From Pseudobdellovibrionaceae bacterium (lineage in GTDB: Bacteria > Bdellovibrionota > Bdellovibrionia > Bdellovibrionales > Bdellovibrionaceae), in NCBI GenBank assembly GCA_030158485.1, contig JAOASS010000005.1:1-63027 (forward strand): 63,027 bases of DNA. Direction: 5' to 3'. A program made the position numbers and the translations under genes. Under the pieces are notes generated by a model, which ran no database searches, had not been told where the DNA came from, and saw nothing but the letters and a program-made list of their open reading frames with translations. Shown here in pieces: positions 1-63,027 of this stretch (the stretch's first letter is position 1; each line of letters starts with the position of its first letter).

Positions 1-115
1 TTTTAGAAATGAATTTATGTAAGAAATTAAAATATTTTTTTAATTTAATTTGGGGGAACAAACAAAAAATCCGCTTTTTTCAAGCGGATTTCGAATAGCT
101 AAAAATTTTCACAAG
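1..115. repeat. Composite intergenic repeat, copy 1 (3' part), with hairpin
   Basis: Bases 67-113 match 2723-2769 at 45 of 47 positions by eye. The block holds a perfect 10-bp stem (67-76 with 82-91, loop TTTTC) followed by a short A/T-rich tail. It lies directly downstream of the minus-strand gene ending at 166, so the hairpin could terminate that transcript. The AT-rich bases 1-66 loosely resemble the sequence before copy 2. A third, degraded copy lies at 4131-4151. Confidence 0.7.
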
Positions 116-165
116 TAAGTGTTTTTGAAGCAGTCGAAACTTAGACTGCTTCAAAACAAATAATT

Positions 166-1482
166 CTAATCAATAAATTTTTGATTTATTGGACTTTCTT
201 GAATACTTGCTTTGTGTAATTCGGCAACAGTTTCGCTAATTAACTGATTCATTTTATCAGCAATACTGCGAAGCTGATCTGCGTTTCCAAAAATTGGTGC
301 AGATAGAATAGTCTGCAGTTCTTTTTGGGATTTATAATTGTCCAATCTCCATTCGTCGACTGTCGATAAAAAGTTAACAGCTGACATCTGATTTTTATCC
401 GCAAATGCGACGTAAGCCTTATGTGCCTGATAGATATCAGTATTATAATCACCCTTGTCTTGAGACGAATCTACACAAGCTGCAAGGCCTAAAATTTTAT
501 AGGCCTTATAAAGCATGAATCTTGTCCTCTGACTTAAAGTCAATACAGAATCTGGGGATGCGTATTCACTGTTAGTGTAATAATCTTCAATCGGGGCGAT
601 GTAAGAATTGATGTTAACTTGCGAGGCCTGGAGCACAAATCTCAAACATAAGTCAGACATATCACCGTAATAGCTTAAGTGAATACGGTGATTCATGAAT
701 TCATTCACCGCAAGATTGCGTAAGCTTAAGATTCTACCAGAGGAGTATCCTTCAGGAAGGCTTTCCTCCACACCTGTTTGGAATTTTTCCGCAATGTCCT
801 CACTTGAAGACTCTGAACCCAAGCCTAAAATATGGGATAACTCATGTAAATAAAGCGCTGCGATCTTCACTCCGATAACGCTTTTTGGATGTTTTTTTGC
901 CAACAATGTTTCTATACTTATACAAATTGAGTTCTCCTGCCGATTTGCGACTGCATCGTTTCCAGGGATCTGTCCGGGACATTTTTTGTGGGAAAAAACC
1001 AATTGTACTTTTTCATTTGTATCTAAAGCCCTCATAACAAGTCCGGACGGTCCTAACAATTGAATGAGTGGATACGTAAACTCAGTATTGATTGAAAAAA
1101 ATCGCTCAATCAATGTGGTTGAGGCAGACCGTAGGAATACCAATTCCCTTTTAATATTAATCAGATCTGCAGGGGGGCTTAACTTAGTACCACCACCACC
1201 AGCATCGCCACCGCCGCTGAGCTTTCCTTGGCTAAAAGGTTTTTGATTTGGAAAATTGAACTGATTCTGTACCTTGTTGGATTGAGCTTTTACAGCGTCC
1301 TCCACTTTTAAAAGTTTATTGCTTTTATGGAATCTCAAGTTACCAGTTTTAGTTTCTGTCGAACTTGTGGGTTCGGAACTATTTTGCGAACCATTCAATG
1401 TCTTAACTTGAGACATATAAGTCTGCGAATACCCTTGTAGGGCTATTAACAACGTGAAAGAAACAAAATTTAAATTTTTCAT
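166..1482 (-). CDS. Secreted protein with HExxH metalloprotease-like motif
   Basis: A 438-residue exported protein. The first 20 residues form a Sec signal peptide ending GYSQ. A low-complexity Ser/Thr-rich region and a glycine tract (about residues 89-98, GGGDAGGGG) follow, so the N-terminal quarter is probably a flexible linker. Residues 213-217 are HELSH inside LYLHELSHILGLGSE, the zinc-binding and catalytic signature of zincin peptidases; a Gly follows as in metzincin-like HExxHxxG, but no certain third ligand is visible. I do not recognise the family. Start chosen by the signal peptide and a plausible upstream GGAG-like sequence. The gene ends just before the composite repeat. Peptidase activity is inferred from the motif only. 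Confidence 0.75.
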   Translation of the reverse strand: MKNLNFVSFTLLIALQGYSQTYMSQVKTLNGSQNSSEPTSSTETKTGNLRFHKSNKLLKVEDAVKAQSNKVQNQFNFPNQKPFSQGKLSGGGDAGGGGTKLSPPADLINIKRELVFLRSASTTLIERFFSINTEFTYPLIQLLGPSGLVMRALDTNEKVQLVFSHKKCPGQIPGNDAVANRQENSICISIETLLAKKHPKSVIGVKIAALYLHELSHILGLGSESSSEDIAEKFQTGVEESLPEGYSSGRILSLRNLAVNEFMNHRIHLSYYGDMSDLCLRFVLQASQVNINSYIAPIEDYYTNSEYASPDSVLTLSQRTRFMLYKAYKILGLAACVDSSQDKGDYNTDIYQAHKAYVAFADKNQMSAVNFLSTVDEWRLDNYKSQKELQTILSAPIFGNADQLRSIADKMNQLISETVAELHKASIQESPINQKFID

Positions 1483-1621
1483 AATATCTCCTAAGATTAG
1501 TGCAAAACTGCTTCCACATAATGCATCGCACCATCTTTGAATTCCAGATCAATTTAGTAAATTAGAAAGGCTTATCATTACTTTTTGTAAAGATTGAAAT
1601 TGCATCGACCGAAAAGAATTT

Positions 1622-2431
1622 ATGAACGTTTTCAAATACTTAAATTATAGGCAATGGCTAAAGGATTATTTAGAATCAAAACCCCATAAAGGGCGCGGGG
1701 AACTTTCGAAGTGGGCGAAGTGCTGTTCTGTTCACCCTACTTTGATGAGCCTGATCTTAAGGGGGGATCGAGATCTTTCTTTAGAACAAGCCCACGCTCT
1801 AGGCGGGTATCTGGAACTCACGCCATTGGAGCTAGATTATTTTATTCATCTCGTGCAATTCGAGCGCGCTGGAACTCAAGAATTTAAAAAACATATTCAA
1901 AAAAAACTGGACGCTTTAAAATTGCAAGCCGTTGAAGTTAAAAACAGCTTCACCCACGAGTCTGAACTCGCAGAGGAAGCAAAACTTAAATTTTATTCAA
2001 GCTACATTTTTTCTGCCGTTAGACTTTACTGTGATACACAGAAAGAAGGGCGCACGTTTGATGAAATCCAGAAAAAATTTAATATCAGCCGTCTTGAACT
2101 CTTGCCAGTTCTTCAATTCCTCGTAGAAACGGGACTTATTAAAACTAAAAATGAACGCTATCTATTAGGTCCCTCACGAACGCTTGTTAATCGCGGTTCC
2201 CCCTTTGTGATCAAACATCACCAAAACTGGAGGATTCAGGCCTCTTTGAAGTCTGAAAAACTGAAAGAAGATGAATTAATGTTCACTTGTCCTATGTCGA
2301 TTTCACAAAATGATTTTGAAAATTTTAAACAAGAGCTTTCTGAAGTGATTCAAAAATTCTCGAAAATGCTCAAAGACTCTCCTGGAGAAGGTCTTGGATG
2401 TTTCAACCTGGATTGGTTTTGGGTGGATTAA
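1622..2431 (+). CDS. TIGR02147 family regulator-like protein
   Basis: A 269-residue cytoplasmic protein. The N-terminus (NVFKYLNYRQWLKDYLE) and the following helix-turn-helix-like part (residues about 25-60, with LSKWAKCCSVHPTLMSLIL and LSLEQAHALG) match the TIGR02147/DUF4423 family, which is common in Bdellovibrio and Fibrobacter. These proteins are thought to bind DNA like XRE regulators and carry a winged-helix-like middle domain (here about 140-180, LLPVLQFLVETGLI). It is transcribed away from the secreted HExxH protein across a 139-bp gap. The family name is recognised; the regulon is unknown. Confidence 0.8.
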   Translation: MNVFKYLNYRQWLKDYLESKPHKGRGELSKWAKCCSVHPTLMSLILRGDRDLSLEQAHALGGYLELTPLELDYFIHLVQFERAGTQEFKKHIQKKLDALKLQAVEVKNSFTHESELAEEAKLKFYSSYIFSAVRLYCDTQKEGRTFDEIQKKFNISRLELLPVLQFLVETGLIKTKNERYLLGPSRTLVNRGSPFVIKHHQNWRIQASLKSEKLKEDELMFTCPMSISQNDFENFKQELSEVIQKFSKMLKDSPGEGLGCFNLDWFWVD

Positions 2432-2468
2432 AAAGTAATCCCCATGAAGCTCAAGTGTCATAAAATCG

Positions 2469-2780
2469 AATATAGCTTTTGAAGCCTTTCGAATGGGGAC
2501 GAAAACGAAGTTATGCCATTTTTTTTCAATTTCAAAAAAAGAATTTAGAAAATAAAAACTTCGTCCCCATTGCGCTGCACGGGAAGGTTCACTTTGCTGG
2601 CCAGATCATGAAGGTGATCATTACTGACTTTTGAAAATACTGATACCTGCCGCGTCCCCGTCGAAAAATAAAAATTATTTCTATTTATATATTTTTCGTG
2701 GGAACACGGTGGGGAAAGAAAAAAATCCGCTTTTTTCAAGCGGATTTCGAGTAGCTCAAAATTTTCACAGGGAAGAGGTT
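2469..2780. repeat. Composite intergenic repeat, copy 2
   Basis: This fills most of the 378-bp gap between 2432 and 2809, where I see no convincing gene. Part A (2469-2601) begins AATATAGCTTTT and ends AAGGTTCACTTTGCTGGC. The same ends, exactly 133 bases apart, recur at 3939-4071. Inside part A, 2492-2503 (AATGGGGACGAA) is perfectly complementary to 2560-2571. Part B (2723-2769) is the hairpin block shared with 67-113. Part B sits downstream of the minus gene ending at 2810. Confidence 0.75.
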
Positions 2781-2809
2781 ATGGGGTGTGATAACTCTCA
2801 AATCAAAGT

Positions 2810-3847
2810 TTACTGAGGTACATTCCCCAGGTAGGTCCCTTTCCATTGATAGCATTTTTCTTTCCCGTTGCAGTTTTCAGAAATGATTTTATAATCATTA
2901 GCTGAAAGCCATTTATAAATGAAAAAATCAATGTAGGTATGAATTTTCCAAAAATGTCTGTTTACTTGGCTTGAAACATTAGAACTCAAGCTGTCGCAAG
3001 TAGGACTTTTATACTCGTTACCTTGGCATTTGCGCTCAACTTCTGCCTCACTGTCGGTATAAAAATCATGTAATTGACGGTGCAAGTTGTAGGCTAGTTC
3101 ATTTCCCAGTTGATGCAAGGTCAGCGATCTCAAATACTCTGGTTTTCCCTTGGCAACTGCGTCCATAGTCATGTCTTTATGGTCTTGGATGAGATTAGCT
3201 TCAATGCCTCCTGGTTCTTGTAACCAAATTGGCGCTGGCCAAGTCTCATCATTATATTGTGGTATCGTTTGCCAACTTGAAATACACGGCAATCCATTCG
3301 CAGTGAGTTCTAAATTGACCATTTTTATCATCTGGCGATGCATATAGAAAAATGATTCACCAGATGTAGTGGAAAGTTTTTTAAGGTAGAGTTCAATATC
3401 TTTGGCAGGCAAAAGATTCAATGATTTTGCTCTATCAAAATTTTCTTTAAGTTCCTCTGGCTCTGTGGGATTAATCGGACCTACATTCACTAGTCCATCA
3501 ATAACTAAATGCCAAGTATCGTGCCATAGACGATGAGAATAAGAAGCGACCATCGGTCGTATGACATTCATCTGCTCTTCTGTAATTTTATCTTGGCACT
3601 TTCTGCAAACCTGAAAGCTATCGCCAGGTATATTACATTCAACCACTTTTTTTCCGAGCTTTGGTGCAACAGTTTGCATATCTAGCAAATGATTAATAGC
3701 AACAGGATCGACATCACCAATCACTGGAGCTTTTCCGCAAAAAAGACCAGTAAGCCCTTTTTGGGCAGTTGCGTATAAATAGTTGTCGGCCGTTAGAGCT
3801 AAAACCAACATAAAGAATTTAAAAAACGTTTTAAAAAATTTAGACAT
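2810..3847 (-). CDS. Secreted, divergent tyrosinase-like (di-copper) protein
   Basis: The ATG at 3847 gives 345 residues and places a signal peptide first (MSKFFKTFFKFFMLVLALTA); an in-frame start at 3913 would bury it. The pattern resembles the type-3 copper fold. Residues 105-113 carry three His (HRLWHDTWH). Residue 170 is in FFYMHRQM, where tyrosinases have WHR. Residues 256 and 260 form an HxxxH (LHRQLHDFYTD). Residues 298-307 (HFWKIHTYID) resemble the CuB FWLHHxxxD box. The usual CuA2 His nine residues before the MHR His is absent, and the two CuB parts are farther apart than usual, with two extra Cys between them. Cys 81 and 84 form a CxxC. Known: tyrosinases oxidise phenols. Inferred: this is a remote relative, possibly with another role. 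Confidence 0.5.
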   Translation of the reverse strand: MSKFFKTFFKFFMLVLALTADNYLYATAQKGLTGLFCGKAPVIGDVDPVAINHLLDMQTVAPKLGKKVVECNIPGDSFQVCRKCQDKITEEQMNVIRPMVASYSHRLWHDTWHLVIDGLVNVGPINPTEPEELKENFDRAKSLNLLPAKDIELYLKKLSTTSGESFFYMHRQMIKMVNLELTANGLPCISSWQTIPQYNDETWPAPIWLQEPGGIEANLIQDHKDMTMDAVAKGKPEYLRSLTLHQLGNELAYNLHRQLHDFYTDSEAEVERKCQGNEYKSPTCDSLSSNVSSQVNRHFWKIHTYIDFFIYKWLSANDYKIISENCNGKEKCYQWKGTYLGNVPQ

Positions 3848-3938
3848 GAACTCATTCGGTGCAACGAGTATACCATGAGTTAGAAATCCCTTATGGCCAG
3901 AAACCCAATCCAACTAAAGCTTAAAGCCAATATATTGC

Positions 3939-4151
3939 AATATAGCTTTTAGGTCTTATAAAACGGGGATCAGCTTCGAGCGAGGAGCGCCTCAATGGAA
4001 ATTTGTCTTCTATTTTTAGAAATTAAAAGTTTGGTTCCCACGCTGATGAATATAAGGTTCGCTTTGCTGGCTGTACATTAAAGCGAGCTATCGCGAGCGC
4101 TAAAAATGAACATCCCCGCAAAAGACCCAACTAAAAATATTCACAAGGAAG
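3939..4151. repeat. Composite intergenic repeat, copy 3 (degraded)
   Basis: This lies in the 307-bp gap 3848-4154, in which no gene is supported. Part A (3939-4071) has the same terminal words and the same 133-base length as 2469-2601, but a diverged middle. Part B is reduced to 4131-4151 (CTAAAAATATTCACAAGGAAG), which matches 99-119 at 19 of 21 positions; its hairpin seems replaced by AGCG...CGCT around 4082-4101. It sits downstream of the minus gene ending at 4155, like the other copies. Confidence 0.6.
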
Positions 4152-4154
4152 GGT

Positions 4155-4556
4155 TTATTTACGCTCTAATCGATAAGAGCAGTCTGGTCCGACTTCTGCG
4201 TAAAATTCATTATTATGTTTGGCAATTCCCCAATATTGCTTGTTTCTTGGCGTCTGTGGATACCATCTCCAAAATTTTAATCCAGCGTCTACAGAGCAAT
4301 CAACTTGTGATGAATTCATAACTGGAGATATATAAAACTTAACTTGAGGTGATGCATCTCCGTTGTAAAGCAATCCGTACACTAAAGTGCCATCACTCAT
4401 TAATCTGTTTTGAGCACCCGAAACATGAGCCAAAGCTTTCTGACAGCCAATGATTTGCGTTCTTTTAAATTCTCCAACAAATTCCGATGTGGGACAGTTG
4501 CCTGCATAGGAATTCAAAGTAAAAAGAACTAAGCAAGTGATAATTAATTTTGTCAT
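4155..4556 (-). CDS. Small secreted cysteine-containing protein
   Basis: A 133-residue exported protein with signal peptide MTKLIITCLVLFTLNSYA and likely cleavage before GNCPTS. The mature part has four Cys (NCPTSEF, IIGCQKA, QVDCSVD, GPDCSYR) that could form two disulfides, and is rich in aromatic residues (FWRWYPQTPRNKQYWG). No family recognised. An AGGAGATAG-type ribosome site lies just before the ATG. The composite repeat follows its stop codon. Confidence 0.75.
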   Translation of the reverse strand: MTKLIITCLVLFTLNSYAGNCPTSEFVGEFKRTQIIGCQKALAHVSGAQNRLMSDGTLVYGLLYNGDASPQVKFYISPVMNSSQVDCSVDAGLKFWRWYPQTPRNKQYWGIAKHNNEFYAEVGPDCSYRLERK

Positions 4557-4808
4557 TTCTATCTCCTATTAATATTCCAATGAGATGTTAAAGAAAAAAA
4601 CGAATAAAGCTAGAATTTTTCATTTGCGCGCCTACATACATGAGGATGTTCGGTGGCAAATATTTTAGTAACTCTAAAGTTGCCAAGAATACCGCAATGC
4701 ATTACCCCTGAAGATAGACTTGCTTCGTATTGAGCTATGGGAACTTTTAGTTGTTCTCAAGGACCATGACCTTTGTTACTAAGGTAGTCTTACGGTGGGG
4801 TTCATTAA

Positions 4809-6419
4809 ATGATTAAAAATTCGTTTATTACAATTTTGTTTATCGTTTCGACAACAACTGCATTCGCCCAAAGTGTGACCAAAAATTTAGTCTATAAAAG
4901 TGCAAGTGGAGGCATTGAAAAAGATGGTAACTGGTTCTACACCGTTAGCCCCAATGGCCGCTTTATTGTTTTAGGGTGTGGCAATTATCAACTTTCAAAA
5001 AAAACGACAGCAAATGTTTGCGGTAATCTTGATAATCCTACAGCATTTTCAAATCTTCAGGTTTACGATACATACGAAAAAAAACTAAAATCAATAGACC
5101 TGAGCTCGGTTTTTGACGACTCTCGAAAAATATTTTTTTTCACTTTTAGCCAAGGATCAAATTTATTTTTGGCTGATTTATCTAATGATTTTGTCACCAC
5201 TCCAGATGAATTCATTCCGACAGATTATAAACAAAAGATTGTGAATATAAATTTAAGTACGTCCAAAGTTGAATCTGAATTTGTTTCGGCTAGCGGCAAA
5301 ATATGTACACAATTAGGTTATTATGCCGACCAAGTTGTTTGTGCACAAAACACTTTTCGCAAAACTTCAGAGGATGCGTATGTTCGTGATCTCGATTTAG
5401 TTTTTTATGACACAAAATTAAGCCAAGTTTTGAAATCAGTAGCCATATCAAAAGACAAATCATTTACAATGATTCCTCAGCTTAACGAGACTGAGTTTAC
5501 AACAGACAGTAGTAGCCGCCCTAATAAAATGCTTGTGGCTACTGAAGATTTGGGTGGTAATCTCCGCACTACAGGTGAATCTTTTAGTATTGAATTGAAA
5601 ACCGGTGATGTTAATTTATTACCTGAGTTGGATACAGAAAAACAGCGTTCTGAAATTCGATTTATTGGCAATTACAATCTCAACAACTCTTCCGTAAGTT
5701 TGTACTTACTCACTTATCATTCCCAATATAACGGCCCCAATAACCCGCCAATTAAAGATTCTCCTCAGTTTTTAATTCTTAACAGTAAGAGCGTAACTCT
5801 GGTTGATACGCCAAGGGCGTGGGGCGATTTTAATTTGAAAAGCATATTAGGCGTGAGCACCAATAAAAATGGACTGCCAGTTGTTTTCAAATCTAATCGA
5901 ATGAAAATTAGTGACGCGGACGACTCAAGCCAATTTACGATCAAGGGATATTCACTTTTTACTGGTGATGAATCAACTATTCTAAGTATTGACTTTGACG
6001 ATAAGCATTTTAACAGTTACGCCGTATGGGATGATAGTTCTGAAAGCTTCTTTTTGTTGAATGGCGTGAGGTCTGAGTCCGATGATGATAGTTATTCCAT
6101 TTCAGAGATTCAGCAAGTTGACATTAACGGTGTAACTTTTCAAAAAACTTCTGCATCAGTTAAGCAAGGTCAATTTTACTTAAACCCAAGATCATCAAGT
6201 CCAATCTTGATTGAATACAGTGAAGATGGTCATTCACTATTTAGTTCGATTTTTACTTATTCGACAGTGAAGAGAAAAATGTTATTGATAGACAAAGAAA
6301 GCTTTGTCATACCAATTGGTCCATATAGTGCGCCAATATTCGCAAGCGATCAGGGCATTGTGATTGTTTCGTCTTTATTCGAAAACCAGGATTACTCAAT
6401 TTATTATTACGAATATTGA
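4809..6419 (+). CDS. Secreted protein of unknown function, propeller-like composition
   Basis: A 536-residue exported protein; the signal peptide is MIKNSFITILFIVSTTTAFA. The mature chain is Ser/Asp/Asn-rich with alternating hydrophobic strands and recurring segments such as NGRFIVLGCG, GSNLFLADLSND and DGHSLFSSIF. This suggests a WD40/TolB-like beta-propeller, but I cannot count blades or name a family. A GGTGGGG ribosome site precedes the ATG. It diverges from the small cysteine protein across a 252-bp gap. No catalytic motif seen. Confidence 0.75.
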   Translation: MIKNSFITILFIVSTTTAFAQSVTKNLVYKSASGGIEKDGNWFYTVSPNGRFIVLGCGNYQLSKKTTANVCGNLDNPTAFSNLQVYDTYEKKLKSIDLSSVFDDSRKIFFFTFSQGSNLFLADLSNDFVTTPDEFIPTDYKQKIVNINLSTSKVESEFVSASGKICTQLGYYADQVVCAQNTFRKTSEDAYVRDLDLVFYDTKLSQVLKSVAISKDKSFTMIPQLNETEFTTDSSSRPNKMLVATEDLGGNLRTTGESFSIELKTGDVNLLPELDTEKQRSEIRFIGNYNLNNSSVSLYLLTYHSQYNGPNNPPIKDSPQFLILNSKSVTLVDTPRAWGDFNLKSILGVSTNKNGLPVVFKSNRMKISDADDSSQFTIKGYSLFTGDESTILSIDFDDKHFNSYAVWDDSSESFFLLNGVRSESDDDSYSISEIQQVDINGVTFQKTSASVKQGQFYLNPRSSSPILIEYSEDGHSLFSSIFTYSTVKRKMLLIDKESFVIPIGPYSAPIFASDQGIVIVSSLFENQDYSIYYYEY

Positions 6420-6462
6420 TAACTCACGATACTAACACTATAAAATTAGGCTTCGCGAATAA

Positions 6463-6672
6463 ATGAAATTGATTAAAGCGATGACGCCGCAGTTTTATCA
6501 ATCCAAGAAAACAGATCACAGATTCTTTCCTCATTGGACGCTAGCACTCTTGACCGGAATGCGCTCAGGCGAACCGTACAGTCTCAGATGGACCGATGTT
6601 GATTTGGTCACTGGCAAGATCAACATCAGTAAGGCCTGGACGGAGCTTCGAGGAATCCCAGTCTGCTTGTGA
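6463..6672 (+). pseudogene. Tyrosine recombinase (phage integrase) fragment
   Basis: The open frame contains WTLALLTGMRSGEPYSLRW followed by TDVDLVTGKINISKAW. This is the catalytic-domain start of phage-type integrases, including the first catalytic Arg in the TGMRSGE box. The later HxxR and Tyr boxes are missing: the frame stops soon after, inside a fragment of another gene on the opposite strand. It is therefore a non-functional remnant of a mobile element. No att site was found by eye. Confidence 0.7.
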
Positions 6673-6818
6673 ATGTCTGTAACCGATAGCCCTTTTAAAT
6701 AGAGAGGACCCACAATTTCGATAATTCGAGGTGACCTAAGATCAAAATATTCAATGAAATCAAGGGCCGGCCAATTGTTTCTAGTTGAAGGCTTTGGGCA
6801 TCCAATTTTCCTGTTCAA
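6636..6818 (-). pseudogene. Recombinase-like helix-turn-helix fragment
   Basis: On the minus strand about 60 residues precede the join with the integrase remnant. They include RIIEIVGPLYLKGLSVTDIH and KQTGIPRSSVQ, a helix-turn-helix like those at the C-terminus of resolvase/invertase-type recombinases or transposases. No catalytic part is present. The two fragments abut tail to tail near 6636-6660, which points to deletion or insertion scars rather than a working gene. Confidence 0.4.
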
Positions 6819-6848
6819 AAAATCAGGTTCTACGGTTCTACAAAAACC

Positions 6849-8153
6849 TTAGTAAACCCATTTCCGAAAAATTTCAGACAAACTTTTGCCTGCGGCGATC
6901 TCCATTGCTTTCTGAAAATCTTGAGACACGACCGACTTGAACTTATTTTCTTGCGTGTATTTTTTGACTCCGCCCCAGAAGGCTTTCTCTCCAACTTCTT
7001 TTCGAAGTGTATCTAAAAACAGGGCACCCTTGCTATAGGTAATAGCACGCTTAATTCCTAGAGATGGATAATCCCCAGCATAAGTAAGCGGCACATCAAA
7101 TTTAGCATCTATAGCTCTTTGATATCTTTGCAATGCTAATTCCATTTCCCTATCATAGGCCGCTTGTCCCCAACGATTTTGCTTGTACGCCGCTGTCATA
7201 AAAACAACGATGCCTTCGTTCAGCCAGAAGTGATCCCATGATTTACAGGTGATCATGTTTCCCCACCATTGATGAGCAAGCTCATGAACGATAATCCAAT
7301 CTTCGGTAGGATCTTGAAGAATGGGATCGATAAAACGCTTTCCTAAAATTGAAAAAGCATGTTTCTCCTGAGCCTCATCTTCATTGACGATAATTTGAGT
7401 GTATTTTTTAAAAGTTAACGGGACCCCCGATTTAGTTTCAAAAAATGAAATGACTCTTTTCGTGTCAGAAAATTTCCTTTTCAATTCGTTTGAAGTATCA
7501 GTCGCGCTTAAATATTCTAAAGTGGTCGATCTGACTGACTCACTTTCTATTGTGAATAGACCCACGGCAAATCCATATAGGTAGCTAGAAAACTTGCTGG
7601 GCTCAAACCAAGTTTCCTTTCTTATTTTATTTCCTACAGCGGATGTCGACTTAAGGGTTCCGCTCGCCACACTTTTCATCTCATTTGGCACTTTTAGTTC
7701 AAGCTCGAATTGCGCGCGCAAGGCAGGATCAGGACTACAAATCATCCAGGTGCAAGGTTCAAAATTTGTATAAACATATTTTTCACTCCATACGAGTCCT
7801 GGAGTGGACGTGCTTCTGTAATTAATCGTGAGATCATTTAATGACGCTCGTTTCAACTTCGGGAGCTCAATTTTAATATTTTTAGCCGTTGCTTCAAACA
7901 AAACACTTTTACCATTTAAGAAAACACTCTCTATCAACAAACCAGAAAGTGGAAACTCAGCAGCGTTCTTGTTTGATGAGTTAAATTTAATCGTAGTTGA
8001 GCCAGCAATCGATTTATTGACAAAATTAACTTCCAATCGAACCTGATACTTTTTAATATCTAAACTAGAATTCGCAATTGCTAAGTCCACAAGCAGAGCT
8101 GAAAATAAAGTAGAAATAGCTACTTTAAACTTAAATGACCTAAAAAATCTCAT
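6849..8153 (-). CDS. Secreted short M1-family metallopeptidase
   Basis: The ATG at 8153 gives 434 residues beginning with a signal peptide (MRFFRSFKFKVAISTLFSAL). The N-terminal half is the beta-rich domain of M1 aminopeptidases. The catalytic zinc motif is HELAHQWWGN, followed at the family spacing by the second Glu in FWLNEG. The exopeptidase box GxMEN is not recognisable; the corresponding stretch reads IIVNEDEAQEKHAF. The chain ends soon after the thermolysin-like domain, so it lacks the C-terminal helical repeats of full M1 enzymes (600-900 residues). Known: M1 enzymes trim N-terminal residues. Inferred: periplasmic or secreted, perhaps altered specificity. An in-frame upstream start at 8336 is unlikely. 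Confidence 0.85.
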   Translation of the reverse strand: MRFFRSFKFKVAISTLFSALLVDLAIANSSLDIKKYQVRLEVNFVNKSIAGSTTIKFNSSNKNAAEFPLSGLLIESVFLNGKSVLFEATAKNIKIELPKLKRASLNDLTINYRSTSTPGLVWSEKYVYTNFEPCTWMICSPDPALRAQFELELKVPNEMKSVASGTLKSTSAVGNKIRKETWFEPSKFSSYLYGFAVGLFTIESESVRSTTLEYLSATDTSNELKRKFSDTKRVISFFETKSGVPLTFKKYTQIIVNEDEAQEKHAFSILGKRFIDPILQDPTEDWIIVHELAHQWWGNMITCKSWDHFWLNEGIVVFMTAAYKQNRWGQAAYDREMELALQRYQRAIDAKFDVPLTYAGDYPSLGIKRAITYSKGALFLDTLRKEVGEKAFWGGVKKYTQENKFKSVVSQDFQKAMEIAAGKSLSEIFRKWVY

Positions 8154-8442
8154 CACAAGCGCATCGATAACGCATTGAACGAGTTCCCTCAAGAACCAAG
8201 TCTCTCGGAGCTCCGCGCATCGAAAGTAGTGTATCCGAAAGATTGTTCTCAGAATCAATGATTCTGATTCAGCGGAATTTCTATCTCGCTGCTTTGGGAC
8301 AAGGGACACCTCACACGGCGCTTCGAGCGTCTTCAAGATCTGGTTTTCCGGAACTGCTAAACAGACAATAACGCAATGTTTTCAGGTGGTTAGATCGGCC
8401 AATTGGGCTATGATTCAACAAAGTAAAAGCAAGGAGTCTTTT

Positions 8443-8598
8443 ATGGAAAAGAAGAAAGTAAATTTACCGCAAAAAGGTGCGGGAAGACGATTAGCGGATC
8501 GCCTTGAAAAGCTGGGTCAACAAAAGCCCCCCAAAGCATTGATCAACAAGCTCAATCAAAACGACCGAGAAAAGGTCGCTCTAGCACGGGAGTTTTAA
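8443..8598 (+). CDS. Small basic protein
   Basis: A 51-residue protein, Lys/Arg/Gln-rich (MEKKKVNLPQKGAGRRLADR), with no Cys and no membrane segment. An AAGGAG ribosome site at 8431-8436 fixes the ATG at 8443. Its stop codon lies two bases before the TTG that starts a signal peptide at 8600, so it probably forms an operon with the HExxH protein downstream. No family recognised; it could bind nucleic acid, but nothing shows this directly. Confidence 0.6.
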   Translation: MEKKKVNLPQKGAGRRLADRLEKLGQQKPPKALINKLNQNDREKVALAREF

Positions 8599-8640
8599 TT
8601 TGAACATTTTAAGTCTCATTTTTTTACTCACAATCAGCTT

Positions 8641-9342
8641 TTGCCAAATGATGCTATTGTGCCCGTTGTGAAGATAAAACTTATTTTTGAAGCCCACATT
8701 TCTGATAATAAAGGAAAGAAACAACTCATTCCGATTTCGATTATCGAGAGCTATCAAGAACCGAAGACCACTTCCATGAGATTGGGAATGGCCGAATTAA
8801 AAGATGACCGAGACTCTTTTCAGCTTGTAGTCGCACATGAGTACGCCCATCTCGTAATTGAAAATGCCAGCCGGAATGCCGGCTCAACTCGAAAAGATGC
8901 TGAGAGTATCGAGTTTTGGTCCAAACCTATCTACGAGGGTGTTGCCGATCTACTTGCGAGTTGGGCACTCAGGTCAGAATTTACGGCAGGACGAGATAAC
9001 TGGTCCGCCCAAAATTTGAACGAATATTCAAACTTAGACCAAGCTAAAAAAGCTAAAGATAACACCGTTGAAAAAGCCAGACGTGCATTCAAAAAAATGG
9101 AGCTGATCCCTAAATTTTCTATTTATGAAGACTGGCTAAAAAAGATTGAGAAATATGTTTCTGCAAACGGAGGCAGTGATCCTTACGCCGAAGGTCGATG
9201 GCTCGCTGGCTCCATTCGAACCGCAGCAACAACTCCGGAAAAACAGAAAAAAATCGCGGACGCTCTAGTTAATATGGCGCGATCAGGAGTTATGGAAAAT
9301 GACATAAGTCGTTTCCAGAAAACATTAATAAACAAGTTATAG
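8641..9342 (+). CDS. HExxH protein, signal peptide out of frame (possible pseudogene)
   Basis: The open frame gives 233 residues with HEYAH (in LVVAHEYAHLVIENA), followed after about 30 residues by YEGVADLLASW. This pair gives two His and a Glu/Asp, a plausible zinc site of a zincin-like peptidase. The frame begins with a weak TTG at 8641. Just upstream in the next frame, a TTG at 8600 with a good GGGAG site at 8588-8592 reads MNILSLIFLLTISFCQ, a signal peptide, and then hits a stop (TGA) shortly after 8660. A one-base deletion therefore appears to separate signal peptide and enzyme. Either the gene is broken, the base is a sequencing error, or frameshifting joins them. Confidence 0.6.
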   Translation: MPNDAIVPVVKIKLIFEAHISDNKGKKQLIPISIIESYQEPKTTSMRLGMAELKDDRDSFQLVVAHEYAHLVIENASRNAGSTRKDAESIEFWSKPIYEGVADLLASWALRSEFTAGRDNWSAQNLNEYSNLDQAKKAKDNTVEKARRAFKKMELIPKFSIYEDWLKKIEKYVSANGGSDPYAEGRWLAGSIRTAATTPEKQKKIADALVNMARSGVMENDISRFQKTLINKL

Positions 9343-9455
9343 CGACTAATCACTCTATCCACTTAACCCCGCCCACGAAATCCACACCTGTGTTGGCCTA
9401 GTTCCCTGGTGACCATTCGTTTGATTTAGGTTAAGTTCGGAATGACGAGGTCAGT

Positions 9456-9824
9456 ATGAAAATGAACACGGTGGATGACCTACATTCACATAGCGTTTAT
9501 AAAGATGGGAAAAAGCATACTTGGTACGTCAAACGTCTTTGGAACTTGGCCACTCACTTACCCGAATTCGATTTCGAAATTTCGTCATTCGTAGGCTTTG
9601 ACGAGGACTTTTGGTTTGGTGATCGATTCAAGCCCACAATCGGAAAAGTCTTGGAACATTGTCGGAAAATAAATGATGCCGACAATAGCCATCCGATCAT
9701 TATAAGCGCGGACGGTCTTATCATGGACGGCGTTCATAGAATCTGTCGGGCTTACCTGGAAGGAAAAAAAACGATTCGTGCCGTGAAGTTTGACAAAACT
9801 CCTGAACCCGATCTCATCACATGA
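9456..9824 (+). CDS. ParB/sulfiredoxin-fold domain protein
   Basis: A 122-residue cytoplasmic protein. The C-terminal half has PIIISADGLIMDGVHRICRA followed by a YLEGKKTIRAVKF strand. This is the pattern of the ParB N-terminal/sulfiredoxin fold, in which the D-G-x-H-R loop binds nucleotide phosphate in relatives. No helix-turn-helix is attached, so it is not a standard partition protein. GAGGT precedes the ATG. Its TGA overlaps the next ATG by four bases (ATGA), so the two proteins are probably made together. Confidence 0.65.
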   Translation: MKMNTVDDLHSHSVYKDGKKHTWYVKRLWNLATHLPEFDFEISSFVGFDEDFWFGDRFKPTIGKVLEHCRKINDADNSHPIIISADGLIMDGVHRICRAYLEGKKTIRAVKFDKTPEPDLIT

Positions 9825-10297
9825 TTTTTTTAAAACCTGAAGAGTATCTGCCAAAAATTGAAGCCATTTTTAAAATCGTTGAGAACCGAATCCGCAATTT
9901 ACTCCCAAATGCAGAAGTCGAACACATTGGCTCTTCTGCAATTAACGGCGCAATTTCGAAAGGCGATCTCGATATCCTGGTTCGAACTTCGAAGGATGAC
10001 TTCACTGGCGCGCTTTCGACAATTCAATCCTTGGGTTTCTCGATTAAAAAAGAAACTCTTAGAACTGACTCACTGTGCATGCTGGAAACACAGGAGTTTG
10101 ACGCTGATGTCGCAATTCAACTGATTGAAGGCGGGTCCGAATTCGAAGATTTTGTCAAATTCAGAGACCACCTAAACACTACTCCCGAACTCGTGAAAAA
10201 ATATAATCTTCTTAAAATCAAATCGATGGAACTCACTCCGGAAAAATATCGCCAAATTAAGTCAGAATTTATCCAAAGCATTCTCAAATCCAAATAA
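9821..10297 (+). CDS. GrpB-like (UPF0157) nucleotidyltransferase-fold protein
   Basis: A 158-residue protein. Residues about 33-55 read VEHIGSSAINGAISKGDLDI. This fits the GrpB/UPF0157 family and the polymerase-beta nucleotidyltransferase pattern, GS followed by DxD-like acidic residues on a strand (GDLDILV). A third acidic residue may be in FDADVAIQL. Known: GrpB proteins are predicted transferases of largely unknown substrate. Translation is coupled to the ParB-fold gene by the ATGA overlap. Confidence 0.75.
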   Translation: MIFLKPEEYLPKIEAIFKIVENRIRNLLPNAEVEHIGSSAINGAISKGDLDILVRTSKDDFTGALSTIQSLGFSIKKETLRTDSLCMLETQEFDADVAIQLIEGGSEFEDFVKFRDHLNTTPELVKKYNLLKIKSMELTPEKYRQIKSEFIQSILKSK

Positions 10298-10331
10298 CGC
10301 ATTAGAAGACGTCCGCCTAGACGGGTATAAT

Positions 10332-11090
10332 TTACGCCAATGTAAAGAAATTCAGCAACTTTTTTTCAAGCGATAAAAAATCTGGTCCAAGTAACTTTTC
10401 AATCTGAGTGCTTGAAAAGTTCAAAGCAACTTTTCTTGTTTCAACAAAAAAATGATGTTTTTGATTCAACCACTTTCCCCATGCCGCCTGAAGAAAAAAA
10501 TCGCGCTCTTCTTCTTCGGTCTCGGGACTTACGGCTCCCTGGCAATATGCAATTTCGTTTTCGCTCATTCCTAATTCAAAAATCACTGCACGGGCTAATT
10601 CCCACTCAAAATGGTTCAAGTATTTTTCGACGTCAGCCCAAAACTCAAGACCCTTTTTAGCATGATCACTTTTGCAAAAATACGTTGCACAAACTCCGGG
10701 TCGTTCCTCCCAGATTGAACACTGATTTTCTTGTTGAGAAAAAAAGGGACAAAGCAATTCTTCTTTTTGACCAAAAGCTTTTTTTCCCAACTGATCTACA
10801 CGGTTCTGATGTTTTGCGGTCGGAAAAAGGCCCACTGGCAACAAGACTCCTCGATCTAAAGATTGATTTACTTTTTTTTCATTAATAGCACCTAAACTAA
10901 AATTTGGAACATAAGGAAAATAAGTACAACATTTCAAATGATTTTTGAAAGGACCTTTATCGCGTGTCAATCCAGTGGGCTTAACCATCGCACAATTTTG
11001 ACACGTAGCTGATGTTTCTTTAAGTGATCCTGGAAGCCTTTTTGCTAACCACGGAGAATAGGAAAAAGGAAAAAATAAGTTGGAGCTCAC
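10332..11090 (-). CDS. Cysteine-cluster (YkgJ-like) metal-binding protein
   Basis: A 252-residue soluble protein. Cys clusters are CQNC near residue 30, KCCTYFP near 53, CPFF near 114, and CSIWEERPGVCATYFC around 123-138. This is the arrangement of the CxxCxxCC zinc/iron-chelating YkgJ family. The ATG overlaps the stop of the upstream CueR-type regulator by four bases, so it is translated from the regulator's transcript. That linkage suggests a part in metal handling; the bound metal is not known. Confidence 0.65.
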   Translation of the reverse strand: MSSNLFFPFSYSPWLAKRLPGSLKETSATCQNCAMVKPTGLTRDKGPFKNHLKCCTYFPYVPNFSLGAINEKKVNQSLDRGVLLPVGLFPTAKHQNRVDQLGKKAFGQKEELLCPFFSQQENQCSIWEERPGVCATYFCKSDHAKKGLEFWADVEKYLNHFEWELARAVIFELGMSENEIAYCQGAVSPETEEEERDFFLQAAWGKWLNQKHHFFVETRKVALNFSSTQIEKLLGPDFLSLEKKLLNFFTLA

Positions 11091-11488
11091 GCTTTTCCGC
11101 TTTCTAAGAGCAAATTTTCAATAATAGGACAATCTGGCCGACTGTCTCCGTGACAGTTTTGTGAAAGCTTCTTTAAACTTTGCACCATCTGCTGCATCTC
11201 GGAAATTTTTTGCTCTAAGTTTTTAATGTGAATTGAGGTCAATAACTTCACTTCGTGGCTGGATCTGGATTTATTCTTCCAAAGACTGATTAACTTTTTT
11301 ATTTCTTTCATGGAAAACCCAAGACCTCGAGCACGCTTAATAAACTTTAAAAACTGAACGTCATTTTCTAAATACGTGCGGTAGCCACCTTGTGTTCTGG
11401 AAGCTTTTGGAATAAGTCCGATGGACTCATAGTGACGTATTAATTTGGCATTAACGCCGGATGTCTTCGCTAAATCACCTATTTTCAT
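11087..11488 (-). CDS. cueR: CueR-type MerR-family copper-responsive regulator
   Basis: A 133-residue MerR-family activator. The N-terminal winged helix is MKIGDLAKTSGVNAKLIRHY followed by ESIGLIPKASRTQGGYRTY. A dimerisation helix spans about 70-108. The C-terminal loop CHGDSRPDCPII has the two Cys spaced as in E. coli CueR (CPGDDSADCPII), typical of sensors of +1 ions such as Cu(I), Ag(I) and Au(I). It diverges from a small His-rich exported protein, and the gap holds a MerR-type promoter. The metal class follows from the Cys loop; the exact ion is inferred. Confidence 0.85.
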   Translation of the reverse strand: MKIGDLAKTSGVNAKLIRHYESIGLIPKASRTQGGYRTYLENDVQFLKFIKRARGLGFSMKEIKKLISLWKNKSRSSHEVKLLTSIHIKNLEQKISEMQQMVQSLKKLSQNCHGDSRPDCPIIENLLLESGKA

Positions 11489-11516
11489 TAAAATATCCTG
11501 TTCATAAAAAAGACTC

Positions 11517-11549
11517 TTGACCTTCCAACGACTGGAAGGTGAAAAATAT
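11517..11549 (+). promoter_or_regulatory. CueR/MerR-type promoter with dyad operator
   Basis: A -35 box TTGACC at 11517-11522 is followed by a dyad ACCTTCC-AACGACT-GGAAGGT at 11520-11540. An A/T-rich -10 lies around 11542-11549, giving a spacer of about 19-21 bp instead of 17. This long spacer with a central dyad is the hallmark of MerR-family targets, and ACCTTCC...GGAAGGT closely resembles known CueR boxes. It points toward the gene starting at 11582. The regulator gene lies on the other side. Confidence 0.85.
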
Positions 11550-11581
11550 CTTTAAGAATCAAAATTTTCAAGGAGAATTCT

Positions 11582-11971
11582 ATGAATCCTGCTATTTTAG
11601 CATTTCTCATTATTTTAATAACTTCAACATTTGCGACAGCTCATGGTGATGAAGCTCCAGGTCCACATGGTGGACACATTCAAATGCCAGCCAATTTTCA
11701 TACCGAAGTGATCGCAAAAGATGATCAAACATTTCATATTTATCTAACTGACATGGAATTTAAAAATCCTTTAACGACTAGTTCTGAAGTCAAAGTCAGT
11801 CACCTTGTGAACGGTAAAAAGACTTCTCTTAAGTGTCGCTCAAGAAAAAATTACTTTATTTGCCAAAAAAACCAGAAGATGACCTCTGGTACTTTAATCA
11901 TTCAGGCTACTCGAAATAAAATTGTTGCCACTTCGGAAGCCCGCTACGAATTACCACTTAAGCCATTTTGA
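11582..11971 (+). CDS. Exported His-rich putative copper-tolerance protein
   Basis: A 129-residue protein; the signal peptide is MNPAILAFLIILITSTFATA. The mature N-terminus begins HGDEAPGPHGGHIQMP, with His and Met spaced to bind copper, followed by a beta-rich domain with two Cys (KCRSRKNYFICQ). AAGGAG lies before the ATG. It is driven by the CueR-type promoter 33 bp upstream. Role inferred: periplasmic copper binding or buffering. The 3' end overlaps the convergent zinc-finger gene by 28 bases. Confidence 0.75.
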   Translation: MNPAILAFLIILITSTFATAHGDEAPGPHGGHIQMPANFHTEVIAKDDQTFHIYLTDMEFKNPLTTSSEVKVSHLVNGKKTSLKCRSRKNYFICQKNQKMTSGTLIIQATRNKIVATSEARYELPLKPF

Positions 11972-12270
11972 CAATGTTTAGCTAAAAGCTCTTGATTCAA
12001 CTTCTTCAATCGTTCTGGTTTTTCGTTTTTGCTGATCGTATTTCGAATCGCTTTTTTAAGAGCTTTAGTTAGGCTGAAATAATTTTGACAACCTTGGCAC
12101 AAACTCAAATGCAGATAAAATCGGAAATAATTTCTTCCTTTTTTTGATGTTCTAACATCAACTTGTTCGGCAGCTTCTTGACAAGTCATTGCAAATTGAA
12201 CGCCTTTATCTGAAGCGAAAAAGTAGTAACTATCATGCCAATGTTTTCGAATTTTTTCCATCAACTTCAT
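11944..12270 (-). CDS. Soluble zinc-binding anti-sigma (ZAS) factor
   Basis: A 108-residue protein with Cys30 (AMTCQEAAEQVD) and H54-x3-C58-x2-C61 (YLHLSLCQGCQNYF). This is the HxxxCxxC zinc motif of ZAS anti-sigma factors. No membrane segment follows, so it should be cytoplasmic, unlike RseA-type factors. It begins one base after the sigma gene ends, in the expected sigma/anti-sigma order. The last 28 bases overlap the convergent copper gene. Family known for redox or metal release of sigma; signal here unknown. Confidence 0.75.
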   Translation of the reverse strand: MKLMEKIRKHWHDSYYFFASDKGVQFAMTCQEAAEQVDVRTSKKGRNYFRFYLHLSLCQGCQNYFSLTKALKKAIRNTISKNEKPERLKKLNQELLAKHCQNGLSGNS

Positions 12271-12271
12271 A

Positions 12272-12913
12272 TCAAATAGTCTCCGAACCTATGTGGCCCT
12301 CTAAACATTTACGAAGCTTATCTTTGGCTCGAAAAAGCAGAACTCTTAAGTGAGAGACTTGAATGCCTAATAAATTACAAATTTGATCAGGATTTTCTTC
12401 TTCGACTTCTTTCATCACAAAAGCTGCTTTTTGCTGCTCACTTAGGCCTTCTAAGCATTCTTTAATTATTTCAGTTGATTGTCGAAGTTCTAATATCCGA
12501 TCCGGACTTTGTGGAATTGTTTTCCACCACCCATCAAGAGTAAAAGCGTGATTCATAACACGTTCAGAATCATCTTCATATTGAGTTCGACCAAGTGCCC
12601 TTCGATGTTCTCGAATTTTGTTAAATAAAATGCCACAGATAAATGTTCTGATTTGTGATCGACCTTCAAATTTTTCCAAATTAAGAAAAAAAGTTTCCCA
12701 AGTTTGATGAATCACTTCCTCCGCACTTTCATCATAAAGAGCATTCGAAATACAAACTCGAATTAGAAATGGATTCACTTCATAAAAAAGACTTTTTAAA
12801 TAAAGGGGATCACGTTCCATCAAAAGACGAATATTTACTGAATCAACATATTGTTTTGAAGGATGTTCTGCTTTAAACTTGTCCCGAGTATCCATCTTGA
12901 TTTTTTTACTCAT
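12272..12913 (-). CDS. ECF-family RNA polymerase sigma factor
   Basis: A 213-residue sigma-70 family protein. Region 2 spans about 45-115, with SAEEVIHQTWETFFLNLEKF and RSQIRTFICGILFNKIREHR. Region 4 spans about 145-205, with LEGLSEQQKAAFVMKEVEEE and QICNLLGIQVSHLRVLLFRA, the -35-binding helix-turn-helix. No region 1 or 3, hence ECF type. AAGGAA precedes the ATG. It is in an operon with the ZAS factor. Targets unknown; the nearest candidate loci are the copper cluster and its own upstream region. Confidence 0.9.
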   Translation of the reverse strand: MSKKIKMDTRDKFKAEHPSKQYVDSVNIRLLMERDPLYLKSLFYEVNPFLIRVCISNALYDESAEEVIHQTWETFFLNLEKFEGRSQIRTFICGILFNKIREHRRALGRTQYEDDSERVMNHAFTLDGWWKTIPQSPDRILELRQSTEIIKECLEGLSEQQKAAFVMKEVEEENPDQICNLLGIQVSHLRVLLFRAKDKLRKCLEGHIGSETI

Positions 12914-13135
12914 TTATCAGTTCCTTATTTTATGATAGCACTCCAAAACTGACGCCTAGGTCAACAACCAAGCTCCCTATAAAAAGCGGAACTGCATGTC
13001 GACTCGCTATTTGACTTAAACTTCCTTGCGCAGCAAGCCAGAAATCATTCTCTTTTCAAATGATCATAAATATTTTGTTAATGATTAAAAAATCTTTTAG
13101 CCTAAAACAATTCACATGCTCATAAAAAGGAATTT

Positions 13136-13726
13136 ATGGAAAAATGCTGTCGAGTTGTTTTAACAGGTGGACCTGGGGGCGGGAAAACAACGGCTGCTGA
13201 TCTGTATCGAAGAGAAATCGGTGATCAAGTTGTAGTAGTTCCTGAAGCTGCGACGATCCTTTACCTCGGGGGCTTTCCACGACAAGGCGAAAATGGTGTT
13301 CGCAAAGCCACTCAACGAGCTATCTATAATGTGCAAATTAATTTAGAAGCTGCGCAAGCCGCTCACTATCGCAGCCGAGTCCTTTTATGTGACCGTGGGA
13401 CTATTGACGGCGCTGTTTACTGGCCCGACGACCCAACACAATTTTTTGAACAAATGGGAACGACCTTAGAAAATGAATTATCTCGCTACGATGCTGTTAT
13501 TTTTTTTGAAACAGCTGCTGTTGGTGGAATATCAATTGAAGGTGGTAATCCAACAAGAATTGAAACAATTGAAGAAGCTTTACGCTTAGATCAAAAACTT
13601 AAAAATCTTTGGTCTCAACACCCTCATTTTGTTTTTGTACCTCATAATAAGTCTTTTATCAAAAAAGTTAATTCGGGCCTTGTTGAATTAGCCAAAATAG
13701 TCAATCAACATGATCAAAATACATAA
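13136..13726 (+). CDS. AAA_28-type P-loop NTPase
   Basis: A 196-residue P-loop protein. The Walker A motif is GGPGGGKTT at residues about 11-19. A Walker B-like strand ends RVLLCDRGTIDGA, and a later strand is DAVIFFETAAVGG. This matches the AAA_28/NadR-like kinase group (the ATPase part of TTD14-like proteins), with a PEAATILYLGG segment characteristic of it. AAAGGAATTT precedes the ATG. It stands alone; the 222-bp gap upstream separates it from the divergent sigma gene. Substrate unknown; a small-molecule kinase is one option. Confidence 0.75.
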   Translation: MEKCCRVVLTGGPGGGKTTAADLYRREIGDQVVVVPEAATILYLGGFPRQGENGVRKATQRAIYNVQINLEAAQAAHYRSRVLLCDRGTIDGAVYWPDDPTQFFEQMGTTLENELSRYDAVIFFETAAVGGISIEGGNPTRIETIEEALRLDQKLKNLWSQHPHFVFVPHNKSFIKKVNSGLVELAKIVNQHDQNT

Positions 13727-13792
13727 ATTGAATCTGTCATAGTCTCGCCTGAACATTTGACTAGGTGAATTTGACTGTTATGCTGATTTAGA

Positions 13793-14221
13793 ATGAAAAA
13801 AAAATCTTTAATACTTCTTGTTTTACTTTCTTTTTTTGGCCTAGCTGCAAAATCACAATCCATTCAAAATGGTATTTGGAAAGGTCGAGTCAGTTTCAAT
13901 TTAAACGGAATACAGCTTCCCACAAAAGAAGATGAAGATTGCATTCTTCCTCATGAAGCCCAAGACATTAAAACATCAATCGTGAAAAACTTAAAAAAAA
14001 ATGGCTGTTCATTAATGACTTGGAAAGTTAAAAATCAAAACCTGGAAGCTTCTTTGAAATGTAAAAATAAAGATCTTGATGCCACTGGACGCTTAAAAGG
14101 TGTCTTCTCAAAAAAGAGTTACAATTTGAAAGGTGAAGTTCAGGGTACATTTAAAGAAATGCTACCTGCATCTGCAACTCTTGAGCTTCAGGGCGAATGG
14201 CTTAAAGCTTGCCCGAAATAG
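13793..14221 (+). CDS. Small secreted protein of unknown function
   Basis: A 142-residue protein with signal peptide MKKKSLILLVLLSFFGLAAK. The mature part has paired Cys (DEDCILP, KNGCSLM, SLKCKNK, LKACPK) and repeated beta-strand-like phrases (NGIWKGRVSFNLNG, TLELQGEWLKA). The composition suits a periplasmic lipocalin-like or beta-sandwich protein, but no family is recognised. Confidence 0.7.
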   Translation: MKKKSLILLVLLSFFGLAAKSQSIQNGIWKGRVSFNLNGIQLPTKEDEDCILPHEAQDIKTSIVKNLKKNGCSLMTWKVKNQNLEASLKCKNKDLDATGRLKGVFSKKSYNLKGEVQGTFKEMLPASATLELQGEWLKACPK

Positions 14222-14321
14222 GTCTTTTTGTAATTTAAAGATTAAAGTCTAGATTCAAGTAGAAATTAAGAACTCAGTTCCGATTCTGTTTTAATATAAA
14301 TAAAGACAGGGAAGGACTTTC

Positions 14322-14609
14322 ATGGCATCAATCGGTAAATCCGGGTCGGCATCGGAAGATATTCAAAATCTAAAAGCGCACTACGAACGACGGACCGCTC
14401 AAAAAGAAAAAGATCAAGAAGAAAAATTACGTAATCTTCAATCCGGCCACGAAGAAGATATCAATAATGTCAGATTAAATTCCCAAGAAGAAATTGCGAG
14501 CATCCGCAATCGCATGCAAAACAAATTATCGGCTCAAGAAATTCGCCACCAAGAAGAAATTGAAAATCTCAAAGCTCTTTATCAGAAAAAACTAACAGAA
14601 AGAGAATAG
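14322..14609 (+). CDS. Coiled-coil protein
   Basis: A 95-residue, highly charged, helix-forming protein without signal peptide or Cys. From about residue 13 to the end it is an uninterrupted coiled coil rich in Glu, Lys, Arg and Gln. The E-E-x-x-x-L/I pattern recurs (HEEDINNV, SQEEIASIRN, HQEEIENLKA). AGGGAAGGA precedes the ATG. Likely dimerises; no homologous family recognised. Confidence 0.7.
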   Translation: MASIGKSGSASEDIQNLKAHYERRTAQKEKDQEEKLRNLQSGHEEDINNVRLNSQEEIASIRNRMQNKLSAQEIRHQEEIENLKALYQKKLTERE

Positions 14610-14679
14610 TCATTTTGGCTCCAAAAAACTTGGCACGCTCTTCGCTAAGCATATCTTATTATAAACCAGGGGGGTTAGA

Positions 14680-15129
14680 ATGAAATCACTTGTTCTTATT
14701 ATACTTTTACTCACGACGTCTTTAGCTCAGTCACAGAACTTTGACTACAGGCCCGAGCGCCCATCAAGACCGGAACGACCCGAAAGACCTGACCGCGGAG
14801 ACCGACTCATCATTAAATCTTTAGGAAGTTTAAAAACAAATAAGTTCGTTGCAGAAACCTTCAGCTTTTACCCTTCGCGTTACAGCGAAAGAGCTTATCA
14901 AATTGAATTGGTCGGCCTTCGCGGTAATGCCGATATCAAATCAGTGCAAATTCAATACGGAAACGGAGAAGTTGAAGAACTGTACGAACTTCGCGGAACA
15001 ATTAAAAAAGATCGTAAGAACCGCGCAGCTCTGTACGGTCGCTACGTTCAAGAAGTTCGAATTGTTGCAATATCGGAATTAATCGGATCTCGAGGTGTCG
15101 TTCAAGTAAATTTAGGCGTCTTAAGATAA
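14680..15129 (+). CDS. Secreted protein with Arg-Pro-Glu repeats
   Basis: A 149-residue exported protein. Signal peptide MKSLVLIILLLTTSLAQS is followed by a short degenerate RPE/RPD repeat (RPSRPERPERPDRGDR). A beta-rich domain of about 105 residues then ends in VVQVNLGVLR. The domain recalls small DUF2541-like periplasmic proteins, but I cannot confirm this. GGGGGG precedes the ATG. A rho-independent-type hairpin begins 13 bases after the stop. Confidence 0.7.
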   Translation: MKSLVLIILLLTTSLAQSQNFDYRPERPSRPERPERPDRGDRLIIKSLGSLKTNKFVAETFSFYPSRYSERAYQIELVGLRGNADIKSVQIQYGNGEVEELYELRGTIKKDRKNRAALYGRYVQEVRIVAISELIGSRGVVQVNLGVLR

Positions 15130-15142
15130 TTAATAAAATAAG

Positions 15143-15173
15143 AAGCCACTGATTTATAAGATATCGGTGGCTT
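15143..15173. terminator. Rho-independent terminator hairpin
   Basis: An 11-bp stem AAGCCACTGAT / ATCGGTGGCTT (one G-T pair) with a 9-base loop is followed on the plus strand by GGTTTCGGTTTTTTT. It closes the plus-strand gene ending at 15129. It also covers the last codons of the convergent gene that ends at 15154, so the two genes share it. Confidence 0.75.
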
Positions 15174-16695
15174 GGTTTCGGTTTTTTTCACGTGCTTCTT
15201 TTAATTTCTTCATTATATTTTCTTCGTTTAATACATCTGGACGTTCCGAGCGAATTCCTGTGTCGAACTCTTTGGGTAAATTAAATCCAAATATTTTTGA
15301 AATTAAAGCCACAGTCCTTGGCACCGTATTATAGATCGAGATTGCATTTTTATTTCTTAAAAGTGAAAGTTCAGTTTCTGTTGCTAACGAACCACCTGCC
15401 GCCCCGACTTCATAAATGGGAACTCTCAAATGATTGAACTCATATTGCCGCCCTAAAACAGTTTCAGCAGTTTGAGCTGCAAGATTTCCAATAACATCTA
15501 ATCGACGAGCTCCCACTGGTAATAAACTTTGAGCTACGTTTTCGTAGCCAGTCGAATCTATAATCATGTCTCCAATTAAAGATTGAGTCATTCCAGTTTG
15601 AGAATTTTTAATTTTAATTTGGTATCGATTTACATCTAAAGACTTGATTTCTTCAACTCGTCCATCGACCCCAGTTAATCTTCCCGCTTCGTAATGAGGA
15701 ATTATTTTTTGAATGTACCGATCCCACCCTGCGACACTTTGAATATATTCGTCCGCTGTCTTAAAGTGGTTGCCAACCCAAAAGATTCGAGTCTCTGGAT
15801 TCAGGGCTATTTCACTTAAGCCCTCTAAAGCAATTCGAGCACCGTCACCGTTCCCGATAATGACGATATCTCGAGGCAAGTGCACGCCTAGATTTTGGGC
15901 TTTTATATTTTTTAATGAAACAAGAAAGGAATCTGTGCTCATAATTGGAAAAATTTGATTGGATTGATTCTGATGCGCTTGATGAGTCAAAATAAATTGA
16001 TTCTTATATTCACTAAACGGTACTTTTGTTGAAACTTTTCCAAGCCCCGTACCAATAATGACTTTTCGCGATTTCAGTGAAGAACCATCTGTCATTGTTA
16101 AAATGACGTTTCCTTCATACGGAACCAAAGAACGAACTTCAGTGTCAAGCAAAACTGGAATATTCGAAACGTACTGGTCTGCTTGAATTTTCGTCGCAAG
16201 CTGCAACGAGCTCGCATATTTTTGGCTTGTTAATTCTGCTAGCTGTAAAACACTTCCCGGAACAACATGCATAGAAAATGTTCTATTTTCAGCACTATTA
16301 ATTTTAAAATCTTTTTCAGCAAAATTCCGCGCTACCAAATGGGATTTTTCAATCACAAGTGCTTTTAGGTTATTTTGAGATGCCACTAAAGACGCAGCTG
16401 CACACTGCACACCAGAACCTATGCAAATCATGTCATAAACAAATTTTGAATCATCTGCTTTCAATTGTTGCTTTAGCTTTAATGATTCTTCACGAAATGA
16501 TTTCATCAGAAATTCTGAAATACGTTGACTAGATTTTTCTTCTTTAATTATTTTCTGAAGTGTGGCTTGATCCGTTGGAAAAGCTTCAATTAGACGCGCT
16601 TCATGTTTCGTATTAAGTAATCCCGCACAAGATTTTTGATTTTCAGCAAAAGCGAAATCAAAAAATAAAAGCGAAATGACTAAGCTAAAATACAT
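15154..16695 (-). CDS. Exported FAD/NAD(P)-binding oxidoreductase-like protein
   Basis: A 513-residue protein with a Sec-type signal peptide (MYFSLVISLLFFDFAFA) and then a dinucleotide fold. The first GxGxxA/G box is YDMICIGSGVQCAAASLV near residue 85. A second NAD(P)-type strand is IVIIGNGDGARIALEGL near 275. A GATG-like strand (DMIIDSTGYENV) completes the pyridine-nucleotide-disulfide type layout. No twin-Arg is seen, which is unusual for a flavoprotein because most are exported folded by Tat. The redox substrate is unknown. Confidence 0.75.
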   Translation of the reverse strand: MYFSLVISLLFFDFAFAENQKSCAGLLNTKHEARLIEAFPTDQATLQKIIKEEKSSQRISEFLMKSFREESLKLKQQLKADDSKFVYDMICIGSGVQCAAASLVASQNNLKALVIEKSHLVARNFAEKDFKINSAENRTFSMHVVPGSVLQLAELTSQKYASSLQLATKIQADQYVSNIPVLLDTEVRSLVPYEGNVILTMTDGSSLKSRKVIIGTGLGKVSTKVPFSEYKNQFILTHQAHQNQSNQIFPIMSTDSFLVSLKNIKAQNLGVHLPRDIVIIGNGDGARIALEGLSEIALNPETRIFWVGNHFKTADEYIQSVAGWDRYIQKIIPHYEAGRLTGVDGRVEEIKSLDVNRYQIKIKNSQTGMTQSLIGDMIIDSTGYENVAQSLLPVGARRLDVIGNLAAQTAETVLGRQYEFNHLRVPIYEVGAAGGSLATETELSLLRNKNAISIYNTVPRTVALISKIFGFNLPKEFDTGIRSERPDVLNEENIMKKLKEAREKNRNQATDIL

Positions 16696-16846
16696 TGAGA
16701 TCTTGATAAGCCCTCCAGAGCCAACTACGAACTCAATATTTTAATTCAAAAACTCATTTTTGCACTTGAAATGAGTCAGTCTACGCAAAAATAGCACTCG
16801 ATTTGTAAAGCTTTATCAATTGTCAAAAACAATGACAGGGCCAAAA

Positions 16847-17527
16847 CTACTCTTGGATTGTAATCCAAACATTTTTAATACCGTTTTGGCGAACCAGTCG
16901 GTTGAAATAAAAAGCGTTATCTGGATGTATTCTGACACAACCGTGTGAAGCTTTTTGGCCTAATTTTTTCCAATTAGATTCTGGTGTGCCATGAATCGCA
17001 AAACCGCCCTGGATGAATACCGCATAAGGCATATTCCCCAAACCACGGTAATTACCACCCGGAAATTTATTTGAAGTGTAACGGTCATAAATGCGACCAT
17101 TTGGATTACGATCCATGTTTGGAGTCCCACTACCCGGAAGTCCCGTCGAGACTTTCCATGTAGCTGCCAATTCACCGTTCACATAAAGATAAAGCGTTTG
17201 CGTTGATTTAACAATTTGAGCCCAAATTGGACAATCTTTTCGCACACAAGTCTCAACAGATTTTTGAAAGACTAAATTTTTAAAAAGACTGAAATCAGGA
17301 ACTTCCTTGATATTCGGAGAAATCCCCATTTCCTGTTCGTAGATTTGATCAAATTCTTCTAATAATTGTTCAACATTCGGATCAAAAGGATCTAATTCTT
17401 CAACTTCCCCTTTTGTATCTTGATGGGTAATTATTGTATCTACCGCCTTTAGAGCCTTTATATCTTTTGAAAATGCCTTGAAATAAAAGCAAGAAATAAG
17501 GACTAAAAGTACGATATTTAAATTCAT
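16847..17527 (-). CDS. L,D-transpeptidase (YkuD domain), exported
   Basis: A 226-residue protein with signal peptide MNLNIVLLVLISCFYFKAFS. The YkuD catalytic domain lies in the C-terminal half (about 90-225). The conserved His is in FAIHGTPES, and the catalytic box is SHGCVRIHPDNAF with the nucleophilic Cys. Known reaction: L,D-transfer on tetrapeptide stems, making 3-3 peptidoglycan cross-links or attaching amino groups and proteins. In predatory relatives such enzymes can also alter prey walls; whether this one does is not visible. Confidence 0.9.
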   Translation of the reverse strand: MNLNIVLLVLISCFYFKAFSKDIKALKAVDTIITHQDTKGEVEELDPFDPNVEQLLEEFDQIYEQEMGISPNIKEVPDFSLFKNLVFQKSVETCVRKDCPIWAQIVKSTQTLYLYVNGELAATWKVSTGLPGSGTPNMDRNPNGRIYDRYTSNKFPGGNYRGLGNMPYAVFIQGGFAIHGTPESNWKKLGQKASHGCVRIHPDNAFYFNRLVRQNGIKNVWITIQE

Positions 17528-17545
17528 AAAAACATCTCCAATATC

Positions 17546-17656
17546 TTAATTTTTGTACGCACTTCCCTGTTTAAAAGCAGCTTCGAGTTGAGGCAAACTG
17601 TTTCTTAAAGACCAAAGGGATTTGTAGTTTTTATCAAAAAATTGAGCCCAACTAAA
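17546..17656 (-). other. In-frame 36-codon extension beyond the response-regulator stop
   Basis: After the TAA at 17659-17657 the same frame stays open for 36 codons to a TAA at 17548-17546. The translation looks protein-like (FSWAQFFDKNYKSLW, then LRNSLPQLEAAF). There is no ATG, GTG or ribosome site of its own. It may be the lost C-terminus of the upstream gene after a nonsense change, a decayed separate gene, or chance. Confidence 0.35.
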
Positions 17657-18025
17657 TTAGCGAAATTCAATTCCAATTTCCTTGAGAGCTAAAAAAAGTT
17701 CTGAATAATTAAATTTATCGATCAGTTTGAAAAACTGAATAGGAGTCTTTTGCAAACCCGCGGTATTGCCAGTAAAAAAAATCAACTTTGAAATCAATTC
17801 TGGCTTAAATTCAGTTAAGTAAGAGTGAATATCAAGACCCGTTCCATTAAGCATAACGACGTCACATATTAAAACGTCATATTCTTGCTTTTTAATCATT
17901 TCAATTGCTTCAAAACCAGATTTTGCTTCAGATACATTGACTTTAAAATCGGTTGCTAGGATTTCTCGCAAAGCACTTCTGATATCACTGCTATCATCAA
18001 CGAGAAGAATCTCATTTGTTTTCAC
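17657..18025 (-). CDS. Single-domain response regulator (CheY-like receiver)
   Basis: The GTG at 18025 has GAGGGG four bases upstream and gives 122 residues; a TTG at 18037 is an alternative. It consists of one receiver domain: acidic pair in LLVDDSSD, phospho-acceptor Asp in YDVLICDVVMLNG, the Thr in LIFFTGNT and the Lys in LIDKFN, where KP is more usual. No output domain is attached. No histidine kinase is nearby, so its partner is encoded elsewhere. See the in-frame extension after its stop. Confidence 0.85.
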   Translation of the reverse strand: MKTNEILLVDDSSDIRSALREILATDFKVNVSEAKSGFEAIEMIKKQEYDVLICDVVMLNGTGLDIHSYLTEFKPELISKLIFFTGNTAGLQKTPIQFFKLIDKFNYSELFLALKEIGIEFR

Positions 18026-18134
18026 AAGGCCCCTCAATTCGAAAATCTATTTTATATATAAAAACTTCGTAAGCATAACTCTTGAAATTTGCGCAACAAG
18101 GCACTTGTTTTGATATTATCATAGCAAAAAAGCT

Positions 18135-18185
18135 TATTCCGCATTAGGAATAGAGTTATCACAGGGTTACCTTCCTTATAAGGAA
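18135..18185. promoter_or_regulatory. Two TTCC/GGAA palindromes, candidate operators
   Basis: TATTCC-GCATTA-GGAATA (18135-18152) and the perfect 14-mer TTCCTTATAAGGAA (18172-18185) lie 34-84 bases before the ATG of the XRE-type regulator. They share the TTCC...GGAA half-sites. Such pairs suit a dimeric repressor, so autoregulation is a reasonable inference. Confidence 0.5.
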
Positions 18186-18218
18186 AACGCATCATAAATT
18201 TTTCAGTACCCTGTAACT

Positions 18219-19004
18219 ATGGGAACAAACCGAGCTCAACGAAAAAAAACAAAGAAGTCAGCGCCGCGCAGGCGTTACAAGAATGCTTTGTTCCTTAAAC
18301 AGCTCGGACAAACTTGCAAATCATTAAGATCAAAAATGAACTATTCAATTGATCGTCTATCAAAAGAATCAGATCAACTTTCTCCAGCTAGTATTGATCG
18401 TTTAGAAAGAGGACTGGCAGACAGCCAAATTTTAGTTCTTGCGCGGTATGCAGAAACCCTTGGGCTTCCCATAACAGATCTATTTTCTTTTACTCATGAT
18501 TCAACAAACTTGTTGAAAGATCATCGCATCATACCGTTTGAAAAGGACCTTAAAACTCCTCCTGGTTATTATCCCGTTTATAAAATGGAAAGCACATTGG
18601 ATCTCTTCCAAAACTCAGCAAAAACACAGGGCCCAGTTCCTATTGGATGGGTTGATTCTGGATTAAAATCGTCAATTTCAAGTGATCATTTTGTGGTTTT
18701 TGTCTCAATAGAAGCTATGCAACCCCTTATACCAAAAAACTCCCTCGTCGTTTTTAAAAAATGTACGGGTGCGCCACGTCTAGATAAAGTACTTTTACTT
18801 CAGGCCTCAGGATTCAATGACCCAGAAACTGGGCTGCCATTACTCATCAGAAAATACTCAAAAATTCTTTTACCACAGAATGGAAATCCCGAGCCTGTGA
18901 TCACTTTAACGTCCGAAAATACAAGTTTTGATTCCATTACTTTGGCACAGGAAAATGAACAGAAAATTCGTATTTTAGCAGAGTTCATCAGAGTGCTGAA
19001 ATAA
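18219..19004 (+). CDS. XRE-family regulator with S24-like C-terminal domain
   Basis: A 261-residue protein. A basic N-terminus precedes a helix-turn-helix (about 30-85: CKSLRSKMNYSIDRLSKES, LSPASIDRLERGLAD). The C-terminal part (about 150-258) resembles the LexA/CI S24 fold: FVVFVSIEAMQPLIPKNSLV lines up with the SMxPTIxxGDxV box, and LIRKYSKIL with the Lys strand. The catalytic Ser before Met is Ala here (EAM), so self-cleavage is not expected. Overlaps the convergent YheU-like gene by 30 bases. Inferred: a repressor with a sensing but non-cleaving domain. Confidence 0.7.
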   Translation: MGTNRAQRKKTKKSAPRRRYKNALFLKQLGQTCKSLRSKMNYSIDRLSKESDQLSPASIDRLERGLADSQILVLARYAETLGLPITDLFSFTHDSTNLLKDHRIIPFEKDLKTPPGYYPVYKMESTLDLFQNSAKTQGPVPIGWVDSGLKSSISSDHFVVFVSIEAMQPLIPKNSLVVFKKCTGAPRLDKVLLLQASGFNDPETGLPLLIRKYSKILLPQNGNPEPVITLTSENTSFDSITLAQENEQKIRILAEFIRVLK

Positions 19005-19265
19005 TTCAGGCTTAAATTGTAGTTTGATCCAATCTTTTTGAGTTAAAAACGTCACACTTTCTGTATTGGGATCAAATACAAGAATAATTTCTTTTCGACT
19101 GAGCTTTTTTTTCAAATTTTCAATTTTTTTTTCTAAAGAAATTTCTTGATAACCGTAATCAGTCCCTTCGCGAAGAACAAAAGATTCAAGAATGGCATGA
19201 AGTGCTTCTGGACTTAATGCCTCTGGTGCAATTTCAACAGGAAGCTTCGGTTTTTCAGTTACCAT
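18975..19265 (-). CDS. YheU/UPF0270 family protein
   Basis: A 96-residue protein. LSPEALHAILESFVLREGTD followed by YGYQEISLEKKIENLKKKL matches the UPF0270 (YheU) family signature found mainly in gammaproteobacteria. E. coli YheU has about 72 residues; this one has extra residues at both ends. Function unknown. Its ATG overlaps the stop of the upstream gene (TAATG), so they form an operon. The 3' end overlaps the convergent regulator gene. Confidence 0.8.
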   Translation of the reverse strand: MVTEKPKLPVEIAPEALSPEALHAILESFVLREGTDYGYQEISLEKKIENLKKKLSRKEIILVFDPNTESVTFLTQKDWIKLQFKPELFQHSDELC

Positions 19266-19567
19266 TAATGAGTGCCATTATTTGACTTCATTTGCTTTTT
19301 ACCAATTGAAAAAGCAGATAAAATTTTTGTCACTTCATCACGACCATTCGCTTCGAAACTGATTTTACACTTAAAATTTACTTTGCAAATTTGATACAAA
19401 CTTTTTTCGACGGAAGAGCCCATTTTGACAGAATAGAGATCGTCCCCACAATCTAAAATAGAGCCATAAGACTGTTTCGAAATATCACATTCTTGAGCGT
19501 CAAATCTTTTATTTTTCGCTAGGGCTTCAAAATTTAAAAATAGAATTAAAATGAGAACGAATTGCAT
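19265..19567 (-). CDS. Small secreted cysteine protein
   Basis: The ATG at 19567, behind GGGGAAATTCT, gives 100 residues with signal peptide MQFVLILILFLNFEALA. Four Cys (QECDISK, LDCGDDLY, QICKVNFKC) suggest two disulfides. An in-frame upstream ATG at 19615 would bury the signal. Translationally coupled to the YheU-like gene. No family recognised. Confidence 0.65.
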   Translation of the reverse strand: MQFVLILILFLNFEALAKNKRFDAQECDISKQSYGSILDCGDDLYSVKMGSSVEKSLYQICKVNFKCKISFEANGRDEVTKILSAFSIGKKQMKSNNGTH

Positions 19568-19676
19568 AGAATTTCCCCGTTTCATCTTTATATCCACAGG
19601 GAAATTAATTAACAACTTTTGTTATACTCTATCTTATTTTGACTCAAGAGCTTCCAGCCTAGCAAGTCATCAGACT

Positions 19677-20189
19677 TTAAATAGATAAATCGCGTTCAAA
19701 TTCAGGCTTAATTTTAACTCGAGACGCCATAAATTCTTCAGAAAGTGATTTGTAAGTCTTTTTGTAGAGAAGCCCCAGTCTTTCAAGCTCTTTTTCCGTA
19801 ACTGCTTTTCTAAGATCCACAAGCATTTTTTCTTCTTCATTTTCAACATGAAGTTTAACGAGCTCAGCTAAAACTTTTGCTTTAGCTTGAGTTTCATCTG
19901 TAAATTCAAGGTCCCAAGAGATCGCCTCAAGTTCATCGACTAATAATTCTGCGATCGAATGTTCTTCATAACCTTCTAGAATACTTTCATGAACTTCATT
20001 TTGATCGACCATATTATCATAAAGACTGAATTCTTCACTTTTTGCATGAAGTTTAAAATCAATAAGAAATTTCTTGAGTGCTGACTTTTTAAGAGCTGGC
20101 TTGGCATTTTCACTTATCAAAATCTGAATGCTTTCTTTTAAAGCCCGATGGTCATTTTTAATAAATGTAATAATGTTTTCATTTTCCAT
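19677..20189 (-). CDS. Hemerythrin-like HHE-domain protein
   Basis: The ATG at 20189 follows AAAAAGGGGATTGAG and gives 170 residues. Metal-ligand positions of the HHE fold are seen: NDHRALKE near residue 14, LHAKSEEFSLYD near 54, EEHSIAELLVDEL near 81, and HVENEEEKML near 120. These supply the His and Glu of a di-iron site in a four-helix bundle. Known roles include O2/NO sensing and iron handling. It ends about 110 bases upstream of the secreted cysteine protein gene (stop at 19677, next start 19567). Confidence 0.85.
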   Translation of the reverse strand: MENENIITFIKNDHRALKESIQILISENAKPALKKSALKKFLIDFKLHAKSEEFSLYDNMVDQNEVHESILEGYEEHSIAELLVDELEAISWDLEFTDETQAKAKVLAELVKLHVENEEEKMLVDLRKAVTEKELERLGLLYKKTYKSLSEEFMASRVKIKPEFERDLSI

Positions 20190-20241
20190 CTCAATCCCCT
20201 TTTTGTAATTCAAATTTGAGTTGAACACTTAAGCAAACGAT

Positions 20242-21624
20242 CTATTCTACTGAACTTCCATCGTCTGCAACCGGACGAGGTGTTAAAATAATATCAACAC
20301 GACGATTTTGTGCACGGCCTTCAGATGTTTTATTTGTCGAAACTGGCTTTTCAAATCCCAACCCTTCAACTTCAAATTGATTTCTTCCAATGAGCTTTTC
20401 ATCCGCTAAAAAACCAGCCACACTTTCTGCACGTGCTTTTGATAAGTTTTTGTTGATATTACGATTGCCGGTCGAATCAGTATGCCCTTCGACTTTGACT
20501 TTTTCAGCACCCATTTTTGCAATCACATCTTTTACTTTAGAAAGAATAGGATAAGCAGATGTCGAAAGCTCTTTTTGCCCAGACTGAAAATTCATTGATT
20601 TTAAGCGAATTAAAAGTTGATCACCTTGACGATAAACTTCGGCTTCATTTGGATTGAACTGTTCCTGTGCCCAAGTAAAAGTTTCGTTGAATTCATTCTT
20701 TTTTTCTAAATTTGCGTTTTCAAGTCGAATTTTATCTGCAGCTTCTTTTTCTTCTTTAAGCAAAGCTTCGGTTTGGCTTACTTCTTCATTCATTCTCGCA
20801 TTTGCAATACGTCTGGCGTTTAACTCGATTGCAACATCTTCTGATATTTTATTTTCCCTTGCGATAGCTGTCACATTCAGTAACTTTGTAGCTTCCGCAC
20901 GTGCCATTTGCGAACTTTTTTGAATTCCAACAGCATTATGTCTGTCAGTTTCAATTATATTGGCAGCCGCATTATATTGCGATTCTGCTGACGCCAAAGT
21001 TCGCGGTGCATATTTTCGAGCTCCATTTTTTTTAGCTGTTTCAATCGCGCTTTGAACAGAATCAAGTCGTGATATCTTCATTGATTCAGCTTGAAGATCT
21101 AGATATTTCTTTTGTAGTTCAGTAAATTTTTCGCCTGTAACCGCTGATCTTTTTCTTTCAAGTTCAGCCGTTACATCAGTCAAATCTTTTTCAACTTGCT
21201 CAAACTTTTTTGGCAATAGTGTTGAAGCTCGTGATGAGATAGCTTCCTCACGAGTCTTTAAGATTCCAGAAACTGATGGCTTAACTCGTCCCACTTGCTC
21301 TTGTGCTAAGTTTAAATAAGATTTTGACATTGCAACTGAATTTAAAATCTCTTGATTATCTTTGTTTTTTTCACGGGATACTCGGGCTTGAGAAAGATAT
21401 TTTTGAGCTTTTTCGAAACTTCTTGGCGCCATTATATCAACTTCATCTTGTCCTGCAATTTCAAGCTCTTCTGTCAATAGACTAATTTCTTGATTGGCAT
21501 CCGCAGATTCCGGAAAACTTGCTGCTTTTGGCTCACTAGAACAGCCTGGAATCAGAAAAATAGTTATCACCATAAAAAAAGAAATCGCTATAAAATTGTG
21601 AAGTGTGTTCATTCTTTGAGTCAT
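20242..21624 (-). CDS. OmpA-family lipoprotein with DUF4398-like repeats
   Basis: A 460-residue lipoprotein: lipobox LIPGC with Cys28. Three copies of a short motif follow, with Ala/Pro-Arg/Lys then aromatic-x-x-Ala heptads (MAPRSFEKAQKYLSQA at 65, LLPKKFEQVEKDLTDV at 136, YAPRTLASAESQYNAA at 205), as in DUF4398 periplasmic helices. A long coiled coil leads to an OmpA peptidoglycan-binding domain (about 345-450; VEGHTDSTGNRNIN, LSKARAESVAGFL). GGAGGGG precedes the ATG. Likely tethers outer membrane to wall. A 21-bp inverted repeat stands 48 bp before the start. Confidence 0.9.
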   Translation of the reverse strand: MTQRMNTLHNFIAISFFMVITIFLIPGCSSEPKAASFPESADANQEISLLTEELEIAGQDEVDIMAPRSFEKAQKYLSQARVSREKNKDNQEILNSVAMSKSYLNLAQEQVGRVKPSVSGILKTREEAISSRASTLLPKKFEQVEKDLTDVTAELERKRSAVTGEKFTELQKKYLDLQAESMKISRLDSVQSAIETAKKNGARKYAPRTLASAESQYNAAANIIETDRHNAVGIQKSSQMARAEATKLLNVTAIARENKISEDVAIELNARRIANARMNEEVSQTEALLKEEKEAADKIRLENANLEKKNEFNETFTWAQEQFNPNEAEVYRQGDQLLIRLKSMNFQSGQKELSTSAYPILSKVKDVIAKMGAEKVKVEGHTDSTGNRNINKNLSKARAESVAGFLADEKLIGRNQFEVEGLGFEKPVSTNKTSEGRAQNRRVDIILTPRPVADDGSSVE

Positions 21625-21671
21625 CGCCCCTCCATACTCAAATAAAAATTTGAGTTTATGTTAAAAAAGAA

Positions 21672-21736
21672 ACCCATCATAAAATTTTTCACATGTTATC
21701 CATGCCGGGTTAAGAGTGAAAATTTTTATGATGGGT
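21672..21736. repeat. Near-perfect 21-bp inverted repeat
   Basis: ACCCATCATAAAATTTTTCA... at 21672-21692 pairs with 21716-21736 at 20 of 21 positions, loop 23 bases. It lies in the 347-bp gap 21625-21971, in which no gene is seen; the rest of the gap is plain A/T-rich sequence with a smaller dyad CTCAAAT/ATTTGAG at 21638-21655. On the minus strand it is downstream of mtnP (236 bp) and upstream of the OmpA lipoprotein (48 bp), so it may be a terminator or a leader hairpin. Confidence 0.7.
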
Positions 21737-21971
21737 CATTAAATTTTTATTGAAAATAAATAAAACTAAAAAAAGAAGATGCAATTTAATATCGATCTGC
21801 TTCATTTTAGACTTTACATTTATCTTCATGAAGCTTGGTACTAAGCAAAGACTAAGCCAATTTTTTTCGATGCTTCTAAACAATGACGTATGATTATAAG
21901 TCTTTATTTCACAAGAGCCTGATTTATTGCCCCATTTGAAATGTCCTTATTCGCCCCGCGATATGACCTTA

Positions 21972-22817
21972 TCAACTCATTAAAACTTCAACCCATTTTT
22001 TTTTGTCGGCGGGAATGGCTTCAGGCGGCATAAACAAACCAGTTTTAAGACCACCATTAAAAGCTAAACTCCCATTCCATATTTCTTTTTGATTAAGAAC
22101 TTCTTTTAAAACACTAAAAGCTTTTGAATTATTATGTTTCATCACTTTGATAACTTCTTCTACTGTCACGTGGGGAATTGAATCATCCCAACAATCATAG
22201 TCTGTCACGAAACAACAAGGAAGGTAGGGAAGTCCTGCTTCGCGGGATAATGCATACTCTGGAAAGTTCGACATTCCAATAATCTGTGCCCCCATTTGTC
22301 GATAGCTATTTGATTCCGCTTGAGTGGAAAAATAAGGCCCTTCAATACAAATATAAGTTTGTTTAAAATGACTTTTAAAATTGAAGTTTTTGATTAATGG
22401 AATAAGTCTTTCAGCCATCACTTCACAAATTGGTTTTGCTAAAGAAACATGGCCGATCAAACCTTGACCTAAAAAAGTGTGCTGACGTAATGATTTCGTT
22501 CGATCGATATACTGATAGGGTACAACTAAATCACCTGGCGCATATTCTTTTTTTAAAGATCCAACGGCACTAAATGAAATAATAGCCTGAGCACCCATTT
22601 TTTTGAACGCGAAAATATTGGCTCGGTAATTTATTTCTGACGGAAGAAGTTCATGATGGTCACCATGCCTAGAAATAAAAAGAAATTCTTTCTGGCCTAC
22701 ACGAACTTTTTTAAATCCGCTTGAAGTCGGGCCAAAAGGAGTTTCCGTTGGCAGCAGTTCGACTGTTTCGAAATCTTCAAATTTTTCAAAACCCGATCCG
22801 CCAATGACTGCTAGCAT
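21972..22817 (-). CDS. mtnP: S-methyl-5'-thioadenosine phosphorylase
   Basis: A 281-residue purine phosphorylase. AVIGGSGFEKFEDF opens the fold, and ISRHGDHHELLPSEINYRAN is the phosphate/purine site typical of MtnP. GMSNFPEYALSREAGLPY and TDYDCWDD complete the family signature. Reaction: MTA (or 5'-deoxyadenosine) + phosphate gives adenine and the 1-phosphorylated sugar, the MtnA substrate. It starts directly after mtnA ends, third in the operon aldolase-mtnA-mtnP. Confidence 0.92.
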   Translation of the reverse strand: MLAVIGGSGFEKFEDFETVELLPTETPFGPTSSGFKKVRVGQKEFLFISRHGDHHELLPSEINYRANIFAFKKMGAQAIISFSAVGSLKKEYAPGDLVVPYQYIDRTKSLRQHTFLGQGLIGHVSLAKPICEVMAERLIPLIKNFNFKSHFKQTYICIEGPYFSTQAESNSYRQMGAQIIGMSNFPEYALSREAGLPYLPCCFVTDYDCWDDSIPHVTVEEVIKVMKHNNSKAFSVLKEVLNQKEIWNGSLAFNGGLKTGLFMPPEAIPADKKKWVEVLMS

Positions 22818-23843
22818 TTAAAACTCCTTTTTAAAAATTCCATTTAAAACATCATTTTGAGTATAAACCCCTTTATCCATCACCCAACCTGTGACAAGCT
22901 TCGCAGGAGTCACATCAAAAGAAGGATTGTAAGCCGGAGTATTTTGCGGCACCCAATAAGTTTCTGATGCTTGGTTTTTGTATCCCCAAACTTCCTGAGG
23001 CGTTCGCTGCTCTATGGGAATTTGCTCCCCTGAAGCGCACTCAAAATCCACTGTCGTATAAGGTGCAGCAACATAAAATGGGATCTGATGGTAATTCGCA
23101 TGAATAGCGACACCGTAGGTTCCAATTTTGTTAGCAAAATCACCATTAGCAGCAATCCTGTCTGAGCCCACAAAAACTTTATTCACCTTTTTAAGACTCA
23201 TCAAATGGGCTGCCATATTATCTGTGATTAACGTCATCGGGATTTTAAGTTTTTGCAATTCCCAAGCAGTCAGTCGAGCTCCTTGCAATAAGGGTCTTGT
23301 TTCATCAACATAGACGTGAATTTTTTTTCCCTGCTCATGTGCTTTTCGAATGATACCTAAAGCTGTTCCCGTACCGACAGTGGCAAGACCGCCTGTATTA
23401 CAATGGGTTAAAATATGATCCCCATCGTTGATCAAATCTGCACCATGATAAGCAATTTGGCTGCAAAGTTCTATATCTTCAAAAAAAATTTCGATGGCTT
23501 TTTGAATCACATTTTCTTTTGAAGTATGATTTTTTTTTATCACCTTAGTCATGCGATCCATACAATTCATCAAATTCACAGCTGTTGGCCTGGCTTCATA
23601 AAGTTTTCGAGCTTCGGTTAAAAGCTTTTCTATATCAAAGTTCTTTTGCGCCGACTGGGCCAGCGCAAGAGACGCCGCCACACCAATAAGCGGGGCTCCA
23701 CGTACTTTTAAGGTTTTGATGGCCTCAATCATTTGGTCACAACTATCAATTTGTTCCCAAACTTCGTTATGTGGAAGAGCTGTCTGATTTAAAATTTCAA
23801 ATTTCTCATGGGACCATCGAAGTGAAAGACAATCTAATTTCAT
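22818..23843 (-). CDS. mtnA: S-methyl-5-thioribose-1-phosphate isomerase
   Basis: A 341-residue protein of the eIF2B/MtnA family. The catalytic Cys is in LTHCNTGGLATVGTGTALG and the catalytic Asp in FVGSDRIAANGDFANKIGTY. The N-terminal RGAPLIGVAASLALA segment is also conserved. Reaction: aldose-1-phosphate to ketose-1-phosphate (5-methylthioribulose-1-P). Its ATG overlaps the aldolase stop by four bases, and it abuts mtnP. No mtnK, mtnBCD or mtnW is in the operon. Confidence 0.93.
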   Translation of the reverse strand: MKLDCLSLRWSHEKFEILNQTALPHNEVWEQIDSCDQMIEAIKTLKVRGAPLIGVAASLALAQSAQKNFDIEKLLTEARKLYEARPTAVNLMNCMDRMTKVIKKNHTSKENVIQKAIEIFFEDIELCSQIAYHGADLINDGDHILTHCNTGGLATVGTGTALGIIRKAHEQGKKIHVYVDETRPLLQGARLTAWELQKLKIPMTLITDNMAAHLMSLKKVNKVFVGSDRIAANGDFANKIGTYGVAIHANYHQIPFYVAAPYTTVDFECASGEQIPIEQRTPQEVWGYKNQASETYWVPQNTPAYNPSFDVTPAKLVTGWVMDKGVYTQNDVLNGIFKKEF

Positions 23844-24490
23844 AACAGAGTTTCCCCAATTTTTTTTCGAAGTTCATACAAATACTTGACTTCATCTTGT
23901 GGCAAAGGATGAAGACCTCCTAGTTGTTGAGCAGTTGCCAGCACTTGTGCTGAATGTTCAATTCTTTCCATTCCCCGATAAGCTTCCTCTAAGCCTTCAC
24001 CCCAAGTAACGGCTCCGTGGCGACGCAAAATAAGGGCCCTATGTGATGGCAAAAAAGATTTCAATACAGTGCCCATGTCGGAAGTTCCTGGACGAGCGTA
24101 ATCAACGAAAGGAATATCACCGCAAGCTAAAATGACTTCAGATAAACACTCGCTTGGAATTTTCAACAACTGTGGATTGGCAATCGACCAAGCTATTGCT
24201 GTCACAGGATGAGCATGAACAACGGCTTTCGCTTTTGGACAAGATCGATAAATTTCTAAATGCATCAAACGTTCAGTTGAAGGTTTTCCTTTTAAAATTT
24301 CACCTTCCAAATTAATAATGGACATTTCTTCAGGCGACATAAAAGCTTTTGCGATTCCAGAAGGTGTTATCCAAATTTCATCATCACTGATTTTTAAACT
24401 GATATTTCCGTCGGCAGCAGCCAGCATATTACGTGCGTGAAGGCGGCGACAAATTTCAACAATATGTTCTGGCGAAGTCCTTGTTTGCAT
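23840..24490 (-). CDS. Class II aldolase/epimerase-family protein, probable methylthioribulose-1-P aldolase
   Basis: A 216-residue class II aldolase fold. GNISLKISDDEIWITPSG binds phosphate. Zinc ligands are VVHAHPVTA (two His) and ILRRHGAVTWG (third His). The Glu region is STERLMHLEIYR. MtnB dehydratases belong to the same superfamily, so either an aldolase (Ald2 of the DHAP shunt, giving DHAP and an aldehyde) or a dehydratase is possible. Overlap with mtnA and lack of mtnC/mtnD favour the aldolase. The 30-bp gap to the divergent nucleosidase must hold both promoters or parts of them. Confidence 0.8.
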   Translation of the reverse strand: MQTRTSPEHIVEICRRLHARNMLAAADGNISLKISDDEIWITPSGIAKAFMSPEEMSIINLEGEILKGKPSTERLMHLEIYRSCPKAKAVVHAHPVTAIAWSIANPQLLKIPSECLSEVILACGDIPFVDYARPGTSDMGTVLKSFLPSHRALILRRHGAVTWGEGLEEAYRGMERIEHSAQVLATAQQLGGLHPLPQDEVKYLYELRKKIGETLL

Positions 24491-24519
24491 TCGACTTTAA
24501 TACCGTGCATCTTATAGAA

Positions 24520-25065
24520 ATGGCAAGTTTTCAGACTTCAAAAAGCCTTCTTTTCATGGCCTTACCACAGGAATCTCAAGGACTATTCGAAGCTGAAGGT
24601 CTTAAAATTCATTATACTGGAGTTGGAAAAATTAAATCGACTTTTGCCGCCCAAAAGTTGATTCAGCTTCACAAACCTGACTGGGTTCTGAATCTTGGGA
24701 CGGCGGGAAGTCAAAAAATCAAATGTCATCAAATTGTTGAATGCGTTCGCTTTGTTCAACGAGATCCTCTGTTTGCAGAATTTCAACAGAAGACTTTTGA
24801 ATCGATTCCTCTGACAAATCTTGCAAAAGTCACTTGCGGCACCGCTGATTTTATCGAAAAAAATGAGCCTCTCGTCGAATGTGACATTTTTGATATGGAA
24901 GCTTATGCTTTGGCTTTTGTCTGCGATCAAATGAATGTTCGATTTAATTCGATCAAGTATATCACGGACTCTTCAAATGAAAAGACCCTTAGAGACTGGA
25001 AAAATAACTTGCATCAGGCCAGTCGTTCTTTACTTTACGAGTATCAAAAACTGATTATTGGATAG
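24520..25065 (+). CDS. PNP/UDP-family nucleosidase (MTA/SAH nucleosidase-like)
   Basis: About 181 residues from the ATG at 24520; no clear ribosome site is seen, and TTG at 24481 or the in-frame position 24433 are alternatives. Landmarks of the family are LNLGTAGSQ, the substrate-binding CDIFDMEAYALAF (Met-Glu pair) and the catalytic Asp in IKYITDSSNEK. Likely hydrolyses the N-glycosidic bond of an adenosine thioether or a related nucleoside. It diverges from the mtn operon, giving two routes of attack on the same substrates. Shorter than E. coli MtnN (232 residues). Confidence 0.75.
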   Translation: MASFQTSKSLLFMALPQESQGLFEAEGLKIHYTGVGKIKSTFAAQKLIQLHKPDWVLNLGTAGSQKIKCHQIVECVRFVQRDPLFAEFQQKTFESIPLTNLAKVTCGTADFIEKNEPLVECDIFDMEAYALAFVCDQMNVRFNSIKYITDSSNEKTLRDWKNNLHQASRSLLYEYQKLIIG

Positions 25066-25549
25066 GAACACTGACGTTGATTGTCACCTGATCTTTGACT
25101 CCGACGCCCATGTAGCGAATACCTTCAATTTTAAAATCAGATAATTTAATAGGGAAAGAAGCTTGTAATTCATTTCCTTCTATCTTGTACGTTCCTTCCA
25201 CTTGTTTTTCAATTCCGCGAATTTTAATCAGCCCCCTGCCCTTGCCATTTTCGCCTTCGGCTTTGACAAGAATAGCGTCAGGATGCTGAGCTGTTCCTAA
25301 ATAATCTTGAGTATGTTTATCACGAAGACCCATACCCGTTTTTAAGTTTTTAAGATTAACAACAATGTTTTCACCCACAATTTTGGTGCCATTTTTTTTG
25401 ACGAATCCTTTCACATCAGAAGTTTTTCCAGTAAAACTTCCAGCCGGAGTAAGTTTAATATCCACAGCTGCATTTCCAGCTAACACTACGGAAGAAAAAG
25501 TGAGTGCTAAGCCCCAAAAAAGTGTGTTCACAAAAATAGAATTTTTCAT
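25055..25549 (-). CDS. YceI-family periplasmic protein
   Basis: A 164-residue exported protein; signal peptide to about VVLAGNA. The YceI/lipocalin-like beta-barrel core has KTSDVKGFVKKNG, the GMGLRDKHTQDYLGTAQHPD signature and a closing KLSDFKIEG strand. Family members bind long isoprenoid-type lipids in the periplasm. The 3' end overlaps the convergent nucleosidase gene by 11 bases. Physiological role here unknown. Confidence 0.88.
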   Translation of the reverse strand: MKNSIFVNTLFWGLALTFSSVVLAGNAAVDIKLTPAGSFTGKTSDVKGFVKKNGTKIVGENIVVNLKNLKTGMGLRDKHTQDYLGTAQHPDAILVKAEGENGKGRGLIKIRGIEKQVEGTYKIEGNELQASFPIKLSDFKIEGIRYMGVGVKDQVTINVSVPIQ

Positions 25550-25712
25550 TATGTTTGATTCCTTATGAGCCTCAGACTAATAAAAAAGACCCGCCTGCGC
25601 AATAAGCATCAACTTGAAAAAGTCCGATAAAATCGACTACCCCTTAGTCCAGTGCGGAATAGAACAACAGATGAATCACGTCATTTCAATTGATAAGCTT
25701 TGAATCAACTTT

Positions 25713-26294
25713 ATGAAAAAAGAAATCTTTAAAAAATTAAGCCAAAGGTTCAAAACTCCTGACGAAGTGCAAAAGTATCTTCACCAATTTGAATACAACA
25801 AAAGTCCTACAATGCATTCAGCTTTGACGGCCATTCATCTTAAAAAAGCGCACTGTCTTGAAGGAGTTTTCATTGCAGCCGCTATCTTAGAATATTCAGG
25901 TTTTGAACCCTATGTTTTAAGTTTAGAAAGTCAGGACCAACTCGATCATTGTGTTTTCATTTATCAACTCAATGGTTTTTGGGGTTCCATTGGAAAATCT
26001 CGAGATCGCGGGTTGGCAGGCCGGGCCCCTCGCTACAGAAATATCAAAAACTTAGTGTGGAGTTATTTTGATCCTTATATTGACAAAACGGGTAAAATTA
26101 CAGCTTGGCAAGTGGCCCACTTGGATGAAATTTCTTGCGACTGGAGATATGGCCCCCATCACGTCTGGAGCCTCGAAAATCACTTACTGAAGATTCAACA
26201 TCACAAGCTTGTGTCATCAGACAAACGCTATGAGAAAAATTTGAAACGCTACTTAACTAAAGGTGATTTACCTTTTCAAAAATACTGGCGGTAG
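25713..26294 (+). CDS. Transglutaminase-like cysteine protein
   Basis: A 193-residue soluble protein. KKAHCLEGVFIAAAILEYSG carries a candidate nucleophilic Cys at the start of a helix, QLDHCVFIYQLNGFWGSIGK a candidate His strand, and YFDPYIDKTG a possible Asp. This is the Cys-His-Asp order of the transglutaminase/arylamine-acyltransferase-like fold. No signal peptide. I do not recognise the exact family; hydrolase, transferase or inactive scaffold are all possible. Confidence 0.65.
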   Translation: MKKEIFKKLSQRFKTPDEVQKYLHQFEYNKSPTMHSALTAIHLKKAHCLEGVFIAAAILEYSGFEPYVLSLESQDQLDHCVFIYQLNGFWGSIGKSRDRGLAGRAPRYRNIKNLVWSYFDPYIDKTGKITAWQVAHLDEISCDWRYGPHHVWSLENHLLKIQHHKLVSSDKRYEKNLKRYLTKGDLPFQKYWR

Positions 26295-26297
26295 TTT

Positions 26298-26456
26298 TTA
26301 AGGCAAAGTCATTTTAGGCGCAAAAACCATCGCAATTGTGATTGTAATAATAAGCGGGATCAAAGCATAGAAAAAATAGGGCATCATTTCTTTCATGATC
26401 GCATTTTGTCTTTGGTTTTTTTTCTGTTGGTCAGCATTTGTTTTTATTTCATTCAT
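26298..26456 (-). CDS. Small single-span membrane protein
   Basis: Read from the sequence: 52 residues starting MNEIKTNADQQKKNQRQ, a charged N-terminus, followed by one membrane segment about residues 27-47 (YFFYALIPLIITITIAMVF) and a short tail. The frame is open with an ATG start and TAA stop; the ribosome site (AGGT) is weak. It is convergent with the transglutaminase-like gene, three bases apart. Such small membrane proteins are common but easily missed. Confidence 0.55.
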   Translation of the reverse strand: MNEIKTNADQQKKNQRQNAIMKEMMPYFFYALIPLIITITIAMVFAPKMTLP

Positions 26457-26505
26457 TTTTAAACCTGCTTTTTGAGATTCATTAATGAGCTCATTCTAGT
26501 TCTGA

Positions 26506-26748
26506 TCAAGGTTCGTTGCAATCGTAATTTGTCTTAGATGGATAAGCCCCACTGTTATCAACATTACATTTTTTAAAAAAGAACTCTTGTTTAGACTTTA
26601 CTTCTCGAATGGGCATGCCGTTATCAATAAAATAATACTGTGAATCAAGCACCGCCGGATGAACTTGAGGCTCTTTTTTTTTCGAAGCACACGCAACAAA
26701 TAAAAATGAAATTAATATCAGTCCTAAGTTTTTCATATCTGATTTCAT
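26506..26748 (-). CDS. Small lipoprotein
   Basis: From the ATG at 26748 (MKSDMKNLGLILISFLF) the chain has 80 residues with lipobox FVAC and a KKK stretch after the Cys. The ATG at 26736 is equally possible; an upstream ATG at 26787 would spoil the signal. The mature part has two more Cys (KKCNVDN, NYDCNEP). No family recognised. It is short but conforms to the many small lipoproteins of this group. Confidence 0.55.
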   Translation of the reverse strand: MKSDMKNLGLILISFLFVACASKKKEPQVHPAVLDSQYYFIDNGMPIREVKSKQEFFFKKCNVDNSGAYPSKTNYDCNEP

Positions 26749-26816
26749 TCTAGCAGATATCGGAACTCGAACACCATGGGTTGACAATCGAGCACCGACT
26801 TAAGTCTACAATCTAA

Positions 26817-28412
26817 CTAGTGATCGCGTTGGATTTCACGAGCCGCATTCAGACCGGGAGTTCCCATCACACCGCCTCCGGGGTGCGCGCCACTGCCGCA
26901 GATATAGAGATTTTTAATAGGAGTCCGGTAATTAGCATATCCCGGCACTGGACGCATATGAAACATTTGATCCAAAGTCATTCGACCGTGAAAAAGACTT
27001 CCTCCCGTGATGTTATAATCGCGCTCCATATCTAAGGGCGAAATGACTTGTCGGTGAAGAATCGCTTTTTTTATGTTAGGAGCATACTCGGATAAAATAT
27101 CAATACAGCGATCGGCAAATGGTTCTTTAATTTGATCCCATGTTTTCCCGTTTTTTAAATTATAAGGACCATATTGAACAAACATATTCATAATGTGATG
27201 CCCTTCGGGCGCCAAAGTATGATCAATAGAAGTTGGAATTGTACATTCTAAAATTGGATTATGACTGGGGCGACCTGCGACTGAATCTGAATAAGCTTCT
27301 TCGATATACTGCATATTCGGAGCAATATGAATCGTACCACGATGCTGAGGTCCTGATTGAATTCCAGGATAAGCGTTAAAATTGGGAAGTTCAGAGAGTG
27401 CAATATTAATTTTAACAGCAGCACTATCGTAATTAATGCGTCTGATGTTTTGAATAAAGGATTCCGGTAAATCTTTTTCATCCACCATTTTATTAAAAGT
27501 CATATTAGGATCTGCACCCGATACAACAATTTGAGCCCGAACTTCATCAGAACCGGCCACAACCCCAACGGCTTTTCCATTTTCAACAATAATTTTATCA
27601 ACACCTTTTGAAGTAAAAATATCCACACCTAAAGACTGACAAGATTTTGCCAATGACTGAGTCAAACCTCCCATTCCACCGCGCATATATCCCCAGACTC
27701 CACGCACACCTTCACATTCACCCATTACATGATGAAAAAGAATATACGAAGTCCCAGGCATACTCGGTGAAGCGTTGGCTCCGATCACAGCATCTGTTGC
27801 CAAAGTCACTTTGAGTTCTTCACTTTCAAACCAGTGGTTCAACATATCAGTAGCAGACCCTGTTAAAAACCTCATCAATTCAGGCCAGCTTGATCTGATT
27901 TTTTTTCGATTACCCATTAAAAAACCACCAAGTCCTGTGATATCAGAAAATTTAATGTTGCCAGGGTTTGGCGGAACCATCGTCATCAGAGGTTCTAAAA
28001 CGGCCGCCATATCTTCGAGCATGGCTTCGTATTTCGGGTAATTTTCAGCATCTTTTTGACTGAATTTTGCAATTTCATCGTGGACCATTTTTTTATCAGG
28101 CCCCAAAAGCAAATATTTCTTATTTAAAAAGGGTGAAAAACTTGAAGGACTTCGGGGTAACATTTCAAAACCGAAATTTTTTAATTTTAAATCCTTGATA
28201 ATTTCAGGCCGAAAAAGACTGTTCACATAAGATAAAGAGGAAAATTTATATCCTTTAAAAGGTTCTTCTGTAACAGCACAACCGCCCACGACTCCGCGTT
28301 TTTCAAAAACAGCGACTTTGTGACCAGCTTTCGCTAGATAACCAGCCGTTACAAGACCATTATGCCCACCGCCGATAATAATACAGTCGTACTTTGATTT
28401 GAGTTCTGCCAT
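26817..28412 (-). CDS. FAD-dependent phytoene-desaturase/PYROXD2-like oxidoreductase
   Basis: The ATG at 28412 follows GAGGGGGATTT and gives 531 residues. The Rossmann box is CIIIGGGHNGLVTAGYLAKA followed by the acidic VFEKRGVVGG, as in the CrtI/PYROXD2 amine-oxidase branch. The C-terminal FAD motif is LYICGSGAHPGGGVMGTPG. No carotenoid genes are nearby, so PYROXD2-like is the better label than crtI. Substrate unknown. Confidence 0.85.
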   Translation of the reverse strand: MAELKSKYDCIIIGGGHNGLVTAGYLAKAGHKVAVFEKRGVVGGCAVTEEPFKGYKFSSLSYVNSLFRPEIIKDLKLKNFGFEMLPRSPSSFSPFLNKKYLLLGPDKKMVHDEIAKFSQKDAENYPKYEAMLEDMAAVLEPLMTMVPPNPGNIKFSDITGLGGFLMGNRKKIRSSWPELMRFLTGSATDMLNHWFESEELKVTLATDAVIGANASPSMPGTSYILFHHVMGECEGVRGVWGYMRGGMGGLTQSLAKSCQSLGVDIFTSKGVDKIIVENGKAVGVVAGSDEVRAQIVVSGADPNMTFNKMVDEKDLPESFIQNIRRINYDSAAVKINIALSELPNFNAYPGIQSGPQHRGTIHIAPNMQYIEEAYSDSVAGRPSHNPILECTIPTSIDHTLAPEGHHIMNMFVQYGPYNLKNGKTWDQIKEPFADRCIDILSEYAPNIKKAILHRQVISPLDMERDYNITGGSLFHGRMTLDQMFHMRPVPGYANYRTPIKNLYICGSGAHPGGGVMGTPGLNAAREIQRDH

Positions 28413-28626
28413 TTTTAAATCCCCCTCAAGAATGGCCGCATTCAAGCCTAAATTGAAAAAGGAGTCAAAAATTTAAACTTTAAAAGTTTAATGTCACATT
28501 GTTTAAAAAATAGACAGTCTCTTGCCGTTAAAACCCTCCTCTTGAAGTCAAATGTGGCCCTCAACTTGTAAGACAGAAAGCTCGAGTCTTCAGATTCCAA
28601 ACGTTGTCACTTATTTTGAGGATAAA

Positions 28627-31494
28627 ATGATGAGCTCTGCGTTCTTTAGAAAAACTGTTGTAATAGGTCTTTTTCATGGACTCTGCCTGACTCCTTACGC
28701 TTTCGGGCAAGAAGACTCGACATCAGGAGTTAATTCCACTTATTCATTTTCAGGAGCTTGCTCAACCCAAGGGTCTTGGACCCAAGCCGCACTTTCGCAA
28801 ACACAACGGCTGAAGGAAATTTTAGTTAATTTAAAAGATAATCCAGCCTGCCAATCTTTAAAATCGAGCATGATTAATTCGCTTCAAGGTATGGAACAAA
28901 ATTTAACACAAATTCAAAAAGACGGCGGAGACAATTTAGGACGCCTATCAAGTTTACCTAATGAAATAACAGGACTTCGAACTTTCATGAGAGAAAAATC
29001 GGCCTTTCGAGCTGATGTGATTCAAGTTCTAATGGGAAAAGCAATTGAACAAACAGCTTTGACTTCAAAATTTTCAAGTCAAAATTCAAATTCGGTCGCA
29101 GAGTCTGTTTTATCGTTAGGAAAAAGAGTCAAGCAGTCTTCAATGACAGGAATCAATCTGTTTAATTCAACACTGAGCTCCCTTCAGCAAACTCAAGCCA
29201 ATTGCATGGATGACGCACAAGGTGCCTCTGCCATTTCAGCTATGGTTCAAATGCTGTCATCCTTTGCCTCTTCAGGACAAACGGCAACGGGGTCTCAGCT
29301 TGCGATGGCTGTTCAAAATTTAGGTCAATACATGGGCCGCGAAAAAAAATATGTTGATGCTTTAAGAAAATTAAATGACCGCGAATTTATCACTTCGATG
29401 TCTTGCTTGATGGAAGTCACATCAGAAGGTTTTTGCTCGACATTAGACGCGCGCTACTTGCTTGAAGAAATCACCGACAACCACCGTTTCAACAAAAAAG
29501 AATTCACCAATTCTCGCACCGGAAAAAAAGAACTCAAAATCGTGGGTGAAAGTGAAAATTTCAAAAAAGTTTTAGAAAAAGGGCCTTTAGCTGGATACTA
29601 CATATTATCTCGACAAGTTCCCATCATTACCGACTGGATTCAAAAAGTTCAGTACGGAATTACACCTCAACTGCCGACAGAAGCGACATTCAAAATCGAT
29701 ACGGCTAATAACGTTCAAGGTCACTTGAATTCCCGTTACGGAATCGAAGGAACCTATAATATGCAAATGAATCTTTTAAAAGATTTAAAAGATTTTAATG
29801 CTAAGCAAACATATGTTTTACAAATGGTAAAAGATGTCGCCTCTTCGATGTCTCGTGGCGGTGGATCAAGTGAAAATTTTTACTCAAAAGTTTCTTCCGA
29901 TAACGAACTCATGTTCCGACTTTTAGGTATGCAAGTTCCAGGCGAAGTCTTAGGTGACAGCCAAGGTGGAAATATGAATTTCCTGAATAATCCTAGCGGT
30001 TGGTTGGATGCAAAGTATCGTAAATTGCCGGATTTTAGCAACCCAGAACAGCTGGCTTTACGAGTTAAAGATAATATGCAAACTATTTTTAAGCAATCAA
30101 CAGATATCGCGATTGCTTACTACAATAAGTATTTTATCGTTGATAAACTTCAAGTCATAAATGATTCCCTTTTGGGTCTTGATTCTAACGTGCGCGATGC
30201 TCTTGTGAACATTGACCAGTATTTAAAGAATTTAAGCTCTCGAATTGTAAAAGAAAAATATGATCCAACAATTTTACCTATTATCACTCAAACTCGGGTT
30301 CGAATTGGTCGGATTTTAGCTCGCTACAGTGATATCAGAACGCAAGGACTTGAGCTGGTACAAAAAGTTTCAAAAGATGGAACTTTTACTACTTTGGACG
30401 AGATTGAAATGGATAAAAATTTAAGAAAATTAGGCGATTCTTTGATGCAAGAAGTTTACGACCAATTCGAAATTCTATTAGCACGATCAGGATGGTTATC
30501 AAATCGAATGGCAGGATTTGTCCTTCATGATTACACAATGAGTCTTAAAAAACGTGACTACTTTGATCAGTACACAGAAGACTTAATGTTTGCCACAGGC
30601 TATTCAGCTTTGAATCAAATGATGAACACGGCCCAAATTGAATTTTCAAAATCTAAGCTGGATATGGACCGCGCTCTGAATATTTACCAAACAAATTTAA
30701 ATGCTTTAGAAGAAGTTTCTCAATCAGTATTTACTCGGCATATTCTAAATCTTAAAATGAAAGCTCTGAATAAAAACTTAACTGAAGGCGATGTTTTTAG
30801 AATGACTCAAGAAGCTGCTTTCAACAAAGAATACGAACAAGTTCCAGGTGAAGAAACAAATAAAGTCCAAAGATACATCAGAGGAAAACTACATCAATGG
30901 TGGACTGATGCCAGCTTGAGCGATAGTGAACAGTATGGTGCGCCTGGATTTTCTTGGAAAATCAATCCCTTTTCATATTTATGGAAAATGATGATGGGTC
31001 AAAAAGATTATGTCATCACACCGGGTTCACACTTCGGTACAGCACAAACAGAAATGTCTTTACTTTGCACTCAAACTCTTGCTTTTCCTAATATGAAAGC
31101 TTACTGGGGACTTTGCAAAGAAGCGGTTTTACTTTCGCCCTTACACAAACAAAATATTCAGGATACTGATTTGAAAAAGTTGTTGAACGATTACTTATCT
31201 GTCAATTACATTCAAAAAGCCTATGAAAACATAGAACCCTCGAAAGCCAAAATCACAGGACATGATCGAGGCCTCAACTTTGAAGCCCGCGTATGCGCGC
31301 TTCGTGATTACAATCGTCGAAATGAAGTCGCAAAAGTCACAGCGGCGATGCGTGACGATGGTGATACTTATAAAAATGAATTTACAAAAGTAGTTGAGGA
31401 AACTGTGGAACTGGTTCCAAATACACCCAAAATGGAATCGATCGAATCAGAAGAAGATTCATCAGAAGAAGGCCTCAGTATCCAACGACGATAA
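28627..31494 (+). CDS. Large exported helical protein of unknown function
   Basis: The ATG at 28627 behind GAGGA gives 955 residues; a second ATG follows at once. Signal peptide MMSSAFFRKTVVIGLFHGL continues to about AFGQ. The mature protein is mostly helical with Gln/Asn-rich linkers, few Cys (ACSTQGSW, PACQSLK) and an acidic C-terminus (ESEEDSSEEG). No catalytic motif or known domain was seen. It is followed 50 bp later by a GT39 glycosyltransferase on the same strand. Size and export suggest a surface or periplasmic structural protein. Confidence 0.75.
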   Translation: MMSSAFFRKTVVIGLFHGLCLTPYAFGQEDSTSGVNSTYSFSGACSTQGSWTQAALSQTQRLKEILVNLKDNPACQSLKSSMINSLQGMEQNLTQIQKDGGDNLGRLSSLPNEITGLRTFMREKSAFRADVIQVLMGKAIEQTALTSKFSSQNSNSVAESVLSLGKRVKQSSMTGINLFNSTLSSLQQTQANCMDDAQGASAISAMVQMLSSFASSGQTATGSQLAMAVQNLGQYMGREKKYVDALRKLNDREFITSMSCLMEVTSEGFCSTLDARYLLEEITDNHRFNKKEFTNSRTGKKELKIVGESENFKKVLEKGPLAGYYILSRQVPIITDWIQKVQYGITPQLPTEATFKIDTANNVQGHLNSRYGIEGTYNMQMNLLKDLKDFNAKQTYVLQMVKDVASSMSRGGGSSENFYSKVSSDNELMFRLLGMQVPGEVLGDSQGGNMNFLNNPSGWLDAKYRKLPDFSNPEQLALRVKDNMQTIFKQSTDIAIAYYNKYFIVDKLQVINDSLLGLDSNVRDALVNIDQYLKNLSSRIVKEKYDPTILPIITQTRVRIGRILARYSDIRTQGLELVQKVSKDGTFTTLDEIEMDKNLRKLGDSLMQEVYDQFEILLARSGWLSNRMAGFVLHDYTMSLKKRDYFDQYTEDLMFATGYSALNQMMNTAQIEFSKSKLDMDRALNIYQTNLNALEEVSQSVFTRHILNLKMKALNKNLTEGDVFRMTQEAAFNKEYEQVPGEETNKVQRYIRGKLHQWWTDASLSDSEQYGAPGFSWKINPFSYLWKMMMGQKDYVITPGSHFGTAQTEMSLLCTQTLAFPNMKAYWGLCKEAVLLSPLHKQNIQDTDLKKLLNDYLSVNYIQKAYENIEPSKAKITGHDRGLNFEARVCALRDYNRRNEVAKVTAAMRDDGDTYKNEFTKVVEETVELVPNTPKMESIESEEDSSEEGLSIQRR

Positions 31495-31544
31495 GGAAAT
31501 CATGAAGAATGATTTCCCGATATTGAAACTAAGATAAAGATCGG

Positions 31545-33146
31545 TTGTCAGAGAGATTAAGCTTTGTTAGTTTCGCATCTATGTTCAATTCTTTACTTAC
31601 AAATGCTCAAAGAAAAAAATTAATTTTTTTTCTTCTTTTAACACTTTTGATTAGAACTCTTTTTAGCTCTTTTGTCGGCCTGATTGATGATGAAGCTTAT
31701 CATTGGTCGTGGACAAAAGAATTAATGCTCAGCTACTACGATCATCCTGGAATGATCGCTTGGCTAGAAAGCCTTTCAACTTCAGTTTTAGGTGATACTT
31801 TTTGGGGGGTTCGACTTCCTTCTTTTTTATGCTACTGGGGCACTGTAGGTCTTTTATGGAAACTGACTTTTGAACTTTTCAATGAAAAATCAGCTTGGCT
31901 TGCCATCTTTTTATTTCTTTGGAGTCCTTTTTATGGATTCGGTGGATATGTGGCCTCACCAGAAGCTCCCTTTATTTTTTGTTGGCTTGCGGCTACTTGG
32001 GTTTTTTGGCAAGGAGTCCGACCTGATTCAAAACAATGGACAGCTGCGAAAACTTGGATTGTCTTGGGCTTTATTATGGGGTTGGGTCTTAACTCAAAAC
32101 TAATCATGGCACTTATTGCTCCTGGTTTTGGAATTTACCTTTTATCAACTCCTCAAAGAAAAGTTCTTCTGACTCGTTGGCCTTATTACGGTATTTTGAT
32201 TGCGACGATTTTATGCCTTCCGATTTTTATTTGGAATATTGAATTTCAATGGCCTGGCTTCTACTACCAGTTTTACGATCGACACACAGGCCGAGAATTT
32301 TCTTTCAATAGATGGCTCGTTTGGCTTGGCGCTCAATTCCTTTTTTATACTCCTGTTATTTTCTCACTGTTCTTGGTGATTTTGCTCAAAGGTTTAAAAA
32401 AATTTAATTTTAAGTCCTTGTCAGCCCCTCACATTCAATCGAAATTTATAATCAGTCTTTCAATTCCTTCTATTTTAATGTTTTACCCCCAACCTCTTTG
32501 GGCTGATTATAAACCTCACTGGTCGGGTGCCGCACATTTAATTCTTCTGATGGCTGCCTGTTCACAATTAGTCGAGTGGTGGGAAGAAAAACCCAAATTA
32601 GCAAAATCTCTTTTGGCTGGGATTCTGGCTTTCTACATTCCTCTGAATTTAATGACTTATGGTCCATTTTTAGGTCCGTGGCTTCCTCAAGTCGCAAGAA
32701 GCTTAAAGCCAAACGTAAAGTGGAATTCTCAATGGGATCTCAGCAATGAGTTTTTTGGTTGGCAAGAACTTGGGGATAAACTTCTAGAAATGCAAAAAAA
32801 TTACCATCGTGATCAGGGACTCAAACCTTTCCTGGCAGCACTCCGTTATGAAACCACAGCCCAAACATATTGGGGTACTTTACAGAAAACTTTTATGCTT
32901 TCATCACCAAGAAGCCATTACACAGTTGTCCAAAAACAGCGGCAAATTTTAAAAGGCTTTACAGGACAACCCGCTTTAGTTGTCACAACGGAAAAATATC
33001 CTTCTGATCCTCGAGATTATGCAAAATGGGATTCTTGTGAACCTCTCGAATTTAAAACCTATAGATCACTTTTTAAACAAAGAGAGCTGGCCCGAACTTT
33101 CACAATTTGGACCTGTCAAAATTTTCAGGGCTTAGTAAAAGAGTAA
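31545..33146 (+). CDS. GT39/ArnT-like membrane glycosyltransferase
   Basis: A 533-residue polytopic protein with about ten membrane segments. The first periplasmic loop has the acidic catalytic motif LIDDEAYHWSWTKEL and then YYDHPGMIAW, as in ArnT/PMT family GT39/83 enzymes that transfer sugars from a polyprenyl-phosphate donor. Start is uncertain: TTG at 31545 or ATG at 31581. Its acceptor may be lipid A, a lipid or a protein. The upstream exported protein is a possible client, but only by position. Confidence 0.82.
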   Translation: MSERLSFVSFASMFNSLLTNAQRKKLIFFLLLTLLIRTLFSSFVGLIDDEAYHWSWTKELMLSYYDHPGMIAWLESLSTSVLGDTFWGVRLPSFLCYWGTVGLLWKLTFELFNEKSAWLAIFLFLWSPFYGFGGYVASPEAPFIFCWLAATWVFWQGVRPDSKQWTAAKTWIVLGFIMGLGLNSKLIMALIAPGFGIYLLSTPQRKVLLTRWPYYGILIATILCLPIFIWNIEFQWPGFYYQFYDRHTGREFSFNRWLVWLGAQFLFYTPVIFSLFLVILLKGLKKFNFKSLSAPHIQSKFIISLSIPSILMFYPQPLWADYKPHWSGAAHLILLMAACSQLVEWWEEKPKLAKSLLAGILAFYIPLNLMTYGPFLGPWLPQVARSLKPNVKWNSQWDLSNEFFGWQELGDKLLEMQKNYHRDQGLKPFLAALRYETTAQTYWGTLQKTFMLSSPRSHYTVVQKQRQILKGFTGQPALVVTTEKYPSDPRDYAKWDSCEPLEFKTYRSLFKQRELARTFTIWTCQNFQGLVKE

Positions 33147-33259
33147 GTTATTGCGCATTGCAATATGTTGCTTGAAATAGCTTTTCTCCGGCCCTAACTG
33201 GGGATTTAATCTCAGAGTCTACAAAAATAAAAGGGTTCGAAGAACTCTTATTAAAAACT

Positions 33260-33281
33260 GAATAAGACCCCGGTCGTATTC
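33260..33281 (+). promoter_or_regulatory. 5' leader hairpin next to the ribosome site
   Basis: GAATAAGAC (33260-33268) pairs with GTCGTATTC (33273-33281) with one mismatch and a four-base loop. It ends just before the AAAAGGAG ribosome site of the small secreted protein at 33297. It could tune translation or mRNA stability; there is no direct proof. Confidence 0.4.
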
Positions 33282-33296
33282 GCAAAAGGAGAACAC

Positions 33297-33536
33297 ATGA
33301 AAGTCATCGCTATCGCTATCGCATTCGTAGCTTCTGCAGCAATTGCTAACCCAACTGCTACTGGAACAACAACGACAACAACAGAAACAACTCACGCAGC
33401 TCCTCATGGTAAAGCTCATGGCAAAACTATGAAAATGGACAAAAAAATGGATGCAGCTCACACAATGACAGCTCCTACTGCTTGTACTAAAGAAGATGAA
33501 AAAGCTGGCAAATGTAAACCAGAAATGACTAAGTAA
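33297..33536 (+). CDS. Small secreted His/Met/Lys-rich protein
   Basis: A 79-residue protein. Signal peptide MKVIAIAIAFVASAAIA is followed by a Thr-rich stretch (TGTTTTTTETT) and then HAAPHGKAHGKTMKMDKKMD. The C-terminal half has two Cys. AAAAGGAGAACAC precedes the ATG, an unusually strong ribosome site, and a terminator follows, so it looks like an abundant monocistronic message. His, Met and Cys could bind copper or another metal; this is inferred from composition. Confidence 0.75.
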   Translation: MKVIAIAIAFVASAAIANPTATGTTTTTTETTHAAPHGKAHGKTMKMDKKMDAAHTMTAPTACTKEDEKAGKCKPEMTK

Positions 33537-33583
33537 TTTTATTTACTTTGGTCAAAAAGACTTTTAAGTAAGTTTTTTTCTAG

Positions 33584-33613
33584 AACCCACATTTAACTAA
33601 ATGTGGGTTTTTT
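33584..33613 (+). terminator. Rho-independent terminator
   Basis: AACCCACATTT (33584-33594), loop AACT, AAATGTGGGTT (33599-33609) and a T run form a textbook terminator. It lies 48 bp after the stop of the small His-rich protein and before the convergent greB gene (stop at 33629). Confidence 0.9.
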
Positions 33614-33628
33614 AGTTTTAAAAATATT

Positions 33629-34111
33629 TTATTTATATTCAATTTTCATGATAACGACTTCTTCTGTACTAGCTGGTTTTTGAATCGTCGTGACTTCATC
33701 AACATGTTTACCGAGTAAAGCTTTGCCGACAGGGGATCTCCAGGAAATTTTTCCAACTTTTGGATCAACTTCGTCTTCACCCACAATTTGATAAATAATT
33801 TCTTCGTCTTCTTCGTTTGTGATGGTCACAGTGGCGCCAAATAAAACTTTTTGAGACTGGATTTTTGCAGGATCCACGACTTCAGCCGCGTCTAGTCGGT
33901 CTAGTAAAAACTTCAAGCGACTATCGATTTCTCGCAATCTTCTTTTTCCGTATTGATAGTCTGCATTTTCTGAAAGATCACCATTACTTGCAGCCCATGC
34001 CACAGTTTCTACGACTTGAGGTCGTTCTTTGTGCATAAGATCAGCATATTCATCTTTAAGACGCTTAAGTCCAGTCGGGGTCATATAATTTTTTTGTGCA
34101 TTTTGAGCCAT
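33629..34111 (-). CDS. greB: Transcription elongation factor GreB
   Basis: A 160-residue Gre factor. The N-terminal coiled coil reaches a tip loop with acidic residues (NGDLSENADYQYGKRRLREI), and the C-terminal domain contains VGEDEVDPKVGKISWRSPVGKALLG. ADYQYxKRRLREIDxR and KVLFGATV resemble GreB more than GreA. It binds the secondary channel of RNA polymerase and stimulates transcript cleavage in backtracked complexes. Gene direction opposes the FecR operon, 36 bp away. Confidence 0.92.
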   Translation of the reverse strand: MAQNAQKNYMTPTGLKRLKDEYADLMHKERPQVVETVAWAASNGDLSENADYQYGKRRLREIDSRLKFLLDRLDAAEVVDPAKIQSQKVLFGATVTITNEEDEEIIYQIVGEDEVDPKVGKISWRSPVGKALLGKHVDEVTTIQKPASTEEVVIMKIEYK

Positions 34112-34147
34112 GACTAAAGTTGTATCTTACTTTCCAGACTTAATCAT

Positions 34148-36010
34148 TTGCTAAATAAAACCGAAAAAAATCTTGTGAACTCAAAAATAAAAAGACTTAG
34201 CATAGCCGCCATACTTTCCGGTTCGGGATTTGCCGCCACTATTTTATGGGACAAAGCCACGGATAAATCTCTCATTAACACAGGTGAAACTCCGCTTGCT
34301 CAAGTCGGAACTGTAACAGATGAAGTTCTACGACGCCCACCGACTCGTTTGCTTTGGCACTCGGTCAATACAGGTGATCCACTTTTTAATGGCGAAGCAA
34401 TTCGAACAAGTACTCTGGGTGAAGTCCGAGTTCAATTTGAAGACGGTCGTTATATCGATATCGAACCTGATTCTCTGATAGTCCTTTCAAAAGCTGAAGG
34501 TGAAATTTCTTTAGACTTGATGGAAGGGGGACTTTTCGTTAACGCAAAATCAGATGGCTCAAGCGCAACTGGACAGTCAGGCCTCGTTTTAAATTCAGCA
34601 CAAGGCAAAGTTGATCTGAGTGGCGCAAGTGCTAGCTTATCAAAATCTGAAGGTCAGAAACTAAATCTTCAAGTTGTTGATGGTAGTGCGAAAATTAAAT
34701 CGAAAGATGGACAGACTAAAGAAATCACAAGTGGTAACTCTGGAACATTGGGTTCAACAGGTCTTCAATTTGATTCAAGTCAGCTTAAAATTATTTCACC
34801 TTTACCCAATAAAACCACTTACATTGATGCCACAAAAAGACCTGATATCAACTTTCAGTGGAGTGGTTTTCCTAAAACATGGAAAGTATCAGTCCAAGTG
34901 GGTGCTGGTCGACGACAACTTAAAGATTCTGCAACAACTGCTGAACCTGGTATCGAAAAACTGACTTCGTCACTCTCATTAGGTAAGCACTACTGGAAAT
35001 TGGTAGCGCGTGATCCTGCTTCAAATGAAATTAAAGCGGAAAGTCCCATTTACAGATTAGAAGTTTTAGCTCGAAGCACACCGACCCTTTTAGCGCCAAA
35101 CCCAAATGCTTCGATTGAAATTGAAAAGTTCCCCACAAGCATGGAATTCTTATGGCAAAAATCAACTGATGTCAGCCAGCTTATTCTTGAAGTTGCAAAA
35201 GATGCACAGCTCAAGCAAAAAGTTCTGACCCAAAGAGTTGAAAGCACTGACAAATACAATTTAGAAAATTTAGCAGAAGGAACTTACTTCTGGAGAATGA
35301 CTTCATTTTACCCTGATATCAAAGAGCCTTGGACCGGTCCCGTTCAACAATTTAAACTCATAAAAAAAGCTGATACTAAACCAGTTTCCGTGAGCGTGAC
35401 TTGGGATCAAGTTAATCCACAACAATTTTTTATAGAAGAACCTAACATGAAATTAGCTTGGACAGCAGGAACACAAACTGAACTTGTTAGCCAATGGAAA
35501 GTTTCTTGGAAAGAAGAAAATGACGTCAGCAGTGCTGGCGAAATGATTGAAACTTCCGATCGAAATTTAGCGGCAAAAATAAAAAAAACGGGTCGCTATT
35601 TAGCTAGTGTTGAAGCCTTCGACAAACAAGGTCGCATCATGGGAAAATCGGAACCACTCTTGGTGAATATTGAACCTAAGCCCGTACTTCCTGCACCACA
35701 ATTACTTCCGGCCGAAGGGCAAATAGTTTCACAAGCCGATGGCCGTGGAGAATTAAAATGGACTGCCATTGAAGGGGCGCAAGAATACGAAATGAAAGTT
35801 GTCAGTAAAGAAGGAAAAGAGCTTTTGAATCGAAGATTCAAGAATAATAAAATGACACTTCTGAATCTGATGCCAGGCGAATATTCAGTTCAAATCGTCA
35901 CAATTGATCAACATGGAAGACCGAGTGCTAATCCGACAACAAGAAGCATGATTGTTCCTGATAAAAGCAATTTAAGAGCCCCTGCTTTAAAGAAAGTGAA
36001 GGTCAATTGA
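34148..36010 (+). CDS. FecR-domain, membrane-anchored protein with FN3-like modules
   Basis: About 620 residues from TTG at 34148 (GTG at 34175 is an alternative). An N-terminal membrane helix (about 17-36, LSIAAILSGSGFAATILW) anchors it. A FecR domain follows (about 65-140; GEAIRTSTLGEVRVQFEDGR and PDSLIVLS). Several beta-sandwich modules then end with LKWTAIEGAQEYEMKV, the same W-x2-I-x2-A-x2-Y signature seen in the next protein. FecR domains usually pass an envelope signal to a sigma factor; none is adjacent here. Its TGA overlaps the next ATG by one base. Confidence 0.8.
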   Translation: MLNKTEKNLVNSKIKRLSIAAILSGSGFAATILWDKATDKSLINTGETPLAQVGTVTDEVLRRPPTRLLWHSVNTGDPLFNGEAIRTSTLGEVRVQFEDGRYIDIEPDSLIVLSKAEGEISLDLMEGGLFVNAKSDGSSATGQSGLVLNSAQGKVDLSGASASLSKSEGQKLNLQVVDGSAKIKSKDGQTKEITSGNSGTLGSTGLQFDSSQLKIISPLPNKTTYIDATKRPDINFQWSGFPKTWKVSVQVGAGRRQLKDSATTAEPGIEKLTSSLSLGKHYWKLVARDPASNEIKAESPIYRLEVLARSTPTLLAPNPNASIEIEKFPTSMEFLWQKSTDVSQLILEVAKDAQLKQKVLTQRVESTDKYNLENLAEGTYFWRMTSFYPDIKEPWTGPVQQFKLIKKADTKPVSVSVTWDQVNPQQFFIEEPNMKLAWTAGTQTELVSQWKVSWKEENDVSSAGEMIETSDRNLAAKIKKTGRYLASVEAFDKQGRIMGKSEPLLVNIEPKPVLPAPQLLPAEGQIVSQADGRGELKWTAIEGAQEYEMKVVSKEGKELLNRRFKNNKMTLLNLMPGEYSVQIVTIDQHGRPSANPTTRSMIVPDKSNLRAPALKKVKVN

Positions 36011-37668
36011 TGCTTCGCTTTTTGTCCCTGGTTTTGTTTTTCACTTTTTCTTTTGGAAGCGTTCATGTCAAAGCTTCTGAAACCTATCGCCGTCTTGTGA
36101 ATTTCGAATGGGAACCTATTGAAGAAGCTAAATACTACGAAATAGAAATCAGAAAAAAAAGTAAGAGTAGTAAAATCTCGACTTTTAAAACAGAAACTCC
36201 AGAATGGTCGGGAAAGCTGAGTGTTGGACGTTATGAATTTAGACTTCGCTCACTTGATAAAAGAAAAGTTCCAGGGGATTGGAGTGGCTATGCTGAACTT
36301 GATGTTTTACTTGAAGCTGTTAAACCAAAATCTCCACTAGCTGGAGAACAAGTCAAAGCGACTGATCCTGAAAAACAAGAAGTTCAATTTGAATGGCAAG
36401 AAACACCTGGTGCTAGTGGTTATACAATTGAAATCTTAAATAGCTTAAATGAAGTAATTGCGACCGAAAAAGTTTCATCACCGAAGTTTTCAAAAACTTT
36501 GAATACAGCGGCTGAATACACTTGGAAAGTAAAAGCTATTTCTGCTGACGGATTAGAAAGCGAAGCGAATGAAGTTTCAAAATTCAGTGTGATTGGTCCT
36601 AAACTAGACAAAACTAAAATAGAAAAGCCCGATAATGAATTCGTAAGGGAAGTTAAATGGTCTGCAGTTGATAAAGCGGAAAACTATGAAGTTATTGTTG
36701 GGAAGTACAATCCTCAAATAAAAAAATGGCAAAAATTTAAAGAATTTGAGAATTTAAAAGAAACCAGTCTTAACTTTGAATCCGATTGGCCAGGCGGCCA
36801 ATACAAATTGAATATAAAATCAAAAGCATTGGCACGAGAATCTTCGGATTTTGCAAGCGTGTCTTTTCCTGTCAGAACGGGAAATCGAACTCCTGCAGCC
36901 GAATATGTCCAAACGATGAGAAAATCGATCGATCGCGTAGACGGTTGGTTTGCCCACGCTAGTTGGTATGCAAGTTCAATCGCTCTCAAAACACGATTTC
37001 GTGACACTTTATCTTTTGGTACAAACGCCGTAACCGGAACTGGCCGCTTAGGTGTTGGACTTTTAAAGTCGGATTCCCCATGGGGCTTTCAATTTATTAT
37101 GGATGCAGGTGGATATATTTTCGAAAATAAAGTTTATAATTTTTTTGGAACTGAAGTTTCTGCTGTTTATAGACAGAACTCGTCGGACAGAGCAGAAGTC
37201 AGATACTTAACAGGTCTTTTCTTAAGAGAGTTCCCAGCTCTTTGGACAACATCTACAAGTACAATTCTGAATACCTTAACACCTAATAATGTAGATCGAA
37301 ACTACACGAAAGGTGGAGTTATCGGAGTTCACGGCGGTATCGAATATTGGTATTCAATTACTCCAAAAATTGGATTTCAAGCCAATGCTCATCTTTACTT
37401 GCCAATGACAGAAACAGAACTTCCTAATGGTGGAAAATATTCTGGAACTGATTTTAATTACAGTTTAGGCGTCCTGGGTAGCTACCGCTATTCAAGTCGG
37501 CTCACAGGACTAATGGGTGTAAACTTGAGAGAAGAAAATTTTACTTATTCAGATAATTCAGATCCAACGGGCTGGTCAACCGGGGTTTTGGCAGGAAGAT
37601 CATCGACCAATGTGAAGACTTCGATTTCTGGGATCTATATTAATTTGATAGCAGAGTATTCGTTTTAA
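36010..37668 (+). CDS. Outer-membrane protein with FN3 repeats and C-terminal beta-barrel
   Basis: The ATG at 36010 overlaps the previous stop (TGATG). 552 residues: signal peptide MLRFLSLVLFFTFSFGSVHV, then three repeats marked by FEWEPIEEAKYYEIEI, FEWQETPGASGYTIEI and VKWSAVDKAENYEVIV (near residues 30, 125 and 215). The second half is a barrel-type region of alternating strands, ending IYINLIAEYSF with the C-terminal Phe expected of BAM substrates. The FN3 modules are shared with the upstream FecR protein, so the pair may contact one another across the periplasm. Confidence 0.75.
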   Translation: MLRFLSLVLFFTFSFGSVHVKASETYRRLVNFEWEPIEEAKYYEIEIRKKSKSSKISTFKTETPEWSGKLSVGRYEFRLRSLDKRKVPGDWSGYAELDVLLEAVKPKSPLAGEQVKATDPEKQEVQFEWQETPGASGYTIEILNSLNEVIATEKVSSPKFSKTLNTAAEYTWKVKAISADGLESEANEVSKFSVIGPKLDKTKIEKPDNEFVREVKWSAVDKAENYEVIVGKYNPQIKKWQKFKEFENLKETSLNFESDWPGGQYKLNIKSKALARESSDFASVSFPVRTGNRTPAAEYVQTMRKSIDRVDGWFAHASWYASSIALKTRFRDTLSFGTNAVTGTGRLGVGLLKSDSPWGFQFIMDAGGYIFENKVYNFFGTEVSAVYRQNSSDRAEVRYLTGLFLREFPALWTTSTSTILNTLTPNNVDRNYTKGGVIGVHGGIEYWYSITPKIGFQANAHLYLPMTETELPNGGKYSGTDFNYSLGVLGSYRYSSRLTGLMGVNLREENFTYSDNSDPTGWSTGVLAGRSSTNVKTSISGIYINLIAEYSF

Positions 37669-37685
37669 TTATGGGAGGATTGACT

Positions 37686-39497
37686 ATGCGTATTCCTATT
37701 TCAGCCAAACTGATTGTCCTCACCACTTTACTGTTGGTTAGCGTCACTGTTGCCATCGCAATTCAGAGTTCTAGCTACTTTGAAAAAACATCAAAGCAAC
37801 GCGAAGAGAGTATTAATTTAGACTACGCATCTGCAAAATCAACAGAAGTTGAAAATTTACTTACAAGCTTGGTTGGGAAAACTCAAGTTGCATCGACTCT
37901 GCTGATGAAATCGCAAGATGCAGCTTCCGAATTTAAACTTAATTTTAATCAAGAACCTGACATGCTGGGTGTTGAAATTTATGAATCTCAAGCCGGAGGT
38001 TCTATTACAACACGCTCTTCTGAAATTAAAGAAGAAGAATTTATTAAACAAAAAGTCGATAAAACGTATTTTGCACAACTCAAACAAAAAATGCCATTTC
38101 CCTTTAAAAGTGTGTATCAAGGACAAGTTGAAGTCTTGAATTGGTCACACTCGCAAAAACCTTCAATCCTAGTAGTGGGAATACCACTGATAAAAGACCC
38201 TTTTGGTCGCATCACACACGTTGCAATTGGATACTTTAAATTAGCTCTGATTCAGAAGCCTTTTTCTGAAAAGAAGGAAAGATCATTCCTGCTTTTAGAC
38301 AGACGTGGTTATGTTTTAGGCAGCTCGGATGAAAATTTAGCTCTGACACAAACAGCTCAAGCCCAATCTGAAATCTTTAAGCTTTCCACAGCCAGCAAAA
38401 GCCCAAGAGGACAAAAGCCGATTAAGCTCGATGGGGCTAATCATTTTGGTGCTTTTTCAAAAACTCGTTTTGGGGTCACGGCCTATTCGATTATTTCTGA
38501 AGATATTATTTTAGAACCCGCACGTGAAGTAAAAAGAAAAGCTTTCTACATGGCGGGACTTGTACTGTCAGGATCGATTTTTTTGATCTTCTTGTTCTCG
38601 ATGTCACTGACATCACCGATTGAAACTTTAGCTGAACTAATTGGAATCGTTTCAAAAGGTAATTTTGATGTTAAAGCTTCTGATCGGATTAAGTCTGTTT
38701 TTCAAGATGAAGTAAAAGATCTTGCTTTTGCATTCGACAATATGACGGAAGGCTTAAAAGAACGAGACAAAGTAAAAAACTTATTTTCAAAGTTCCATGG
38801 GTCATCTGTCACAGATGATTTGATGAACCAAGAAGTCGGACTTGGTGGCCAGAAAAAAGATGTCGTAGTTTTCTTTTCTGATATTCGTGGCTTCACTGCT
38901 TTTTCTGAAAAACGATCACCAGAAGAAGTTGTTGAGATGTTGAATGAATATTTCGAAGTAATGGTTGGAATTATCAATAAACAAGGCGGCGTTGTTGATA
39001 AGTTTATCGGAGACGCGATCATGGCCGTTTGGGGCGCGCCTAAAGGCACAGACAAAGATGCCCACAATGCAACAATGGCTTGTATTCAAATGCGAGTCGC
39101 ACTAGTTGAGTTGAATGATAAACGTAAAGCTCGAGGACAGCCTCCCCTTGCAATGGGAATTGGTCTGCATGCAGGAAGTGTTATTTCGGGAACGATCGGC
39201 AGTACAGAGCGCATGGAATATACTGTGATCGGCAATACCGTCAATACGGGTTCTCGAATTGAAGCTTCAACAAAAGCTTTTGGTTCTGATCTTTTAATCA
39301 GCGAAGAAGTTGTCAAACAAATTGGTGATGCTTTTATCGTTGAGCTGGCAGGTGCTGCAGAAGTAAAAGGTCGATCTGAACCTTTGAAAATGTTTAAAGT
39401 CAGAGGCTACAAAGAAAATGGACTCGATATCATTGTGCGAACAGAGTACTCTGATTATGAAGCAGAAAAAGTCGACAAAGTGAAAGTTTCTGCATAG
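37686..39497 (+). CDS. Membrane class III adenylate/guanylate cyclase
   Basis: The ATG at 37686 with GGAGG at 37674-37678 gives 603 residues. TM1 is at about residues 5-27, an extracytoplasmic sensor domain follows to about 285, TM2 lies near 290-308 and a HAMP-like linker near 310-360. The cyclase domain has the metal-binding Asp in VVFFSDIRGFTAFSEKR and in DKFIGDAIMAVWGAP, plus the EYTVIGNTVNTGSRIE strand. The Lys before FIGD favours ATP as substrate. It follows the FecR/FN3 pair by 17 bases, so its sensor could read their envelope state. Confidence 0.92.
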   Translation: MRIPISAKLIVLTTLLLVSVTVAIAIQSSSYFEKTSKQREESINLDYASAKSTEVENLLTSLVGKTQVASTLLMKSQDAASEFKLNFNQEPDMLGVEIYESQAGGSITTRSSEIKEEEFIKQKVDKTYFAQLKQKMPFPFKSVYQGQVEVLNWSHSQKPSILVVGIPLIKDPFGRITHVAIGYFKLALIQKPFSEKKERSFLLLDRRGYVLGSSDENLALTQTAQAQSEIFKLSTASKSPRGQKPIKLDGANHFGAFSKTRFGVTAYSIISEDIILEPAREVKRKAFYMAGLVLSGSIFLIFLFSMSLTSPIETLAELIGIVSKGNFDVKASDRIKSVFQDEVKDLAFAFDNMTEGLKERDKVKNLFSKFHGSSVTDDLMNQEVGLGGQKKDVVVFFSDIRGFTAFSEKRSPEEVVEMLNEYFEVMVGIINKQGGVVDKFIGDAIMAVWGAPKGTDKDAHNATMACIQMRVALVELNDKRKARGQPPLAMGIGLHAGSVISGTIGSTERMEYTVIGNTVNTGSRIEASTKAFGSDLLISEEVVKQIGDAFIVELAGAAEVKGRSEPLKMFKVRGYKENGLDIIVRTEYSDYEAEKVDKVKVSA

Positions 39498-39505
39498 ATA
39501 TTGAT

Positions 39506-40774
39506 TTAATTCTTAAGCGTCAGGCCATCTTTTAAAACCTGATGTGACACTTTAAAAGCCGGGATCAAGCTCACTAAAATTGAGCTTACTAAAATAAAAA
39601 TAATTGAAAAATATTCGTTAAAATTAAGTCCCCAAGAAATTGAATCAATTCCAATCGTCCCATTTAAAAAAGGTCCGATAAAAACAAATCCCAACCGAGA
39701 TATCAGCCAACCTAAAACAACTCCGATAAAACTGATCAAGAAAGCTTCGATAATCAGAAAAAATGCAATTTGAAAAAGATGGGCACCGAGAGCGCGAAAT
39801 AATGTCATTTCGCGACGACGATTTTCAAGACTTGATAACATCATCAGTAGCAAAGTCAGTAAGGAAAAACCGGCTACAACCCAAGAAATCACTTTCAATA
39901 AAACTTCAAAGTATGAAAGATTTTGCCAAAGTTCACTTAAAACAGCTCCGGGTATAACAGCCATTAAAGGTTCATTTTGAAATTGGTTAATAGAGCGTTG
40001 TAAATTAAGAACTTCAATTCTATTTTTTGTTCTTAAAAAAAATGAAGTGATATTTTTTATTTCAATTGATGAGTCATGATTATGGTCATGATCGTGATCC
40101 TCAGACTTATCAGTGACACTTTCTGACTCCTGGTGCATAAGTTCCAGGCCTTCCAACGGAACATAAACAGCTTGATCAATGGCTGTTCCTGTCGCTTTTA
40201 AAATACCAACAACTTTAAATGGATGATCTTCATGGGCAACAAAAGCAGTTCCTTTGGTCACTCCATGCGTGATTAAAAGAGGTTCACCTAAATTGATCTT
40301 CAAATTCTTTGCGACGTCAGAACCAATCACAGCCTCTTGGTGCTGACTAAAAGCCTGACCTGTTTTGAAATGAATCGATTGTTGCCCTTTAAAACGGTAG
40401 TATTTGAAAAAGTTTTCATCGGTGCCAACTGTTCTAAATCCCCGATAACTATCACCTAATGAATAAGGTATCGTCCAATCAACCGCCGGATGATTTTTCC
40501 AATACTGATAACTTTTCCAAGATACATTATGGGTCGCTTGTCCCATATTAAAAACAGAATAAAGTAACAGCTGAAGCTGCCCACTTCGGGCTCCGACTAA
40601 TAAATCAACTTGGCTGACTGTTTGAGTGAATGCACTTTCAGCACTGTCCTTAATTTTTTCTAACGTCAAAAGAAGCGCTGTGCTTAAAGAAATACATGTC
40701 AAAGTTAAAACCACAACGCTTAAACGATTTAGAAGTGACTTCCAGCTGATCAAAAAATAATTTTTCATTTCCAA
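39506..40774 (-). CDS. ABC transporter permease, FtsX/MacB family, His-rich loop
   Basis: A 422-residue permease with four membrane segments: one N-terminal (about 15-35) and three C-terminal (about 285-405). The large periplasmic domain between them contains an Asp/His cluster (EDHDHDHNHD) near 225-235, typical of a zinc or nickel binding stretch. The C-terminal ALGAHLFQIAFFLIIEAFLI is the FtsX signature. It overlaps the ATPase gene by ten bases. FtsX-type permeases move lipoproteins or act mechanically rather than import ions. Confidence 0.85.
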   Translation of the reverse strand: MEMKNYFLISWKSLLNRLSVVVLTLTCISLSTALLLTLEKIKDSAESAFTQTVSQVDLLVGARSGQLQLLLYSVFNMGQATHNVSWKSYQYWKNHPAVDWTIPYSLGDSYRGFRTVGTDENFFKYYRFKGQQSIHFKTGQAFSQHQEAVIGSDVAKNLKINLGEPLLITHGVTKGTAFVAHEDHPFKVVGILKATGTAIDQAVYVPLEGLELMHQESESVTDKSEDHDHDHNHDSSIEIKNITSFFLRTKNRIEVLNLQRSINQFQNEPLMAVIPGAVLSELWQNLSYFEVLLKVISWVVAGFSLLTLLLMMLSSLENRRREMTLFRALGAHLFQIAFFLIIEAFLISFIGVVLGWLISRLGFVFIGPFLNGTIGIDSISWGLNFNEYFSIIFILVSSILVSLIPAFKVSHQVLKDGLTLKN

Positions 40775-41433
40775 GATCCAATTTCTATGACTCGGTCAAA
40801 TCGATTTTGTAGCCCTTTATCATGGCTGACAAAAACCATGGAAGTCTCAAAATTTTGAGCTAAATCAAATAATACTTTTAAAAAAGCGTCACGATGATCC
40901 TGGTCTAAAGCTGAAGTTGGTTCATCTGCAAGTAAGAGTTTGGGTCTTTTTAAAAAAGCACGCGCTGCTGCAACCCTTTGGCTTTGGCCAAAACTTAATT
41001 CTGTGACTTTCTTTTTTTGTAAAGAATTAATTCCTAAGTCTTTTAAAATTTTTTGTAAATCATCAGTCACCTGCTGTTCATTCCTGCCATCTTGAAATCC
41101 CAGCCAAAAAGGAAGTCTAATATTTTCTTCAACATTCAAATACGGAATTAAGTTAAAATTTTGAAAGATGAAACTTAAATCATTTTTTCGCACTAAATCT
41201 TTAGAGTCTCCATTTGCAGAAGAAAAATCTTGACTCAATACTTGAAGAGAACCTGATGTCGGATGAATAATTCCTGCTATTAATTCTAAGAATGTCGTTT
41301 TACCACTGCCGCTAGGCCCTGCTAAAAAGACTTTTTCACCGACTTGAAGTTGAAACTCAGCGATGCGAAGTACCACCTCTGATTGTGCTGAATAAGAAAA
41401 GACCAAATTCTTGATATCAATTGCATGTATCAT
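40765..41433 (-). CDS. ABC transporter ATPase, LolD/MacB type
   Basis: A 222-residue ATPase. Walker A is AGPSGSGKTTFLE, signature LSFGQSQRVAAARA, Walker B LLLADEPTSAL and the H-loop VFVSHDKGL. It overlaps the permease by ten bases and the DUF3299 gene by four, so the three make one operon. The pair is the partner set for the FtsX-type permease. Substrate not shown by sequence; the context suggests metal-related envelope work. Confidence 0.93.
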   Translation of the reverse strand: MIHAIDIKNLVFSYSAQSEVVLRIAEFQLQVGEKVFLAGPSGSGKTTFLELIAGIIHPTSGSLQVLSQDFSSANGDSKDLVRKNDLSFIFQNFNLIPYLNVEENIRLPFWLGFQDGRNEQQVTDDLQKILKDLGINSLQKKKVTELSFGQSQRVAAARAFLKRPKLLLADEPTSALDQDHRDAFLKVLFDLAQNFETSMVFVSHDKGLQNRFDRVIEIGSWK

Positions 41434-41876
41434 GGATAGGGCTCCACACTGTCAGCTTGAATTTCAAAAGAGGATTCACCATAAACTGATTTAGAAGTCA
41501 GAATCTTAAAATCTCCGTAGACCCAAATTGGGCCAAAAGCGGTCGGAAACCCACCACCTTTAACTTTCACGTAAACCATTTGGTTAGGAGGCGGAGCCGG
41601 CATATGAATACAAGCTTGAGGATTTGGCACAAGTAAAAATTCAGTCACTTTACGCTGATTGTCTTCTAAGGGAACCATAAAACCAGGAATTCTAATTTTT
41701 TGAGCATGAAAAGTTTGAAGTTCAGATGTTGTTTTTCCCGTTACATAGTCGAGTTCACCCAATAATCTCCAATCAATTTCTGTCGCATTGATTGGGCTTT
41801 TCATAACAAAAAAAAGAATAATCCCTAAAATAAAAAAAGAAAAACCTGCGCCAATCAGATACGACTTCTTCATCAT
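41430..41876 (-). CDS. DUF3299 protein
   Basis: A 148-residue protein with an N-terminal anchor or signal (SYLIGAGFSFFILGIILFF). The DUF3299 core has KIRIPGFMVPLEDNQRKVTE, then CIHMPAPPPNQMVYVK and GPIWVYGDF. Cys and His in CIHMP may bind metal. In Pseudomonas aeruginosa the same trio (ABC ATPase, FtsX-like permease, DUF3299) lies in the zinc-responsive PA4064-PA4066 region. First gene of the operon. A zinc role here is inferred from that parallel. Confidence 0.8.
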   Translation of the reverse strand: MMKKSYLIGAGFSFFILGIILFFVMKSPINATEIDWRLLGELDYVTGKTTSELQTFHAQKIRIPGFMVPLEDNQRKVTEFLLVPNPQACIHMPAPPPNQMVYVKVKGGGFPTAFGPIWVYGDFKILTSKSVYGESSFEIQADSVEPYP

Positions 41877-41966
41877 TTCTTATCATGGAACTGAATATTT
41901 TGAAAGGCAAGGTGCTTTGAATGTTCCCTACTTGAGATTCAAACTTTCACATGATAGAAACATCCT

Positions 41967-43202
41967 ATGAGTAAAACATTGCAGCGCGTCCGCGGTACAC
42001 AAGATTTATTGCCTGAAATTTCTCGTAAATTTCGTTATATTGAAAATCTCGCATGGGAAGAATCTCGCCATTATGGTTACGGTGAAATTGACACTCCCCT
42101 TTTTGAAATGTCAGAAGTTTTTCATCGAACTTTAGGTGAAACTTCTGATATGGTTCATAAAGAAACTTACACTTTTCAAGACCGCGGTGGAGACTTCATT
42201 ACACTTCGTCCAGAAGGAACTGCCGGAATCGCAAGAGCTTTTATTTCAGAAGGATTAGCACAAAATCTTCCACTCAAATTTTTTTACTCAGGACCTATGT
42301 TTCGCTACGAACGACCACAAAAAGGGCGCTATCGACAATTTCATCAAATTGGAATTGAATCTTTAGGTTATGACAATCCTTTAAGCGATGTGGAAGTCAT
42401 TTCCCTGGCTTCTGATTTTTTAAAAAAACTAGCGCTGATGAACTCATGTAAACTTCAAATCAACACAATTGGTGACACTGATTCTCGTGCTCATTATCGC
42501 CAGCAATTGGTCAATTACTTTACAAAATATAAACACGAATTATCCGCCGACTCACAAATTCGCTTGGAAAAAAACCCCCTTCGGATTTTAGACTCTAAAG
42601 ATGCTGGTGACAGAAAGCTGATTGTGGATTGCCCCAAAATGGAAGCTTCCCTGAATGAAGAATCTAAAAGATTTTTCGACCGTGTCCAACAAGGCTTAAA
42701 TCAAAATAATATTGCGTTTGAACTCAGCTCAACACTTGTCAGAGGAATAGATTATTATACTCACACCGTTTTTGAATTCGTGACTGAAAAATTAGGCGCC
42801 CAGGGAACAGTTTTGGCCGGTGGCCGCTACGATGGATTAATTCAAACAATGGGCGGCCCCCAAACGCCAGGGGTCGGCTGGGCTGCAGGACTTGAACGTT
42901 TAGCTGAACTCACAAATGAAAGTTTAATGCCTCGAACCAAACTGAAAGCGGCTCTTATTCCTGCCGATGAAGCAGGAGAACTGTGGGCCCTCACAGTTGC
43001 TCAAGATTTAAGATCTCGTGGTTATACAACAGAAATTATATGGAATGGAAACGTCGGCAAAAAAATGAAAAAAGCGGCCAGCCTTGGTGCTGAATACGCA
43101 CTCATCGTTGGCACAACTGAAGCCCAGAATAAAAATATAACAGTTAAAAACCTTCAAACAGGTGAACAAATCACGGCTTCTCTGGGCCTTGAACTTCAAT
43201 AA
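41967..43202 (+). CDS. hisS: Histidyl-tRNA synthetase
   Basis: A 411-residue class II synthetase, close to the usual size. It has motif 1 ([18 protein letters not shown]), motif 2 region ([33 protein letters not shown]) and the His-specific [15 protein letters not shown] near 300, followed by the C-terminal anticodon-binding domain (about 325-411). Charges tRNA-His. No strong ribosome site is visible, but the ATG is at the conserved N-terminus. It diverges from the DUF3299-ABC operon. Confidence 0.96.
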
Positions 43203-43227
43203 TCAAAACGACTTCAAATTAAGTGAT

Positions 43228-43725
43228 TTAACGAATTTCTTGTTCAGATTCAGGAAGGTTATTGATTTGAATTTCAGGCTCTTGCGCTTCATCAGGCAAA
43301 AAACCAGCGTTCGCCCAACCTTCGTAAATGACAGGTTCGTCTTGTGGCAAAAGTATTTCCTGCGCTAAAGACTGAGGATCTAAATCAAAATTTTGCTCGT
43401 TTAAAGTCTTCAATTCCTGTGAACCTAATTTGGATTGCGAAAGTGAAGCTTCTAAATTAGTTCGATCATTTTTAAAATTCAATTTTTGATTTTGAGCTAA
43501 CTGCTCTGATTGAATTCTGATTTGATTCATTTCAAATTCAGAAACTTCGGGATTGGTAATCTGAACTGGATCAATAATCAGGTTTTTCTTGGCCTCTTCA
43601 AGGCGATTTGAAGCTAAATTCTGAGTCCTCGAGAGATTCTTGAGGCTGTTGCTAAAATAACCATAGCCGAAGACCCCTAAACCTAAAAGCATTCCTAGCA
43701 TTACAAAAACAAAATTCTTAATCAC
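43228..43725 (-). CDS. Membrane-anchored Gln/Asn-rich protein
   Basis: A 165-residue protein: an N-terminal membrane anchor (VFVMLGMLLGLGVFGYGYF) is followed by a helical, Gln-, Asn- and Glu-rich region with no Cys. No known domain. It is downstream of lgt on the same strand with a 36-bp gap and may share its transcript. Role unknown. Confidence 0.6.
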   Translation of the reverse strand: MIKNFVFVMLGMLLGLGVFGYGYFSNSLKNLSRTQNLASNRLEEAKKNLIIDPVQITNPEVSEFEMNQIRIQSEQLAQNQKLNFKNDRTNLEASLSQSKLGSQELKTLNEQNFDLDPQSLAQEILLPQDEPVIYEGWANAGFLPDEAQEPEIQINNLPESEQEIR

Positions 43726-43761
43726 GATATCCCCCTCGCAAAATAAGTTTGAATTTCTAAA

Positions 43762-44820
43762 TCACTTTCGGTGAAGGCGAATTGATTGCCCCCGACCCCA
43801 GCCATTAATTTGTAAACTGCCCGCGCGACTCCAAATAAACATCAGTGACAAGCCGATAACTAGCATCACAATACTAAGCCATTGACCACGAGTTAAACCC
43901 AAAGCCTGAAACCCGATATGGGCATCTGGCATACGAAAATGTTCGCCGACGATTCGAACGATAGCGTAAGTCACAATAAATGTTGCGCAAATAAACCCAG
44001 GCTTTTTGGGTTTTCTCCAAATAAAAAAGAGAAGAAGAAAAATAAAAAGGCCTTCTCCTGCAGCTGCATACAGTTGCGAAGGATGTCTTAAGTCCAGAAG
44101 GGGTGCGACCACTTCTTTGATAGCCTGATTCCCATTTTGAATTTCAAGAATTAATTTCCCGATCGAATCATAAACATTTTGCCGACTAACAGCATCTGAT
44201 CCTAATTTATCAATCCACGAAAACCAAGAGTCTCTGCTGACTCCAATTTTTTCTGTTGCATCAACCAAGGCTGTTAGTCGACTGACGTCCGAGTTTGGCC
44301 ACTGCCACATATCTTGTGGAAACTTAACACCTAAAGGAAACCCTGGTGAAGCGATTCGACCAATGAGCTCACCGTTGATAAAATTGGCGATACGACCAAA
44401 AAAAACACCGATCGGTCCCGCAACACAAACAAGATCGAGCAAATATAAAGAATTAATTCGGTAGCGACGTGCAAAAAACAAACAAGCCGCGACGATCCCA
44501 AGCATTCCCCCGTGACTGGCCATGCCACCCTCATTGACAGCTAACAAACCCCAATAAGGAAATTCAGGTTTAAATTTTAAAAATAAATCAGGGGAATAAA
44601 AAAGTGCATATCCCAGACGTCCGCCCACCAGAGTGCCAATTGCTATTGATGTCACAAAATCACCCACGAGGGCTCGGGATAATCCTGCGTTCTGCCTTTC
44701 ACTCAACCAAGTAATCAGAAGATATCCGAACAAAAAACCAGCTAAGTAAGCTGTTCCATACCAACGAATTCCAAAAGTTTCAGTGAACTGCAAAAGAAAG
44801 GGGCTGAGACTGTGAACCAT
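43762..44820 (-). CDS. lgt: Prolipoprotein diacylglyceryl transferase
   Basis: From the ATG at 44820 it has 352 residues. The Lgt motif GRIANFINGELIGR and the following substrate strand are clear, and the C-terminal membrane segments end near the conserved RIVGEHFRMPD. Compared with E. coli Lgt (291 residues) an extra stretch of about 60 residues lies between FPQDMWQWPN and LRHPSQLYAAAGEG (LTALVDATEKIG and on). It attaches diacylglycerol to lipoprotein Cys. An upstream in-frame ATG at 44877 is unlikely. Confidence 0.95.
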   Translation of the reverse strand: MVHSLSPFLLQFTETFGIRWYGTAYLAGFLFGYLLITWLSERQNAGLSRALVGDFVTSIAIGTLVGGRLGYALFYSPDLFLKFKPEFPYWGLLAVNEGGMASHGGMLGIVAACLFFARRYRINSLYLLDLVCVAGPIGVFFGRIANFINGELIGRIASPGFPLGVKFPQDMWQWPNSDVSRLTALVDATEKIGVSRDSWFSWIDKLGSDAVSRQNVYDSIGKLILEIQNGNQAIKEVVAPLLDLRHPSQLYAAAGEGLFIFLLLFFIWRKPKKPGFICATFIVTYAIVRIVGEHFRMPDAHIGFQALGLTRGQWLSIVMLVIGLSLMFIWSRAGSLQINGWGRGQSIRLHRK

Positions 44821-44943
44821 GGCTGAAATAACTCCTTCAATGTGTGTGATTTTTGCGTGTGTGTGGCGGATAAGCAACCTCTCATTCTGAGATATTCACA
44901 GATTTTAGATTCTCACGCGCCGCGTTTTTGACAAAATAGAAGA

Positions 44944-45759
44944 ATGGAAAAAAACAAAGCTCAAAACAACACTCAGTCTCAAATTAAGAATCTCACAGGA
45001 ACTTTGTTCTTTGCTCTCCTCGTGATTTTTCATCCCCCCATTTTAGAAGCACAATCCGGTGGCCAAAGTCTTTTTGGAAATAGTAAAAGTAAATGGGGTC
45101 AAAAATCTCAAGCAAAAGAAGGCAGTCGATGGACTTTGCAAGACTGGCTGGCTCAGAAACAAAAAAATAATTTAATGGATCAATGGCTTCTCATGAACTC
45201 GCCATCGCCTTTTGAATTTTATTTATCAGGAGCTTCTAACTCTTATGCGTTTCAAAAAAATCTTGAAACAAAGGAATCTTATATTTCAAATTCTGGCTCT
45301 TTAGGAGCTTACGCACAAAGTTTTGGGCTCACTGGAGATTACGAAAATAATATTCAAGAAAATTACAATGATGTCACTGGACTTTTGAATTTAAGAATTT
45401 TAGGAAGCTCGTTACAAACGACTTCAATTACTCTGCATGTAGGACAAAGAACAAAACAGTATCTAGAAGCAGGACAAAAAGAATCTGTTCGAAACTTAGT
45501 AGGACAACTCAGTCTTCAAGCTTACTTCACAAAATATTTCGGACTCCAGGGTTCGTATCGACACTTTTTTCCAGCAGACCATGCAACTTTGGGGCAAGTC
45601 AGCGGTACGCGTATCGAAAGTGGGATCTTTATCGACTTTAGTGCCCTTCGAATATTTGGAAGCTGGAGTGATGAGTTACAAATCAATCAAGCGACAACTG
45701 GCCTCAAAACTCGGTACAAACGCCAAGGCTTGAAATCTGGAATTGTTATTTTCTTTTAG
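44944..45759 (+). CDS. Putative outer-membrane protein upstream of tonB
   Basis: A 271-residue protein with a signal-like hydrophobic segment (about 20-38, TLFFALLVIFHPPILEA), then a Gln-rich linker and a region with alternating beta strands (SGSLGAYAQSFGLTGDYEN) ending KSGIVIFF. No family name recognised. It lies just before the TonB gene on the same strand (22-bp gap to the ATG at 45782), so it may belong to the uptake unit. Confidence 0.65.
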   Translation: MEKNKAQNNTQSQIKNLTGTLFFALLVIFHPPILEAQSGGQSLFGNSKSKWGQKSQAKEGSRWTLQDWLAQKQKNNLMDQWLLMNSPSPFEFYLSGASNSYAFQKNLETKESYISNSGSLGAYAQSFGLTGDYENNIQENYNDVTGLLNLRILGSSLQTTSITLHVGQRTKQYLEAGQKESVRNLVGQLSLQAYFTKYFGLQGSYRHFFPADHATLGQVSGTRIESGIFIDFSALRIFGSWSDELQINQATTGLKTRYKRQGLKSGIVIFF

Positions 45760-45781
45760 ACCGTGTTACAAACTCAACAAG

Positions 45782-46348
45782 ATGAGACGCTATTGGGCTC
45801 TTTCAATTCTATTACACTTTATTGTTTTCGTTAGCTTTGTTAACAAGAAAAATTCTATTATTGAAGATCCAATTGTTTCAGTTTCTATTGATTTTAGAAA
45901 AAAACCACAACCGGCCCAAACAAAAGCAGAACCTCCGTCGCGCCTGACTCCTGTCGTAAATGCAAAATCTCAAACAAAAGAAATTGCAAATCCTGACGCA
46001 AATAATCGCAATCGTAAGTCCACAGAATCCCCACAAAATTTAATAGATCGATCTGCTTACGAAGCGGGCAATGTCGCCGTTAAACCAAAAGTTCTGAAAC
46101 AAGTTCAAGTCACTTACCCGTTACAAGCGAAAGAAGCTCGCATCGAAGGCGCTGTGCGACTTTCCGTTTTAATCAATGAAGTCGGTCAAGTTGATGACGT
46201 TATTATTCTAGAAGGTCCCGGGTTCGGCTTGAATGAAGCCGCACAGCTCGCTTTGCAGCAATTTGTGTTTTCTCCTGCAGAATCCGAAGGCCGAAAAGTT
46301 CCAGTACGAATTGTTTATATTTACCGATTTAAACTTGAATCTCGTTGA
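45782..46348 (+). CDS. tonB: TonB-family energy transducer
   Basis: From the ATG at 45782: 188 residues; TTG at 45743 is an alternative. N-terminal membrane helix (RRYWALSILLHFIVFVSFV), Pro/Lys-rich spacer, then the TonB C-terminal domain (about 105-188: YPLQAKEARIEGAVRLSVLI, then DDVIILEGPG and VPVRIVYIYRFKLE). It transfers proton-motive force from ExbBD to outer-membrane receptors. No exbBD is nearby. The TonB-dependent receptor follows 45 bp downstream. Confidence 0.85.
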   Translation: MRRYWALSILLHFIVFVSFVNKKNSIIEDPIVSVSIDFRKKPQPAQTKAEPPSRLTPVVNAKSQTKEIANPDANNRNRKSTESPQNLIDRSAYEAGNVAVKPKVLKQVQVTYPLQAKEARIEGAVRLSVLINEVGQVDDVIILEGPGFGLNEAAQLALQQFVFSPAESEGRKVPVRIVYIYRFKLESR

Positions 46349-46392
46349 ATATAAAATACATTAGGGGCCCTTGAATCAAAAGAGAGGTCTCT

Positions 46393-48249
46393 ATGATTTT
46401 GTCTTTTATCCTAACGGTTTTAACCTTTTCTAATTTACTAGCTCAAACATTATCGGAATCTTCAGCTTCGACTACCGACTATGAAACTGTCGTAGAAGGT
46501 GTGATTTTTAATTCTTCATCACGAGTTGTCATCGATGAAAAAACGATAAAAGAAAGTAAAGCTCCTGATTTAACATCTCTGATTACAACTCAAGCGAATG
46601 TGACTTTGTTTAATAATAATTTTCAACCTCCACAGCTTTTTTTACGCGGCGGAGATTCGAGCCATATTTTAATTCTGATTGATAATATTCCTGTCTATGA
46701 TGTCAGTTGGGCCCAGAGAACTTTAAACTTAAACAGCTTGGATATTGCAAACGTCAGAAGAATTGAAATTATCAAAGGGGGCCAAACTGTTCTACATGGT
46801 GGCCAAGCCCTAGCGGGCGTGATTAAAATCGATACTTTTGGAGCTCAATTTAAAAACGAAAAAAAAATCAGTTTATTAAAATCTTTGACAAAAGTAACTG
46901 ATAACCAAGTTGGTTTAAACTATGAAACCTCTTGGAATGAAAAATCAGGATTTCTTGCTAGCGCTCGAATAGCCAGTGGACAAAACCAGTCTCCAGTTTT
47001 GAATTCCAGCCAACTTTATGATCAAGAAAATCAAAATTTGGATCTCAGTTATGAAAAAACTGGTGCGACAACTCTTAGAGCACGAGGGTTTTATTTCAAA
47101 GACAAATCGATTAATCCAACAACCATTAATGGAGCCACCGGGCAAAGTATTCAGGATTCTGATGTTGAAAGGCAAGATGAACAGTTCGGTGCTTCCGCAC
47201 AGCTCACATTAAATCAGCTCGTTTTAAAACCTCAGCTTTCAATTTTTGGACAAAAAGGCTGGAGATACTATTATTCGAATCCCAATTCAGCTGATGTTGA
47301 TGCCAAATTTAGATCTCAATTGCACGGGGCACTTTTGAATATTTCGGTTTATGAAGATTCTAAAATAAAATTGAATTCTGGCCTTAGTTATTTAAGGGAA
47401 GATTTCTTTTTGAATGCCGCCAGTGGAACTTTTAGCGCTGCTGCTTCTCAAGCAGATACTTTTTCTGAGCTCAGAGGAGCTTATTTGATGACTCAATATC
47501 TTCCTCAAGAAAATATTTTGCTAGAAGCCGGAGGGCGAATCGAAAAAGCTTCTAGCTTTGCAGAAAAGCCCAGCTATCAAATTGGAATGACTTTATTTAA
47601 AAATACAAAGTTAGCTTGGGTCACAGGCTACAGAGCCCCTTCATCTGGCCAAGTCAAAGGCGTCTTTCCCAATCCCAACTTAGAACCCGAAGTCTCTCAA
47701 ACGTATTCTTTGACTCAAGATCTAAAAATTTTGGAACAAGGTGAAGTTTCAGCCACAGTTTTTGAAACTTCTTTTGACAATTATATCGAAACTCAAAGTT
47801 TAGGTGCGGGTATTTTACAATATCAGAATACAGCAAAAGTAAAAACAAGAGGCATTGAAATCACATCAAATTATTTATTCAACCCCAAACAAAGCCTTCA
47901 GGCAGCCTATGCCTACCAAGAACCGTGGGACCAGGTCAGACATGAACAACTTCGTAGAAGACCAAAAGTTTCTGGCTCCTTACGTTTTTTTCAAAATGAG
48001 CAGAAAAGTACGTGGATGTTAGAAGGGTCCGGGGTTGGCCAGCGACATGATTTTTTCCGTGGATCTCAAACTTTTCGCTATGAATTTCCAGGATACTTCC
48101 TCATTAATGCCGCTGTGACTTATCAGCTTCAAAAAACAATGACCCTTGCTTTGCGCGCAAGTAACTTGCTAGATTTTAGACCTGAAATCAGTATCGATTA
48201 TTACGGCGAAGGTCGAAATCTCTGGCTGACGTGGGACATGGTTTTTTAA
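46393..48249 (+). CDS. TonB-dependent outer-membrane receptor
   Basis: A 618-residue receptor with signal peptide MILSFILTVLTFSNLLA. The plug domain runs to about residue 160 (LFLRGGDSSHILILIDNIP; VRRIEIIKGGQTVLHGGQAL). The barrel fills the rest and ends with LWLTWDMVF, a proper C-terminal Phe. GAGAGG precedes the ATG. Overall it resembles BtuB-like and metallophore receptors. Ligand unknown; the nearby DUF3299 operon makes a metal plausible. The stop overlaps the convergent gene by four bases. Confidence 0.92.
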   Translation: MILSFILTVLTFSNLLAQTLSESSASTTDYETVVEGVIFNSSSRVVIDEKTIKESKAPDLTSLITTQANVTLFNNNFQPPQLFLRGGDSSHILILIDNIPVYDVSWAQRTLNLNSLDIANVRRIEIIKGGQTVLHGGQALAGVIKIDTFGAQFKNEKKISLLKSLTKVTDNQVGLNYETSWNEKSGFLASARIASGQNQSPVLNSSQLYDQENQNLDLSYEKTGATTLRARGFYFKDKSINPTTINGATGQSIQDSDVERQDEQFGASAQLTLNQLVLKPQLSIFGQKGWRYYYSNPNSADVDAKFRSQLHGALLNISVYEDSKIKLNSGLSYLREDFFLNAASGTFSAAASQADTFSELRGAYLMTQYLPQENILLEAGGRIEKASSFAEKPSYQIGMTLFKNTKLAWVTGYRAPSSGQVKGVFPNPNLEPEVSQTYSLTQDLKILEQGEVSATVFETSFDNYIETQSLGAGILQYQNTAKVKTRGIEITSNYLFNPKQSLQAAYAYQEPWDQVRHEQLRRRPKVSGSLRFFQNEQKSTWMLEGSGVGQRHDFFRGSQTFRYEFPGYFLINAAVTYQLQKTMTLALRASNLLDFRPEISIDYYGEGRNLWLTWDMVF

Positions 48250-48770
48250 AAACTGAAAGCCCAAGTAAATTGAATTCCTGCGGCAATATAAAGAAAACTT
48301 TTTAAAGTCTGATCTTTTGACTGACTTGCGTAAACTAAATTTATAATTCCACCTAAACCAGAAGAGGCTCTTCTAATCCAACGAGCATCCTCTGCCCGGT
48401 CTTGCTTTTCTTTTAAATAGCTTTGAACCATCCGATTTTTTTGTGCTTCACTGATATCGCTTGAATTTAAAACTTGTAGGAATATTTCTTCATCTTGCTT
48501 CAGAAAGTAAGACTCTGCCCCGTAGCCGATTGCCAATAAACCCAAAGTTTGCGCGATTGAGTAAAAACCTTTTTCGATTGGTTTTTTAGCTGCTGACCAG
48601 CCATAACCGCCTCCTAATAAAGCCAAACCACCCGAAATCATCAGACCCAGTCCATCATTTTTTATTATTTCTGTTTCATTTTTAAGTCGTTCCGAGAATT
48701 CGGAATAAGTTTCAGCAGAAGCTTGAGACACTAGAAGAAAACAGATCAGCAACAACTTAAAATATTTCAT
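48246..48770 (-). CDS. Small membrane/envelope protein
   Basis: A 174-residue exported protein with signal peptide MKYFKLLLICFLLVSQASA and glycine-rich hydrophobic segments (GLMISGGLALLGGGYGWSAA, TLGLLAIGYGAESYF). A charged middle (LKEKQDRAEDARWIRRASSG) separates these from two further hydrophobic stretches. Last gene of a three-gene minus-strand operon with the 315-residue protein and the TPR-like lipoprotein. No family recognised. Confidence 0.6.
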   Translation of the reverse strand: MKYFKLLLICFLLVSQASAETYSEFSERLKNETEIIKNDGLGLMISGGLALLGGGYGWSAAKKPIEKGFYSIAQTLGLLAIGYGAESYFLKQDEEIFLQVLNSSDISEAQKNRMVQSYLKEKQDRAEDARWIRRASSGLGGIINLVYASQSKDQTLKSFLYIAAGIQFTWAFSF

Positions 48771-48771
48771 A

Positions 48772-49719
48772 TCAAAGACTCAAACCCAGTTGAAAGAAAA
48801 GAACTCTCTGATCATTTGTCATGATATAAGAAAGACCCGATTCAAATCCTTTTAGTTCTAAAAATGCGCCATAACTTTGTTCATCTGCCGAAAGCGAAGT
48901 CGTTAACGTGGTAATCCCAATTTGATAGTGAGTAAAAACCTGGGGCTTTGTTGCAACAGATTTTTGAAACTTTGTACCTAAACCCCATTCAAGCCGACCA
49001 ACAACAAATTCATTTTCAAAACTGACTCCAGTATACAAAATTCCTGTTGAACTAACGTATGATTGTTTTAATAAAGCACTGTAACGAGCCGCTCCCCATG
49101 CATCAATAGGTTCAAACGAAATACCTGGACTTGCAACGATCTGGTTTTTTTTATCAGGTTTAAATTCAACAGAATCTTCATCAACTAATAAGTCAGGAAT
49201 AAAAAATGATTTTTTCAAAGTTTCTAAACGGGCGGACTCAACTGTCAAACCGATTGCAATTTCATGACTCAGGTAATGGCCAAAATCCAAAGCAATAACT
49301 TGTGCGATCCCTGAATCAATTTGGGCGTAGGGATAAGCTGGATTTTGAATTCGACTTTCAACCCAAAGTTCGTAAGGCTTAAAGCGAATCGCCCAAGATT
49401 GACCAACGAATCCAAACTCCGTTTCATTTGATAAGTAATTTTCACGGTCGTCTTCAATAAGAGAAATAACTTCTCTTGAAGTCGCTTTGCCTTCCACGAC
49501 TTTACGCCAATTTTCTGATTGACTCATATCTTCAGAAAATAAAAAATGACCGAAAAAGAATTGTTTATCATCCCGTACAATGTTCGCGGGTTGGCATAGA
49601 CTCATCGATTTTTTTTGTCTGATAAAATAACACGTGTCACCCATCGCTTGCCTGCGAATATCAAATGCAAATGCTTGATTAATTAATAGGATAAGAATCA
49701 GTAAGATTGAACTCTTCAT
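48772..49719 (-). CDS. Exported protein, probable beta-barrel
   Basis: A 315-residue protein with signal peptide MKSSILLILILLINQAFA. Two Cys are close to the mature N-terminus (GDTCYFIRQKKSMSLCQP). The rest is alternating beta-type strands with aromatic ends and a C-terminal VLFFQLGLSL, consistent with an outer-membrane barrel. It overlaps the upstream lipoprotein gene by four bases. Function unknown. Confidence 0.65.
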   Translation of the reverse strand: MKSSILLILILLINQAFAFDIRRQAMGDTCYFIRQKKSMSLCQPANIVRDDKQFFFGHFLFSEDMSQSENWRKVVEGKATSREVISLIEDDRENYLSNETEFGFVGQSWAIRFKPYELWVESRIQNPAYPYAQIDSGIAQVIALDFGHYLSHEIAIGLTVESARLETLKKSFFIPDLLVDEDSVEFKPDKKNQIVASPGISFEPIDAWGAARYSALLKQSYVSSTGILYTGVSFENEFVVGRLEWGLGTKFQKSVATKPQVFTHYQIGITTLTTSLSADEQSYGAFLELKGFESGLSYIMTNDQRVLFFQLGLSL

Positions 49720-50444
49720 GGGTTACAAACTCGCGAAATAGAAGTCGTCAAACTTCTTGATTCAGTAAAGAATTTCCCCGAGCTTTCCCAACTTTTTGAT
49801 TTAAGAGGAAATGCAAAATTTAGATCCTGCTTCATTTCAAGACCAAATCGCGTCCATTCAAGTATCCAGACTCGAAGTTTTTTCCAGTCCAACTTACAAA
49901 TAAGCTGTAAGTTTTCATCAAAGTCTAATTTAAAATGAGCGTCCATTAATCTTGAATTTCCATCTGAAAATGCAGATCGCAACAAAACTAAATTGAGCGC
50001 AGCTCTGAATAGTCTGACAGAAGAAGAATTTCTAGATTTAAGAATTGCGGATGCTATTTCCAAATCTTGTCGAGCCGTAACTTGAACGTAAGGAATTTTT
50101 TCTAAAGCTTGTTGGTATGATTTTATTAAGCTTAAAATATTTTCTTGATTTACTTTTCCAGGCTTCGGAAGCGCTTCAAAAGCAAGATAGAGACTGGAAA
50201 TTTTAACTTGAGCTCGCGACAAATAAACTGAAGCCCAAGCTTTTAAGGCATTATCAGTCGGATTTTTTTGATATACATTCTGAAAGTAAAGTATCGCATT
50301 TTCATACTGGCCTTGCTCAACAAGTTCAAATCCATCATTGAAAACATCAGCTTCAGAAGCGCGACTGGAGCTTTTTCCATCTGAGCAGCTTGTTGAAACT
50401 AGTGTCATTAATATGAGTAAAAAGAGCCCGATACCTTGTCTCAT
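49716..50444 (-). CDS. Lipoprotein with one TPR-like motif
   Basis: A 242-residue lipoprotein: lipobox STSC with Cys20. A single TPR-type helical pair (about 41-76: EQGQYENAILYFQNVYQKNP) is followed by helical sequence with a few aromatic residues. First gene of the operon ending at 48246; its stop overlaps the next start (ATGA). Probably assembles envelope partners; no family assigned. Confidence 0.7.
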   Translation of the reverse strand: MRQGIGLFLLILMTLVSTSCSDGKSSSRASEADVFNDGFELVEQGQYENAILYFQNVYQKNPTDNALKAWASVYLSRAQVKISSLYLAFEALPKPGKVNQENILSLIKSYQQALEKIPYVQVTARQDLEIASAILKSRNSSSVRLFRAALNLVLLRSAFSDGNSRLMDAHFKLDFDENLQLICKLDWKKLRVWILEWTRFGLEMKQDLNFAFPLKSKSWESSGKFFTESRSLTTSISRVCNP

Positions 50445-50618
50445 CCAAAACCTTCTTTGACTCTATGTTGATAGCAAGAAGTGATCCTCTGACCTTTTCG
50501 GATGGAATCGATATGGCTTTCATTGAAGTGACAAAAAGTTAGACAGACCCTGATTTTGTTTCAAAAGTCTTTAAAAGAGTGGTCTTTATTGAACAAGATG
50601 AGGTTGTAAAAGTAAACT

Positions 50619-50667
50619 CGAGAAGTTCAAACTAAAAAACGTAAAGCCTTTTAGTTTGAACTTCTCG
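50619..50667. repeat. Perfect 19-bp inverted repeat (hairpin)
   Basis: CGAGAAGTTCAAACTAAAA (50619-50637) and TTTTAGTTTGAACTTCTCG (50649-50667) are exactly complementary, with an 11-base loop. It starts 13 bases after the stop of the minus gene ending at 50681, so it probably ends that transcript or protects its 3' end. There is no long T run on either side, which is unlike a plain rho-independent terminator. Confidence 0.85.
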
Positions 50668-50680
50668 GTTCAAATCAAAC

Positions 50681-51418
50681 CTACTTCAATTTTTGTAAAA
50701 TACCCTGACCATTCACAAAAAAGTTTTCAGCTTGTTGAATTTCTTGAATTGGTGAACGAATCTGCCAATTCATCGCTAACTGCATTCCAGCCAAAGGATC
50801 TGCTTTAGAACCTTGATTGAAAACCATAGGCACAGTCGCAACAGCGTCAAATCGGAAACCCCATGCAACATCGACTTTAGCCGGCTGTACAGAGGCTAAA
50901 GTAATGTACTTGCCCTGTCCTTTATAAGAACCGCCGGAAATAAATGAAACTCTGAAATTGTAACTGACGACTTCTGCGCCGAAACCATTTTCGTATGCCA
51001 TTTCATAAAGCTTAGAAGTGGGAGCTTGCCAACCTTCTAACTGGTCCCAACATTGAATTCCAGCAGGTAAAGCATTAGCAGTATCGACTTTGATGTTAAC
51101 AACAGGTCGGCCCGCATCAACAATCGCCCAAATTTTCTTACCGATGTTAATAATTTTATCAACAACAACTTCGATATAATCAATTGGATTTAGTGGGTTG
51201 ACTTCAACTGGGTTAACTGGATTTAAATTGGGCGCAGCTGTTGAACTACAACCATCTGTGAAGTTATCAACTTTTTCAGTCATAAACTTCATCTTTTCTG
51301 TGTCTTGAACTTCTCTGATGACGATTCTTTTAATTTCGTAATGCTTCGCATCCGCGGCGCGTGCTACTGATGTCAAAAGGCTGCCAGCTAATAAAATTAA
51401 AGCTGTAAATAGTTTCAT
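50681..51418 (-). CDS. Exported protein of unknown function
   Basis: A 245-residue protein with signal peptide MKLFTALILLAGSLLTSVARA. The mature N-terminus contains a disorder-prone NPVNPVEVNPLNPID repeat, and two Cys (DGCSSTA, GIQCWDQ) may pair. The C-terminal domain is beta-rich (KYITLASVQPAKVDVAWGF). It is followed by the long perfect hairpin. No family recognised. Confidence 0.65.
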   Translation of the reverse strand: MKLFTALILLAGSLLTSVARAADAKHYEIKRIVIREVQDTEKMKFMTEKVDNFTDGCSSTAAPNLNPVNPVEVNPLNPIDYIEVVVDKIINIGKKIWAIVDAGRPVVNIKVDTANALPAGIQCWDQLEGWQAPTSKLYEMAYENGFGAEVVSYNFRVSFISGGSYKGQGKYITLASVQPAKVDVAWGFRFDAVATVPMVFNQGSKADPLAGMQLAMNWQIRSPIQEIQQAENFFVNGQGILQKLK

Positions 51419-51550
51419 TTAAACCCCTCTAGTAATTGTTTATAGGACGACGTAAATTGGTAGTCGGGGCTTGGAAACGAGTCAATATGAACAAACAGCG
51501 TTATATTTTATAATAAAAAATATTTTTTTGTGTCATAACATGAGCCAACT

Positions 51551-52717
51551 TTAGTTTTTTTTGAGCAGGGCCATAAAGAACCCATCTCCTGGATGAATAT
51601 CAGGCCGCAGAAACATTGAAGTTTCTAATTTAAAGTTCGGATTTTTTTTAATGAAACTCATAACTTGCTGAATATTTTCAGAAGGAAATATACTGCAAGT
51701 TGCATAAACAAGACGTCCTCCAGGTTTCACCATTTTCGAACCGTCTTCTAAAATTTGCGATTGCAATATCAAAAGCTTTTCAAAATCAGAAACTTGAAGT
51801 TTCCATTTTGTATCAGGATTTCTTTTTAGGACGCCGCTACCGCTACAAGGGACATCCAGTAAGACGCCGTCAGCAGTTCCTTCAAGCTCAAGAATTATTT
51901 TTTTTGAAGAATCAATCAGTTTTGCGTCAATTAGTGTACAGCCAGCTCGCTTGGAACGCTTCTGAAGTTCCTCCAATTTTCTTGAATGGATATCAAAAGC
52001 TAATATTCGCCCTTTATTTTTCATAAGAGCCGCAAGATGCAATGTTTTTCCGCCGGCACCAGCGCAACCATCCACGATCAGTTCACCTGGCTTCGGATCC
52101 AAGAGTAAGCCCACTTGCTGAGACGAAAAATCCTGAACTTCAAAGAATCCTTTTTGAAAAGATTTTAGGTTAAAAATATTTTTTCGAGCCGTGAGTTCAA
52201 TCGTTATTTCATTTTCTGAGCGCAAACGACATTGAACATCTTCCTGATCTAAAATATTTTTTAATTTATCTCGATTTATTTTTAATAAATTTGTTCTTAA
52301 AAAAACTGGCGCTTGTAAATTTAACGCTGATGCAATCGGTTCCCAATCAGCACCCAATTCGGCTCGACCTCTTTCATCAAACCAGTCAGCATAAGACTCA
52401 TTCTCGGCGAATGATTTTACTTCTTGTTTTTTTGCTGATTCTTCAAGCAGAGCTTTCACAAGAGTCTGCATCGAATGAAGATTCATTTGATCAGGTTTTA
52501 AATAGACTGCTGGGTCAAGCCCGGCGTGAATCCATAATTTTCGATAGTGTCTGACAACTGTATAGACTTTTTCAGCAAAAAATCGACGGTCACGACTTCC
52601 CCATTTCGGATGACTTTTCAAAGCGAAGTCGACAACTCGGTCAGCTGGCTTTTTTTGCTGAAAAATTTCAACTAAGGCGACAGGAATAGCTTCGATTAAG
52701 TGAGCTGGAATTTTCAT
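51551..52717 (-). CDS. rsmB: RsmB/NOL1-family rRNA cytosine-C5 methyltransferase
   Basis: A 388-residue protein. An N-terminal NusB-like/RNA-binding part precedes the SAM-dependent catalytic domain (about 190-385). SAM site VDGCAGAGGKTLHLAALMKN, the catalytic Cys in DVPCSGSGVLKRNPDTKW, and the second Cys in YATCSIFPSEN are all present. It methylates C5 of a cytosine in 16S rRNA or a related RNA; RsmB is the best guess among paralogues. It directly follows the gene at 52718. Confidence 0.85.
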   Translation of the reverse strand: MKIPAHLIEAIPVALVEIFQQKKPADRVVDFALKSHPKWGSRDRRFFAEKVYTVVRHYRKLWIHAGLDPAVYLKPDQMNLHSMQTLVKALLEESAKKQEVKSFAENESYADWFDERGRAELGADWEPIASALNLQAPVFLRTNLLKINRDKLKNILDQEDVQCRLRSENEITIELTARKNIFNLKSFQKGFFEVQDFSSQQVGLLLDPKPGELIVDGCAGAGGKTLHLAALMKNKGRILAFDIHSRKLEELQKRSKRAGCTLIDAKLIDSSKKIILELEGTADGVLLDVPCSGSGVLKRNPDTKWKLQVSDFEKLLILQSQILEDGSKMVKPGGRLVYATCSIFPSENIQQVMSFIKKNPNFKLETSMFLRPDIHPGDGFFMALLKKN

Positions 52718-53335
52718 CTAGAAACTAAACAATGCCCCGGTTGCGACATAAGAAGCATTCACTTGGCCGTCATCGGTCAACTGAATGTGATTTTTCAAAC
52801 CACTTTCAAGAAAAAAACCAACGTTTTCAAAAACGTCGAAAAATCGAATTCCGACCACCATCTGGTAGTCAAGAGCGAGAGACGATTCTCCGTCCAGCTG
52901 CTTAAAGAAAACTCCCAATCCCATTCCTGCTCCAAAATAGAGGGGAAATTCTGAAGCGGCTTCAGGAAATAAAATCATAGGAATAAAGGAAAGTTTTTGT
53001 GGTTTTTTGCCGTCGACATCGTATTCGTTCATATCGATTCGGATTAAAAAATCTGTTGTATCCATCCACTCTTTAACCCGGTAGGTAACTCCGACTGTAG
53101 CCGAACCCACATTTCGATTTTTTGTTTCATCTCCCCACTTCCAAGAATCTGCATTAACAAGTTTTCCTATGTGAAGTGCCATATAATGATCTTGTCGATT
53201 TCTCGATGAAGTCACTTCTTCATCAGAACTTTTGCCCATGTAACCAGCAGCAGCATCACGTCCAACAACAGGCTGTGCAAACGCCTGAAATGAGACACTA
53301 AAAATAGAAATCATGATTAAAAATATAATTTTCAT
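52718..53335 (-). CDS. Exported protein, probable outer-membrane barrel
   Basis: The ATG at 53335 gives 205 residues with signal peptide MKIIFLIMISIFSVSFQAFA; an earlier in-frame start at 53362 would bury it. The rest shows alternating strands (FLIRIDMNEYDVDG, LYFGAGMGLGVFF) and ends in the aromatic VATGALFSF, typical of small barrels. It abuts the rsmB-like gene with no gap, so they are probably cotranscribed. Function unknown. Confidence 0.65.
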   Translation of the reverse strand: MKIIFLIMISIFSVSFQAFAQPVVGRDAAAGYMGKSSDEEVTSSRNRQDHYMALHIGKLVNADSWKWGDETKNRNVGSATVGVTYRVKEWMDTTDFLIRIDMNEYDVDGKKPQKLSFIPMILFPEAASEFPLYFGAGMGLGVFFKQLDGESSLALDYQMVVGIRFFDVFENVGFFLESGLKNHIQLTDDGQVNASYVATGALFSF

Positions 53336-53512
53336 ATGAAAAACATTATCAGGGCTCCGCAAGAGAATCGATTAAAAATCTCAACCCCTGTAGCGCATCG
53401 CACCTTTGACGCAAATAGCGCCACGCATTACTGTTGTGTTAAGCCGCGCCTAAACATTGACCCCTCTCGACGCACACTTTAATTTGCTTATAGCCTGAAA
53501 GGCAGAGCTCAG

Positions 53513-54025
53513 ATGAAATGTCCTTTTTGTCATAATCAAAATGATCGCGTACTTGATACACGCGTGCAAAAAGACGGATCCATTCGCCGTAGACGTGAGT
53601 GCTTGTCTTGCAAGTCGCGTTTTACGACTGTCGAAACTCTGATTCTCAATTACCCAATGATTATAAAAAAAGATGGCCGTCGAGAACCTTTTTTACGGGA
53701 AAAAGTTTTAAAAGGACTTCAAGCTGCTTGCCAAAAAAGACCTATCAGCCACGATCAACTTGAGTCAGTTGTCGATCGAATTGCTGGTTGGGTTTTAAAT
53801 CGTGGCGAAAATGAACTCCCCGCACGAGTTGTCGGAAAAAAATTAATGGCTGAATTAAAAATTCTTGATGATGTCGCTTATGTTCGTTTTGCTAGCGTTT
53901 ATCGACATTTCAAAGATGTTCAAGAATTTGTTGATTCCTTGGAAGACCGCGAACTTCTTGATTTTGTGGAAAAAGAAAATCCTCAACTGTCACTTCAACC
54001 TTTACCTCCAACAACAGCGAATTAA
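53513..54025 (+). CDS. nrdR: Transcriptional repressor NrdR
   Basis: A 170-residue protein. An N-terminal zinc ribbon has Cys 3, 6, 30 and 33 (MKCPFCHNQND; RECLSCKSRF). An ATP-cone follows (about 48-138; YPMIIKKDGRREPFLREKVL). It senses the dATP/ATP state and represses ribonucleotide reductase genes at NrdR boxes. It starts the nrdR-nusB cluster, with four bases between its stop and the nusB ATG. Longer than E. coli NrdR (149) by a C-terminal tail. Confidence 0.95.
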   Translation: MKCPFCHNQNDRVLDTRVQKDGSIRRRRECLSCKSRFTTVETLILNYPMIIKKDGRREPFLREKVLKGLQAACQKRPISHDQLESVVDRIAGWVLNRGENELPARVVGKKLMAELKILDDVAYVRFASVYRHFKDVQEFVDSLEDRELLDFVEKENPQLSLQPLPPTTAN

Positions 54026-54029
54026 AACT

Positions 54030-54437
54030 ATGCGTAGAAGTTCACGTGAAATTGCATTTCAAATTTTATTTCAATCTGATTTTGCACCGGCTATTGGGGT
54101 CAAAGAAGCTGTTAGAGTGACAAGTGAATCTTCCGGCGAAGTTCACGACGCCGAAACTTTACAATTCGCTCAACAATTAGTTGAAGGCGTTCAGTCTAAA
54201 AAAACTGAAATTGATGCCAAAATTCAAAGTAGTTCTCAGCATTGGAAAATGGACCGAATGGCCAGTGTTGATCGAAATCTTTTAAGACTTGCTGTCTACG
54301 AAATGCTTTTTGCACCACAGCTTTTAAAACCTGCGATTGCAATAAATGAAGCTGTTGAAATGGCGAAGAAATTTGGTTCAACGGAATCTGCATCATTTGT
54401 AAATGGGTTACTCGATCAAGTCGGACGAGGACTTTAA
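54030..54437 (+). CDS. nusB: Transcription antitermination factor NusB
   Basis: The ATG at 54030 gives 135 residues, the usual size. MRRSSREIAFQILFQSDF is the family start, and the C-terminal half contains MASVDRNLLRLAVYEMLF and FGSTESASFVNGLLDQV. NusB with NusE (S10) binds boxA in rRNA leaders. It is four bases after nrdR and four before the next ATG at 54442, a tight operon. Confidence 0.95.
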   Translation: MRRSSREIAFQILFQSDFAPAIGVKEAVRVTSESSGEVHDAETLQFAQQLVEGVQSKKTEIDAKIQSSSQHWKMDRMASVDRNLLRLAVYEMLFAPQLLKPAIAINEAVEMAKKFGSTESASFVNGLLDQVGRGL

Positions 54438-54441
54438 AATT

Positions 54442-54891
54442 ATGGCGATTCTCAGCCTTAATCAGCTAAGTGCACTGAGCCCCGGCGCCGACATGTGGGT
54501 TTGTCCTGACCTTTTAAATTCACGATGGGCGACTCAACTTGATTGGCATTTAAATCACCAAATGAGAAAAGGCTTAGCTCATAAAACTCAAATGCTCGAT
54601 GCAAATGTCAAGGGTCTGCTCTACGAAAATCAAATCAGTTGGAATGATGTCCAAGCGCATTCTGAAAACTTGATGGTTGCTTGTTCGCTTCAATTACCTG
54701 CGCGCTGGGTTCTGGTTCTACCTTGGAATGGTCAGCTGCAAAAGTGGGTTCAAAGCATTTTTCAAAACTGGGAAAACTTAAGTAAACCTCAAGCTCGTAT
54801 TTTTTTGCCACAAAATATTGCAATGGCTGACTTTTCAAGGAATTGGCAAAAAGTATCTGACTATTTAGACCTCACTGTGGTGCTTGATTAA
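54442..54891 (+). CDS. Unknown soluble protein in the nrdR-nusB operon
   Basis: The ATG at 54442 gives 149 residues; an earlier in-frame ATG at 54403 lies inside nusB. No signal peptide. Trp-rich (DMWVCPDLLNSRWATQLDW; VLPWNGQLQKWVQSIFQNWE), otherwise mixed alpha/beta. No domain recognised. Its place between nusB and the pair leading to ppsR suggests a housekeeping-linked role. Expression from the upstream transcript is inferred. Confidence 0.6.
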   Translation: MAILSLNQLSALSPGADMWVCPDLLNSRWATQLDWHLNHQMRKGLAHKTQMLDANVKGLLYENQISWNDVQAHSENLMVACSLQLPARWVLVLPWNGQLQKWVQSIFQNWENLSKPQARIFLPQNIAMADFSRNWQKVSDYLDLTVVLD

Positions 54892-54918
54892 TCAACATTC
54901 AGCAGTCAGAATCAAAGA

Positions 54919-55473
54919 ATGAAAGACATCTTGTTAGAAACTTGGGGAGACCTTTCCCTAAAATTAGAAAATATACTTCAAGAAAATTCAACCTCTGAGT
55001 CCCGAGATTACAGAAGTCGAACTCTTCAGCAAAAATTCGAACTTCAAGTTAACTTTCAGGATTTAGAAAGTATGAGTGTGGGCTTGCCTTCAAATCACAT
55101 AGAAAAAGTAGTGGCGGTTTTTAAACGCCTGAGTCCTTATTTCCAACATGGTTTACTTTTAGAAAATAGAGATCAGGAATTTAGCACAGTCGCATTTTTC
55201 GATGAAGGAAATGTGCAAGTCGCTTCTAGTATTTTTCATGCCTTGAAGCTTAAGCTTCCAACGACTCAGCATTTACAGATATTAACAACTCCAGGCAGCG
55301 TGTTTACTAAAAAGCTGCAATTAAGTTGGGACCCCGCTAATAAGTGTAAAGCTTATTTAGTGAGACCCACTTCGGATTTCGCCTATATCCTTTTTTCTCC
55401 GGTACCAGATCTTTGGATGCAAGATCAAATGGCCTTGCTCGTGAAGGAACTTAAAAATATATTTTTTGAATGA
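54919..55473 (+). CDS. Unknown soluble protein overlapping ppsR
   Basis: A 184-residue protein without signal peptide or Cys-rich motif; one Cys near NKCKAYLVRPTSDFAYILF. Helical N-terminal half and beta-rich C-terminal half. Its stop overlaps the ppsR ATG (ATGA), so the two are translationally coupled. No family recognised. Together with the preceding gene it fills the gap between nusB and ppsR. Confidence 0.6.
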   Translation: MKDILLETWGDLSLKLENILQENSTSESRDYRSRTLQQKFELQVNFQDLESMSVGLPSNHIEKVVAVFKRLSPYFQHGLLLENRDQEFSTVAFFDEGNVQVASSIFHALKLKLPTTQHLQILTTPGSVFTKKLQLSWDPANKCKAYLVRPTSDFAYILFSPVPDLWMQDQMALLVKELKNIFFE

Positions 55474-56312
55474 GTACAAATTCAATTTTCACTCTTTTTA
55501 TTTTATCCGATGGCACTGGCGAAACAGCCGCCACCATGATTCGTGCCGCACTTGTACAATATCAAGAAGCGGATATTCAAATTACTCGCTGTAAAAATGT
55601 GCGAAATGAATCCCAGATCGAAGCTCTAGTTCAAGACTGCTTCGAAAAAAGAGGCATCATCGTCTACACCGTTGCCTCTCCACATATGCGAAAAAGAATT
55701 AACGAGATTGCTTTAAGTAAGGGCGTTTTAAGTTTCGACTTATTGGGACCACTTTTAGGAGTTCTGGATCAGTTTTTTGGAATGACTTCAGGCTCACACG
55801 TCAATGTTTTAAGAACAACTGATGAAACTTACTTCAAGCGCATTGAAGCTATTGAATACACGGTCAAGCATGATGACGGAAAAGTTTTAAATGATTTAGA
55901 CAAAGCTGATATTATTTTAGTCGGGATCAGTCGAACTAGCAAAACACCACTTTCAATTTTCTTAAGTCATAAAGGTTGGAAAGTGGCTAATGTGCCACTA
56001 GTCCCTGGAAGCCCTTTACCTGAAGAGCTTTTTAAAGTGGACCAGCGCCGTATTGTGGGGTTGATTATTGATATGGATTCATTACAAAGAATTCGAAAAA
56101 ATCGCCTTGAAAAATTTGGCCAAGATGCCGGTGGTGAATACGCTTCTATGTCACAGATTTCAAAAGAAATTGAGTATGCCGAACAGCTCTACAAACAAAA
56201 TCGTCGATGGCCAGTTTTCAATGTAACCGAACGAGCATTAGAAGAAACCGCCAGCGAAATTGTTCGAGTCATTGCCTCACGCTTAGGACTGCCGGATTCC
56301 GTTCTGTTTTAG
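55470..56312 (+). CDS. ppsR: PEP synthase regulatory protein (kinase/pyrophosphorylase)
   Basis: A 280-residue DUF299 family protein. The P-loop-like motif is LVGISRTSKTPLSIFL, near residue 150, and the family start FILSDGTGETAATMIRAAL is complete. It phosphorylates (ADP-dependent) and dephosphorylates PEP synthase or a related dikinase. The partner is not in this window. It overlaps the preceding gene by four bases. Confidence 0.92.
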   Translation: MSTNSIFTLFILSDGTGETAATMIRAALVQYQEADIQITRCKNVRNESQIEALVQDCFEKRGIIVYTVASPHMRKRINEIALSKGVLSFDLLGPLLGVLDQFFGMTSGSHVNVLRTTDETYFKRIEAIEYTVKHDDGKVLNDLDKADIILVGISRTSKTPLSIFLSHKGWKVANVPLVPGSPLPEELFKVDQRRIVGLIIDMDSLQRIRKNRLEKFGQDAGGEYASMSQISKEIEYAEQLYKQNRRWPVFNVTERALEETASEIVRVIASRLGLPDSVLF

Positions 56313-56381
56313 AAAATGGATGACTTAGGTTTTCGGGCTGAGCTTTGTTTTGAAAAATCTCTTTGCAAGAAATTTTGGCTG

Positions 56382-57287
56382 CTAAACTTTTTCCTGGTGA
56401 GAAATAATGTCATAAAAATTTTCAGCTAATACTTTTGCATCACCTTGAGCCTTATAATAAAAAATAAGGTCAGATTCATAATGAAATTCTTTAACATGAA
56501 TTCGAACTAAGCGACCTGATCTGACTTGTTTTTTTACAGAGTGGGCTGGCAACCAGCCCCAACCCAGTCCTGATTCAATCACTCTTTTTAAAGTTCCGAC
56601 ATTCGAGCTTTCAAATACAACATCGTATCGAGCATTTTTTTCTTTCATGACTTTCAACAATTTTTCATGAAAAGTTGGATATTCATCACTAAACAAAACA
56701 AGTGGATATTTTTTAATTTGAATCATATCAATTTCATGAGCAGCGTCCACTTGCGCACCACTTCCGACAAGCCACATTTCTTCTTTTAGTAAAAACTTAT
56801 GCTCCACTCCCTCAAGTGAGGAATTAAATTCTTTCTGAACATCAGGCAAAATAAGAATATCCAAAGAGCCTTTTTTAAAAAGTTTAATCAGCTCCTCGCC
56901 TTTTTCGTATTGAACTTTAACTGACAAATCAGGATTAAATTTCAAAAGACGACTCATAATAGGAGACATCAAATGCAGTCCTAAAGAATTAAGAGTTCCA
57001 ATTCGAAGTGTCCCTTGCATGTCAGCTCCCATGGATCTGATTGCAATTTCAGCCAGGCTCACAAGCTGTAAAATTCTTTTTGCATGTTCATACAAGATTT
57101 CACCTTGCGGAGTTGATTTAATCTGGCGAACTCCCCTGACAAGAAGGTCCACACCTAATTCTTGTTCTAGATTTCGAATCTGCTGAGACACTGCTGGCTG
57201 AGTCAAAAATAGCTTATCAGCAGCGGCGGTCATGCTGCCTTCAGAAAGAACTGTGACGAAAGTCGAGAGCTGTTGCAAATTCAACAT
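56382..57287 (-). CDS. LysR-family transcription regulator
   Basis: The ATG at 57287 is preceded by GGAGGAAACGGTC and gives 301 residues. The DNA-binding domain is MLNLQQLSTFVTVLSEGSMT followed by AADKLFLTQPAVSQQIRNLE, and the co-inducer domain spans about 90-295 (MQGTLRIGTLNSLGLHLM). Divergent from the membrane-tethered secreted protein at 57343 across 55 bp, so that gene is its most likely target besides itself. Ligand unknown. Confidence 0.9.
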   Translation of the reverse strand: MLNLQQLSTFVTVLSEGSMTAAADKLFLTQPAVSQQIRNLEQELGVDLLVRGVRQIKSTPQGEILYEHAKRILQLVSLAEIAIRSMGADMQGTLRIGTLNSLGLHLMSPIMSRLLKFNPDLSVKVQYEKGEELIKLFKKGSLDILILPDVQKEFNSSLEGVEHKFLLKEEMWLVGSGAQVDAAHEIDMIQIKKYPLVLFSDEYPTFHEKLLKVMKEKNARYDVVFESSNVGTLKRVIESGLGWGWLPAHSVKKQVRSGRLVRIHVKEFHYESDLIFYYKAQGDAKVLAENFYDIISHQEKV

Positions 57288-57305
57288 GACCGTTTCCTCC
57301 AATGT

Positions 57306-57320
57306 CTTATATGATCATAA
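57306..57320. promoter_or_regulatory. Candidate LysR box
   Basis: Within the 55-bp gap between the LysR gene and its divergent neighbour, TTAT-N6-ATAA (57307-57320, core ATGATC) forms a short dyad of the size used by LysR dimers. It overlaps a possible -10 (ATATGAT). The assignment rests on position and dyad only. Confidence 0.35.
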
Positions 57321-57342
57321 AAGAAACTTATAGGAAATCACC

Positions 57343-58050
57343 ATGAAAATAGTTAATTTATTGGTTCTCTTGTGTGCTCTTTCAGTTCCAACTTTAGTCC
57401 AGGCAAAAGTTTTTAAAAATGCTTACGTTGCTTTCGAAATGCCTGATGATTGGAATTGTACTCTTGAACAAACCGAATGGGTTTGCAGATCTGGCAAATT
57501 ACCTGACATGAAGGAAGCGATCATAATTCTAACCGCTAAAGAAGTCGGCCCCACTGACTCTTTTCAATTTTATGAAAGCCATTTGAACAGCCCCATTTCT
57601 GCAAACAATAAACAAGTCGCAACTCAGTCAAAAATGATCTACAAAGCGAAATACGTTCAAATCAATAATCAACAATGGCTTGATGGACTCCATAATGGGA
57701 GCGAAGTTCCAAATTATTTCACTCGCTATATGGCCACAATAAAAAATAAAATTGCAGTCCTTGTTACTTTTTCTGCCCACGAAAGATTTTACTCAAAATA
57801 CAGCACCATGTTTCACAATGCGATTATGAGCATGAGAGTCATTGCTTCTCATAATATGAGCAACCGCCCTGAATCAGGGCCGCTACGCCCTGGAAGCGAA
57901 ACGATTGGACAAACAATTAATTCAGCGATGCCAGCCGATATGTACAGCAATAAAGAAGAAACTAAAAATGGAAACGGAACTCTTTACCTTGGAATCATCC
58001 TGATTCTAGGAGCCGGTCTGGGTTATTATCTTTATAGCAAAAAGAAGTAG
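57343..58050 (+). CDS. Exported protein with C-terminal membrane anchor
   Basis: A 235-residue protein: signal peptide MKIVNLLVLLCALSVPTLVQ, a domain of about 160 residues with two Cys (DWNCTLEQTEWVCRSG), a linker rich in Asn and Pro, and a final membrane helix (YLGIILILGAGLGYYLY) followed by SKKK. The domain should lie outside the cytoplasm. GG-rich ribosome site (TAGGAAATCACC). LysR-controlled by position. No family recognised. Confidence 0.7.
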   Translation: MKIVNLLVLLCALSVPTLVQAKVFKNAYVAFEMPDDWNCTLEQTEWVCRSGKLPDMKEAIIILTAKEVGPTDSFQFYESHLNSPISANNKQVATQSKMIYKAKYVQINNQQWLDGLHNGSEVPNYFTRYMATIKNKIAVLVTFSAHERFYSKYSTMFHNAIMSMRVIASHNMSNRPESGPLRPGSETIGQTINSAMPADMYSNKEETKNGNGTLYLGIILILGAGLGYYLYSKKK

Positions 58051-58065
58051 AGCTTCTACTTCTTT
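58041..58065. terminator. Hairpin built from two convergent gene ends
   Basis: AAAGAAGTAGA (58041-58051), loop GCT, TCTACTTCTTT (58055-58065): a perfect 11-bp stem. The left arm carries the Lys codons and stop of the plus gene; the right arm carries the stop and Lys codons of the minus gene ending at 58056. It could stop both transcripts. There is no long T run, so efficiency is uncertain. Confidence 0.65.
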
Positions 58066-59621
58066 GGATCTCGTGGTGTCTTTTTAAAAGAATTCAAAAA
58101 ACCTGGCTTGCCTGGAACTTTATTCAAGTGCTTGAGCTCTTGTTTTTCCACATCCATCAAATATTTCTTAGTCGCCTGAGGCAATTCATTCCACATTTTG
58201 AGAGATAGAAAAAGTCCAAAAAAGGCAAACGGCAATAAAAACATCGGCCAATATGACCAGCTTTTTTGCGACAGGTATCCGATAGCCAAAGACTGAATTC
58301 CACTTCCTAAGTAAACACAACCATCCACGATGCCAGAGGCCGTAGCTGTTAGTTTCTTTCCACCAAAGTCAGCAGCAGCCGTACCCGACATAAGCGAGTG
58401 AACCCCGATAACCGCCAAAGTTAAGATCACCGCAGCCCAACCAAACACTGTCGGATGGGTCATAATTGTCTGGGTCATGATAATCAGTAAAATAATCATG
58501 ATAGCGTTATTTATGGCCGCAGGAGGCCCCCTACGAGACTGAAATAAGCGGTCAGAAATGGTTCCTGCCATAAAACCACCAAAAATACCCGTCATACAAA
58601 GAAGAAGTCCCCAGTTCTTAATAAAAAACTCAGACGAAAGATAGAAGGACTCATTGGTGGCTTTTGTTTCATGAGCAAAAACGAGATACCACTGCATGAT
58701 CCCGTTACGCAAAACTCCCGATGAAAAATCAACTAAAGCAATTGTGTACATAATAGGATTTGTAAAAATCTTTTTTAAGATAAAACCAATCGTCATCGGA
58801 AGGTCTTTATCCATGTCATCATCACCTGTTGATGCATCTGCTGTATCAAAATCATCAAAGTTAGCTTCACCAGGTGAGTCTTTAAGCAAAACAACATCGA
58901 TTAAAGCCCAAATAACAAGAAGGCCCGCCGGTATAAAAAACACAAGCCAAGTTGCATTTGTTGTTCCGGTGTCGATCGCAAAAATATGCTGAATAAACTT
59001 TTGCATCGGCCCTAGTTCTACAGTTGGAACTAGCTTAGAAGCTTCGACAATCGCTTGGCCCCAATCAAATGCAAAGTAAACACCAAATGAAATTAAAGTC
59101 CCAAAGATGGCTCCAAAAATTCCACGCTCACGAACGTGAAACCAATAAGCTTTTACTTTGATAATTGAAACAGCACCGTAACTTTGAAAAAACATATTCA
59201 TGGCGAAAAGAACTGAAAATGCGACAACTAAATTTGTTTTTAATCGCCCCATTAAGTAAAGATAAGTCACAAGACCCATAATAGCATTCATCAGAGCAGA
59301 TCCCAGCGTGGCAATCAGCATTCCTTTTTTTCCACCAATTTTATCCACGAGCGGTCCGTTGATCAAAAATGACAATCCGTAAGTGATTGTTCCCGCAGCA
59401 AAGATAATTCCGAACTGTTCTTTGTTCATCATATCGCCCAAAGCATTTTTGGAAACATTCAAATTGTATCGAGCCATGTAAAGAAAGGCGTATGACATTC
59501 CAAGTGGAAACCAGTTGAAAAAACGACGAACCATAAACTTACGAGAATGATTGAGCGGGTTATTGCGGAAGTAAAGTATGATCACACTGACAAGACTTAA
59601 TCCTACAAGTAACAAAGCCAT
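58056..59621 (-). CDS. Organophosphate:phosphate antiporter-like MFS transporter
   Basis: The ATG at 59621, with AAGGAG at close spacing, gives 521 residues. About twelve membrane segments; near the start FNWFPLGMSYAFLYMARYNL has the Tyr/Arg pattern of the GlpT/UhpT (OPA) family. A large polar loop (about 260-280, acidic DDFDTADASTGDDD) lies mid-protein. Family members exchange glycerol-3-phosphate or hexose phosphates for phosphate. Substrate here not determined. In-frame sequence upstream to 59741 is not likely translated. Confidence 0.88.
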   Translation of the reverse strand: MALLLVGLSLVSVIILYFRNNPLNHSRKFMVRRFFNWFPLGMSYAFLYMARYNLNVSKNALGDMMNKEQFGIIFAAGTITYGLSFLINGPLVDKIGGKKGMLIATLGSALMNAIMGLVTYLYLMGRLKTNLVVAFSVLFAMNMFFQSYGAVSIIKVKAYWFHVRERGIFGAIFGTLISFGVYFAFDWGQAIVEASKLVPTVELGPMQKFIQHIFAIDTGTTNATWLVFFIPAGLLVIWALIDVVLLKDSPGEANFDDFDTADASTGDDDMDKDLPMTIGFILKKIFTNPIMYTIALVDFSSGVLRNGIMQWYLVFAHETKATNESFYLSSEFFIKNWGLLLCMTGIFGGFMAGTISDRLFQSRRGPPAAINNAIMIILLIIMTQTIMTHPTVFGWAAVILTLAVIGVHSLMSGTAAADFGGKKLTATASGIVDGCVYLGSGIQSLAIGYLSQKSWSYWPMFLLPFAFFGLFLSLKMWNELPQATKKYLMDVEKQELKHLNKVPGKPGFLNSFKKTPRDPKK

Positions 59622-59719
59622 AGATTCTCCTTCAAGTTTCGATCGAGCTTGGCGACCGGGATTAAACGAATAAAGTCTTATCACTTCATATCGGACCCGA
59701 TGAGCCTCAAAGGAGATAT

Positions 59720-59917
59720 TTGAAAAGGACAATTTTGGCAAGGTTTGAAAGCACCAATTCTTGTCAGAATCAGGTCAAGCCGTTTGGTTTGAAGAAACTT
59801 CTGACCAATTCTTGGGCTTTTTACTTGGAAGAAATCTCACGCAAATATGCAACGCGCCAAAAGCCAGAGCCAAACTCAGCTCAGGCTATTTGGCCTTTAA
59901 ATCCAGTCTATTATTAA
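59720..59917 (+). CDS. Possible small protein (65 residues)
   Basis: A frame from TTG at 59720, with AAAGGAG at 59709-59715 only four bases away, encodes 65 basic residues (MKRTILARFESTNSCQNQVK). It has no recognised domain. The stop overlaps the convergent gene by four bases. It occupies most of the 292-bp gap between 59622 and 59913; no other gene is seen there. May be real or chance. Confidence 0.3.
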   Translation: MKRTILARFESTNSCQNQVKPFGLKKLLTNSWAFYLEEISRKYATRQKPEPNSAQAIWPLNPVYY

Positions 59918-60306
59918 TGAAGAAGCTCAAAAGCAAAAGTTCTATTTAAGTCTTTCAACTTTAAAACAATGACTTGCTTAGGATGACGATTGCCAATCAT
60001 TCGACCAATTTTAATTTGAGCGTTTTCGTTAACCCAAATTGCTTCAGTATCATTTTTTAAATCAGATCCAAAGTAAACAGCGGACCCCTGTGCAATCAAT
60101 TGTTTTTGTGAACCTGTCACTTTTGTGAGCTTATAATCTCGTTCTTCAAGTAGTAGATTTTCTTTATCCACAAATAAAACGTATTTTTCTTCTTTGTTCC
60201 GAACATCAATGCCTTGAATTTCAATTGAGGCCTCCGGAATTAAAGCGGCAGAACAAATTGTACCTGCTGCCATTACTGCTGCAAAAATGAAATAGAATTT
60301 ATTCAT
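59914..60306 (-). CDS. Small exported protein of unknown function
   Basis: A 130-residue protein with signal peptide MNKFYFIFAAVMAAGTICSA. The mature domain is beta-rich (YVLFVDKENLLLEERDYKL; SAVYFGSDLKND; KQVIVLKLKDLNRTFAFELL). No Cys beyond the signal. An AGGAAG sequence lies before the ATG. No family recognised. It may be cotranscribed with the short frame upstream. Confidence 0.65.
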   Translation of the reverse strand: MNKFYFIFAAVMAAGTICSAALIPEASIEIQGIDVRNKEEKYVLFVDKENLLLEERDYKLTKVTGSQKQLIAQGSAVYFGSDLKNDTEAIWVNENAQIKIGRMIGNRHPKQVIVLKLKDLNRTFAFELLH

Positions 60307-60487
60307 AACTTCCTCTTCCCAAAATGGGACATATTTGTAGTTTTGTGTTTCCTTTTAGTAAATTTAAGTTTTGATCCAAGTAGAATTTACGACACCCATG
60401 CCCCTGAACGTCACCACCAACTCCATCTAATTGGAGCTCCTGTGAAATATTCGTTAAATCAAATGTCTGAGTGTTTTGAGAGTTCAT
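60299..60487 (-). CDS. Possible small protein (62 residues)
   Basis: An ATG-started frame of 62 residues (MNSQNTQTFDLTNISQELQL) with two Cys overlaps the next start by eight bases. No clear ribosome site and no domain. If real it would be translated together with the exported protein that follows. The overlap favours coupling; the composition does not decide. Confidence 0.3.
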   Translation of the reverse strand: MNSQNTQTFDLTNISQELQLDGVGGDVQGHGCRKFYLDQNLNLLKGNTKLQICPILGRGSYE

Positions 60488-60527
60488 ACAGTTAGTAATT
60501 GCAATTGTAAAACCAGTCTCAATACGA

Positions 60528-60597
60528 CAACAACAACAACAACACGGGTCTTAATTTGAGATCTGTCTCATTTTGATGACGTCATTATTAAAGACCC
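60528..60597. repeat. Short CAA repeat plus nested palindromes
   Basis: 60528-60543 is a run of CAA triplets. Nested dyads follow: GGGTCTTAAT (60546-60555) with ATTAAAGACCC (60586-60596), TGAGA/TCTCA around 60557-60570, and ATGACGTCAT (60576-60585). The outer stem includes the stop of the minus gene ending at 60588. It may be that gene's terminator. The 281-bp gap 60307-60587 holds nothing else beyond the short frame noted. Confidence 0.55.
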
Positions 60598-61355
60598 AAA
60601 ATCCAACCTTCTGAAATATCATCAGGTAAGTGGTTCAACTTGTTTGAGCTCATAAAATGATGAGCACTCCAAGCTAAAACAAAAGAGTCTAGTGCGTCTT
60701 GATCTGTTAAAACTTTTTGTTGAAGTAATTGCTTTTGCCAATTGGGTTTGAGCTTATCAAAAAGCATTTCGGGATTTCGGCTTTTCAGATTAAAAATACT
60801 TTTCCAATAATGGCTTGGATAACCTTCTGCAATTAAAACTTTATCTTTTTCTAATTTTTGATATGGCCAAATATGGTACCAGCTAGGGTCCGCGCTTAAG
60901 TCTTTCCAAATTCTAAAAGTTCCACAACTGATGTTTTTCTGAAAGGGATGCAAATTAAATAAACTATTCGCAGAAGCTAGCACTTCGACTCGTCGCTTAG
61001 GTTGCTCTTTTAAATTCGAAATAAATTGACTGAAGAAATGATGAGCTGTTTGCATCCCAAATGGCTTCTGATTAAATTCAAATTCTGAAGTCATTTGAAT
61101 AAGATTCTGAATTGATTTCTTTTTAACATTTGCTTTCTGAGGCAACCCCAAGACAGAGTCCACAAGAATAAAAACTTCAGACCGACAAATCTTGAAGTCT
61201 AATAAAATAGCTAAATGTTTCCAATCTAAATGGGGGATTTTTTTAAATTGAACTGTTTGCTTTTTGAGATCATAAATGCAAATTTTAAGAGGCTTTAAAA
61301 TACCCTTCGAATTCACAGCCCCAGTCTGATCTATTCCAATATAAAATCTGATCAA
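60588..61355 (-). CDS. DUF429-type RNase H-fold protein
   Basis: From TTG at 61355, preceded by AAAGG, it has 255 residues; the frame is open back to a TTG at 61382. An N-terminal FYIGIDQTGAVN strand has the acidic residue of RNase H-like folds. FILVDSVLGLPQ, the conserved VLIAEGYPSHYWKSIF and the C-terminal DALDSFVLAWSA with EGWILG match DUF429 predicted nucleases. Role unknown. Followed by nested palindromes at its 3' end. Confidence 0.65.
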   Translation of the reverse strand: MIRFYIGIDQTGAVNSKGILKPLKICIYDLKKQTVQFKKIPHLDWKHLAILLDFKICRSEVFILVDSVLGLPQKANVKKKSIQNLIQMTSEFEFNQKPFGMQTAHHFFSQFISNLKEQPKRRVEVLASANSLFNLHPFQKNISCGTFRIWKDLSADPSWYHIWPYQKLEKDKVLIAEGYPSHYWKSIFNLKSRNPEMLFDKLKPNWQKQLLQQKVLTDQDALDSFVLAWSAHHFMSSNKLNHLPDDISEGWILGL

Positions 61356-61414
61356 AACAAAGACCTTTCGCAATTCTCTCAATTGATTTTAACTAAAGCT
61401 TGAGTCGAATCTAT

Positions 61415-61909
61415 TCATTCTGTTTTTTTACGAGGAATGAATCGACTTCCCGATCCCGCTACACCAAGTGCCAGTTTTTTCTTTTTTGGAGCCAGTAACT
61501 TCACTGCAACAGATTTATTTTCAATGATGTCATCTTCTTGATCTGCTTCTTCATCAAAGTCATCATCGTTTTCATAATCTTCTTCTTCATCATTATTTGA
61601 ATCTTGATAAGCTTGAGCTTTTTTAGAAATCAATGGTGGCTGTACTTTTCGTTCTTCCCGAAGCTTTGCTTTTGCAAAAGTTTGAATATCTTCGTAGCGA
61701 ATTAAATTCACTTTGTTCACATTATAAACTTTAACACCATCAGGAGTCAGGCTTTTAATAAGTCCCGTAAAACCAAAGTGGACAACTGAAGGGCCTGTGA
61801 TTCGAAACTTTGTGTCGAAACCTTTTGCCTTTAGAGCCTGATTAATAGCTTTTAAATCGGAAGTCCCAAGCTCATGGGCTAATACTTTTAAAATCTCTGA
61901 TTGTTTCAT
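61415..61909 (-). CDS. Protein with acidic low-complexity linker and basic tail
   Basis: A 164-residue soluble protein. An N-terminal helical part (MKQSEILKVLAHELGTSDLK) and a small beta part (about 35-80) are followed by an almost continuous Asp/Glu tract (about 105-130: DEEEDYENDDDFDEEADQED) and a Lys/Arg-rich end (PKKKKLALG, FIPRKKTE). Such charge segregation suggests binding to nucleic acid or ribosomal partners; no family recognised. It precedes the DUF429 gene by about 30-60 bp. Confidence 0.6.
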   Translation of the reverse strand: MKQSEILKVLAHELGTSDLKAINQALKAKGFDTKFRITGPSVVHFGFTGLIKSLTPDGVKVYNVNKVNLIRYEDIQTFAKAKLREERKVQPPLISKKAQAYQDSNNDEEEDYENDDDFDEEADQEDDIIENKSVAVKLLAPKKKKLALGVAGSGSRFIPRKKTE

Positions 61910-62037
61910 TTTAAACCTTATTTGAGGAAATTTGATAGTTAAAACAATGTGGTACCAGGTTGCTGAGATGCCTTCAATGAAAACCTCTTATGAATAAAAG
62001 TTCATAAATAAACAATTCATACCTAATAGACAAACTG

Positions 62038-62262
62038 TTGTATTTTAAGCAGGAGCTGTCTGAATTTTGTTACGCTCAAATTGACTCCCAATCAGTTCGA
62101 TTTTATCAAGTCAGTGGCGTCTGTCCTCTCGACTTAAGCGAAGTCTTACGCGTTGGAATCAAAAGTAAAATGATCACTGAATTTAGTTGCGCTTATAAAT
62201 CAGGAGATGAAATCAGCGGAGTCTTAGTTCTAGATAGAAACGGCGATATCACGCTTGAGTAG
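62038..62262 (+). CDS. Small protein, probable
   Basis: A 74-residue frame starting at TTG 62038 (MYFKQELSEFCYAQIDSQSV), ending GVLVLDRNGDITLE. No signal peptide; mixed alpha/beta. No upstream ribosome site is convincing, and no ATG occurs until late in the frame. It lies divergent from the acidic-linker gene across 128 bp. A hairpin at 62341 follows. Coding looks likely by composition only. Confidence 0.4.
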   Translation: MYFKQELSEFCYAQIDSQSVRFYQVSGVCPLDLSEVLRVGIKSKMITEFSCAYKSGDEISGVLVLDRNGDITLE

Positions 62263-62340
62263 ATTCAGAAAAAGCCTACCGGCTAGCTGGGTTTATTGTC
62301 CCCGTCTGTGGAAATTGAAGATGAGTATCTTGAAAATACA

Positions 62341-62365
62341 AAACCCGCTTTTATTAAGCGGGTTT
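62341..62365. terminator. Terminator-like hairpin
   Basis: AAACCCGCTT (62341-62350), loop TTATT, AAGCGGGTTT (62356-62365): a perfect 10-bp stem. It is about 80 bp after the plus-strand gene and well beyond the minus gene ending at 62498, so it could serve either. A strong T run does not follow at once (a later TTTTTTT is at 62379). Confidence 0.65.
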
Positions 62366-62497
62366 GTGGGTTGCAATCTTTTTTTAGAAGCTAGTGTTAC
62401 TAGGACAGAATCTATTTATCAAGGCGGTAGCATTGTACGCCGTAACGTTCTGTTTCATCGGTGAGAATTGCGGAAGGCTTAAATGCATATTCTTCCT

Positions 62498-62905
62498 TTA
62501 CAAACCTTCGCAGGAAAATTTTGTATAACTCGTGCGGATAGGCGTGATAGTCATAATAAACTTATTCCCGTCATCGTGAATTGTCATGTCCGCAGTAGTA
62601 CGACCTTCTAGCAAATCATCTGTAATCGGTTCCGGTCGATTTGGAATTTTAATCCATGAAACCATATTGCCCTCGTAGTAGTCGGTCATATTCCAAAACT
62701 TAACATAGTTGTATTGGCTTGGCTGTCCAGGTTTAGAAAATACCACCTTTTTCACATTTCCAAATCGAGTATTTTGTAAAACGATGGTGCCTCCGTTAGA
62801 GCACGAATATGTCTTTTTCATGATTGTCGTTCGATTCAAACGTAAAGTATCGGCGAACAACAGATTAGCGGCTAAAGATATGAATATAAACACAGAGAAA
62901 TTCAT
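62498..62905 (-). CDS. Small exported protein
   Basis: The ATG at 62905 follows GGAGACGCC and gives 135 residues; an in-frame ATG at 62986 is upstream but would bury the signal (MNFSVFIFISLAANLLFA). The mature part has two Cys (TYSCSNGGT, KFSCEGL), one disulfide likely, and beta-type strands. No family recognised. The ribosome site, the signal peptide and the Cys pair argue it is real. Confidence 0.7.
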   Translation of the reverse strand: MNFSVFIFISLAANLLFADTLRLNRTTIMKKTYSCSNGGTIVLQNTRFGNVKKVVFSKPGQPSQYNYVKFWNMTDYYEGNMVSWIKIPNRPEPITDDLLEGRTTADMTIHDDGNKFIMTITPIRTSYTKFSCEGL

Positions 62906-63027
62906 GGCGTCTCCAATCATAATATAGAAATTTGATCTTGAGACTTTTAACACATTATTAAATTTATTACCGAAGCCAAAGTCCATTTAAGTAATTTTTC
63001 TATTTCTAATAACTAGGGTGAAAACTT

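Follow-up and report, generated by a model that had tools for sequence, protein, structure and literature searches.

A FecR protein, an FN3-barrel protein and a membrane class III cyclase are encoded as a conserved unit in Bdellovibrionota with a predicted cAMP output

In S. meliloti, NsrA is genetically required for cAMP signalling through CyaK, and both an outer-membrane protein and an inner-membrane cyclase are needed for the signal to be perceived (PMC7529298, PMC13001267). A gene cluster of Campylobacterota combines a CHASE2 adenylate cyclase, a PDE, a FecR-domain outer-membrane protein and a TPR protein; a pathway was proposed for it from genome context (PMC9239204). In Bdellovibrio a cAMP-controlled c-di-GMP phosphodiesterase is known and adenylate cyclases are annotated, those of HD100 being bd0081, bd1116, bd2640 and bd3072; these are listed as genes only, with no input, FecR or barrel partner described (PMC6717892). 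We found no paper describing an input into cAMP in Bdellovibrio-like predators. The FecR/barrel/cyclase unit presented here is a candidate for such an input in a laboratory predator, and one that can be tested.

For comparison, CyaK of S. meliloti was placed on pSymB by means of its CHASE2 domain. Immediately upstream of cyaK lies an overlapping gene for a protein of 1219 aa; this protein has a FecR domain (E=2.3e-15) and TPRs, and its C-terminal half is barrel-like, as judged by the appearance of the sequence and the published description. We take this gene to be nsrA, from its position upstream of the pSymB CHASE2 cyclase and from the 2018 description of NsrA. In both cases a FecR domain and an outer-membrane barrel are encoded beside a membrane class III cyclase. 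However, NsrA is a single FecR-TPR-barrel protein, whereas at the locus studied here FecR and barrel are split between two proteins that carry FN3-like domains, and an inner-membrane anchor is predicted for the FecR protein; CyaK has CHASE2, while the cyclase here has a single periplasmic sensor and HAMP. The Campylobacterota cluster likewise places a FecR-domain protein with a cyclase, but has a CHASE2 sensor and genes for PDE and TPR proteins, and a separate FN3-barrel has not been reported from it; its distribution is sporadic and that of the Bdellovibrionota genes is broad. With FecI/FecR/FecA the locus shares a membrane-anchored protein with a periplasmic FecR domain and an outer-membrane partner, but it differs in having no anti-sigma part, no adjacent ECF sigma gene and no TonB-dependent receptor, the output being a cyclase.

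The split of FecR and barrel, FN3 in place of TPR and the non-CHASE2 sensor make the locus a variant of known FecR/cyclase systems. The preliminary description had proposed an outer-membrane-to-cyclic-nucleotide pathway and knew of no described system of this kind. Its first half stands as a predicted unit, by linkage; its second half does not, in view of NsrA-CyaK (PMC7529298, PMC13001267) and the Campylobacterota cluster (PMC9239204). The three-part unit itself was not found in the literature, including work on Bdellovibrio FecR or bd1116-1118. What appears to be new is that FecR and barrel are split, that the sensor differs, that the unit is conserved across the phylum, that the FecR tail is disordered yet conserved, and that a FecR paralog is linked to a SpoIIE phosphatase. 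The FecR/barrel/cyclase unit is real and well conserved, and its output is unusual for FecR, although close precedents exist.

The locus lies in a window of 63,027 nucleotides (the whole stretch of DNA analysed, contig JAOASS010000005.1) from a Pseudobdellovibrionaceae genome of 2.48 Mb that is 98% complete. Three ORFs are present on the + strand at 34148-36010, 36007/36010-37668 and 37671/37686-39497, and greA is divergent from this co-directional set. The features are as follows (all on the + strand).

34148..36010, +, gene 1, FecR-FN3 protein, 620 aa from TTG (ORF list, Pfam FecR, ortholog alignment, AlphaFold)
34196..34252, +, N-terminal membrane anchor of gene 1, residues 17-35, KR in front (hydrophobicity maximum; model helix 3-43)
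34397..34690, +, FecR domain of gene 1 (PF04773, E=5.6e-7, above cut-off)
34790..35956, +, four FN3-like beta domains of gene 1, residues about 215-603 (AlphaFold, Foldseek; boundaries approximate)
35954..36007, +, conserved C-terminal tail of gene 1, VPDKSNLRAPALKKVKVN, mostly disordered in the model (ortholog alignment, AlphaFold)
36010..37668, +, gene 2, outer-membrane protein with FN3 domains and a barrel (start at ATG 36010; TTG 36007 in the ORF list)
36088..36876, +, three periplasmic FN3-like domains of gene 2 (AlphaFold, fold matches, conservation)
36943..37662, +, 10-stranded beta-barrel of gene 2 (AlphaFold)
37674..37678, +, Shine-Dalgarno GGAGG upstream of the gene 3 ATG at 37686 (sequence)
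37686..39497, +, gene 3, periplasmic-sensor/HAMP/class III cyclase (ORF list, from ATG 37671; Pfam, ortholog starts)
38595..38759, +, HAMP domain of gene 3 (PF00672)
38853..39392, +, class III cyclase catalytic domain of gene 3 (PF00211, Guanylate_cyc, E=5.8e-30)

Genes 1 and 2 meet in the sequence TGATG, the stop codon TGA occupying 36008-36010 and the ATG starting at 36010, so that the overlap reported earlier is of one base. The 17-base distance given for gene 3 also holds: since GGAGG is present at 37674-37678 and the orthologs begin with MRI, the start is most likely the ATG at 37686, which leaves a gap of 17 nt after gene 2. A one-base overlap followed by a 17-nt gap with a good Shine-Dalgarno sequence is the anatomy of a single operon. 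Promoter and terminator scans gave site numbers no higher than in shuffles. The FecR, barrel and cyclase assignments of the preliminary description were each borne out, by PF04773 in gene 1, by ten strands and a FadL match in gene 2, and by HAMP and Guanylate_cyc in gene 3. We consider it fairly probable that the three gene products work together as a single trans-envelope signalling unit that controls cAMP; domains, topology signals, catalytic residues, linkage and co-loss are all observed.

The start of gene 1 is uncertain, the ORF being listed from TTG while the ortholog alignment suggests GTG at 34178. Of 30 orthologs, nearly all are most hydrophobic near the N-terminus. The anchor is preceded by no more than about 16 residues, including Lys/Arg, so there is no large cytoplasmic part. 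The AlphaFold model (pLDDT 84) consists of a helix at residues 3-43, a FecR beta domain and four FN3-like domains, and its best PDB matches in Foldseek were FN3 arrays. Conservation within the protein is highest in the FecR domain. A phage origin of this FecR was also considered, and no match was found.

The presence of a Pfam FecR domain could be explained by a classical FecR anti-sigma pathway that stands beside the cyclase by chance. We rejected this explanation, the chance of which is negligible: the few residues before the anchor leave no anti-sigma domain, and a protein almost without a cytoplasmic part is unlikely to act on a sigma factor. Moreover, no sigma gene is present within 20 kb (the sigma-region-4 match nearest to the locus is at 12314, 22 kb away) and the barrel has no TonB or STN Pfam match. 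The earlier claim that the cyclase is the only output nearby is thus confirmed for this locus.

The C-terminal tail of gene 1 has a mean top-residue frequency of 0.66, compared with 0.44 for the whole protein, and yet its last 12 residues (609-620) have pLDDT < 50. An ending of the AP-x-x-K-x-x-K-V type was found in nearly all close FecR orthologs, in many distant ones and in most FecR proteins of the triads. Being flexible yet conserved, the tail may be a docking peptide, which it resembles.

Gene 2 carries a signal peptide. In its AlphaFold model (pLDDT 87) ten long antiparallel strands are formed by residues 313-552. The C-terminal residue is F or L, and FadL is among the fold matches of the barrel. 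An outer-membrane barrel is recognised by a signal peptide, an even number of long strands and a C-terminal aromatic residue, and these were found here. A TonB-dependent 22-strand receptor was rejected for gene 2, as the barrel has 10 strands and gave no STN, TonB or TonB_dep_Rec match in Pfam. We also considered that the FN3 call might be spurious, because Pfam fn3 matches in genes 1 and 2 were sub-threshold only. Fold comparison was clear, however: the models of both proteins match the FN3 chains of fibronectin and contactin, and the FN3-type signature that the first reading had ascribed to both genes is therefore upheld.

In gene 2, conservation is highest at the motif RSLDKRKVPGDW, which belongs to the first of the periplasmic FN3 domains. 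By comparison, the two long loops at 415-430 and 516-534 vary most, with conservation of 0.16 and 0.22 against 0.47 overall, and they lie outside the cell if the termini are periplasmic. This conservation pattern is typical of a surface protein whose inner partner is conserved. It bears on another explanation, in which the FN3 arms gauge the distance between the membranes or their integrity and the cyclase reports stress or a change of shape inside prey, with no external ligand. Both partners do have long FN3 stalks and their conserved parts are periplasmic, but hypervariable outer loops are what one would expect of a receptor at the cell surface, or of a surface that is being attacked, and we regard such an envelope-state sensor as unlikely.

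In the gene 3 protein, membrane helices at residues 14-32 and 291-309 flank a periplasmic stretch of some 260 residues, in which Pfam detected no dCache domain; no CHASE2 match was obtained in gene 3 either. It is known that class III cyclases use two metal-binding Asp residues, a Lys/Thr(Asp) pair for the purine and an Asn-Arg pair for the transition state, and that a K/T pair points to ATP. This residue set is complete in gene 3, where D404, D448, K444, T518, N525 and R529 are invariant among 25 orthologs. Adenylate cyclases were the best PDB matches to the catalytic domain, and the product is probably cAMP rather than cGMP. No other class III cyclase domain was found in the host genome. Six cNMP-binding proteins, one of them with a CRP-type helix-turn-helix, are encoded there, so that possible cAMP receptors are present in the cell.

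Linkage was scored at 72 cyclase loci from the family and from the phylum Bdellovibrionota, with a distance limit of 8 kb. At 52 of them both FecR and barrel genes were found within this distance from the cyclase ortholog, although the genomes and loci counted share ancestry and the 52 are not independent events. Relative to the cyclase, FecR was upstream and co-directional in 31 of these loci, upstream and divergent in 14, and downstream and opposite in 7. The association has therefore survived rearrangement. Linked examples include Bdellovibrio bacteriovorus kdesi (L092), Bacteriovoracaceae (L114) and Oligoflexales (L112, L116). We take genome G036 to be that of HD100; it has the triad at 1.05 Mb, and its cyclase is probably bd1116. 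The preliminary description had named conserved linkage across Bdellovibrionota as a check, with unrelated neighbours in most genomes as the adverse outcome. The linkage is present and the cyclase is not mostly found beside unrelated neighbours. Neither partner was nearby at 12 of the 72 loci, several of which are at contig ends, and G242 and G226 have no partner orthologs.

Gene-presence profiles were counted by hand from match lists for 61 sampled genomes of the family. A full-length cyclase ortholog was present in 47; all 47 had a FecR ortholog (one as a contig-end fragment) and 45 had the barrel. Two further genomes had the cyclase as a fragment or a divergent copy only. The remaining 12 had no cyclase and gave only weak, paralogous matches to FecR and barrel. 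Ten of these 12 belong to a single genus; the full set is retained by three other members of that genus, indicating that the genes were lost together at least once. Where the genes have moved apart they are still kept: in G134, G206, G217 and G258 the cyclase stands alone and FecR and barrel are paired elsewhere in the genome, and G060 has a relocated barrel, with all three genes present in each case. FecR and barrel are present in G301, with no cyclase above threshold. Overall, linkage maintained through re-ordering, together with joint loss, argues for one function rather than chance neighbours.

In G003, FecR (with its tail) and the cyclase are present and the barrel is not detectable. This bears on the explanation that the barrel is a solute channel feeding a small ligand to the cyclase sensor, with the cyclase as the receptor and the FecR and FN3 parts merely holding things together. 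FadL among the fold matches would agree with such a channel, as would a periplasmic domain of the cyclase that is big enough for a ligand and a paralogous sensor that scores weakly as dCache. On the other hand, a 10-stranded barrel is narrow, and a passive holder would not be expected to persist in every cyclase-bearing genome of the family, even in the barrel-less one. We give this explanation only a small chance.

In the trans-envelope signalling unit that we favour, the barrel would be situated in the outer membrane, exposing its variable loops to the outside and its three FN3 domains to the periplasm. From an anchor in the inner membrane, the FecR protein would span the periplasm with its FecR and four FN3 domains, and its C-terminal tail LRAPALKKVKVN might dock on the barrel protein (or on the sensor of the cyclase). 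The FecR protein would then relay any change at the barrel to the cyclase's periplasmic sensor, from which it would travel through HAMP to the catalytic dimer, resulting in cAMP that the cell's cNMP-binding proteins could bind. We infer the contacts among the proteins, the direction of signalling and the ligand, which could be prey surface, envelope state or a solute.

Two paralogous loci were found in the host genome. One consists of a barrel paralog and a small anchor-FN3 protein without FecR, with no cyclase nearby (G000:C15). The small protein has the tail LEAPEIKS, and a similar tail beside a barrel paralog without FecR is a hint that the tail belongs with the barrel; retention of the tail in G003, where no barrel is detectable, counts against such pairing. 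The same locus, together with cyclase-less barrel paralogs in G035 and G029, could be explained if FecR and barrel were a separate outer-membrane unit for transport, adhesion or structure, only co-transcribed with an independent cyclase. Linkage through three arrangements and the loss of the genes together make this very unlikely.

The other locus encodes the only other FecR protein of the genome, which is FN3-rich and divergent beside a sensor-HAMP/SpoIIE-type phosphatase. The locus also has genes for a small partner protein, a REC-TPR protein, an Hpt-containing histidine kinase and what may be a barrel. Our literature search for FecR with SpoIIE returned only PMC9239204. As a tentative extension, doubtful at present, FecR with an outer-membrane barrel could be a general sigma-independent trans-envelope module of Bdellovibrionota, working on sensor-HAMP receptors (class III cyclase, SpoIIE-type PP2C phosphatase) with the AP-x-x-K tail as the plug to the barrel; in predators it might convert contact with the prey or host envelope into cAMP. 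FecR domains are perhaps couplers to non-sigma outputs in several phyla, and many FecR annotations would then read differently. The sensor-HAMP part of the SpoIIE phosphatase matches that of the gene 3 cyclase, its sensor gives a weak dCache match in Pfam, and this second FecR set recurs in several relatives.

Three matches to sigma factor region 4 were found in the genome as a whole. One of these lies in the window, 22 kb away from the FecR gene of the triad (genes for the FecR-FN3 protein, the FN3-barrel protein and the class III cyclase):

12314-12472, (-) strand, sigma factor region 4 match inside a 213-aa frame

Relatives of triad genes are present on two other contigs of this genome (G000):

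G000:C7 (locus L064), 1775-11589, second FecR-FN3 protein locus
G000:C15 (locus L197), 6354-8860, 636-aa barrel paralog (FN3 domains and barrel) overlapping a 198-aa anchor-FN3 protein

No cyclase was found near the barrel paralog of L197. Its 198-aa partner is without FecR and ends in LEAPEIKSITTED, which resembles the conserved C-terminal end of the triad FecR protein. At L064 the second FecR-FN3 gene forms a divergent pair with a sensor-HAMP-SpoIIE phosphatase gene, accompanied by a small 158-aa protein, REC-TPR, a PAS-Hpt-HATPase kinase and a possible barrel; this gene set recurs in L077, L079, L080 and L083. Proteins of 690-705 aa in L070-L076 have a related N-terminal sensor-HAMP part and a different output, and adjoin conserved genes of ~390 and ~435 aa.

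In G060 the barrel is absent beside FecR and cyclase and stands alone elsewhere (G060:C1, L194, 5631-7472). G279 and G283 carry several diverged triad copies in differing gene orders (L184, L186, L190). A Bdellovibrio-type triad (L115) occurs in a MAG record titled 'Streptomyces griseus', probably a mislabel.

Other features of the window are:

28552-31494, (+) strand, 980-aa protein
33298-33537, (+) strand, small secreted ORF, Lys/His/Met/Thr-rich (MKVIAIAIAFVASAAIANPTATG...)
33582-33611, strong hairpin terminator 3′ of this ORF

A Pfam search at E 0.1 returned zero matches for the 980-aa protein. The small ORF possibly encodes a metal-binding periplasmic peptide.
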